Both the position numbers and the translations under genes were made by a program. Under the pieces are notes generated by a model. It made no database searches. It saw only the letters and a list, made by a program, of their open reading frames with translations, and had not been told where the DNA came from. From an uncultured SAR86 cluster bacterium (GTDB lineage: Bacteria; Pseudomonadota; Gammaproteobacteria; Magnimaribacterales; D2472), in contig CACMVA010000008.1 in assembly GCA_902617045.1 (NCBI GenBank), forward strand, positions 1 through 36,326: a stretch of DNA of 36,326 bases, written 5' to 3'. This document shows, piece after piece, positions 1 through 36,326 of this stretch. Numbering within the stretch: the first letter of the stretch is position 1; the number at the start of each line of letters is the position of its first letter.

Positions 1-48
1 AAAGAGTTAGAAGATTTATCAAAATATTTCTTAATAGAATATGCATAA
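1..48 (+). CDS. 3' end of an unidentified upstream gene (partial)
   Basis: Reading frame 1 is open from the window edge to a TAA at 46-48 and encodes only the last 15 residues, ending KYFLIEYA. The frame is plausible as the tail of a gene on the same strand, because the acyl-CoA dehydrogenase promoter begins just after it. It is too short to identify, and an open frame of this length could occur by chance. Confidence 0.35.
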   Translation, partial: KELEDLSKYFLIEYA

Positions 49-66
49 TTTTGATATTTATTTTGT

Positions 67-95
67 TTATTTTTAGTCATCTAGTTGTGTATAAT
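67..95 (+). promoter_or_regulatory. Predicted promoter of the acyl-CoA dehydrogenase pair, with operator-like site in its spacer
   Basis: A perfect -10 box TATAAT lies at 90-95. With a 17-base spacer, a weak -35 TTATTT falls at 67-72. The spacer holds TAGTCATCTAGTTG (74-87), whose left arm matches the TAGTCA arm of the operator found at four promoters in the right part of the window; the right arm matches 4 of 6. Transcription would start near 102, which fits the translation start at 141 and argues against an upstream start. Confidence 0.45.
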
Positions 96-140
96 GAGGC
101 CTTATTCTATCAATCAAATTTAATATATAAAGAAAAAAAT

Positions 141-1322
141 ATGGATATAAACTTTAGTAAAGAGGATATTGCTTTTAGAGATGAAGTTAGAGATTGGTTA
201 GCTAACGATTATCCAAAGCATGTAAAAGAAAAAACTGATGCTGGTATTACAATTAGTAAAGAAGATTTAGTAGATTTTCACAAGGCATTATCAAAGAAAG
301 GCTGGATGGGCTATAACTGGCCTGTTGAGTATGGTGGAACTGGTTGGTCAGCTTCTAAACTATATATTTTTAATAAAGAACTTGGTTTAGCTGGATGTCC
401 GCCAATTCTCCCTTTTGGTGTTGGTATGGTTGGTCCTGTAATCTACACATTTGGTAACGATGAACAAAAAGAAAGATTTTTGCCTGATATACTTAATTTT
501 AATACATGGTGGTGTCAGGGTTATTCTGAACCAGGTTCAGGTTCAGATTTAGCTTCATTAAAAACAAAAGCTGTTCTAAGAAATGATCTTGATGAAGATT
601 ATTATGTTGTAAATGGATCTAAGACATGGACAACATTAGCTCAGAATGCTGACTGGATATTCTGTTTAGTTAGAACTGACAACAGTGGTATAAAGCAAGA
701 AGGAATTTCATTTTTACTTATCGATATGAAATCACCAGGAATTGAGGTTAAACCTATAATAACTATTGACGGTGATCATGAAGTTAACTCAGTATTTTTT
801 ACTGATGTGAAGGTGCCAGCAAAAAATCTAATAGGTGAAGAGGGAAAAGGATGGACTTATGCTAAATTCTTACTAGCACATGAAAGATTTGGTATTGCTG
901 GCGTAGGAGCATCTATGAGACAGCTTAATAGATTAAAAGAGATAATCTCCAAACTTGACAATTCTGATCTCCAAAAAAAGGTTAATGAACTTGAGGTTGC
1001 ATTATCAGCAATTGAAATCACAGAATTGAGACTTTTATCTGCTCTTGAAAACGGTGGCCATCCTGGAGCTGAATCATCAATATTAAAAATAAAAGGAACT
1101 GAAATGCAACAAGCCTTATCAGAACTATTTGTAGAAGCATCTGGAGAATATGCTTTAATGTATCCAGGACCACATGGGTATGAAAATAATGATAAACCTG
1201 CAGGTCCAGATTATGCTGCTGAAGGTTTGTCTGGATTTTTAAATCTCAGAAAAACATCAATATATGGTGGTAGTAATGAAATTCAAAAAAATATCTTGTC
1301 CAAATTTGTATTGGGTGTTTAA
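141..1322 (+). CDS. Acyl-CoA dehydrogenase, first of a pair (393 aa)
   Basis: This is a soluble FAD enzyme that would introduce an alpha,beta double bond into an acyl-CoA thioester. The N-terminal helical domain is followed by the flavin-binding segment GYSEPGSGSDLASL and a C-terminal helical domain ending YGGSNEIQKNILSKFVLG, typical of the family; its length is normal. I chose ATG at 141 (MDINFSKED) because it matches the usual family N-terminus; an in-frame start at 51 would add 30 hydrophobic residues and run through the predicted promoter. A second acyl-CoA dehydrogenase follows after 3 bases. Adjacent unequal pairs like this often form heteromeric enzymes acting on bulky or dicarboxylic acyl-CoAs (PimC/PimD, ChsE1/ChsE2 types). 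The substrate is unknown. Confidence 0.9.
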   Translation: MDINFSKEDIAFRDEVRDWLANDYPKHVKEKTDAGITISKEDLVDFHKALSKKGWMGYNWPVEYGGTGWSASKLYIFNKELGLAGCPPILPFGVGMVGPVIYTFGNDEQKERFLPDILNFNTWWCQGYSEPGSGSDLASLKTKAVLRNDLDEDYYVVNGSKTWTTLAQNADWIFCLVRTDNSGIKQEGISFLLIDMKSPGIEVKPIITIDGDHEVNSVFFTDVKVPAKNLIGEEGKGWTYAKFLLAHERFGIAGVGASMRQLNRLKEIISKLDNSDLQKKVNELEVALSAIEITELRLLSALENGGHPGAESSILKIKGTEMQQALSELFVEASGEYALMYPGPHGYENNDKPAGPDYAAEGLSGFLNLRKTSIYGGSNEIQKNILSKFVLGV

Positions 1323-1325
1323 TTA

Positions 1326-2417
1326 ATGAATCTCGATTATAACGATGAACAAAATATGCTGCGAGAGCAGATTCAAAAATTTTGTGAATCTGAATATGAT
1401 TTTTATAAACGAGAAGAAATAGTTAAATCATCCAATGATTTTGATGAAAATGTATGGAATTTGTTTGCTGAACAAGGATGGCTGTCAATGCCGTTTTCAG
1501 AACAGTCTGGTGGGCTTGGTTTTGGTCCAATTGAATTATCAATTTTGTTTGAAGAATTTGGAAAAGCACTTGTAATAGAGCCATATCTTTCAACTGTTGT
1601 TCTTTCTGGAACATTGTTAGATAAATCAACATTTTCTGAAAAGAATGACTTGATTGAAAAAATTTGTACAGGATCTATACATATTTCACTCGCTTATGCT
1701 GAAGTTGATAATGGATATGATTATTTAAATCCAAGCACAACTTTAGATTCAAAATTTGTTTTGAATGGTACTAAAACATTAGTTCTTAACGGATCTAACG
1801 CTGAAAAAATTATTGTAACTTGCACTAATGATGATACTTTAAATATTGTTGTACTAGATGCAAATACACCTGGCGTTTCAATTAATTCATTCTCAACAGT
1901 AGACGGTCAATCATGCTCAGAAATTTCTTTTGAAAATGTTAAATTAGATAAATCAAATATTATTTCTACTGGTAATGATGCTGAAAACTTGTTAAAAGAA
2001 ACAATCAATCTTGCTACTTTATGTATATGCGCAGAGGCTGTTGGTTGCATGGAGTCTTGTTATCATAAGACATTAGAATATACAAAAGGCAGAGAGCAAT
2101 TTGGTCAACCCATATCTGGTTTTCAGGTATTACAGCATAGAATGGTCGATATGTTTATTGAGTCAGAGCTAGCAAAATCACTATTAATAAAAGCAATGTT
2201 GGAAGTTAATAACAGGTCTGATGAAATGTATAAGCATGTTTCTGCACTTAAATCCTATGTTGGTAAATCTGGAAAACTTTCAGCTAAAGAAGCTGTTCAA
2301 CTTCATGGAGGTATGGGGGTTAGTGAGGAAATGATGATTGGACATTATCTTAAAAAAATGATTTCAATTGATGCATTATTTGGAAATGCTGACTATCATC
2401 TTAAAACTTTTTCCTGA
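1326..2417 (+). CDS. Acyl-CoA dehydrogenase, second of a pair (363 aa)
   Basis: This is the smaller partner of the acyl-CoA dehydrogenase just upstream, three bases away and surely cotranscribed. It starts MNLDYNDEQNMLREQ, keeps the family segment YTKGREQFGQPISGFQVLQHRM near residues 251-272, and ends with the helical motif AKEAVQLHGGMGVSEEMMIGHYLKKM. The central region is more divergent, and the flavin segment SEPGSGSD of the partner is not recognisable, as is common for the PimD-like or FadE-like second subunit. I infer an alpha2beta2 enzyme with its neighbour. It belongs with the catabolic genes at the right end by function and by a candidate shared operator. Confidence 0.87.
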   Translation: MNLDYNDEQNMLREQIQKFCESEYDFYKREEIVKSSNDFDENVWNLFAEQGWLSMPFSEQSGGLGFGPIELSILFEEFGKALVIEPYLSTVVLSGTLLDKSTFSEKNDLIEKICTGSIHISLAYAEVDNGYDYLNPSTTLDSKFVLNGTKTLVLNGSNAEKIIVTCTNDDTLNIVVLDANTPGVSINSFSTVDGQSCSEISFENVKLDKSNIISTGNDAENLLKETINLATLCICAEAVGCMESCYHKTLEYTKGREQFGQPISGFQVLQHRMVDMFIESELAKSLLIKAMLEVNNRSDEMYKHVSALKSYVGKSGKLSAKEAVQLHGGMGVSEEMMIGHYLKKMISIDALFGNADYHLKTFS

Positions 2418-2459
2418 TACTTTATTTAGGTATTTCATTAAACGATTTATAATCAGATC

Positions 2460-3962
2460 ATGAGTGATAACAGGGATATCAATCTTCAGTCTACTAAAAG
2501 ACAAAAAAGGATCTTACCTGAAGATTCTTTTGGTGATTGGAAATGGAGAGAAGGTCTTGCAGAGCTTATGGTTCCAATTATTGGTTCTCTATATCGAAAT
2601 GGCATTAATATCCTTATTTATGGAAAATCTCTGGTAAATGAATCTCCAGTTGCAATAATGAAAGCACATCGCTTTGCTAGACAGTCTGATAATAACGAAC
2701 TCAGTGAACTAGAAACCTATCCAATTCTTAAATATATAGAAACTTTAGACTTAGCAGACTGCGAAATTGATGTAGGTGAAATAGCTGTTAAATGTCCATT
2801 TTTTGAAGATATTAAAAATGACGATACTAAAGTAGGGGAGTTTATTGATGCTGAACTTAAATCTGTAATAAATAAGAAATCAAATAGGCCTTCTGAACCT
2901 GCGAATATAGTTTTGTATGGTTTTGGAAGGATTGGAAGACTTGTTGCAAGAATGATGACACAAACTACTGGACCAGGTAATTATTTTAAACTAAGAGCTA
3001 TTGTCATTAGAAAAGCTACAGATGATGATATATTTAAACGAGCCAGCTTGTTAACGAAAGATTCTGTTCATGGGCCTTTTGATGGAACGGTAAGAGTTGA
3101 TGAAGAAAACTCAAGTTTAGTAATCAATGGAAATCCTGTTAAGGTTATTTACGCCTCAGGTCCTGATAAAGTTAAATATTCAGATTATGATATTAATGAT
3201 CCAGTTGTAATTGATAATACTGGTATTTGGAGAGATGAAGAAGCATTATCTGTTCATATTAAATCAGGAGCCTCAAAGGTGATCTTAACTGCTCCTGCAA
3301 AAGGAGAAATCAAAAATATCGTTTACGGAATAAATGATTCAATTCTTGAAGAAAATGATCAGCTTATATCTGCTGCATCATGTACAACAAATGCGATTGT
3401 TCCTGTGCTTAAAACCATTAATGATGAGTTTAAAATTAATGGAGGCCATATTGAAACTGTTCACGCATATACAAATGATCAAAATCTAATCGATAACTTT
3501 CATAAGAAAGACAGACGAGGAAGAGGAGCTCCACTTAACATGGTTATAACATCAACTGGAGCTGTAAATGCAGTAGCAAAAGCTTTACCAGAACTTAAAG
3601 GGAAACTTACTGGTAATGCTATTCGTGTGCCGACTCCTAATGTTAGTCTTGCTATATTATCTTTGGAATTAGATAAAAAAGTTAGTGTTGAAATAGTTAA
3701 TGATTATCTTAGATCGATGGCTTTTCACTCTGAATATAGAGAAATAATTGGATTTGTTAACTCATCTGAGGTCGTTTCTACTGATTTTTATTCGTCACCA
3801 TTTGCTACAGTAATTGACTCTCAGGCTACTATAACTAATGACAAAAGAGTAACTCTTTATTGTTGGTACGATAATGAATATGGCTATACTAAACAAGTTA
3901 TAAACTTAGCAAAGAAAGTAGCCAAAATTAATCTACCTAGATTACCTAAACCAATTAGCTAA
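2460..3962 (+). CDS. gap: Glyceraldehyde-3-phosphate dehydrogenase, long form with N-terminal extension (500 aa)
   Basis: The C-terminal 350 residues are a classical NAD(P)-dependent GAPDH: Rossmann motif YGFGRIGRL from about residue 152, catalytic Cys308 in AASCTTNA, and the C-terminal WYDNEYGYTKQV. About 145 residues precede the Rossmann fold (DWKWREGLAELMVPIIGSLYRNG onward), against none in ordinary GAPDH of about 330 residues. Such long forms are known in Pseudomonas and relatives, where, as I recall, the gene also lies near nqr. ATG at 2460 is the only good start; no strong ribosome binding site is visible. The role could be gluconeogenic or glycolytic; the sequence does not decide. It is followed by a hairpin terminator, so it is separate from the nqr operon. 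Confidence 0.9.
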   Translation: MSDNRDINLQSTKRQKRILPEDSFGDWKWREGLAELMVPIIGSLYRNGINILIYGKSLVNESPVAIMKAHRFARQSDNNELSELETYPILKYIETLDLADCEIDVGEIAVKCPFFEDIKNDDTKVGEFIDAELKSVINKKSNRPSEPANIVLYGFGRIGRLVARMMTQTTGPGNYFKLRAIVIRKATDDDIFKRASLLTKDSVHGPFDGTVRVDEENSSLVINGNPVKVIYASGPDKVKYSDYDINDPVVIDNTGIWRDEEALSVHIKSGASKVILTAPAKGEIKNIVYGINDSILEENDQLISAASCTTNAIVPVLKTINDEFKINGGHIETVHAYTNDQNLIDNFHKKDRRGRGAPLNMVITSTGAVNAVAKALPELKGKLTGNAIRVPTPNVSLAILSLELDKKVSVEIVNDYLRSMAFHSEYREIIGFVNSSEVVSTDFYSSPFATVIDSQATITNDKRVTLYCWYDNEYGYTKQVINLAKKVAKINLPRLPKPIS

Positions 3963-3967
3963 AAACA

Positions 3968-4010
3968 TAGAATCCTAGGCGCTTTAGCCTTATAATTCTA
4001 TTGTTTTTTA
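3968..4010 (+). terminator. Predicted intrinsic terminator after gap
   Basis: A two-part hairpin is visible: outer arms TAGAAT (3968-3973) and ATTCTA (3995-4000), inner arms AGGC (3977-3980) and GCCT (3987-3990), followed by the T-rich run TTGTTTTTTA (4001-4010). The stem has an internal loop, so strength is uncertain, but it sits where a terminator between gap and nqrA is expected. Confidence 0.5.
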
Positions 4011-4046
4011 TTGTTTCAAACGTAACTTTATAAAGGCACACAAAAA

Positions 4047-5363
4047 GTGATAAAAATATCAAAAGGTCTTGATTTACCAATATCAGGCTCGCCTATAAAT
4101 ACAATCTCTGACGAACCTAAGGTTTCGTCTGTAGCTTTATTGTCTAATGATTTTATTGGCATGAAACCAACCATGCTAGTAAAAGAAGGAGAAACTGTTA
4201 AAGCAGGTCAAAAAATTTTTGAAGATAAAAAAAATAATGGAGTTTATTTTACTTCTCCAGCTGGTGGTATTGTTAAGGATATAAATAGAGGAGATAAGAG
4301 AAGATTTTTATCAATCGAAATAGATATAAAAGATACTGAAGAATTTGTTAATTTTGATATGGATGACTCAGCTGATCAAATTAAAGATTGTCTTATTGAT
4401 TCTGGTCTATGGAATGCTTTTAGAACTAGGCCCTTTAATAGGACACCTGGTATAAATGAAATTCCTGATGCTGTTTTTATTAACTGCTGTGATTCAAATC
4501 CTCTTTCTATAGATCCATATGAAATAATATTGCTTAACAAAACCGAGTTCGATGAGGGACTTAATGTTTTAACAGATTTCTTTAGATGTAATATTAATCT
4601 CTGTTATCAAAATGACAATTTTGATACATCTATTGAAAAGATAAATTACTATCAATTCAAAGGCCCACATCCTTCAGGACTATCAAGTACTCATATTTCT
4701 AAAATTTATCCAGTGAATTTAAATAGAAAAGTTTGGACAATTAATTATCAAGATATTATTTCAATTGGATACCTTAAGCAAAATAAAGAAATTAGAACTT
4801 CAAAATATATTTCTTTAGCTGGTCCTTCAGTTTATGAGCCATCTTTAATAAAGGTAAGAATCGGAGGAAATATTGAGGAAATAACTGCAGGTAAAATTGA
4901 AGCGAATTCAAGGATTATATCTGGTTCTGTTCTTCATGGTCATCAATCTGAAGGAGTCATGAACTATCTTGGATATTATGATTCTCAAATATCTGTTATT
5001 GCAGATGAAGTAAATAATATTTTTATGAATTGGCTTATGCCGGGTTCATCTTTACATTCAAAATTAAATGTTTTTTTATCATCATTTATAAAACCGGAAA
5101 CATTTACTTTCAATACTTCTATTGGTGGCGGTAATAGGGCCATAGTACCAATTTCATCATACGAAGAAGTAATTCCAATGGATATTTTAGTAACACAGCT
5201 TTTGAAAGCACTAGTCGTCTCAGATATAGATATGGCTATAGATTTAGGTATGTTAGAGCTAGTGCCAGAAGATTTGGCATTATGTTCATATGTATGCCCT
5301 AGTAAATATGATTATTCATCGATATTAATGGATAACCTCAACAAACTTTATTTAGAATCATGA
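4047..5363 (+). CDS. nqrA: Na+-translocating NADH:quinone reductase subunit A
   Basis: This is the cytoplasmic-side subunit of the six-subunit sodium-pumping NADH dehydrogenase, and the first gene of the nqrABCDEF operon. It starts with the typical family N-terminus MIKISKGLDLPISG. The start codon is GTG at 4047, preceded by a Shine-Dalgarno-like TAAAGG ten bases upstream. The lipoyl/biotinyl-like segment KEGETVKAGQKIFEDKK and the RnfC-like FTSPAGGIVKDINRGDKR follow, and the length (438 aa) is close to the usual 440-450. The stop overlaps the nqrB start (ATGA). Confidence 0.95.
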   Translation: MIKISKGLDLPISGSPINTISDEPKVSSVALLSNDFIGMKPTMLVKEGETVKAGQKIFEDKKNNGVYFTSPAGGIVKDINRGDKRRFLSIEIDIKDTEEFVNFDMDDSADQIKDCLIDSGLWNAFRTRPFNRTPGINEIPDAVFINCCDSNPLSIDPYEIILLNKTEFDEGLNVLTDFFRCNINLCYQNDNFDTSIEKINYYQFKGPHPSGLSSTHISKIYPVNLNRKVWTINYQDIISIGYLKQNKEIRTSKYISLAGPSVYEPSLIKVRIGGNIEEITAGKIEANSRIISGSVLHGHQSEGVMNYLGYYDSQISVIADEVNNIFMNWLMPGSSLHSKLNVFLSSFIKPETFTFNTSIGGGNRAIVPISSYEEVIPMDILVTQLLKALVVSDIDMAIDLGMLELVPEDLALCSYVCPSKYDYSSILMDNLNKLYLES

Positions 5364-6589
5364 AAATTCTAAGAAATTATCTTGATAATATAAAACCAAA
5401 TTTTGTAAGTGATGGTAAACATGTTAAGTGGTTCCCGTTATTTGATGCTATTGAAAATTTATTTTTCTCCTATGGTAAGAAAACAAAAAATCCAATACAT
5501 GTAAGAGATGCTGTTGATATTCAAAAAGTAATGGTTACTGTTTGGTTAGCAACATTTCCAGCTATGTTTTTTGGTATGTATAATCTTGGTGCGAACTCTC
5601 TTGAATATTTAGAATCAATTAATCAACAAAATACTGGAGACTGGCATCATTATTTTGTCAGTATAGTTGGATATGATTCAACTAGTTTTCTAAGCAAGCT
5701 TTGGTTTGGTGCGTGTTATTTTCTGCCAATATACTTTGTTGTTTTTACAGTTGGGATTGCTTGGGAGGCTTTATTTGCAATTGTTAGAAAACATGAAATA
5801 AATGAAGGAGCTTTTGTTTCAACAGTTCTTTTTGCTCTCAGTTGTCCGCCTGATATTCCTCTTTGGCAAGCTGCTATGGGTATTTCATTTGGACTTGTTA
5901 TAGGAAAAGAGATATTTGGTGGAACTGGTAAAAATTTCTTAAATCCTGCACTTACTGGCAGAGCATTTTTATACTTTGCATATCCTGCACAGATATCCGG
6001 GGATAAGGTATGGGTTGCAGGCATTTCCGATTACAACATAATTCCTGAGGGTTATAGTGGAGCAACAGCCTTGGGAGTAGCTGCTGAAAGTGGCATGGCT
6101 GGAATAACTAACTCCTATACATGGATGGATGCATTTCTAGGTAACATACCTGGTTCAGTTGGTGAAACATCCATTATTGCTATATTAATCGGATTAGCAG
6201 TTTTATTAATTACCAAAGTTGCATCTTATAGAATTGTATTAGGAACTTTTGTTGGAATGATATTGATGTCATCTCTATTAAATATTGTTGGATCTGATTC
6301 TAACCCAATGTTTGCTATTCCTTGGTATTGGCATGCTGTCATTGGAAGTTTTGCTTTTGGTTTGGTGTTTATGGCAACAGAGCCAGTTTCAGGATCAGGA
6401 ACAAATACTGGAAGATGGATATATGGAATTGTAATTGGAGTTACAGTGATATTAATACGTGTTATTAATCCAGCGTTTCCAGAAGGAATGATGTTAGCAA
6501 TTTTATTTGCAAATTTATTAGCACCTGTTATTGACCATATGGTTGTTATGTCTAATATAAAAAGAAGAAAGGCTTTATATAATGAATGA
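5360..6589 (+). CDS. nqrB: Na+-translocating NADH:quinone reductase subunit B
   Basis: This is a membrane subunit of about ten helices that holds a covalently bound FMN and riboflavin and forms part of the sodium path. The flavinylation motif SGAT is present with the acceptor Thr236, the same number as in Vibrio cholerae NqrB. RnfD/NqrB-type motifs such as GGTGKNFLNPALTGRAF are clear. The start overlaps nqrA by four bases and the end overlaps nqrC by eight, so translation is probably coupled. FMN attachment would be done by the ApbE encoded four genes downstream. Confidence 0.96.
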   Translation: MKILRNYLDNIKPNFVSDGKHVKWFPLFDAIENLFFSYGKKTKNPIHVRDAVDIQKVMVTVWLATFPAMFFGMYNLGANSLEYLESINQQNTGDWHHYFVSIVGYDSTSFLSKLWFGACYFLPIYFVVFTVGIAWEALFAIVRKHEINEGAFVSTVLFALSCPPDIPLWQAAMGISFGLVIGKEIFGGTGKNFLNPALTGRAFLYFAYPAQISGDKVWVAGISDYNIIPEGYSGATALGVAAESGMAGITNSYTWMDAFLGNIPGSVGETSIIAILIGLAVLLITKVASYRIVLGTFVGMILMSSLLNIVGSDSNPMFAIPWYWHAVIGSFAFGLVFMATEPVSGSGTNTGRWIYGIVIGVTVILIRVINPAFPEGMMLAILFANLLAPVIDHMVVMSNIKRRKALYNE

Positions 6590-7355
6590 ATCAATAGTTA
6601 AAACAATTGGAGTTGCATTTGCAGTTTGTTTAATTTGCTCATTGGTTGTTTCTGCATCAGCAGTTAGCCTTAGAGATCTTCAAAAAGAGAATAAACTCAA
6701 TGATAAAAGAATAAAAATACTTCAAGTTGCAGATATATATGATCCAAGCATTTCTATTGCTGAACAATTTTCTGAGTTAGAGTCTAAGTTTATCGATTTT
6801 AATACTGGATTATTGATGGATGAATACAATAATTTTAGTATAGATGACTATGATCAAATTATTGTTACAAAAGATCCTAATTTATCATCCAAAGTTCCAA
6901 CTTCAGAGGATATTGCTATTATAAAAAATAGAGAAAACGTTGGAAAAATTTATATATTGAGAGATGAAATAGGCGCTATTGATAAATTAGTGCTTCCCAT
7001 AAGAGGTTACGGACTTTGGGGAACTTTATATGGTTATATTTCAATTGAAGATGATTTTAATACTGTTTCTGGAATAGAATTTTATGATCATAAAGAAACA
7101 CCCGGTCTAGGTGCAGAAGTTGATAATCCAAAATGGAAAGCTCAATGGAAAGGAAAAAAAATATATAAAGACAATAAAGTTAATTTAGCAGTAATTAAAG
7201 GAAAGGTCGAAGCAGGGGATTCTGAATCAACCTACAAAATAGATGGCTTATCTGGTGCTACTATCACAAGTAGGGGAGTTACAAACATGGTAGCTTATTG
7301 GTTTGGTGAGTCAGGATATTCGTCATTATTAAGAGAACTGGACTATGAATCTTAA
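6582..7355 (+). CDS. nqrC: Na+-translocating NADH:quinone reductase subunit C
   Basis: This NQR subunit has one N-terminal membrane helix (about residues 7-27) and a periplasmic domain carrying a second covalent FMN. The motif [10 protein letters not shown] places the acceptor at Thr227 (Thr225 in Vibrio cholerae). The preceding [10 protein letters not shown] and [16 protein letters not shown] segments are typical of NqrC/RnfG. The start overlaps nqrB and the end overlaps nqrD by 11 bases. The length of 257 aa is normal. Confidence 0.96.
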
Positions 7356-8031
7356 AAAGTATCAAGATGTAATTGTTAAGCCTCTTATAGATGAGAATCC
7401 TATTACATTACAAATTCTTGGTATTTGTTCTGCATTAGCAGTTACGAATAATTTGTCAGTCACAATGGTAATGTGTGTAGCTGTAATAAGTGTAATTTCC
7501 TTTTCAAACCTATTTATATCATTAATCAGGAACTATATTCCTTCGAGTATTAGAATTATTGTTCAAATGACAATAATTGCATCACTTGTAATTGTTGTGG
7601 ATGAATTATTAAAAGCATACGATTATGAAACTAGCAAAAAGCTGTCTGTTTTTGTTGGATTAATAATAACGAATTGTATTGTAATGGGTCGTGCTGAAGC
7701 TTTTGCAATGAAAGAAAAACCATTATTAAGTTTTTTAGATGGTCTTGGAAACGGTCTTGGATATAGTCTAATTTTGATTGCAGTAGCAACAATAAGAGAG
7801 CTATTTGGAGCAGGGACTTTATTTGGTTATGAAATTCTTCCACTCATATCTAATGGTGGCTGGTATATGGGTAATAATTTATTACTCTTACCGCCAAGCT
7901 CATTTATTATTATAGGTTTATTTATTTGGTTAATAAGATCACTAAAATCTGATCAGATTGAAGAAGATGATTTCTTTGTCTCCAAACACTCAACCAGTCC
8001 TGATTTATCAAAAAGAGAAATAAATGTTTGA
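7345..8031 (+). CDS. nqrD: Na+-translocating NADH:quinone reductase subunit D
   Basis: This integral membrane subunit has about six helices. It pairs with NqrE around an iron centre in the middle of the membrane. The two ligand cysteines are in the expected places: Cys28 in LGICSALAV and Cys111 in [13 protein letters not shown]. At 228 aa it is somewhat longer than the usual 210, because of a charged C-terminal tail after the last helix (from about [12 protein letters not shown]), which may be lineage-specific. Its start lies inside the end of nqrC, and its end overlaps nqrE by eight bases. Confidence 0.95.
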
Positions 8032-8635
8032 ACATTATTTAAATATTTTTATAACAACAGTATTTATTGAAAATATTGCATTGTCTCTTTTTCTTGGAAT
8101 GTGTACATTTATAGCTATATCTAAAAAAATTGATGCTGCTTTTGGACTTGGAATTGCTGTAATTGTTGTTTGTTTAATCACGGTGCCTTTAAATAACTTA
8201 ATTTATAACTATATATTAAGAGAAGACGCATTAACTTGGATTGGTATTGAAGGTACAAATCTAGAATTTGTTGAATTGATTAGTTACATAGGTGTCATTG
8301 CAGCAAGTGTTCAAATATTAGAAATGTTCTTAGATAAGTATGTACCTGCTTTATATAACGCTCTTGGTCAATTTTTACCACTAATTACAGTTAATTGTGC
8401 AATTTTAGGCGCTTCTTTATTTATGGTCGAAAAAGATTTAATGTTTGTTGAAAGTATCGTTTATGGATTTGGAGCAGGTTTTGGATGGGCTTTGGCAATT
8501 GTTGTTTTAGCTGGTATTCGAGAAAAACTAAAATATTCTGATATACCAGATGGATTAAAAGGTCTTGGCACAACATTTATTATTGTAGGACTAATGAGTT
8601 TTGGTTTTATGTCATTTGGAGGTATTTCACTTTAA
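8024..8635 (+). CDS. nqrE: Na+-translocating NADH:quinone reductase subunit E
   Basis: This six-helix membrane subunit is related to NqrD in inverted topology. The ligand cysteines for the shared intramembrane iron centre are Cys27 (LGMCTFIA) and Cys125 (ITVNCAILG). The family motif [22 protein letters not shown] is near residues 148-170. It is 203 aa, close to the usual 198. The gene overlaps nqrD and is followed one base later by the nqrF start. Confidence 0.95.
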
Positions 8636-8636
8636 T

Positions 8637-9863
8637 ATGAGTATAGATTTAATTTTAGGTGTTAGCGCTTTTAGTGGAATTATTCTTCTACTTGTTCTTG
8701 TAATAATATTTGCAAGATCAAAGCTTGTTTCAACAGGTAATGTTTCTATTGAAATTAATGGTGATGCTTCTAATCCAATAGTTGTACCAGCTGGAGCCAA
8801 GCTACTACAAACATTAGCTGATAATAATATATTTCTTGCTTCAGCTTGCGGTGGCGGAGGTACCTGTAGTCAATGTAAATGTCAGGTATTTGAAGGTGGA
8901 GGTTCTATACTAGCTGCAGAAGAGTCACATTTTAATTCAACACAACAAAAAGATGGATGGAGATTGTCATGCCAGGTACCAGTCAAGAATGATTTAAAAA
9001 TTGCAGTTCCTGAGGATGTTTTTGGCGTTAAAGAATGGGAATGCGAAGTTATATCTAATGAAAATGTTGCGACATTTATTAAAGAACTGATTCTTAAATT
9101 ACCAGAGGGTGAAAATGTAGATTTCAGAGCTGGTGGTTATGTACAACTTGAAGCTCCTGCATATGATCTTGATTATAAAGATTTTGATATTGAAAAAGAA
9201 TATCATGAAGATTGGGATAGATTTAAGATTTGGGACAACAAATCATCTACTAATGAACCAGTTATTAGAGCATACTCTATGGCTAATTATCCTGAAGAAA
9301 AAGGCATTATTAAATTTAATATAAGAATTGCATCACCACCTCCAGGACAAGACGTTCCACCAGGACTAATGTCGTCTTGGACTTTTGGTCTTAAGCCAGG
9401 TGATAAAGTTAAAGTGTTTGGTCCATTTGGAGAGTTTTTTGCTAAAGAAACAGATGCAGAAATGGTTTTTGTAGGCGGTGGCGCAGGTATGGCGCCAATG
9501 AGATCTCATATATTTGACCAATTACTTAGAATAAATACTAATAGGAAAATAACCTTTTGGTATGGAGCTAGAAGTCTTAAAGAAATGTTTTATGTAAATG
9601 AATTTGACGAATTAGCGAAGAAATATGATAACTTTGAATGGCATGTTGCATTATCTGATCCATTACCTGAAGATGACTGGGACGGTGAAACGGGCTTCAT
9701 ACATAATGTTTTATATGAAAATTATCTTAAAACTCATGATGCACCAGAAGATTGTGAATATTATATGTGTGGCCCCCCAATGATGAACAAAGCAGTAATT
9801 GATATGTTAATTAATTTAGGTGTAGAGCCAGAAAACATTGCTTTAGACGACTTTGGCGGCTAA
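8637..9863 (+). CDS. nqrF: Na+-translocating NADH:quinone reductase subunit F
   Basis: This is the NADH-oxidising entry subunit of NQR. In order: one N-terminal helix (about 3-25); a 2Fe-2S ferredoxin domain with Cys71, Cys77, Cys80 and Cys112 (one off from Vibrio cholerae 70/76/79/111); an FAD domain with [11 protein letters not shown]; and an NADH domain with [12 protein letters not shown], ending [14 protein letters not shown] and DDFGG. ATG at 8637 gives [12 protein letters not shown] and 408 aa, the standard length. An in-frame start at 8601 would add 12 residues that overlap nqrE, and I reject it. Confidence 0.97.
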
Positions 9864-9877
9864 CAAATCTTTATAAA

Positions 9878-10870
9878 GTGTCTAGATATTTTTTTTCTAA
9901 AGTAATAGCTCTTTTTGCTGGAATTATTCTATTATTCATTGCATATAATCATAATACTAATTCTTTATATGTAATATCAGGAAACGCATATGGAACTACT
10001 TGGTCTGTTTCGTCACCTCAATATATTGCAGATAATCATAAAGAAGCTATTAAAAATATTATTAATGATATTGATTATGTAGCTTCAAACTACAAATTAG
10101 AATCTGAAATTTCAAAAATTAATATGAACTTCAAAGAATTTCAATTTATTTCAGATGAATTATTTGATATTTTAAAAATTGCTAAAAGTGTAGAAGCTAT
10201 TTCGGAAGGATATTACAACATAATGTTGGGCAAAATTTCTAGTAGCCTAGGATTTGCACCAGATTTTGGAAAAAATCCACTCCAAAAAAAATCGTCTACA
10301 TATGAATTAGATGAAACAAATAGATCACTAATTAGGTTCTCTGAGAATTGGTTTGACTTGTCATCGATTGCTAAAGGATATGCGGTACAAAAAATACACG
10401 AATATCTATCATTATCCAACCTTAATAATCATCTTATTGATATAGGAGGGGAAATAATAATAAGTGGAAGTAAAAATGGTAGGCCATGGAATATTGGCAT
10501 ACAAAATCCTTTATCAAATATAGATAGTTCAACTACTACTATAAATAATGAAAATAATGATTTTCTTGCTATTGCAACTTCAGGAGAATATAGAAATTTT
10601 AAATTAGACAAAGATGGAAATAAAATTACTCATACCATCAATCCACTTACTCTTTCATCTATTGATAATGACATTTTGTCGGTAACTGTAATAAATGAAT
10701 ACTCTGCAACCTATTCGGATGCTTATGCAACCGCTTTTAATGCAATGGGAATGAACAAAGCAATTGAAATAGCTAATAAGAATCAAATCGCTACCATGAT
10801 TATTTTTAGAAATGATAATGATGTTGTAGATATTGTTTTTTCAGATAAATGGTATGATTTGTTTATATGA
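9878..10870 (+). CDS. apbE: FMN transferase ApbE for NQR flavinylation
   Basis: ApbE attaches FMN through a phosphoester bond to the Thr of SGAT motifs in NqrB and NqrC, using FAD as donor on the periplasmic side. Motifs seen: GNAYGTTWSV near residue 35, SSIAKGYAVQKI near 161, LIDIGGEIIISG, and HTINPLTL. The start is GTG at 9878, 14 bases after nqrF. The N-terminus has one hydrophobic segment (about residues 6-23) but no cysteine of a lipobox, so this copy looks membrane-anchored or cleaved rather than a lipoprotein. The stop overlaps nqrM. Last-but-one gene of the NQR operon. Confidence 0.92.
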   Translation: MSRYFFSKVIALFAGIILLFIAYNHNTNSLYVISGNAYGTTWSVSSPQYIADNHKEAIKNIINDIDYVASNYKLESEISKINMNFKEFQFISDELFDILKIAKSVEAISEGYYNIMLGKISSSLGFAPDFGKNPLQKKSSTYELDETNRSLIRFSENWFDLSSIAKGYAVQKIHEYLSLSNLNNHLIDIGGEIIISGSKNGRPWNIGIQNPLSNIDSSTTTINNENNDFLAIATSGEYRNFKLDKDGNKITHTINPLTLSSIDNDILSVTVINEYSATYSDAYATAFNAMGMNKAIEIANKNQIATMIIFRNDNDVVDIVFSDKWYDLFI

Positions 10871-11043
10871 ATGAGTTAATACTGTCATTTTTAATAATAA
10901 CTTTTGCATTTACAGGCTTAGCAGTTGGCCTTATTTTTAAAAATCAACCAATTAAAGGTTCTTGTGGAGGAATGGCTAATCTTAAGGATGGTTCCACATG
11001 CGAAATATGTGGAAGATCAGATCCAGAAAATTGTAGAGATTAG
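10867..11043 (+). CDS. nqrM: NQR maturation factor NqrM (58 aa, DUF539)
   Basis: This short gene starts with ATG overlapping the apbE stop (ATGA at 10867). It encodes one membrane helix (about residues 4-24) and a cysteine-rich tail with Cys33 (GSCGGM), Cys45, Cys48 and Cys56. This is the NqrM pattern: a small protein needed for NQR assembly in Vibrio and thought to deliver iron to the NqrD/NqrE centre. Position directly after apbE matches the known operon layout. The small size makes it easy to miss, but the cysteine pattern and overlap make the call strong. Confidence 0.93.
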   Translation: MNELILSFLIITFAFTGLAVGLIFKNQPIKGSCGGMANLKDGSTCEICGRSDPENCRD

Positions 11044-11055
11044 ATCCTAATATTT

Positions 11056-12267
11056 ATGGTTAATGGTCATTGCGACGAAAAATTCTCTGAACTTAAAAAA
11101 ATCTTAGAACAACAACTAAATTCTGATTTTGAATTAGGTGCATCTGTAGCTGTTGAATGGAAAGGCAAAGAGGTTGTTAATCTTTACGGTGGCTATAAAG
11201 ATGAAAATAAAAATTTTAAATGGAATGAAAATACTATTGTTAATGTATTTTCAGTAACGAAAGCTATTTCAGGAATTTGCATTACAAGATTAATTGATGC
11301 GGGCTTACTAGATGTAAACGAATACGTTGGCCATTACTGGCCTGAATATGCTTGTAATGGCAAAGAAAATACTAAAGTTATAGATTTTCTTACTCATAGA
11401 GCAGGTATGTTTGGGTTTGAAAATGATATTCCACAAGCTAGTTGGAATGATTGGGATGTTTATGTAAAAGCTTTAGAAAATCAAAAACCATTCGTAACTC
11501 CAGGCTCATCTCAAGGATACCATGCAGTTACCTTTGCATGGCTAGTAGGCGAATTATTTAAGAGGGTTGAGGGAAGAACTATTGGAAGATATTTTAAAGA
11601 AGAAATAGCAGAACCATTAGATATTGATTTCCATATTGGTTTAAACGAAGATCAAATTAATAGATGCGCATCAATTACATCATTTGATAGATTAGACTCA
11701 ATTAAACCGCCTATCGATTTTATAAAATTTATACCTAATTTTGTTCTTAATGATGAATTAATTAATTTAAAAAAATCTCTTAAATCAAAACATTTTTTAA
11801 AGGCATTTATGCCAGAACCTTTTCAAGAGAATGATGTTAATTCATTTGATTTCAGATCAGCTGAACTCCCTGCTGGTAATGGTCATGGAACAGCAGCTGG
11901 TCTTGCAAAACTATTCGGTATTCTTGCATCTGGTTGTAATAGGAATAACTTTAAAATAATGGATGAAAAAACCTTAGATCAAGCAACAAGAGTATATTCA
12001 AGCGGTCCTGATTCTGTACTATTTGGAGTAAAACTTAAATTTGGATATTGCTTTATGTTAGATGGTAATAAGAAGACTAATATAAATTTTGCACCGATAT
12101 TTTATAAAGGTGCATTTGGACATGCTGGAATAGGGGGGTCAGTTGCCTTTGGAGATAAAAAAAATCAGTTAGGATACAGTTTTGTTTGCAATAAACAGCA
12201 AAAATCATCTAGTCTTTATAAGACATCTAATATGCTTACAAAAGCACTATATGATGCAATTAGTTAA
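11056..12267 (+). CDS. Serine beta-lactamase-fold hydrolase (class C / family VIII esterase type)
   Basis: This cytoplasmic-looking protein of 403 aa has the SxxK nucleophile motif SVTK at Ser66-Lys69, a second motif with Tyr155 (YHA), and the late glycine-rich GHAGIGGS near residue 356. These fit the beta-lactamase/transpeptidase-like fold that includes family VIII carboxylesterases and EstB. No signal peptide is visible, so antibiotic resistance is unlikely; an esterase or lactonase role is more probable. It begins 12 bases after nqrM on the same strand and may be read through from the NQR operon, but has no functional link to it. The end overlaps aceA, on the opposite strand, by four bases. 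Confidence 0.82.
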   Translation: MVNGHCDEKFSELKKILEQQLNSDFELGASVAVEWKGKEVVNLYGGYKDENKNFKWNENTIVNVFSVTKAISGICITRLIDAGLLDVNEYVGHYWPEYACNGKENTKVIDFLTHRAGMFGFENDIPQASWNDWDVYVKALENQKPFVTPGSSQGYHAVTFAWLVGELFKRVEGRTIGRYFKEEIAEPLDIDFHIGLNEDQINRCASITSFDRLDSIKPPIDFIKFIPNFVLNDELINLKKSLKSKHFLKAFMPEPFQENDVNSFDFRSAELPAGNGHGTAAGLAKLFGILASGCNRNNFKIMDEKTLDQATRVYSSGPDSVLFGVKLKFGYCFMLDGNKKTNINFAPIFYKGAFGHAGIGGSVAFGDKKNQLGYSFVCNKQQKSSSLYKTSNMLTKALYDAIS

Positions 12268-13844
12268 AATTGATTCATAGTATTATCTTTACCAGCAGCT
12301 TTTAAAGCAGCTTCGCCAGCAAAGTATTCTTTATGATCATCACCCATATCAGAACCAGACATATTTTGATGTTTCACACATGCAATGCCTTGACGAATTT
12401 CTTTTCTTTGAACATTCGCAACATATCCAAGCATTCCTTCAGATCCAAAATACTCTTTTGCCAAATTGTCAGTAGAAAGTGCTGCAGTATGATACGTAGG
12501 CAATGTTATTAAATGATGAAATATACCAGCCTCTTTAGAAGCATCAGCTTGGAAGGTTCTAATTTTATCATCAGCCAGTTTTGCCAACTCAGTTTCATCA
12601 TATTTCTCATTCATTAGGTCTTCTCTATCATATTGTGAAATATCATCGCCAGATTCACTCATAGCATCAAACACTTGTTGTCTAAAATTTAATGTCCAAT
12701 TAAAGGACGGGCTATTGTTATATACTAATTTAGCATTAGGTATGACTTTTTTAATTTCATTCATCATTGCAGCAATCTGACCAATATGAGGTTTTTCTGT
12801 TTCAATCCAAATTAAATCAGCGCCATTTTGTAGACTTGTAATAGAATCAAGAATACATCTAGCCTCACCAGTTCCTTTTCTAAATTGATATAAATTTGAA
12901 GGTAGTCTTTTTGGACGAACAATTTTTCCATTTTGACTAATCATTACATCACCATGTTTCATATTTTTATCATTTATTTCTTCGACATCTAAGAATGAAT
13001 TATATTGATCACCTAAATCACCTTCTTCATTTGTAATTGCTATTTGTTTTGTTAAACCAGCACCTAAAGAGTCTGTTCTAGCAACAATAATTCCATCATC
13101 GACTCCTAGTTCTAAGAACGCGTATCTAACAGCATTTATTTTTGCTAAAAAGTCTGCATGGGGGACAGTTACCTTACCGTCTTGATGCCCACATTGTTTC
13201 TCATCAGATACTTGGTTTTCTATTTGAATCGCACATGCGCCAGCTTCAATCATCTGCTTAGCCATTAAATATGTTGCTTCTTCATTTCCAAAACCAGCAT
13301 CAATATCGGCTATTATTGGGACTATATGAGTTTCAAAATTATCTATCTTTTCTTGAATAGCAGGCTTATCTTTATCAGATGCACTATCTAATTCTCTAAA
13401 TAAACCTCCTAACTCTCTTGCATCAGCCTGCTTTAAAAATGTATATAGTTCATTTATAAGACTTGCGACAGAGGTTTTTTCATGCATTGATTGATCAGGC
13501 AATGGTCCAAATTGTGATCTAAGTGCAGCAATCATCCAGCCAGATAGGTATAAATATTTTTTACTATTAGTACCAAAGTGTTTTTTTATAGAAATCAATT
13601 TTTGTTGTCCTATAAAACCATGCCAACAACCAAGTGATTGAGTATAAGCAGCAGGGTCCTTATCATATTCATCCATATCTTTATGCATTATTGATGCAGT
13701 ATATTTAGCAATATCAATACCAGTTTTAAATTGGTTTTGGAGTCTCATTCGAGCAACATAATTTGGATTTATTGCATCCCAATTAGATGTATCGATATCA
13801 GATATAGACGATGCTTCTTCTAAAGAACTTTTGTATTTTGACAT
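12264..13844 (-). CDS. aceA: Isocitrate lyase (long form, 526 aa)
   Basis: It splits isocitrate to glyoxylate and succinate, the first step of the glyoxylate shunt, needed for growth on C2 units from fatty acids or aromatics. The catalytic motif KQCGH is present with Cys218; metal-binding DIDAGFGNEEAT and the WIETEKPHIGQI segment are clear. The length matches the roughly 530-residue Pseudomonas-type enzyme rather than the 434-residue E. coli type. The start at 13844 is preceded by a strong ribosome binding site (AGGGGA, about 7 bases before ATG). No malate synthase is in the window. A consensus-like promoter and a palindromic site upstream point to dedicated regulation. Confidence 0.95.
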   Translation of the reverse strand: MSKYKSSLEEASSISDIDTSNWDAINPNYVARMRLQNQFKTGIDIAKYTASIMHKDMDEYDKDPAAYTQSLGCWHGFIGQQKLISIKKHFGTNSKKYLYLSGWMIAALRSQFGPLPDQSMHEKTSVASLINELYTFLKQADARELGGLFRELDSASDKDKPAIQEKIDNFETHIVPIIADIDAGFGNEEATYLMAKQMIEAGACAIQIENQVSDEKQCGHQDGKVTVPHADFLAKINAVRYAFLELGVDDGIIVARTDSLGAGLTKQIAITNEEGDLGDQYNSFLDVEEINDKNMKHGDVMISQNGKIVRPKRLPSNLYQFRKGTGEARCILDSITSLQNGADLIWIETEKPHIGQIAAMMNEIKKVIPNAKLVYNNSPSFNWTLNFRQQVFDAMSESGDDISQYDREDLMNEKYDETELAKLADDKIRTFQADASKEAGIFHHLITLPTYHTAALSTDNLAKEYFGSEGMLGYVANVQRKEIRQGIACVKHQNMSGSDMGDDHKEYFAGEAALKAAGKDNTMNQF

Positions 13845-13868
13845 TTAATTTCCCCTTTTTTGTAGTGA

Positions 13869-13897
13869 AGTAGATAATATTATGTAGATTGTGTCAA
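13869..13897 (-). promoter_or_regulatory. Predicted aceA promoter
   Basis: On the minus strand a perfect -35 TTGACA (13897-13892) is followed by 17 bases and TCTACT (13874-13869), which matches the -10 consensus at 4 of 6 positions. Transcription would start near 13862, giving a leader of about 18 bases that contains the ribosome binding site. Confidence 0.45.
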
Positions 13898-13933
13898 TAT
13901 ATTTTGAAAATGCTGTTATTTAGGGATTATTTG

Positions 13934-13948
13934 AGTAGTTTTACTACA
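13934..13948. promoter_or_regulatory. HexR/RccR-like palindromic operator upstream of aceA
   Basis: Read on the minus strand the site is TGTAGTAAAACTACT, a near-perfect 15-base palindrome. It fits the form TGTARTWWWAYTACA described for RpiR-family regulators of central carbon metabolism: HexR in gammaproteobacteria and RccR in Pseudomonas, the latter known to act at aceA. It lies about 36 bases upstream of the predicted -35, a position more like activation than simple blocking. No HexR or RccR gene is in the window, so the regulator is inferred from the site alone. Confidence 0.45.
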
Positions 13949-13961
13949 AATAACTACTAAT

Positions 13962-15308
13962 TTACACTTTTTTTGCTAGGCCAATATACTTAGCTGGAGT
14001 TAAAGAAAGAAGTTTTTCTTTGGATTTATCTGATATATCTAGTGAATTCACAAAGTTTTTATATGAACTTTTATCTAGCTTTTTGCCTCTTGATAAATTT
14101 TTTAATTGCTCATATGCATCATCAATACCTTCATAACGCATTATTGTTTGGACAGCCTCAGTTAAAACTTCCCAATTATTATCAAGCTCTTTCAAAATAA
14201 ATTCTTTATTTGGTGCAATTTTCTGCAATCCATTTTGTAAAGAAGTTATTCCAATTTTTGTATGTCCAAATGTCATACCAATATTTCTTAAAACAGTGCT
14301 ATCTGATAGATCTCTTTGAAGTCTAGACCTAGGAAGCTTATTAATGAAATAATCATTTAAGGAATTAGATATTCCAAAATTACCTTCTGCGTTTTCAAAA
14401 TCTATCGGATTTACCTTATGAGGCATAGTTGATGAACCTACCTCATTCTTGTTAAGTTTAAGTTTGAAAATTTCATTTGAAATATATATCCACATATCCT
14501 GCGACATATCAATGCAGATATTATTTGTTCTCGTCATTGTTTGTAATAATTCAGCAATCCAATCATGAGGTTCTATCTGAGTTGTTACAGGATTTTGAAC
14601 AACATTGAATGTTTTAATAAATTTATTTGTAAATGTAATCCAATTAATTCGACCCTCAGCAATATCAAAAGCATGATAGTTGCCTACAGCTCCACTAAAT
14701 TTTGCTAGTGGGACCGTTGAATTTAATTTTTTAATCTCTCTGTTAATTCTCATTTGAAATACTTTTATTTCTTTACCTATTGTTGTAGGGGAGGCGGCTT
14801 GACCATGAGTTCGAGAGAGAAGCGGGATATTTGACCATTTTGATGATAGTTTTTTTAAGTTTGTATTAAGATTTTTTAAATCTTTTTCATAAACCTTTAA
14901 ACCATCATTAATCATAATTGCATATGACAAAGAATTAATATCTTCACTGGTTAAACCGAAATGAATTAAATGGATATATTTATTTAAAACTTTATCTTTT
15001 TTGAAGAAATTTTTAATATAGTACTCAACTGCTTTAACATCATGATTTGTTATTTTTTCAATTTTTTTTATTTCTAAAACACTTTTGTCATCAAAAGAAT
15101 CACGAAATTTAATAATCTTATTTTTTGATTGATTTGATAATTTAGAAAAATAATTAGGATATTTTTGACATATATATAACAACCAATTAATTTCAATGAG
15201 AAATCTTGTCTTTAATAAACTATATTCAGAAAAAATACTTCTTATATCTTCAATTTTAGACAGGTATCTATTATCAAGTGGAGAAATATTATTATGATCA
15301 AATTTCAT
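13962..15308 (-). CDS. purB: Adenylosuccinate lyase
   Basis: It acts twice in purine synthesis: it releases fumarate from SAICAR and from adenylosuccinate. The fumarase/aspartase superfamily signature GSSTMPHKVNPIDFENAEGN is near residues 290-309, and SRTHGQAASPTTIGKE lies earlier. The 448 aa length is close to the 456 of E. coli. The start gives MKFDHNNISPLDNRYL, a standard PurB N-terminus. It follows mnmA on the same strand after 26 bases. In E. coli hflD lies between these two genes; here there is no room for it. Confidence 0.95.
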   Translation of the reverse strand: MKFDHNNISPLDNRYLSKIEDIRSIFSEYSLLKTRFLIEINWLLYICQKYPNYFSKLSNQSKNKIIKFRDSFDDKSVLEIKKIEKITNHDVKAVEYYIKNFFKKDKVLNKYIHLIHFGLTSEDINSLSYAIMINDGLKVYEKDLKNLNTNLKKLSSKWSNIPLLSRTHGQAASPTTIGKEIKVFQMRINREIKKLNSTVPLAKFSGAVGNYHAFDIAEGRINWITFTNKFIKTFNVVQNPVTTQIEPHDWIAELLQTMTRTNNICIDMSQDMWIYISNEIFKLKLNKNEVGSSTMPHKVNPIDFENAEGNFGISNSLNDYFINKLPRSRLQRDLSDSTVLRNIGMTFGHTKIGITSLQNGLQKIAPNKEFILKELDNNWEVLTEAVQTIMRYEGIDDAYEQLKNLSRGKKLDKSSYKNFVNSLDISDKSKEKLLSLTPAKYIGLAKKV

Positions 15309-15334
15309 AGACTAATCTTAATTTGCTATGGCTA

Positions 15335-16420
15335 TTATGCGCTTTTAGAAATAATTCCTCCACCCAAACATATATTCTTATCATAAAAAACAGCAGATTG
15401 ACCTGAAGCAACTCCCCTAATTGGCTCAGAAAACTCAACATTAAAAATTTTATCTTTTATGGATATTTTACAATCTATCGGTGTATGTTGATGTCTAACT
15501 TGAACGCTACAATTTTTGGGAAAAGAATGATCGATATTATTAATCCAGGAAACATTCTCACATTCCAAACGTTTACTTAAAAGCAACTCATTATTTATAC
15601 CCTGACACACAAAGACTTCATTTTTATCGATATCTTTGTCAAAAACATACCAAGGCAGATCCTCTCTACCTCTAACACCACCAATATTTAAACCTTGTCT
15701 TTGTCCTTTAGTGAAGAGAGTAGCACCATTATGTGTTCCAACTTCAGTTCCAAACTCATCATAAATTATTCCTTTTTCTAATTTTATGAATCTACCTAAA
15801 AAATCTTTTAGATTTCTTTCACCAACAAAACATATGCCTACAGAATCTTTTTTTGAGGATACTGGTAAATTTATTTTTTTAGCAATTTCTCTTACTTCTG
15901 TTTTAAAAAGATTCTCTAGTGGAAAGATGCATTTTTCAAATTCTTTTTCTTTAACCTCATGGAGAAAATATGTTTGATCCTTTTCCAAATCTTTTGCTCT
16001 TAAGAGTAGCTTCATACCATCAACATCATTTAGTGATGCATAATGCCCCGTAGCAATGTAATCCGCACCAATATTAAATGCATAATCAAGAAATGACTTA
16101 AATTTAATTTCACGATTACATAAAATATCAGGATTGGGTGTTCTACCTTTCTTATGTTCATTTAAAAACTCTTCAAATACTCTATCCCAATATTCATTTG
16201 AAAAGTTAGCTTTGTGTAGTGGTATGTCTAACATATCACAGACCTTTGAAGCATCCTCAAAATCAATTTCTGAGGTACAAACTTCACCAGGCTCACTTTG
16301 CCAGTTTTGCATAAATAATCCGACCACTTTATATCCTTTCTCTTTTAATAAATAAGCCGATACAGATGAATCAACGCCACCTGACATTCCAACTACAATT
16401 GTTTTTTTACTATTATTCAT
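15335..16420 (-). CDS. mnmA: tRNA-specific 2-thiouridylase
   Basis: It thiolates U34 of tRNAs for Lys, Glu and Gln using a relayed persulfide and ATP. The PP-loop GMSGGVDSS is at the N-terminus. The two catalytic cysteines are in NPDILCNREIKF and SVGICFVGERNLKDF, and the C-terminal GVASGQSAVFY is typical. Two in-frame starts exist: ATG at 16438 (367 aa) and ATG at 16420 (361 aa, MNNSKKTIVVGMSGG). I prefer 16420 because a GAG-containing ribosome-binding-like sequence sits just before it, while nothing precedes 16438. The difference is six residues. It is divergent from icd. Confidence 0.93.
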   Translation of the reverse strand: MNNSKKTIVVGMSGGVDSSVSAYLLKEKGYKVVGLFMQNWQSEPGEVCTSEIDFEDASKVCDMLDIPLHKANFSNEYWDRVFEEFLNEHKKGRTPNPDILCNREIKFKSFLDYAFNIGADYIATGHYASLNDVDGMKLLLRAKDLEKDQTYFLHEVKEKEFEKCIFPLENLFKTEVREIAKKINLPVSSKKDSVGICFVGERNLKDFLGRFIKLEKGIIYDEFGTEVGTHNGATLFTKGQRQGLNIGGVRGREDLPWYVFDKDIDKNEVFVCQGINNELLLSKRLECENVSWINNIDHSFPKNCSVQVRHQHTPIDCKISIKDKIFNVEFSEPIRGVASGQSAVFYDKNICLGGGIISKSA

Positions 16421-16433
16421 ATCTCTAAATGAA

Positions 16434-16462
16434 TTCATAAATTAATATTTTAGGAGTATAAT
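16434..16462 (+). promoter_or_regulatory. Predicted icd promoter, overlapping the divergent mnmA promoter
   Basis: On the plus strand -35 TTCATA (16434-16439, 4 of 6), a 17-base spacer and a perfect -10 TATAAT (16457-16462) precede icd. The start site would be near 16469, giving a leader of about 40 bases. The -10 shares bases with the -10 of the opposite mnmA promoter, so polymerase binding to one should exclude the other. Confidence 0.4.
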
Positions 16463-16483
16463 TATCACCGATTTTAACTGCAA
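16455..16483 (-). promoter_or_regulatory. Predicted mnmA-purB promoter
   Basis: On the minus strand -35 TTGCAG (16483-16478, 4 of 6), a 17-base spacer and -10 TATACT (16460-16455, 5 of 6) precede mnmA. The start site near 16449 leaves a leader of only 10-30 bases depending on which ATG is used. Confidence 0.45.
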
Positions 16484-16510
16484 ATAACTAATTAAGAGAG
16501 CTATTATTCT

Positions 16511-17764
16511 ATGCCTTACAAGAAAATAAAAGTCCCAAAAAAAGGCTCTAAAATTACCTTCAAGAATGGGAAGATTAACATCCCTGATAATCCTATCATT
16601 CCTTACATTGAGGGTGACGGAATTGGTGTTGATATAACACCACCAATGATAAATGTTGTAAATGAAGCTGTAAAAATAGCTTATAAAGATAAAAAGAAAA
16701 TTGAATGGATGGAGGTATATTGTGGAGAGAAAGCTACTCAAGTTTATTCAAAAGACACATGGCTTCCTGATGAGACTATAGATGCATTAAAAGAATTTGT
16801 TGTAAGCATCAAAGGTCCTTTAACAACTCCAGTAGGCGGTGGAATAAGATCATTAAACGTTTCGTTGAGACAAATATTAGATTTATATGTGTGTTTAAGA
16901 CCAATTAGATATTTTGATGGTGTTCCTTCACCAGTAAAAAGACCTCAAGACGTAGATATGGTTATATTTAGAGAAAATTCAGAAGATATATATTGTGGTG
17001 TAGAGTTTGAGGGAAATTCAAAAGAAGCAAAGAGTTTGGTTAAAACACTTAAAACAAGATTTGATGTTTCAAAAATTAGATTTGATGAGAACGTGGGCAT
17101 AGGTGTTAAACCAATATCTAAAAGTGGAACCTCAAGACTTGTAAAAAAAGCAATAGACTATGCTATTGATAATAATCGTTCATCAGTAACCCTAGTTCAT
17201 AAAGGTAATATTATGAAATACACCGAAGGTGCATTTAGAGATTGGGGATATGAATTAGCAAAAAATGAATACGGTGGCATTGAAATTGATGATGGGCCAT
17301 GGCAGGAGATTGTTAATCCAAATAATGGTAAAAAAATCGTAATTAAAGATGTAATTTGTGATGCATTTCTTCAGCAAATATTATTAAGACCTACTGAATA
17401 TGATGTCATAGCAACAATGAATCTTAATGGCGACTATATATCTGATGCTTTGGCTGCAATGGTAGGTGGAATTGGTATAGCGCCAGGAGCAAATATATCT
17501 GATGAATATGCAGTTTTTGAAGCTACTCATGGAACCGCACCGAAATATGCTGGACAAAATAAAGTAAATCCAGGAAGTCTTATTCTTTCTGCAGAGATGA
17601 TGTTAAGACATATGGGTTGGATAGAAGCAGCAGATTTAATTATGTCATCAATGGACAGAGCAATTGGTGCAAAAAAGGTAACCTATGATTTTGCAAGAAT
17701 GATGAGTGATGCAGATCTTGTTTCTTCATCAGGATTTGCAGATGAGATGATCAAAAGAATGTAA
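16511..17764 (+). CDS. icd: NADP-dependent isocitrate dehydrogenase
   Basis: This TCA-cycle enzyme makes 2-oxoglutarate, CO2 and NADPH from isocitrate, and so competes with AceA for substrate. It is 417 aa, against 416 in E. coli. [12 protein letters not shown] is near the N-terminus, GGIRSLNV carries Ser114 (the equivalent of the E. coli Ser113 phosphorylation site), and [26 protein letters not shown] and [11 protein letters not shown] are clear. No AceK kinase gene is in this window, so whether Ser114 is phosphorylated is open. A purine-rich AAGAGAG lies about 10 bases before ATG. The stop overlaps clpS by one base. Confidence 0.96.
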
Positions 17765-18108
17765 TGTTTAAGTTATCTCAGGATAATGACAACGACTCAA
17801 CTTCATCAGATCTTGGGGCGGTTGTTCTTGAAAAAGAACCTGAAGTCAAAGAACCACCATCATACCAAGTAGTCCTAATTAATGATGACTATACTCCTAT
17901 GGAGTTTGTTGTTTTTGTTCTTCAAACTGTATTTGGACATACTCATCAGAAATCTACAGAAATAATGATGACAGTTCATACAAAAGGTAAGGGTGTTTGT
18001 GGTATATTCTCTAAAGAGATCGCTGAAATGATGTCATATGAAGTCAACACTATGGCAAAAGATCATGGACATCCTCTTTTAAGTGAAATAGAACCTTTAA
18101 CAGATTAA
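17764..18108 (+). CDS. clpS: ATP-dependent Clp protease adaptor ClpS
   Basis: This N-recognin adaptor hands N-degron proteins to ClpA. The conserved core is PPSYQVVLINDDYTPMEFVVFVLQTVF with the Asn-Asp-Asp of the binding pocket, then MMTVHTKGKGVCGIFSKEIAE. It is 114 aa, normal, with an acidic disordered N-terminus of about 30 residues. Its ATG shares the last A of the icd stop, and clpA starts three bases after its end, so the three genes likely form one transcript. Confidence 0.95.
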   Translation: MFKLSQDNDNDSTSSDLGAVVLEKEPEVKEPPSYQVVLINDDYTPMEFVVFVLQTVFGHTHQKSTEIMMTVHTKGKGVCGIFSKEIAEMMSYEVNTMAKDHGHPLLSEIEPLTD

Positions 18109-18111
18109 TAA

Positions 18112-20349
18112 ATGTTTAGTAAAGAATTAGAATTATCTATAGCAGCGTTATTTGATAAAGCTCATGAGGCTAATATTCAATATATTACTGTTGAGCATTT
18201 GTTATTAATGATAATGAGCGATTTTGATGTTAAAGAGTTTTTTAAATCTAAAGGAATTAGTATTGACTCACTGAAAGATGATTTAAATAATCATTTAAAT
18301 AAAAATGTTGTATCAAAAATTGACCAACAAAAACCTGTACAACCAACACTAGGTTTCCAAAGAGTTCTTCAAAGAGCTGTATTCCATATCCAATCATCAG
18401 GCAAAGGAGTTGTTAAACCAATTAATATTCTAGTTGCTATTTTTTCTGAAAAAGAATCACATTCTGTCTTTTTGCTCAATAAATATAAATTGAGCAGACT
18501 TGATGTGGTTACTTATTTGTCACATGGTCCTAAAACTTCATCAGTAGATGATAAGACTGTTGAAAATGATCCATCGGATGAAAAAGAATTATCTTCTGAA
18601 AATGAATTTTTAATTAACCTAAATAATTTAGTATCAAATAATAAAATAGATAAAATCATTGGTAGAAAAAAAGAAATTGAAAGGTTAGTTCAAATATTAT
18701 CAAGAAGAAATAAAAATAATCCATTACTAGTTGGTGAATCTGGTGTTGGAAAAACAGCTATTGCAGAGGGTTTGGCATATTTAATTTCAAAAAAAGAAGT
18801 GCCATCAATAATGGAAAATAATGTTGTTTACTCATTAGATATAGCAGCTTTAATAGCTGGAACTAAATACAGAGGTGATTTTGAAAAACGTTTAAAACAA
18901 GTTTTATCGTTTTTATCTAAACAAGATAATCCAATATTATTTATTGACGAAATACACACTATTATCGGAGCGGGATCCGCATCAGGTGGCTCATTAGATG
19001 TATCAAATTTGCTCAAGCCTGCACTAGGAAAGGGTGAAATTAGATGTATTGGCTCAACAACTTTTCAAGAATATAGAGGAATATTTAATCAAAACCAGGC
19101 TTTATCTCGAAGATTTCAAAAAATTGATGTCGTCGAACCCAATTTTGATGAATGTGAAGAAATTCTAAATGGAATTAAGGATGTTTATGAGGAATATCAT
19201 GACGTTAAATATACCGATGAAGCTATCAAATCATCTATTGAACTCTCTTCAAAATATATAAATGATAGATTCTTACCAGATAAAGCTATAGATGTAATTG
19301 ATGAAACAGGTGCATTATTAAATATCAATAGAAAAAATGATAAAACAATTAAAGTCTCAAAAAATGATATTGAAATGACCATATCAAAAATTACTAAAAT
19401 ACCAGAACAAACAATCACAACCAGCGATAAAAAAGATCTTAAGAATTTAGAAGAAAACTTAAAAAGAGTTATTTTTGGTCAAGATAAGGCAGTTGAGACA
19501 TTATCTAATGCTATCAAGTTATCAAGGGTAGGTCTCAGAGATGAAAATAAGACTATTGGTTCATTTTTATTTACAGGCCCAACTGGAGTAGGTAAAACAG
19601 AAATATCTAAACAATTATCAGAAATACTTGGTATTGATCTTGTTAGATTTGATATGAGTGAATATATGGAAAGACATACTGTATCTCGATTAATAGGAGC
19701 TCCTCCAGGCTATGTCGGCTTTGATCAAGGTGGGCTTTTAACTGAAGCAATAGTTAAATCACCTCATTGTGTACTGTTGTTAGATGAAATTGAGAAAGCT
19801 CATCCAGATATTTTCAATATACTGCTCCAAGTAATGGATGCTGGCCAATTAACTGATAACAATGGCCGTAAATCAGACTTTAGAAATGTAATATTAATAA
19901 TGACGACAAATATTGGTGCTGAACTTTTAAGTAAAAGAAATATTGGTTTTGCAGAATCATCTAATGAATCAGATGCGATGAATTCTCTTAAAAGATTATT
20001 TTCACCTGAGTTTAGAAATAGATTAGATGAAACAATCCAATTCAATTACTTAGATAAGAGCGTCATCTTATCAATTGTTGATAAGTTTCTTACCAAACTT
20101 CAAGCACAACTCGATAAAAGAAATGTTGAAATACAAGTCTCGAAAAAAGTTATTGAATGGATTGCTGACAATGGATATGACAAAGAAATGGGTGCAAGAC
20201 CCATGGAGAGGTTTATATCTCAAAACATTAAAAAACCTCTTGTAGATAAATTATTATTTGGAAATCTAAAAAGTGGTGGGTTAATTAAATTAGATATTGA
20301 AAAGGGTAAGTTAAAATTTACTGATGCTAAGACAAAGATAAAAGCCTAA
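18112..20349 (+). CDS. clpA: ATP-dependent Clp protease ATP-binding subunit ClpA
   Basis: This double-ring AAA+ unfoldase feeds ClpP and works with ClpS. An N-terminal Clp repeat domain (about 1-145) is followed by AAA domain 1 with Walker A GESGVGKT at 208-215 and Walker B ILFIDEIHTI, then AAA domain 2 with Walker A GPTGVGKT at 489-496 and Walker B VLLLDEIEKAHPD. The absence of a long coiled-coil middle insertion separates it from ClpB. It is 745 aa, against 758 in E. coli. It converges on infA with a single base between the stops. Confidence 0.96.
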   Translation: MFSKELELSIAALFDKAHEANIQYITVEHLLLMIMSDFDVKEFFKSKGISIDSLKDDLNNHLNKNVVSKIDQQKPVQPTLGFQRVLQRAVFHIQSSGKGVVKPINILVAIFSEKESHSVFLLNKYKLSRLDVVTYLSHGPKTSSVDDKTVENDPSDEKELSSENEFLINLNNLVSNNKIDKIIGRKKEIERLVQILSRRNKNNPLLVGESGVGKTAIAEGLAYLISKKEVPSIMENNVVYSLDIAALIAGTKYRGDFEKRLKQVLSFLSKQDNPILFIDEIHTIIGAGSASGGSLDVSNLLKPALGKGEIRCIGSTTFQEYRGIFNQNQALSRRFQKIDVVEPNFDECEEILNGIKDVYEEYHDVKYTDEAIKSSIELSSKYINDRFLPDKAIDVIDETGALLNINRKNDKTIKVSKNDIEMTISKITKIPEQTITTSDKKDLKNLEENLKRVIFGQDKAVETLSNAIKLSRVGLRDENKTIGSFLFTGPTGVGKTEISKQLSEILGIDLVRFDMSEYMERHTVSRLIGAPPGYVGFDQGGLLTEAIVKSPHCVLLLDEIEKAHPDIFNILLQVMDAGQLTDNNGRKSDFRNVILIMTTNIGAELLSKRNIGFAESSNESDAMNSLKRLFSPEFRNRLDETIQFNYLDKSVILSIVDKFLTKLQAQLDKRNVEIQVSKKVIEWIADNGYDKEMGARPMERFISQNIKKPLVDKLLFGNLKSGGLIKLDIEKGKLKFTDAKTKIKA

Positions 20350-20350
20350 A

Positions 20351-20569
20351 TTATCTGCCTCTAAAAGTTATTCTTCCAACAGTCAAATCGTAAGGCGTCA
20401 TTTCAACTTTTACTTTGTCACCAGTAAGAATTCTAATATAGTGTTTTCTCATTTTCCCAGAGATATGAGCAGTGATAATATGACCATTCTCTAATTTTAC
20501 TTTGAATTTAGTATTGGGAAGCGTTTCAATAACTTCTCCTTCAAATTCTAACTGATCTTCTTTTGACAT
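20351..20569 (-). CDS. infA: Translation initiation factor IF-1
   Basis: This is a 72-residue S1/OB-fold protein with the near-invariant family sequence: [38 protein letters not shown] and [16 protein letters not shown]. It binds the ribosomal A site during initiation. The clpA-infA neighbourhood is standard for gammaproteobacteria. No Shine-Dalgarno sequence is visible; instead a small inverted repeat GTGTA-TTC-TACAC (20572-20584) sits just upstream of the start. Confidence 0.97.
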
Positions 20570-20612
20570 GTGTGTATTCTACACTATAAGAATATCTTGT
20601 TATTACTTATCT

Positions 20613-21011
20613 TTATCTATTTTTAAATAGAAAAATAAAAGAAACTGATTGAATAGTACCAATAATAATAAATACAAATATATTTGCCGGTATACCAAAA
20701 GGATTTGGTTCTTCTATACCTTCACCAATTGGAACGCCACCATAAAGTGACATTGTAAATATTGCTGAAAAAAATCCTAACACAATGCTTGAACTTAGCA
20801 GTGCTGGTAATAATAAATAATTACTTACCCATAATAGATATAAACCTATTCCCGCTATGAGTATATTTGTTGATAATCTCCATACCTCATGAACTCTTGA
20901 ATGAGCATCCCAATCTGGATTTAGTAAATGTGTGTGTCCAGTATCAACAATTAATGGGAGCATAGTCCCTAATATTAAACAAATTGTAGTTAAATACTTA
21001 CTAGTCTTCAT
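20613..21011 (-). CDS. Small membrane protein of unknown function (132 aa)
   Basis: I do not recognise a characterised family. The protein has four predicted membrane helices: about 7-23, 49-65, 67-90 and 110-128. A conserved-looking hydrophilic stretch between the first two reads DTGHTHLLNPDWDAHSRVH, rich in His and Asp, which could bind a metal. Its start overlaps the end of the upstream FAH-family gene by 11 bases, so the two are cotranscribed and it probably serves the same catabolic process, perhaps transport or a membrane-bound enzyme. Confidence 0.75.
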   Translation of the reverse strand: MKTSKYLTTICLILGTMLPLIVDTGHTHLLNPDWDAHSRVHEVWRLSTNILIAGIGLYLLWVSNYLLLPALLSSSIVLGFFSAIFTMSLYGGVPIGEGIEEPNPFGIPANIFVFIIIGTIQSVSFIFLFKNR

Positions 21012-21906
21012 CTGAAGGTATTCTAGATTTTATAAACTCAGGAAGATGATCAGCATTGGAATGTTCTTTTACTTTTACACATTTGTTTTCTAGTGTTCCA
21101 ATTCCTTCAATCGAGGTTTTTAATATATCTCCATCTTTTAGGAATTTACCTTGTGTTCCTCCCACACCTGCTGGCGTTCCAGTAAATATGAGATCTCCAA
21201 CGTTTAACGTAATAAATTCTGAAATGTATGAAATTAAATAAGGTATATCAAATATTAGATCATCAGTGTTTGAGTCTTGACGTTTTTCATCGTTTACCCA
21301 GCACTCAATTTTTAATGATTCTTTGTTCTTTAACTCATCTGTAGAGACAATATATGGTCCTATAGGCCCAAATGTATCAAATGATTTTCCTAAACTGAAT
21401 TGAGGAGGGGTAGCATGAAACTGCACAGCTCGATCTGATATATCTTGTCCAACAGTAAGACCTGCAACATGATCCCATGCGTTCTCTTTTGATATATCTT
21501 TACCACCTTTACCTATTACAAATACCAATTCTGCTTCGTAATCAACTAAATCACTCTTCATTTCTATATTTGAACTTGGTCCACTTAAACAAGTAGAAAG
21601 TCTTGTAAATATCAAAGGAAATTGAGGTATTTCCATATTTGATTCTTCAGCATGAGCTTTATAGTTTAAGCCAACGGCAAAAACATTGTTTGGTACAATA
21701 GGAGGATCTAAAGAAACATCATTTAAACTCCCATTTGGTTTAAATTCATCAAGTTTAGAATTTAAGATACTTAACTTTTCTGATGATGCTAAAGCCTCAA
21801 TAGAATTGGATGAAACTTCACCATTTGATATTGTTTCTATATCAAAATAATCATTATCATTTATTAAAATAGCCCTATTATTAATACTACCTAACTTGTA
21901 ACCCAT
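21001..21906 (-). CDS. Fumarylacetoacetate hydrolase (FAH) family protein (301 aa)
   Basis: This is a metal-dependent C-C hydrolase or isomerase/decarboxylase of the FAH/HpaG/MhpD-like group that handles products of aromatic ring cleavage. Visible motifs: VGLNYKAHAEES with His85 and Glu87/Glu88, DYEAELVFVIGKG with metal ligands Glu124 and Glu126, the long GQDISDRAVQ segment, and FTGTPAGVGG near the C-terminus. ATG at 21906 has an excellent ribosome binding site (GGAGAGG, 5 bases away); a GTG at 21912 is less likely. The predicted promoter is overlapped by a perfect copy of the shared operator. Exact substrate unknown. Confidence 0.88.
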   Translation of the reverse strand: MGYKLGSINNRAILINDNDYFDIETISNGEVSSNSIEALASSEKLSILNSKLDEFKPNGSLNDVSLDPPIVPNNVFAVGLNYKAHAEESNMEIPQFPLIFTRLSTCLSGPSSNIEMKSDLVDYEAELVFVIGKGGKDISKENAWDHVAGLTVGQDISDRAVQFHATPPQFSLGKSFDTFGPIGPYIVSTDELKNKESLKIECWVNDEKRQDSNTDDLIFDIPYLISYISEFITLNVGDLIFTGTPAGVGGTQGKFLKDGDILKTSIEGIGTLENKCVKVKEHSNADHLPEFIKSRIPSDED

Positions 21907-21931
21907 AAACACCTCTCCACAATCAAATTCT

Positions 21932-21945
21932 TAGTCAGATGACTA
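21932..21945. promoter_or_regulatory. Operator copy 1 (perfect palindrome), FAH promoter
   Basis: TAGTCA-GA-TGACTA is a perfect 6+2+6 palindrome. It covers the predicted transcription start of the FAH gene. It matches the sites before the 137-residue membrane protein and the aldehyde dehydrogenase at 10 of 14 bases. A TetR-type dimer is the expected binder, and its location over the start site suggests repression. Confidence 0.6.
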
Positions 21946-21972
21946 GTATATATATTTTAAGTAATATTTAAA
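21945..21972 (-). promoter_or_regulatory. Predicted promoter of the FAH operon
   Basis: On the minus strand TTTAAA (21972-21967, 4 of 6 for -35), a 16-base spacer, and TATACT (21950-21945, 5 of 6 for -10). The start site would be near 21938, in the middle of operator copy 1. Confidence 0.4.
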
Positions 21973-22067
21973 GCGTTTAAATTAATACTTTCTGATCAAA
22001 ATATTTATACTATTAGCTAAAAGTATCAGTTTAATCAACATTTTCTTGATCTATCTAAATTATATAT

Positions 22068-22096
22068 TTGAAAAAAATATATAATTTATTTAAACT
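22068..22096 (+). promoter_or_regulatory. Predicted promoter of the TonB receptor gene
   Basis: TTGAAA (22068-22073, 5 of 6), a 17-base spacer, and TAAACT (22091-22096, 4 of 6). The start site would be near 22103, within operator copy 2. The rest of the roughly 230-base divergent region (21907-22137) is AT-rich and shows nothing else I can name. Confidence 0.4.
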
Positions 22097-22100
22097 AAAC

Positions 22101-22114
22101 TAACCAAACGGTTA
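22101..22114. promoter_or_regulatory. Operator copy 2, TonB receptor promoter
   Basis: TAACCA-AA-CGGTTA has 5-base perfect arms (TAACC / GGTTA). It sits directly over the predicted transcription start of the TonB receptor gene. It agrees with operator copy 4 at 10 of 14 positions, the differing bases being matched changes in both arms. Confidence 0.5.
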
Positions 22115-22137
22115 AAACAAATTTTTGGGGAGAAAAT

Positions 22138-24522
22138 ATGTACAAATTATTACTTAAATCAACGTTTATTATATCTATCTCATTTATGCCTTTTTATGCT
22201 TTCTCACAAGATAGTTCTGGTATTGAAGAGGTTATAGTTACTGCAGAAAAGAGAGAACAAAACCTTCAAGATGTTCCGTCATCAATTACTGCTATTTCTG
22301 ATACTGAAATTGAAAGAGCTACTTATCAAAATATGTTCGATTTACAAACATCTGTTCCAAGTCTAGTTGTTGGTTCAGCTGGTGCTTCGAGACCTTTCTT
22401 GTTTATAAGAGGTGTAGGTAGTAGAAAATTTGATCCAGGAACAGAAGGTGCAGTTGGTGTATTTGTAGATGAGATCTATAACACTAGATTTACAAACTCA
22501 ATGATGGATATTGTTGATTTAGAAAGAGTTGAAGTCTTAAAAGGTCCACAAGGAACTCTTTATGGAAGAAATACTATTGGCGGTGCAATTTCTCTTTATA
22601 CTAAAAAACCAACGCAAGAGACTGAAGGTAAAATTAAACTTGGTTTTGGTGATGAAGGCTATAGTAAATTAGCTGCGACATATTCAGGTGGTCTAACAGA
22701 TACAATGGTAGGAAGAATAACTTTCTCATCAAAAACTGATGATGGAAGTAGTACTCATAAAGCGACTGGTAAAAATAATGGGGGAGATAGCGACGCTTTA
22801 AGACTTTCTTTAATTAAAGATATGAATAATGGCTCTGAGCTTTCATTTACCTATCAAGATACTTCATATGAATCTTCAGCACATTTAGCAGAGGCATTTT
22901 TAGAGTGTGGTCCAACTATTGATCCTAATGGTTCTCCAAACTTTATGTCAGTTGCATATTTCAGAGTAGGTGCAGCCGCGTCTCAACTTGCAGCCGCTGG
23001 TATCATGCCAAATGATTGTTACTCAACAGGTCATTTATTACCTTTCTTCCCAGCAGGTCCAAGAGCAGGTCAAATTAATGCAGCTGCATTACCAGTTATT
23101 GGTGCTGATATTGTTCAAAATATGATTCGAGCTGATGTAGCTGATGGCCCAAGAATTATAGATAATGATCATCCTGGTTTTAATAATATTGAGACATCGC
23201 TGATGTCTTTAAAATATGTAACTGATTTATCAGATACATTGACATTGACTGGTATATTTTCAACAACTGATGTGGAGAATCAATCTAGTTTAGATTTCGA
23301 TGCAACATCCAGAAATTCTGTAGTGAATTATGTCGATGAAGAATCAGAACAAACATCTACCGAAATTAGATTAAATTATAACGGCGATAGATTTAACTGG
23401 GTTGGTGGTATATATCTTCTAGATGATGATATTTACAGAAATGATAACTTTACCTCTAACATAGAGTCCACATTTGGAATTGTTCAAATTATGCAAATGA
23501 TGGCTGGTATGACACCTGTTGCCTCTGATAATATGCAAACCTCAAACGCTAATGTTACTTCAGAAGCAATTTATTGGCAGGGCACATATGCAGTTAATGA
23601 CAAACTTAATGCAACACTTGGCGTAAGAAAAAGTGATGATGAAAGTGATTATAGTATTGCTGTAGCAACAACATCACCTGGTATTCCTTTTGTTCAAGTA
23701 CCAGGCGAATGGTCTGAAGTTTTAACATTTGGCTCGACAGATCCAAAGTTTGTTTTGGATTACACATTTGACAATAATTCAATGGCATATATTTCATTTG
23801 CATCTGGCTATAAAAGTGGAGGATTTTCATTTGCAACATGGGCTGAATCTGAGTCAAGAGGTGGTTTTACTGAAGAAGAATTAGATTCTACCGAAATTGG
23901 CTACAAATTTAAGTCTGCTGATAATAGACTTGTTGCTAATTTCGCTTATTACGAGTATGACTATACCGATCAACAACAACAAATTATTGTAGTTACTCGA
24001 TCTGGTTCACTAGCTGGTAAAACGTTTAATGCTGGACAGTCAGAAATGACAGGTTGGGAATTAGAAACAAAGTATGCGATAACTGATAATACTCAAGTTG
24101 ATTTTAATTATTATTCTACTGATACTGAATTTAAATCTTTTGAACTTGCTACAACTGTACCGCCTTTAAGTTTTACTGGTAATCAAATGAATTATTCTCC
24201 AGAAAGTGCATACAATATTGCTCTTACAACTACTTCAAATGATGGTTCTGGAGTTTTACGACTTGCATATTCATTCAAAGACGAATTTTTCATGGATCCT
24301 AGTAATAGATATATCAGTCTTCAAGATAGATATGGCATATATAACATGAGCTATACCAAGTACTTAACTGATAATTGGACAGTAAAAGCGTTCTGTACAA
24401 ACTGTACTGATGTTATTTATAAAACACAAGTTACTACATTTGCAGTGCCATATGGTGGTGGTGGTAGAAATTACTATGCAAATGGAAGACGAGTAGGACT
24501 AGAGATTACTCGTAATTTTTAA
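22138..24522 (+). CDS. TonB-dependent outer membrane receptor (794 aa)
   Basis: This energised outer membrane channel would import a substrate too large or too scarce for porins. A signal peptide (residues 1-23, ending FYAFSQ) is followed by the TonB box region EEVIVTAEKREQNLQDVPSSITAIS, the plug domain with IRGVGSRKFD and VEVLKGPQGTLYGRNTIGGAI, and a beta-barrel ending ANGRRVGLEITRNF with terminal Phe. Two cysteine pairs lie in extracellular or late loops (ECGP...NDCYS and FCTNCTD). The gene has a strong ribosome binding site (GGGGAG) and its own operator. The context suggests an organic substrate such as an aromatic or steroid-like molecule rather than iron; that is inference. Confidence 0.93.
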   Translation: MYKLLLKSTFIISISFMPFYAFSQDSSGIEEVIVTAEKREQNLQDVPSSITAISDTEIERATYQNMFDLQTSVPSLVVGSAGASRPFLFIRGVGSRKFDPGTEGAVGVFVDEIYNTRFTNSMMDIVDLERVEVLKGPQGTLYGRNTIGGAISLYTKKPTQETEGKIKLGFGDEGYSKLAATYSGGLTDTMVGRITFSSKTDDGSSTHKATGKNNGGDSDALRLSLIKDMNNGSELSFTYQDTSYESSAHLAEAFLECGPTIDPNGSPNFMSVAYFRVGAAASQLAAAGIMPNDCYSTGHLLPFFPAGPRAGQINAAALPVIGADIVQNMIRADVADGPRIIDNDHPGFNNIETSLMSLKYVTDLSDTLTLTGIFSTTDVENQSSLDFDATSRNSVVNYVDEESEQTSTEIRLNYNGDRFNWVGGIYLLDDDIYRNDNFTSNIESTFGIVQIMQMMAGMTPVASDNMQTSNANVTSEAIYWQGTYAVNDKLNATLGVRKSDDESDYSIAVATTSPGIPFVQVPGEWSEVLTFGSTDPKFVLDYTFDNNSMAYISFASGYKSGGFSFATWAESESRGGFTEEELDSTEIGYKFKSADNRLVANFAYYEYDYTDQQQQIIVVTRSGSLAGKTFNAGQSEMTGWELETKYAITDNTQVDFNYYSTDTEFKSFELATTVPPLSFTGNQMNYSPESAYNIALTTTSNDGSGVLRLAYSFKDEFFMDPSNRYISLQDRYGIYNMSYTKYLTDNWTVKAFCTNCTDVIYKTQVTTFAVPYGGGGRNYYANGRRVGLEITRNF

Positions 24523-24528
24523 TTTTAT

Positions 24529-24578
24529 AACCCTCTCTTAGGAGAGGGTTTATATCTTACATAAAGATATAATTTTTA
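24529..24578 (+). terminator. Tandem hairpin terminator after the TonB receptor
   Basis: A strong hairpin with arms AACCCTCTC (24529-24537) and GAGAGGGTT (24542-24550) and a 4-base loop is followed at once by a second hairpin, TATATCTT (24551-24558) / AAGATATA (24564-24571), then ATTTTTAT. This should separate the receptor from the GST operon. No convincing promoter or operator copy is visible in the remaining bases up to 24622. Confidence 0.7.
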
Positions 24579-24622
24579 TAATTTATATTATTTATATTTA
24601 TATTTATGATTAAGGTTAATAA

Positions 24623-25474
24623 ATGAATAACTATGTTTTATATGGATATGGTGAATCTGTCGCATCTAATGTTGTAAGACTCGCCTTAGCTGAAAAAAAT
24701 ATACCTTACGACTACAAATTAATATATTTAGAGTCAAGAGGTGATCATCTTAAGGATGATTATAAAAAGTTAAATCCAAAGACTCTTCTTCCAACACTTA
24801 CTGTGAATGAAAAGCCAATATCTGAAAGTATTGATATTATGAGATTTATTGATAATGAACATACTGATCAAGGCTCAACATTATTTCTAAAAAATCAAGA
24901 TGAAGAATTTGATAATTTATTAGATTACTTATTTCTTGATGACACAAAAGAATTAGGTCAAACATTTGGAACAACTGGTGGAGGTATATCGGTTCCTGTT
25001 CTTGGTAAGTTGTTATGCAAAAGATCTTTTTTTTCGGTTTTATGGGATTATTATAAAAATCACGGAGTTAGCAAAAGAAAATTTATTTTTGTTATGGTTA
25101 GATTTTTTGGCGGGCCACCTCCAGGCCTATATGAGAAAATGATGTACTTTTTAGCTAAGCATTTGGTCTACACAGAAAATTACCTAAATCATGGAAAAAC
25201 TTATATATATGGTAATGATTACACTGCAGCTGATTGCCTTTTAACACCATTATTACACAGAGTTAATGAGATGAGATTTCAAGGTGTGTTTGATGGTAGT
25301 AAATTTCCTAACTTATCAAGATATTGGGATACCATATCTAATAGACCAAGTTATAAGGAAGCAATTATTAATTATGAAACTGGTGAATGGAAACCAGTAT
25401 TAGAGGATTTATACGGTGATGGGCCTAACTTGTATAATGATTTATTATGGTCTGAAATAGAAAAAATTAGATAG
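24623..25474 (+). CDS. Glutathione S-transferase family protein (283 aa)
   Basis: An N-terminal thioredoxin-like domain (YGYGESVASNVVRLALAEKNIPYDY, cis-Pro in LLPTL, Glu-Ser of ESIDIMRFID) is followed by an all-helical C-terminal domain with YGNDYTAADCLLTPLLHR. The catalytic Ser is likely in the GESVAS segment. It is longer than the usual 200-230 residues owing to an insertion around 100-165 (the GGGISVPVLGKLL and RFFGGPPPG region). It starts an operon with the dioxygenase (10 bases after its end) and the nitroreductase, so isomerisation or detoxification of a ring-cleavage product, or ether cleavage, is plausible. Substrate unknown. Confidence 0.85.
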   Translation: MNNYVLYGYGESVASNVVRLALAEKNIPYDYKLIYLESRGDHLKDDYKKLNPKTLLPTLTVNEKPISESIDIMRFIDNEHTDQGSTLFLKNQDEEFDNLLDYLFLDDTKELGQTFGTTGGGISVPVLGKLLCKRSFFSVLWDYYKNHGVSKRKFIFVMVRFFGGPPPGLYEKMMYFLAKHLVYTENYLNHGKTYIYGNDYTAADCLLTPLLHRVNEMRFQGVFDGSKFPNLSRYWDTISNRPSYKEAIINYETGEWKPVLEDLYGDGPNLYNDLLWSEIEKIR

Positions 25475-25484
25475 GAGATTATTT

Positions 25485-26576
25485 ATGACAGAACCAATTT
25501 GTAAAGTAGCAGATATTATTTATGTTAGGTTTGAACTTACAGAGTTCGAAGAACAAAAGAAGTACTTTGATCATTTTGGATTGATGCTCGCATATGAAGA
25601 TGAAAATAGTATTTTTTTTAGAGGTTCTGGGACTGCGCCTTATGCATATGTTGCAACTAAAGGTAAAGAAAATAAATACATTGGAACAGCATATAAGGCT
25701 AATGAGTACTCTGACTTAGAAGCATTATCAAAAGAATTTAATGTTGATATTATTGAAAATACTGAGCCTGGTGGTGGCCATAAAGTAACCGTAATAGATC
25801 CTGACGGTATTGAAGTTGAAGTATGCCACGGAATGACGCCTGCTGAACCAGTAGCAGTTGTATCTAAAGTTTTAAATACAGGTCAATCAAAACAAAGAGA
25901 AAACGAACTTCAACGTTTTGGAAAAGCTGCTGACGAATGGCAGGTTGAAGGAGATAAGTGGGTATATAAACTTAAATCTAATGTGAAAAGACTAGGACAC
26001 ACTGCAATTAACTGTAGGGATGCCAAAGCATCAGTAGATTGGTATTCTCGTGTTTTAGGCTTCCTAGTAAGTGATGATGTTTTAGGTCCAGATGGTAATT
26101 CAATTGGAGCTTTTATGAGATGTGATCAAGGAGATAAACCTGTAGACCATCATACGCTTAATAACATTCAACTTCCTGGTGATAACTATCCAGGTCCTTA
26201 TGGCCATTCTGGTTATGAGGTTACCGACTCTGTAGATGATTTAATGGCTGGTCATTATCATATGAAGACTATTGATGAGTATTATCATGAATGGGGAGTT
26301 GGAAGACATCTTTTGGGAAGTCAAATGTATGATTATTGGAGAGATACTCATGGTTTTACACATGAACATTGGACAGATGGCGATCTGTTGGATGCAAGTA
26401 TACCTGAAAACAAAGCGTCGTTTAGAGATGTTGTTATGGCTCAATATGGACCAACTCCACCAATAACATTTGGTGTAACATTGCCTGTTGACCAAATAGA
26501 TAAAGTTAGAGCTGAGCAACCAACGCTTCCTGACCTAATTAAAGAAATGGAAATCGCTGCTAAGAAAGAAGCATAA
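25485..26576 (+). CDS. Extradiol ring-cleavage dioxygenase, type I (VOC superfamily, 363 aa)
   Basis: The protein has two vicinal-oxygen-chelate domains (about 8-125 and 168-305). The second holds a full active site aligned with BphC: iron ligands His172 (LGHTAIN), His241 (GHSGYEV) and Glu294 (HEHWTDGD), equal to BphC His146, His210 and Glu260; the second-shell residues His223, His275 and Tyr284 match His195, His241 and Tyr250. The distances His241-Glu294 and His275-Tyr284-Glu294 agree closely. I therefore expect catechol-type meta-cleavage, not glyoxalase. Good ribosome binding site (TAGGAG). It lies between a GST and a flavin nitroreductase; the MhpA-like hydroxylase at 30268-31848 could make its catechol substrate. 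Confidence 0.82.
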   Translation: MTEPICKVADIIYVRFELTEFEEQKKYFDHFGLMLAYEDENSIFFRGSGTAPYAYVATKGKENKYIGTAYKANEYSDLEALSKEFNVDIIENTEPGGGHKVTVIDPDGIEVEVCHGMTPAEPVAVVSKVLNTGQSKQRENELQRFGKAADEWQVEGDKWVYKLKSNVKRLGHTAINCRDAKASVDWYSRVLGFLVSDDVLGPDGNSIGAFMRCDQGDKPVDHHTLNNIQLPGDNYPGPYGHSGYEVTDSVDDLMAGHYHMKTIDEYYHEWGVGRHLLGSQMYDYWRDTHGFTHEHWTDGDLLDASIPENKASFRDVVMAQYGPTPPITFGVTLPVDQIDKVRAEQPTLPDLIKEMEIAAKKEA

Positions 26577-26580
26577 CAAT

Positions 26581-27243
26581 ATGATTGAATTTACAGACGA
26601 TCAGAAGAAAGCTATTGCTGCTGCTCAAGAGAAATTCACTGATTTAAAAGATAAAGTTGATAGTCTATCTGATGATCAATTAAATTTATTGTTTGGTGAA
26701 GCCAGAAGTATGAATGGTTGGCAGGATAAAGATGTATCTGATGATACCTTAAATCAATTATATTCACTAACTAAAATGGGACCAACAAGTACAAATTGTT
26801 GTCCTGCAAGATTTATTTTTATTAAATCAGATGAACAGAAAAAATTAATTAAAGAGGCACTATTACCTAATAACGTAGATAAATGCATGACTGCACCTGT
26901 TATAGCTATCATTGGTTATGATTTAGATTTTTCTGATCATATGGGTAAGCTTTTCCCACATATGGACGTTGCTCCAATGTATAAGGGGAATCCTGATATG
27001 AACTTATCAACTGCATTTAGAAACTCTAGTCTTCAAGGGGCTTATATGATGATGGTTGCTAGAGCTATTGGCTTAGATTGTGGTCCTATGTCTGGCTTTA
27101 ATAATGACTTAGTTGATGAAATATTCTTTAAAGACACTAATATAAAATCTAACTTTCTTTGTTGTTTAGGTTATGGTGATCCTTCAAAAATATTTATGAG
27201 ATTGCCTAGATTTGAGTTTGATGAGGTTTGTAAAATTATTTAA
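26581..27243 (+). CDS. Nitroreductase family protein, RutE-like (220 aa)
   Basis: An FMN-dependent reductase closest in appearance to E. coli RutE (malonic semialdehyde reductase): LFGEARSMNGWQDKDVSDDTL, MGPTSTNCCPARFIFI, TAFRNSSLQGAYMMMVARAIGLDCGPMSGF. It has about 30 extra N-terminal residues before the conserved core. It starts four bases after the dioxygenase stop, so it is in the same operon and may reduce an aldehyde or enal formed downstream of ring cleavage. The exact substrate cannot be read from sequence. Confidence 0.85.
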   Translation: MIEFTDDQKKAIAAAQEKFTDLKDKVDSLSDDQLNLLFGEARSMNGWQDKDVSDDTLNQLYSLTKMGPTSTNCCPARFIFIKSDEQKKLIKEALLPNNVDKCMTAPVIAIIGYDLDFSDHMGKLFPHMDVAPMYKGNPDMNLSTAFRNSSLQGAYMMMVARAIGLDCGPMSGFNNDLVDEIFFKDTNIKSNFLCCLGYGDPSKIFMRLPRFEFDEVCKII

Positions 27244-27249
27244 TTATCT

Positions 27250-28104
27250 TTAGAAATCTACAAGATCTGTGAGATATTTACCTTTCAATTTGTTATAAAT
27301 TTTCAATATTACCTTGGTTATTTTCAGTAAAAATATTGGGTTAGCTTCTTTTTTAAAATTACTGTCTTTATCTAATTTATCAAACCAATTTTTAACGTTT
27401 TTATATTTATCTATTGGAATACCGGCTTCATATAAACGTTTTGTAGAAACATACCATGCTAAGTCAACAATCGTAAACTCATCTCCTTTAAGAAAGTTTT
27501 GATTCTTTAAGATAGTATCAAATTTTGAATATATATCTTTAAATTTATTTCCACTTTCAATAACTTCATCATCTGTAATGCCATGATCATAATGTTTTTT
27601 CCAAAAAGATATTTCTTTTTCTTTGTAAGCATCACCTTGTCCTTGAATTGTTCCATCATGTGATTCTTTAAAATCAATTTTTTTAGGATCTTTTTTACCA
27701 AGAATATGAGGTACTATATATCTAAATGTTAATCTTCTAAGATCAAAATGTAGGCTGTCTTGATAATCTAGATCTTTTTTAATTTCATTAATTAAATTTG
27801 TCGGAAATAATTTAGTGTTTGGAAACTCTTGATCTAAGTATGTCATTATATCGTTACTTTCAATGTGAACATCGCCATTATGAACTAAAGTAGGTACCAA
27901 TCCTCTTGGATTTATTCCAAGGTACCATTCTGAGAATTGATCTCCTTTTATAAGATTAACTTCGTGGGAGACCCAATCAATATTTTTATAATTTAAAAAT
28001 ATTCTTAATTTTTGTGAACAAGCTGAGCCTTGAAAATGAAATAAATGAACACCTTTCCATTCTAATACTTCGGTTGTCTTGATATCAATTTTATCTAATT
28101 TCAT
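27250..28104 (-). CDS. Glutathione S-transferase family protein (284 aa)
   Basis: The thioredoxin-like N-terminal domain carries FQGSACSQKLRIFLNYKNI with both Ser and Cys candidates at the active site, VPTLVHNG with the cis-Pro, and ESNDIMTYLDQEF. The helical C-terminal domain has GDEFTIVDLAWYVSTKRL. It is longer than usual and unlike the GST at 24623. Its ATG directly abuts the sulfatase stop, so it is the last gene of the hydroxylase-TetR-sulfatase-GST operon. The Cys-containing active site recalls Cys-type (Lambda/Omega, LigG-like) GSTs, but this is only a resemblance. It converges on the nitroreductase with six bases between. Confidence 0.83.
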   Translation of the reverse strand: MKLDKIDIKTTEVLEWKGVHLFHFQGSACSQKLRIFLNYKNIDWVSHEVNLIKGDQFSEWYLGINPRGLVPTLVHNGDVHIESNDIMTYLDQEFPNTKLFPTNLINEIKKDLDYQDSLHFDLRRLTFRYIVPHILGKKDPKKIDFKESHDGTIQGQGDAYKEKEISFWKKHYDHGITDDEVIESGNKFKDIYSKFDTILKNQNFLKGDEFTIVDLAWYVSTKRLYEAGIPIDKYKNVKNWFDKLDKDSNFKKEANPIFLLKITKVILKIYNKLKGKYLTDLVDF

Positions 28105-29667
28105 TTAAAAAAATAATTTTGATGATTTAAGCTTTCTAATTAAAAATATTACAGCAGTTAAGAAAAGGATAAATCCAATTAAATAATATTTAAAAGCAAG
28201 AATCATAACCCAAGCCATAATGAAAAAACTTTTTGTTGGGGAGGGGTATTCACTTATATCATAGTCCATTTCAAGCCATGGTGATCCAATTACAGGACCT
28301 CCCTCAGTGTCTCCATAATTATAAAAATGTGCTGGGTCAATTATTGGAATTACTTCCCTTTGTTTCATGCCCATCATAGTTTCTTTCATTGAGTTAAAAA
28401 CCTCTAGTTCAATCTTAGATAAATCTTTAGTTTCAAATGGATCATCATTTACATTGAATAATGAATAAGTTCCTTCTACATCAAGCATTACTGGTTTTCG
28501 AAAATGCAACTTCCATTCATCATTAAATAAAGCTCGTTCATCAAATACTATTTTTGCTCCAACAAAATCATTATTTGGAGCTATAAGATTACCAGTAATT
28601 AAACTTTGCCATTTGTCAGTTCCATCAAAGGCTATTTGATCACTGACTTCTATCTCTGCTGCTGTTAACAAGGTTGGAAGTAGATCTTGAACAAATATAT
28701 ATTGATCGCTTTTTGAGTTACCTAAAACTCCTTTCCACATTATACTTGCAGGAACTCTTATGCCCCCTTCATGTGCAGAAGCTTTACTTCCACGGAGTCC
28801 AGCTGTACTCCCTCTAGAATGAGTCAAGCCTGGTGCTAATACAGCAACGATAGGGTTTATATCAAATACAGGGCCATTATCACTAAAAAAAACAATTATT
28901 GTTTCTTCTAATATTCCTTGACCTTCAATTGTATCGATTATTTTTCCAATCTCAGTATCCAGAGCATTAACATTTGCTGCATATGCTCTATCAAGTGGAT
29001 CTTCAATATAATTAAATAATTCTATATTCTTTTCAGGAGCCTGAATTGGAGTGTGGGGTGCGTTAAAAGCAATATAAAGAAAAAGGGGTCGATTTGGATC
29101 TTTGTTTTCAATAATTCTAATTGCTTCATTTGCAATAAGCTCAGTTGAATAACCATCTTCATATAGAGGCTCCTCATTTCTGTGCCAATCTAATCTTGAT
29201 GAATGCACATGGTCAAAGTATCCAATTCCTCCTAGCATGTTTCCATAACTTTGATCAAAACCTCTGTTTGTAGGCCAATATTCTTTCAAATGAAGTCCCA
29301 AATGCCATTTACCTGAGAGGGCAGTTTGATAGCCTGCTTCTTTAAAAAACTGAGGCATTATTTTTAAATCTGCCGGCAGCCCATATTGCTCTGCAGTTGG
29401 ATTTGCCAAGGGTCTAATAATGCCATGATTAAATATATGAAGACCTGTTAATAATGATGCTCTTGTCGGACTACAAACAGGGCTTGCGTAAAATCTGTTA
29501 AGTTCAAGACCATTTTTAGCTAATGCATCTATATTTGGAGTTGGAATATGTCCCCCATGGTATGAGACATCACCCCAGCCCATATCATCGGTGAGTATGA
29601 TAATTACATTTGGCTTGGAATGAATGTTTGCACTTAAGAGCAATATTATTAATATTAATATTTTCAT
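28105..29667 (-). CDS. Sulfatase (formylglycine-dependent, 520 aa)
   Basis: An exported sulfatase. The signal peptide ends near SANIHS (residues 1-17). The catalytic core has Asp27-Asp28 as metal ligands (ILTDDMGWGD), the activation motif CSPTR with Cys65 to be turned into formylglycine, GKWHLG, and FSDNGP. An unusual C-terminal membrane helix (about 485-511) ends in a basic tail, so the enzyme is likely tethered to the inner membrane facing the periplasm. The length is typical of arylsulfatase A-like enzymes. No formylglycine-generating enzyme is in the window. It overlaps the TetR stop (ATGA), tying it to that operon: desulfation of a sulfated organic substrate is suggested. Confidence 0.9.
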   Translation of the reverse strand: MKILILIILLLSANIHSKPNVIIILTDDMGWGDVSYHGGHIPTPNIDALAKNGLELNRFYASPVCSPTRASLLTGLHIFNHGIIRPLANPTAEQYGLPADLKIMPQFFKEAGYQTALSGKWHLGLHLKEYWPTNRGFDQSYGNMLGGIGYFDHVHSSRLDWHRNEEPLYEDGYSTELIANEAIRIIENKDPNRPLFLYIAFNAPHTPIQAPEKNIELFNYIEDPLDRAYAANVNALDTEIGKIIDTIEGQGILEETIIVFFSDNGPVFDINPIVAVLAPGLTHSRGSTAGLRGSKASAHEGGIRVPASIMWKGVLGNSKSDQYIFVQDLLPTLLTAAEIEVSDQIAFDGTDKWQSLITGNLIAPNNDFVGAKIVFDERALFNDEWKLHFRKPVMLDVEGTYSLFNVNDDPFETKDLSKIELEVFNSMKETMMGMKQREVIPIIDPAHFYNYGDTEGGPVIGSPWLEMDYDISEYPSPTKSFFIMAWVMILAFKYYLIGFILFLTAVIFLIRKLKSSKLFF

Positions 29668-30254
29668 TTCTTAATAATTTTCTTAAATCCAGATTCTCTT
29701 GCATCAAAAAAGAATTTCATAAAAACTTTTTTATCATTTGCAGACATCTCTAACACTTCATCAATATACTTTTCCATTGAAGCCAAGCCAAATTCAACAA
29801 CCATAGCTATTGCCACAGCTGATTTAATTTCAGAATTTGGTTTTTTTAAATTTTTTAATTTTGTAAGTTGTTCAAGTGTGTTTCTTGAAGCAGATAAATT
29901 TGAATCTATTTGAACTCTTACTAAATCCATTTGATCATCAAGTACAGCTCTTATAATTGCTTTGAAGTAATCGTCAGTTATGGTTGATAGTGGTTCGTCT
30001 CCAAGGTTAGTGGGTGATACATCTCTCCTTTCTAATTGTTGAACATGTTCAAATGCCAATTGTTTGTATGTAGCAATTAATAGACCTTTTTTACCACCGA
30101 AATAATGATGAATCTGAGCATGATTTACTCCAGCATGCTCAGCAATATCTCTAATAGTGAGTTGATTTGGGCCTACCGATCCAACAAGATATGATGCAGA
30201 ATCTATCAGACGCTTTTCAACATTTTTTCTACCTCTTCTATTATTATCAGCCAT
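29664..30254 (-). CDS. TetR-family transcriptional regulator (196 aa)
   Basis: The N-terminal helix-turn-helix is clear: QLTIRDIAEHAGVNHAQIHHYFGGKKGLL (about residues 31-59, split here by no gap). The C-terminal ligand domain is generic. ATG at 30254 gives MADNNRRGRKNV; an in-frame start at 30314 would overlap the hydroxylase gene by 47 bases and add an unrelated-looking stretch. It lies 13 bases after the hydroxylase and overlaps the sulfatase, so it is transcribed from the promoter region that holds operator copy 3. I infer that it is autoregulated and binds the 14-base palindromes at 21932, 22101, 31877, 32455 and perhaps 74. Confidence 0.9.
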   Translation of the reverse strand: MADNNRRGRKNVEKRLIDSASYLVGSVGPNQLTIRDIAEHAGVNHAQIHHYFGGKKGLLIATYKQLAFEHVQQLERRDVSPTNLGDEPLSTITDDYFKAIIRAVLDDQMDLVRVQIDSNLSASRNTLEQLTKLKNLKKPNSEIKSAVAIAMVVEFGLASMEKYIDEVLEMSANDKKVFMKFFFDARESGFKKIIKK

Positions 30255-30267
30255 TTTTGTATGAATA

Positions 30268-31848
30268 TTAATGCTTAAAAAGCTCTCCTTTGAGTTTTGT
30301 AATAAGTTTATCAATATTATTAATAATATCTACATTATCCACACAACCATATATATGTTGATCTGGTCGAATTATTGCAGCAGATATATTATTTTCTTTA
30401 GCCCAATTACAAATCTTTTTATCTTGATTAAATTTATTATCTTCTGTCATTAGATGAATATTATTCTCAAAAATTTTTGCTGATTCTAAATTTTTAATTT
30501 CATTGAATACATTTATATCATTTTGAAATAGTAAAATTCCAAAATTGTTGCCAAGATATTGATCAAATAATTTATTATCAACTTTAATATCAAGGGAAGG
30601 GTGAGGAATAATTACACCATTAACATCATTAGGGAATAGATCATTATCAATCATTCCATTTTTAATTTTCCATGGCTTTTGAAATTTTAAAGGTTTTAGA
30701 AGTTTTGGTATATAACTAGCAACATTAAGATAAATGTCTCTTATGGTTGCTGTTAACCAATCTTGACTTCCAATTATATCGCCTTGTTTCATTGCGCCTT
30801 TTATTACAAAATCTACAATTCCTTTTCTTTCTAATGAATATGTATTGAGAATTTCTTTATTAAAAATGTTATTCATTACGCCTGACAATTTCCAACATAA
30901 GTTATATGAATCCTTTATACCTTGGCATAGACCTTGTCCTAAAAACGGAGGCATTTGATGGGCAGCATCACCTAAAAGAAAACAATTATTAAATTTAAAA
31001 TTTTTTGCTAATAGGCCATGAAATGTATAAGCACTAGATCTTAACAACTTACCACTATGCAGTGGAATTTCTGGATTTAGCCTCCAAAGATGTGGCTTCA
31101 TCATTTTACGTATATTTTTTTCGTCTTCTAATGTCGCTAAATTATCATCAGGATTAACCTTAAATTCCCATCTTACGTGTTGTCCTGTTATTGGAACAAT
31201 TGTTGTTGGTCTTTTATAGTCACATATCTGATATCGATCAGTGTTAATCTTATATTTATCATCTACCTGATAATCTACAACCACCCAATCTTGGTCACAT
31301 TTATAATCAAATGATTCTATATTTAATGCCTTTCTAACAAAACTATTAGCACCATCACAAGCTAAAACATAATTACTTGTTATATATTCATTTTCTTCGT
31401 TGTTTATATTTAATAAAGTTAAATTATTAATAGATTCTTGAGCATCAATATTTGTTAACTTATAGCCAAGTTTTATATCAATATTATTATGTTTAATAGC
31501 TTCACTTCTTAAAAAATTTTCAAATATAGGTTGATTAAAGAAAACACTTTCATCATAACCATTAATTGGCTCATCAAGCTTAAGATTAATATTTACAATT
31601 GATTTACCTTTATTATTTAAAAAATTAATTCCTTCCATTGGATGAATAATTTTTGAAATTTCATCCATAAAGCCCATTGTTTGAAATATTCTTTGAGTTT
31701 GTCCATCAAAATGAACAGCCCTTGGAATATCCCAAATCTCTTTTTTTGGTTCTATTACAATTGTATTGAAACCTTTTTGTCCAAATAAATTTGCTGTAAC
31801 AGCACCGACAGGACCATAACCTATAATTGCAATATCATAATTTTTCAT
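30268..31848 (-). CDS. FAD-dependent aromatic hydroxylase, MhpA-like (526 aa)
   Basis: A class A flavoprotein monooxygenase. The FAD-binding GYGPVG is at residues 10-15 with Glu33 at the end of strand 2. The DG motif (ACDGANSFVRK) and the GD motif (LGDAAHQMPPFLGQGLCQGIKDSYNLCWKL) are complete. A C-terminal thioredoxin-like domain ends with ISAAIIRPDQHIYG, as in MhpA (3-(3-hydroxyphenyl)propionate hydroxylase), TfdB and PheA relatives. Such enzymes ortho-hydroxylate phenols to catechols using NAD(P)H and O2, which would supply the extradiol dioxygenase. First gene of a four-gene operon; it is divergent from the 137-residue membrane protein, with the shared operator between them. Confidence 0.87.
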   Translation of the reverse strand: MKNYDIAIIGYGPVGAVTANLFGQKGFNTIVIEPKKEIWDIPRAVHFDGQTQRIFQTMGFMDEISKIIHPMEGINFLNNKGKSIVNINLKLDEPINGYDESVFFNQPIFENFLRSEAIKHNNIDIKLGYKLTNIDAQESINNLTLLNINNEENEYITSNYVLACDGANSFVRKALNIESFDYKCDQDWVVVDYQVDDKYKINTDRYQICDYKRPTTIVPITGQHVRWEFKVNPDDNLATLEDEKNIRKMMKPHLWRLNPEIPLHSGKLLRSSAYTFHGLLAKNFKFNNCFLLGDAAHQMPPFLGQGLCQGIKDSYNLCWKLSGVMNNIFNKEILNTYSLERKGIVDFVIKGAMKQGDIIGSQDWLTATIRDIYLNVASYIPKLLKPLKFQKPWKIKNGMIDNDLFPNDVNGVIIPHPSLDIKVDNKLFDQYLGNNFGILLFQNDINVFNEIKNLESAKIFENNIHLMTEDNKFNQDKKICNWAKENNISAAIIRPDQHIYGCVDNVDIINNIDKLITKLKGELFKH

Positions 31849-31853
31849 AGTAA

Positions 31854-31897
31854 ATAGTTTATGAGTTGATTTATTTTAGTCAAGTGGTTAGGATGTT
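31854..31897 (+). repeat. Duplicated promoter block, copy A
   Basis: This 44-base segment is 40/44 identical to 32432-32475. It contains -35 TTGATT (31866-31871), a 17-base spacer, and -10 TAGGAT (31889-31894). The operator is in the spacer. It lies upstream of the 137-residue membrane protein and within the divergent region of the hydroxylase operon. Confidence 0.75.
31877..31890. promoter_or_regulatory. Operator copy 3, between the hydroxylase operon and the membrane protein gene
   Basis: TAGTCA-AG-TGGTTA lies in the spacer of the predicted plus-strand promoter, overlapping the first bases of its -10. It is about 30 bases from the hydroxylase start codon, so a bound regulator could control both directions, including its own operon. 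Confidence 0.6.
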
Positions 31898-31931
31898 ATG
31901 TTCAAATCACTTAAAGATTGGGAGAAATAAA

Positions 31932-32345
31932 ATGGTCGAATTTGAAATTAGTAATAACTTCTCTATTGGATTTATAGGGCGGGTAATGTTTATGTTTGCC
32001 ATGTTATTCTTGTTATGGATGGTGTTTAAAGTTATTGCTTTAGCTCACGAAAGAGGTTCAAATTTATTTCAAAAAATACTCGGAACAACAATTTCTGGAT
32101 GTGTTTTGATTTTTAATTTATTAGCATGGAATAGATTTCCAGCATTCTTCAACAATTGGGCTTACAGTTTGTCTCAATTAGACTCTTTGAGTCCAGGTGG
32201 ACAAAGGTTTGTAGATAATATGGAGCCTACTGGCTATCTTGACGCAGGATTAGTACCCTCTGATCCAGTAAGCACAGTTTTTTGGCTTGGCATAGCCATT
32301 GCTCTATTGATGGGAATATGGACAGCTCCTAACCCTAAAGCTTAA
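31932..32345 (+). CDS. Small membrane protein of unknown function (137 aa)
   Basis: I do not recognise the family. Three membrane helices are visible: about 12-34, 45-66 and 112-130, with a loop of about 45 residues between the last two (SQLDSLSPGGQRFVDNMEPTGYLDAGLVPSD). ATG at 31932 has a ribosome binding site (GGGAGA, about 7 bases before); an earlier TTG would lie on the promoter itself. Its promoter and operator are nearly identical to those of the aldehyde dehydrogenase operon, so it is almost certainly part of the same pathway, perhaps for transport or as partner of a membrane enzyme. Confidence 0.8.
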   Translation: MVEFEISNNFSIGFIGRVMFMFAMLFLLWMVFKVIALAHERGSNLFQKILGTTISGCVLIFNLLAWNRFPAFFNNWAYSLSQLDSLSPGGQRFVDNMEPTGYLDAGLVPSDPVSTVFWLGIAIALLMGIWTAPNPKA

Positions 32346-32371
32346 AAAAACCTTTAGAGCGGTCTTTTAAA
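32346..32371 (+). terminator. Possible weak terminator after the 137-aa membrane protein
   Basis: AAAACC followed by TTTAGAGC and GGTCTTTT can form an imperfect A/T-rich hairpin with a bulge, ending in a short T run. Weak, but it stands between this gene and the next promoter. The rest of the 32346-32504 gap is AT-rich up to the promoter block. Confidence 0.3.
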
Positions 32372-32431
32372 ATTTAAAATCTTAATTATTTTCAAGGCAA
32401 ACATATTTAAGATATTATCCTTTCTTGGTAT

Positions 32432-32475
32432 ATAGTTAATGGGTTGATTTATTTTAGTCAACTGGTTAGGATATT
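32432..32475 (+). repeat. Duplicated promoter block, copy B
   Basis: Second copy of the 44-base block, with four mismatches to 31854-31897. -35 TTGATT at 32444-32449, 17-base spacer, -10 TAGGAT at 32467-32472. It drives the aldehyde dehydrogenase operon. Confidence 0.75.
32455..32468. promoter_or_regulatory. Operator copy 4, aldehyde dehydrogenase operon
   Basis: TAGTCA-AC-TGGTTA lies in the promoter spacer and overlaps the -10, exactly as in copy 3. It differs from copy 3 by one base, in the central dinucleotide. Confidence 0.6.
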
Positions 32476-32504
32476 TAGACCAACTTATTATAAAGGGGAG
32501 TTTT

Positions 32505-33992
32505 ATGTACAAAGTTGATCACTTTATTAACGGAAAATCATCGTCTGAATCTAATAAAACATCAAAAATATATAATCCTTCATATGGAACTGAAATTGGA
32601 GAAGTCTTATGTGCAACAAATGAGGTTGCTGATAAGGCTGTTGAATCTGCCTATGAAGCATCAAAAGCTTGGTCAAAAACTGGATTAATCTATAGATCAG
32701 AGTTAATTCTAAAATTTAGACAAAATGTCATTAATAGGTCTAAAGAAATAATTGATTTAGGTATAAGTGAGGCTGGAAAAACTCGACCAGATGCCGAGGC
32801 TGAGCTTGATAGGGCAGTTCAAGCATTGACTCATATTGCTGGCGTTCAACACTTTTACCCATCTCACTATAGTCAAAATGTTGCAGGTGGAATTGATATA
32901 GCTGACTTAAGATTTCCTATTGGTGTTGTCGTTGGCGTGGGTCCTTTTAATTTTCCAATCTTGATTCCATTATTGCACAGCGCCATGGCATTGGTGACTG
33001 GAAATACTTATATTGGCAAACCCAGCGAAAAAGTTCCCTCTGTGTCTAGGCTATATGCTGATATATGGAAAGAATCTGGCCTTCCAGATGGTTGTTATAA
33101 TGTTGTTAATGGTGACAAAGAAACAGTTGAATTTTTGGTCCGTCATGAAAAAGTTGATGGCTTAGCATTTATTGGTAGCACAGCTGCTGCAAAAAGCTTA
33201 AAAATGCTCGGAGTTGAGCATAATACAAAAGTTCAAGCTCTGGGCGGTGCCAAAAATCACATGATTGTACTTCCTGATGCTGATTTAGATATGTCAGCAG
33301 ATGCTGCAGTTTCTGCTAGTTTTGGTGCTGCTGGCCAAAGATGCATGGCTGTCTCTGTTGTTGTAGCTGTTGGTGATATAGCAGATGAACTCTTAGATAA
33401 AATTAAAGAAAGGATGCCGAATTTGATCATGGGTGTTACTGATGATGATAAAACACAGTTAGGACCAGTTATCTCGCCTGAAAATAAAGATAGAATTTAT
33501 TCATTTATTAATAGTGCTGAACCTGATGGGGCAACTTTAGTTGTAGATGGAAGAATTAGATCTAATTCATTGGAGGGATGTTTTGTGGGTCCGACATTAA
33601 TTGATAACGTTAAACCAGGTATGGCTGTATATGAAAATGAAATTTTTGGACCTGTATTATCTTTTGTCAGAGCTAAAACTTATGATGAAGCTATGAAAAT
33701 TACTAATTCAAATAATTTTGGAAATGGAGCTGCTTTATTTACACGTGATGGTGGTGTTGCAAAAAAATGGTCTGATGAGATTCAGGCTGGTTCAGTGGGT
33801 ATTAATGTACCAATTCCTTTGCCAACTTATGCGCATAGTTTTGGTGGTTGGAAGGACAGTGCATTCTCGGAAACTAAAGGTTTTGGTCCATCAGCAATTG
33901 AGTTTTATACAAAGACCAAGTCCTTATCAACTCGTTGGCCAGATCCTGCTGACAGTAAGGTTGATTTAGGATTCCCAAGAAATGATAACTAA
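32505..33992 (+). CDS. CoA-acylating aldehyde dehydrogenase, methylmalonate-semialdehyde dehydrogenase type (495 aa)
   Basis: The MmsA/IolA group oxidises malonate or methylmalonate semialdehydes to acetyl- or propionyl-CoA using NAD and CoA. The signatures are clear: GPFNFPILIPLLHSAMALVTGNTYIGKPSEKVP, LGGAKNHMIVLPDADLDMSADAAVSASFGAAGQRCMA with catalytic Cys280, and ENEIFGPVLSFVRA. The length is typical. A strong ribosome binding site (AGGGGAG) precedes ATG at 32505. The promoter holds the shared operator. It overlaps the next gene by 11 bases. In this setting it probably converts an aldehyde from ring cleavage or side-chain removal to an acyl-CoA; the exact aldehyde is unknown, so I give no symbol. 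Confidence 0.9.
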   Translation: MYKVDHFINGKSSSESNKTSKIYNPSYGTEIGEVLCATNEVADKAVESAYEASKAWSKTGLIYRSELILKFRQNVINRSKEIIDLGISEAGKTRPDAEAELDRAVQALTHIAGVQHFYPSHYSQNVAGGIDIADLRFPIGVVVGVGPFNFPILIPLLHSAMALVTGNTYIGKPSEKVPSVSRLYADIWKESGLPDGCYNVVNGDKETVEFLVRHEKVDGLAFIGSTAAAKSLKMLGVEHNTKVQALGGAKNHMIVLPDADLDMSADAAVSASFGAAGQRCMAVSVVVAVGDIADELLDKIKERMPNLIMGVTDDDKTQLGPVISPENKDRIYSFINSAEPDGATLVVDGRIRSNSLEGCFVGPTLIDNVKPGMAVYENEIFGPVLSFVRAKTYDEAMKITNSNNFGNGAALFTRDGGVAKKWSDEIQAGSVGINVPIPLPTYAHSFGGWKDSAFSETKGFGPSAIEFYTKTKSLSTRWPDPADSKVDLGFPRNDN

Positions 33993-35220
33993 TTTCTTAG
34001 ATCGATTAATAAGCATCCTTTCTTATATCGTATTTGTATTTATTGATATATATATAAATCTTCGTATATTCTTCAGAGGTACTTCATCAAATAAAAAACT
34101 AAATTTTAAGGAATATTTTATTTCTATTGAAAATGAAGATCATACAATTAGTGAGATTGGTGAACATCAAGCAACTTCAGATAAAACCTTATTGTTAATT
34201 GGTGGCATACCAACAGATCCAATTGAATCAATGTCATGGTTGGCATATGAGCTTCATAAAATTGATTCAACCCTTAGAATAATTATTTTAAATATGCCTT
34301 ATTATGATGAGCGCTTTGATATCGAATATTCTGATGAATTTGCCATTTCTAACGGCGAAAGTTTCATAACTCGAAAAGAAATTGATTTTTCAACTCATAA
34401 AATTGATCCAAAATTTAGCCATATTAATCAATCAAAAACAGTTAATTTAATAATGAATAAAATGGAAATTGACGCTGCTCATGTTATTGGGCACGATAGG
34501 GGAGCTGTTATTCTAGAAAATCTTTGTATTAATAACCCAGAAAAGGTAATTACCTACTCAAGAGCTGCGCAAGTTTGGAATTATATAGAGCCTGAATGGA
34601 AAAATTTAGCTCCGAAAATTCCTATTGGTCCTCCACATAAATTAATGTCTATATATCATCAATTTAGAATATTGTTCTTTCAAGTCTTGAATTTCAACAA
34701 ACCAATTCGTTTACTTTCTGAAACATTTGAAATTAATGCAAAATCATCAAAAAAAGATAATGATCTTTATGATAGATACACAATTCTAAAGTATAAATCT
34801 CAAGTTTCTTATAAAAAATATTTCAAAAAAATTCAACAATCTTTTATTCAAGGAGGTCTGGATATTGAGGTGCAGAATAGAATAAAACTAAAAAATACCT
34901 CGATACCCATAATGCAATTCCAAGGGGAGGATGAATTTAAAAGAGCGTCCAACGGATCTCTTATTTCTGATCAACCATATTTTGGAAAATATAATTTATT
35001 TAGAAATGAAATTGAAGATATTTACCCATCGGCTGTAGATCAATCGTCAGTACCTCTAAAAAAAGAATATCTTTCTGATTTAGGTTTATATAAAGAAATT
35101 CAATTAAAGGAAGAGGCTACATTCAATAAATTTTGTTTAATTCCAGATGCTGCACATTTTAATGTAATTGAAAATCCAAGAGCATGTGCACATGCCATTT
35201 ATGATTTTATTAACACATAA
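33982..35220 (+). CDS. Membrane-anchored alpha/beta hydrolase with Asp nucleophile (412 aa)
   Basis: An N-terminal membrane helix (about 5-32) precedes an alpha/beta hydrolase fold. The nucleophile elbow reads GHDRG with Asp172, and the late His is His392 in DAAHFNVIENP. An Asp nucleophile is the mark of haloalkane dehalogenases and epoxide hydrolases. The usual oxyanion motif HGNP/HGFP is replaced by GGIPTD, and there is a large cap-like insertion (about 200-330). I do not recognise a characterised subgroup. It overlaps the aldehyde dehydrogenase by 11 bases and is followed by a second Asp-nucleophile hydrolase. Confidence 0.8.
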   Translation: MITNFLDRLISILSYIVFVFIDIYINLRIFFRGTSSNKKLNFKEYFISIENEDHTISEIGEHQATSDKTLLLIGGIPTDPIESMSWLAYELHKIDSTLRIIILNMPYYDERFDIEYSDEFAISNGESFITRKEIDFSTHKIDPKFSHINQSKTVNLIMNKMEIDAAHVIGHDRGAVILENLCINNPEKVITYSRAAQVWNYIEPEWKNLAPKIPIGPPHKLMSIYHQFRILFFQVLNFNKPIRLLSETFEINAKSSKKDNDLYDRYTILKYKSQVSYKKYFKKIQQSFIQGGLDIEVQNRIKLKNTSIPIMQFQGEDEFKRASNGSLISDQPYFGKYNLFRNEIEDIYPSAVDQSSVPLKKEYLSDLGLYKEIQLKEEATFNKFCLIPDAAHFNVIENPRACAHAIYDFINT

Positions 35221-35223
35221 GTC

Positions 35224-35246
35224 TTAGAGGATACTTGAACCTCTAA
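35224..35246 (+). terminator. Hairpin between the two alpha/beta hydrolase genes
   Basis: Perfect 7-base arms TTAGAGG (35224-35230) and CCTCTAA (35240-35246) with a 9-base loop, just after the stop of the first hydrolase. The T run after it is poor, so it may attenuate or protect mRNA rather than fully end transcription. Confidence 0.4.
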
Positions 35247-35258
35247 TATTTGATAACT

Positions 35259-36113
35259 ATGAAAAAATATATAGATGTTAAAGGTAAAAAATTAGCTTAC
35301 ATTGATAAGGGTAAGGGTGATGCAATTGTATTTATTCATGGAAATCCAGCATCGTCTTATTTGTGGAGAAATATTGCTCCTAATTTTATTAAATCACATA
35401 GGATAATTGTTCCGGATTTAATTGGCATGGGAGACTCAGAAAAACTTGGAGGCGTTGATAACTCTGAATACTCATTTAATGGCCATTATAATTTTTTGGA
35501 TGAATTTTTAATCAAATTAAATCTTGGAGAAAAAATCAACCTTGTAATTCATGATTGGGGTTGCGGTCTAGGACTAAAGTTTGCAAGACTGCACCCTGAG
35601 ATAATTTCATCAATAACATTCATGGAAGGGATTACAGTTCCGCTTAAATGGGAACAATGGCCAGAAGCTGGAACAAAGATATTTAAATTATTTCGATCTG
35701 AAGTCGGAGAAGAGTTAATTCTTGATAAAAACATCTTTGTGGAAAGAATTTTATTTGCCGATCCTATAACGCCGATGTCAGACGAAACAAAAGAGGAGTA
35801 TCTAAGACCTTTTTTAAATCCAGGTGAGGATAGAAGACCTACTTTAACGTTTCCAAGAAATATTCCTCTTGATGGAGAGCCTAATGATACTTACATTGAA
35901 ATCAATAAAAATGCAGAATTTCATAAAAATTCAAATATACCAAAATTATTTATTAATGCTGATCCAGGATTTCTTCTGGTTGGATCTCAACGCGAGGAGG
36001 TAAGAGACTGGAATAATCTTAAAGAAGTAACTGTAAAAGGTAACCATTTCATCCAAGAAGATTCCCCTGATGAAATTACAGCTCATATAAAAGATTTTAT
36101 AAATAATTTATAA
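35259..36113 (+). CDS. Haloalkane dehalogenase, subfamily II (LinB-like, 284 aa)
   Basis: It would hydrolyse a carbon-halogen bond to alcohol plus halide. All five key residues of LinB are present with a constant offset of nine: Asn29 (HGNPASSYLW) and Trp100 for halide binding, nucleophile Asp99 (HDWG), Glu123 (FMEGI) and His263 (NHFIQEDSPDE); LinB has Asn38, Trp109, Asp108, Glu132 and His272. The motifs DLIGMGDSEKL, FRSEVGEELIL and RRPTL are also shared. ATG at 35259 is the natural start; the in-frame TTG nine bases earlier is not needed. No signal peptide, so cytoplasmic. Substrate range is unknown. Confidence 0.88.
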   Translation: MKKYIDVKGKKLAYIDKGKGDAIVFIHGNPASSYLWRNIAPNFIKSHRIIVPDLIGMGDSEKLGGVDNSEYSFNGHYNFLDEFLIKLNLGEKINLVIHDWGCGLGLKFARLHPEIISSITFMEGITVPLKWEQWPEAGTKIFKLFRSEVGEELILDKNIFVERILFADPITPMSDETKEEYLRPFLNPGEDRRPTLTFPRNIPLDGEPNDTYIEINKNAEFHKNSNIPKLFINADPGFLLVGSQREEVRDWNNLKEVTVKGNHFIQEDSPDEITAHIKDFINNL

Positions 36114-36155
36114 AGGTGTTTAATAATAGTTATATTAGTTTTTTAAGGAGCAAAA

Positions 36156-36326
36156 ATGGCAAATATTAATGTATATGTAGTGGTAAATTTAACTATAAAT
36201 GATGCGGACGAATACAGGATTTATGAAAAAGGATTTTTTCCAATTTTAAAAAAACATAATGGAACATTTATTACATATGATGATTCACCAGATGTACTTG
36301 AAGGACCAAAACCATTACCTGGAAGA
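36156..36326 (+). CDS. DUF1330-like small protein (partial, cut by window end)
   Basis: Fifty-seven residues are visible from ATG at 36156, with a clear AAGGAG ribosome binding site. The start MANINVYVVVNLTINDADEYRIYEKGFFPILKKHNGTFI resembles DUF1330, a dimeric ferredoxin-like alpha/beta-barrel family (about 95 residues), followed by the typical loop DSPDVLEGPKPLPG. Function of the family is not settled. It lies 42 bases after the dehalogenase on the same strand. The gene continues beyond the window. Confidence 0.75.
   Translation, partial: MANINVYVVVNLTINDADEYRIYEKGFFPILKKHNGTFITYDDSPDVLEGPKPLPGR

Follow-up and report, generated by a model that had tools for sequence, protein, structure and literature searches.

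A predicted TetR-operator regulon in an aromatic-catabolism-type gene cluster of SAR86 bacteria

The window, a stretch of 36,326 nucleotides from an uncultured SAR86 cluster bacterium, contains four 14-bp palindromic sites that probably serve as the operators of one regulon under the TetR-family protein encoded at 29664–30254, which would act as a repressor released by a metabolite; we put the probability of this reading at about 0.87. The sites, their positions, their conservation and their co-occurrence with the TetR gene were read from the DNA, and from these we infer binding, repression and an inducer. Since related genomes keep these switches together with the same TetR-type regulator, the cluster looks like a real and apparently unreported regulon of the familiar repressor-controlled type. 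The conservation of the regulon is solid and the mechanism proposed for it is ordinary.

Four operator-like sites and their genes

The initial annotation had placed 14-base sites at 21932, 22101, 31877 and 32455, and all four were found there with the letters claimed; no strand is assigned to them. Operator 1 (TAGTCAGATGACTA, 21932–21945), a perfect dyad, lies upstream of a minus-strand gene for an FAH-family hydrolase/decarboxylase resembling HpcE/HpaG (21001–21912; PF01557, 222 bits), downstream of which a minus-strand gene encodes a small protein of 132 aa with no family match (20613–21011). Operator 2 (TAACCAAACGGTTA, 22101–22114) is upstream of a TonB-dependent receptor gene (22138–24522, plus strand; PF00593 and PF07715), and further plus-strand genes encode a glutathione S-transferase (GST) assigned by family match (24623–25474), a VOC-type extradiol dioxygenase-like protein (25485–26576; PF00903, 36.4 bits; HpaD, 48.2 bits, below the cut-off) and a RutE-like malonic semialdehyde reductase (26581–27243; NF003768, 269.9 bits with a cut-off of 152). 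Operator 3 (TAGTCAAGTGGTTA, 31877–31890) is flanked by the minus-strand mhpA-tetR-sulfatase-GST operon and by the plus-strand gene of a small membrane protein of 137 aa (31932–32345), which agrees with the claim that one site precedes the operon containing tetR. That operon encodes (i) an MhpA-like FAD-dependent aromatic hydroxylase (30268–31848; NF004829, 400.8 bits, cut-off 390), (ii) the 196-aa TetR-family regulator as second gene, the proposed cognate repressor, (iii) a sulfatase (28105–29667; PF00884, 188.7 bits), whose gene overlaps the end of tetR and is therefore probably co-transcribed with it, and (iv) a GST whose nearest equivalog, maleylacetoacetate isomerase, scored below its cut-off (27250–28104). 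Operator 4 (TAGTCAACTGGTTA, 32455–32468) lies upstream of a plus-strand gene for an aldehyde dehydrogenase of the CoA-acylating (methyl)malonate-semialdehyde dehydrogenase (MMSDH) type (32505–33992; TIGR01722, 506.2 bits, cut-off 448.5), 3' of which the plus strand encodes a protein with no family match (33982–35220) and an alpha/beta hydrolase (35250–36113; haloalkane dehalogenase-type model NF002938, 332.7 bits, cut-off 241). Together these genes look like a set for the uptake and degradation of an aromatic compound, and a search of the enzyme matches for the substrate gave nothing beyond this general reading.

The further claim that each site lies on a predicted promoter held in part. A promoter scan found a minus-strand -10-like hexamer, TATACT, sharing the edge base of operator 1, another -10-like hexamer ending 4 bases 5' of operator 2, within TTGAAA-N17-TAAACT (22068–22096), and a minus-strand promoter overlapping operator 3. 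Operator 2 is thus positioned to cover the expected start site of the receptor gene. Operators 3 and 4 each lie inside a TTGATT-N17-TAGGAT pair (31866–31894 and 32444–32472), and a second copy of the promoter-operator accompanies the small membrane protein gene, which among the compared loci occurs only in genomes G000 and G004. Exact copies of the pair occur in G000 (two), G004 (two) and loci L051 and L053; the remaining orthologous regions compared have weaker variants of it. The pair scored under the threshold of the promoter scan, and promoter-like hexamers were not commoner than in shuffled sequences (4 vs 2.5 and 4 vs 3.1).

In the proposed mechanism, a TetR dimer would bind the 14-bp dyad TARYCANNYGRYTA and block the sigma-70 promoters of an uptake-plus-ring-cleavage regulon. 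The bound sites would fall in the -35/-10 spacer for the membrane protein and the aldehyde dehydrogenase, and also over the opposite-strand mhpA promoter, and across the start region just 3' of the -10 element for the FAH gene and the TonB receptor; RNA polymerase would be kept off because the spacer or start region is occupied. A pathway metabolite, probably an aromatic substrate or early intermediate, would bind the C-terminal domain and cause release from the DNA, turning on together the genes for uptake through the TonB receptor, for desulfation, for hydroxylation and cleavage of the ring, and for the lower pathway. With tetR in the operon behind operator 3, the protein would limit its own synthesis. 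Some TetR-family proteins are activators, and the distances from site to gene start differ within the cluster, so that the same protein, bound to these sites, might instead work chiefly by activation or have a dual role; we consider this improbable, since a dimer bound in the spacer or over the start region should block polymerase.

Specificity and conservation of the motif

Within the window the pattern TARYCANNYGRYTA gave seven strand matches at four places, whereas 100 dinucleotide shuffles averaged 0.18 and none of them reached seven. A loose form (TARYCANNTGRYTA, up to two mismatches) occurred at chance level, with 31 matches seen vs 29 expected; only the tight form is therefore informative. 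The refuting case named in the initial annotation, a motif scattered at random, was not borne out in the window genome (1,155,266 bases, 87.5% complete), where TARYCANNYGRYTA has six places, four of them in the window cluster, the fifth inside a 283-aa ORF read as MoxR-like and the sixth at the 5' end of an ORF read as infC.

We compared 21 loci bearing the same gene cluster, 14 from the SAR86 order and seven SAR92/Porticoccaceae-like, some of them near-duplicates; the loci are related, so per-locus counts are not independent events. Conservation at orthologous promoters, proposed as a test of the motif, was observed: 71 of 72 in-cluster places are intergenic, intergenic DNA making up 13% of the bases, and a site occupies the mhpA/MMSDH intergenic region in all 13 SAR86-order loci that could be tested for it and in all seven SAR92-like loci. 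Operator 1 keeps its position in G004, G008, G022, G006 and G030. The consensus offered by the initial annotation fits the four window sites; across relatives it had to be broadened to TADYCANN(T/C)GRHTA, with TAGNCRNNYGNCTA as the family form, the variants with T at position 3 and with TAGNCR having been picked after the relatives had been inspected. Among 360 permuted half-sites, the class TA[AGT][CT]CA-N2 ranked first both in the SAR86-order set (13 loci; 45 vs a mean of 2.5) and in the SAR92-like set (7 loci; 19 vs 0.4). The exact TAGTCA dyad alone was found in 7 of 13 SAR86 loci, behind dyads rich in A and T, for example ATAATA with 10 of 13.

The sites often appear to track rearranged genes. 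The sulfatase gene is relocated in five genomes, and a site lies 36–42 bp 5' of it in three (G008, G022 and G030), while no good site was found upstream in the other two (G006 and G017). The receptor gene is replaced and inverted in G048, G034 and G088, and the sites are retained.

That the four sites are merely chance AT-rich dyads of an AT-rich genome would agree with the background level of the loose motif and with the relaxed pattern, which has background occurrences in 98 of the 100 relatives. We regard this as extremely improbable, because the genome-wide counts, the permuted half-sites and the orthologous promoters oppose it, as does the presence of the dyad TAGCCANNTGGCTA in all seven SAR92-like loci, whose GC content is 42–48%.

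Outside such clusters, exact TAGTCANNTGACTA had one place among the matches listed for 100 genomes (G061, in an ORF read as cdsA), and the relaxed pattern had 44 places in eight genomes. We checked 21 of these 44, including all seven of the window genome, together with G000:C5:32500 (n = 22): 13 lie inside ORFs of at least 80 codons, for five the nearest ORF start is more than 150 bp away, and for four a start lies closer, at 87 bp (L104, 164-aa ORF), 75 bp (L105), 42 bp (L116, 109-aa ORF) and 57 bp (L118). L105 and L118 represent one place in two species (G000:C2:68461 and G022:C8:5790), 5' of a TonB-receptor-like gene and apparently upstream of its -35 element, which hints weakly at a possible extra member of the regulon.

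The TetR protein and its link to the dyad

The N-terminal helix-turn-helix domain TetR_N was recognized at 42.6 bits (PF00440, cut-off 24), placing the regulator in the TetR family. Its AF2 model (pLDDT 93.6) has the all-helical TetR-family fold, with 11 PDB matches at E <= 0.001, led by 2fbq, 9i1x and 7e1n at TM scores of about 0.6–0.7. The recognition helix VNHxQIHHYF is invariant in 32 aligned sequences (alignment A2), an identity that in the distant homologs is partly due to selection, because these were retrieved with peptides from the DNA-binding region. Three known identities were rejected: BetI (NCBIfam equivalogs at 51.3 bits with a cut-off of 118, and 47.6 with 201.3), KstR (23 bits, cut-off 280) and RutR (no RutR model among nine NCBIfam matches at E <= 0.001; structural match at 19% identity). 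A class-wide sample of 369 genomes held this TetR at E <= 1e-25 in one, the window's own; plasmid relatives comprised four records, all below 60% identity and one spanning 80% of the query, and none was confirmed in viral contigs.

The link from the sites to this TetR had been offered as inference, and it gained support from distant relatives and from cluster conservation. Among the distant TetR relatives (n = 24), 11, spanning several classes, have TAGNCRNNYGNCTA no more than 300 bp upstream of the gene that encodes them (200 shuffles: mean 0.01, maximum 1). A motif-free scan of all 6-mer dyads ranked CTAGAC-N4-GTCTAG first, nine of the 24 reaching 11 of 12 matches (shuffle maximum 3), and this is the same dyad as the window motif. 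In L074, at 66% GC, an exact TAGTCAATTGACTA ends 6 bp 5' of an ATG whose ORF extends into the beginning of the tetR ORF. Orthologs of mhpA (at least 55% identity) occur in 10 of 100 relatives, nine of which also carry this TetR; in the tenth, G017, the contig stops before the place of tetR. Autoregulation is not general, since no site was found within 300 bp upstream of tetR in the SAR92-like loci L059, L072 and L077, nor in 13 of the 24 distant TetR genes, seven of them Acidimicrobial. These 13 genes, the fact that binding is deduced from sequence, and G020, in which a TetR (57%) sharing this helix occurs with neither the cluster nor nearby sites, would also fit a different DNA-binding protein encoded elsewhere, the TetR being a neighbour with other targets. 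We find this unlikely in view of the own-gene dyads and the mhpA co-occurrence; moreover, the window genome has a single TetR match at E <= 0.001, and a Pfam scan of the 14 proteins encoded between 20613 and 36113 of the window found no second helix-turn-helix family and no other regulator. The assignment of the predicted operators to the TetR at 29664–30254 is thus well supported.

Known repressors and the reach of the module

The TetR-family protein PhlH, whose structure was determined with 2,4-diacetylphloroglucinol (7e1n), is among the best structural matches, with a TM score of 0.69 by query length and 14–15% identity. The half-site of RutR is TTGACCA with a 2-bp centre. Like this E. coli pyrimidine regulator, which uses a palindromic box of about 16 bp 5' of its target genes (excerpt of PMC10891134), the window system has a palindromic box, and its cluster includes a RutE-like gene; RutR ranked 24 among the structural matches at 19% identity, however, and no rutA-type gene was noticed in the window cluster. 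KstR (Rv3574), described in an excerpt of PMC1995591, is a mycobacterial TetR repressor of cholesterol/lipid degradation whose targets are kstR itself and a large set of catabolic genes, the kstR promoter bearing TAGAAC-N2-GTTCTA partly over the -10 element. Compared with the KstR operator TnnAACnnGTTnnA, the four window sites share the 14-bp length, the 2-bp centre and the outer TA/TAG bases (TAG...CTA ends) and lack AAC-N2-GTT, the half-site core being AAC in KstR and NCR here; the phylum, the genes and presumably the ligand also differ. MbdR of Azoarcus represses 3-methylbenzoate degradation at several promoters including its own, relieved by a pathway CoA intermediate (excerpt of PMC4424350). 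It resembles the predicted system in that a TetR repressor controls an aromatic cluster through operators at several promoters, and differs in its operator, ATAC-N10-GTAT, and its anaerobic CoA pathway.

Among the matches listed, no open-licence paper described this regulon or operator and no SAR86 paper dealt with such a regulon; the string 'transcriptional regulat' is absent from the text of PMC11582366. In distant lineages the neighbouring genes are only partly the same, with FAH beside tetR in L063, L065, L073, L075 and L076, and mhpA-like and extradiol genes also near tetR in L075. We consider it reasonably likely that this TetR, together with its predicted operators, is a module that regulates aromatic catabolism and recurs in SAR86, in SAR92-type Gammaproteobacteria and in some Myxococcota/Deltaproteobacteria. 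One half-site position of the family operator TAGNCRNNYGNCTA would have drifted from lineage to lineage (TAGTCA, TAGCCA, TAGACA), and the TetR would belong to a subfamily that has been little explored, its operators marking genes for a marine aromatic, perhaps sulfated, substrate. SAR86 is described as ranking among the most abundant bacteria in the surface ocean and as having defied isolation for a long time (excerpt of PMC11582366). A defined operator provides an objective list of genes that are likely switched together and therefore narrows the candidate substrate; with this module also present in SAR92-clade genomes, a test in cells that can be grown may be feasible.

Candidate operators and their promoters

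Reading of the window sequence confirmed, to the base, the four 14-bp palindromic operator candidates named in the initial annotation (21932–21945, 22101–22114, 31877–31890 and 32455–32468). Within the window, the pattern TARYCANNYGRYTA gave seven strand matches at four places; shuffled sequence averaged 0.18. Across the genome (21 contigs totalling 1,155,266 bases, with the window as contig 8; completeness 87.5%) it occurred at six places, four of them the window sites. Of the other two, one falls within a 283-aa ORF that looks like a MoxR-type ATPase and one at the 5' end of an apparent infC gene. A second TonB-receptor-like gene carries TATCCATTTGGTTA / TATCCATTTGGCTA upstream in two species (loci L105, G000:C2:68461, and L118, G022:C8:5790) and is a possible, weak extra member of the regulon.

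At the dehydrogenase and membrane-protein promoters, the dyad sits inside the spacer of TTGATT-N17-TAGGAT, which is exact in genomes G000 and G004 and loci L051 and L053 and takes variant forms in other loci. For mhpA-tetR, an opposite-strand promoter, TTGACT-N16-TAAACT, is overlapped by the dyad, and for the FAH gene (21001–21912, minus strand) and the TonB receptor (22138–24522, plus strand) the dyad starts at or a few bases past the -10 (TATACT, TAAACT), spanning the expected start. Promoter scores alone showed no excess over shuffles; the conserved promoter-dyad arrangement is stronger evidence than these scores.

Conservation within and beyond the SAR86 order

Matches to the TetR (29664–30254, minus strand) at E <= 0.001 were found in 16 of 100 related genomes, with identity of at least 54% in 10 of them, the window's own genome included. 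The catabolic cluster is present in nine of these 10. In 10 of the 100 genomes the mhpA-like gene has an ortholog at 55% or above, namely the nine with cluster and TetR plus G017, whose contig stops before the place where tetR would stand. The highest-scoring TetR relatives in named genomes belong to SAR86 cluster bacteria (96% identity, AG-360-N22). The tenth genome with a TetR at this level, G020, is a counter-case: its TetR (G020:C8:6755-7309; L014, L035) has the same helix, 57% identity and an open 201-codon frame, and searches of the genome for mhpA-like and extradiol genes, and of the TetR surroundings for a matching dyad, found none. The relaxed pattern occurs at eight places in that genome.

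Orthologous promoters keep their sites across the SAR86-order loci. In the six loci with divergent FAH and receptor genes (G000, G004, G006, G008, G022, G030), the site stands 19–31 bp from the FAH start and 23–34 bp from the receptor start, and the mhpA/MMSDH intergenic region holds a site in 13 of 13 testable loci (G088, whose contig ends inside mhpA, is outside this count). Where the sulfatase is separated from tetR (G006, G008, G017, G022, G030), a site lies 36–42 bp upstream of it in three of the five genomes (G008, G022, G030); in G006 the only site is weak (score 11.4) and 165 bp distant, and the pattern finds none in G017. G048, G034 and G088 have another receptor protein instead, encoded in reverse orientation and with about 25–41% identity in aligned parts, and sites persist between this replacement receptor and the GST gene. 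Among the SAR86 loci, the widened motif class ranked first of 360 permuted half-sites; the exact TAGTCA dyad alone was present in 7 of 13 loci and was outranked by AT-rich dyads.

Among the loci compared, the small membrane-protein gene (31849–32505 region) was seen only in G000 and G004, between mhpA and MMSDH; with it comes a repeat of the promoter-operator that is almost identical to the first, as if gene and promoter copy had been gained together.

A search of genome contigs that used the TetR alignment yielded 42 loci, and the same kind of cluster was found in seven SAR92/Porticoccaceae-like loci (L059, L060, L064, L069, L070, L072, L077). All seven carry the dyad TAGCCANNTGGCTA, in 18 exact copies, the highest copy number of any 6-mer dyad at spacers 0–8. 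In six of the seven, a pair of sites spaced 15 bp apart precedes the TonB receptor (L059 4419/4434, L060 4580/4595, L064 5007/5022, L072 4174/4189, L069 3187/3202, L070 4887/4902), a spacing at which two dimers could sit on roughly opposite faces of the DNA. L069, from a Planktomarina-labelled bin, and L070, from a Cellvibrionales bin, share the same cluster with matching spacings, which may reflect a mis-binned contig or transfer.

Over all 21 SAR86-order and SAR92-like loci, 71 of 72 in-cluster motif places were intergenic (intergenic share, 36,324 of 279,546 bases), with two further places outside the cluster bounds; the 71 are not independent events, because the pattern was widened once orthologs had been inspected, the loci are related, and some (G000/G004, L059/L060, L069/L070) are near-duplicates.

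The proposed link between dyad and TetR

The 300 bp upstream of each of 24 distant TetR genes were scanned for dyads. An unsupervised scan of all 6-mer dyads (spacers 0–10) placed CTAGAC-N4-GTCTAG on top, at 11 of 12 matches in 9 of 24; across 30 shuffles, the best of all dyads reached 2.3 on average and at most 3. The family form TAGNCRNNYGNCTA, picked after an earlier look at the relatives' upstream regions, was present in full in 11 of 24, compared with an average of 0.01 and never more than 1 in 200 shuffles, and on these sequence comparisons the TetR-operator link, which had been proposed as an inference, is strengthened. Eight of the 11 carriers are labelled Deltaproteobacteria, Myxococcota or Myxococcales; the others are TMED88, a marine bacterium without group label, and two Gammaproteobacteria (L064, L070). 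Within 300 bp upstream, TAGNCRNNYGNCTA was absent from 13 of 24, including L058 and seven Acidimicrobial loci. The SAR92-like misses L059, L072 and L077 have sites at other promoters of the cluster, L074 has an exact site some 1.2 kb upstream, followed 6 bp later by the ATG of an ORF that extends into the start of the tetR ORF, and L062 matches at 13 of 14 positions.

The recognition helix VNHxQIHHYF did not vary over 32 aligned sequences, the distant ones having been fetched with peptides from the recognition-helix region. The same helix occurs in Acidimicrobial ORFs of 402–436 codons (L079, L080, L082, L084, L086), about twice the usual TetR length and perhaps two TetR units joined; the 300 bp upstream of them held no operator of this type.

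AlphaFold models the protein with confidence as a TetR fold; 2fbq, CecR (9i1x) and diacetylphloroglucinol-bound PhlH (7e1n) are among the best Foldseek matches to the model. The natural reading is that the TetR would act as a steric repressor at the candidate operators and that a pathway metabolite would release it from DNA; both repression and inducer are what we infer.

Gene content and related systems

Beside the sites stand the FAH-family gene; the receptor with a GST, a VOC extradiol-dioxygenase-like gene and a RutE-like reductase; the mhpA-like hydroxylase (30268–31848) with tetR, a sulfatase and a second GST, an apparent single operon on the minus strand; the small membrane protein; and the MMSDH-type dehydrogenase (32505–33992, plus strand), followed by a protein without family assignment. 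An alpha/beta hydrolase matches a haloalkane-dehalogenase model. The set reads as uptake, aromatic ring hydroxylation and ring cleavage. Because a RutE-like malonic semialdehyde reductase (26581–27243) and the MMSDH-type dehydrogenase share one regulon, (methyl)malonic semialdehyde is suggested as a pathway product. Aromatic and steroid ring-cleavage genes are reported to be widespread in SAR86, alongside putative arylsulfatases and many TonB transporters (PMC11582366).

The KstR operator TAGAAC-N2-GTTCTA is a palindrome of 14 bp that overlaps a -10 (PMC1995591); it has the same length and centre as the window sites and similar outer bases, but a different core. Identity of the TetR with KstR was rejected, the KstR model score being far under cut-off. 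MbdR is a functional analogue whose operator differs (PMC4424350). Among the literature matches listed, none describes this regulon.

The proposed four-site regulon holds up and is strengthened. It is a new and well-conserved instance of a familiar arrangement, and its interest lies chiefly in SAR86 biology.
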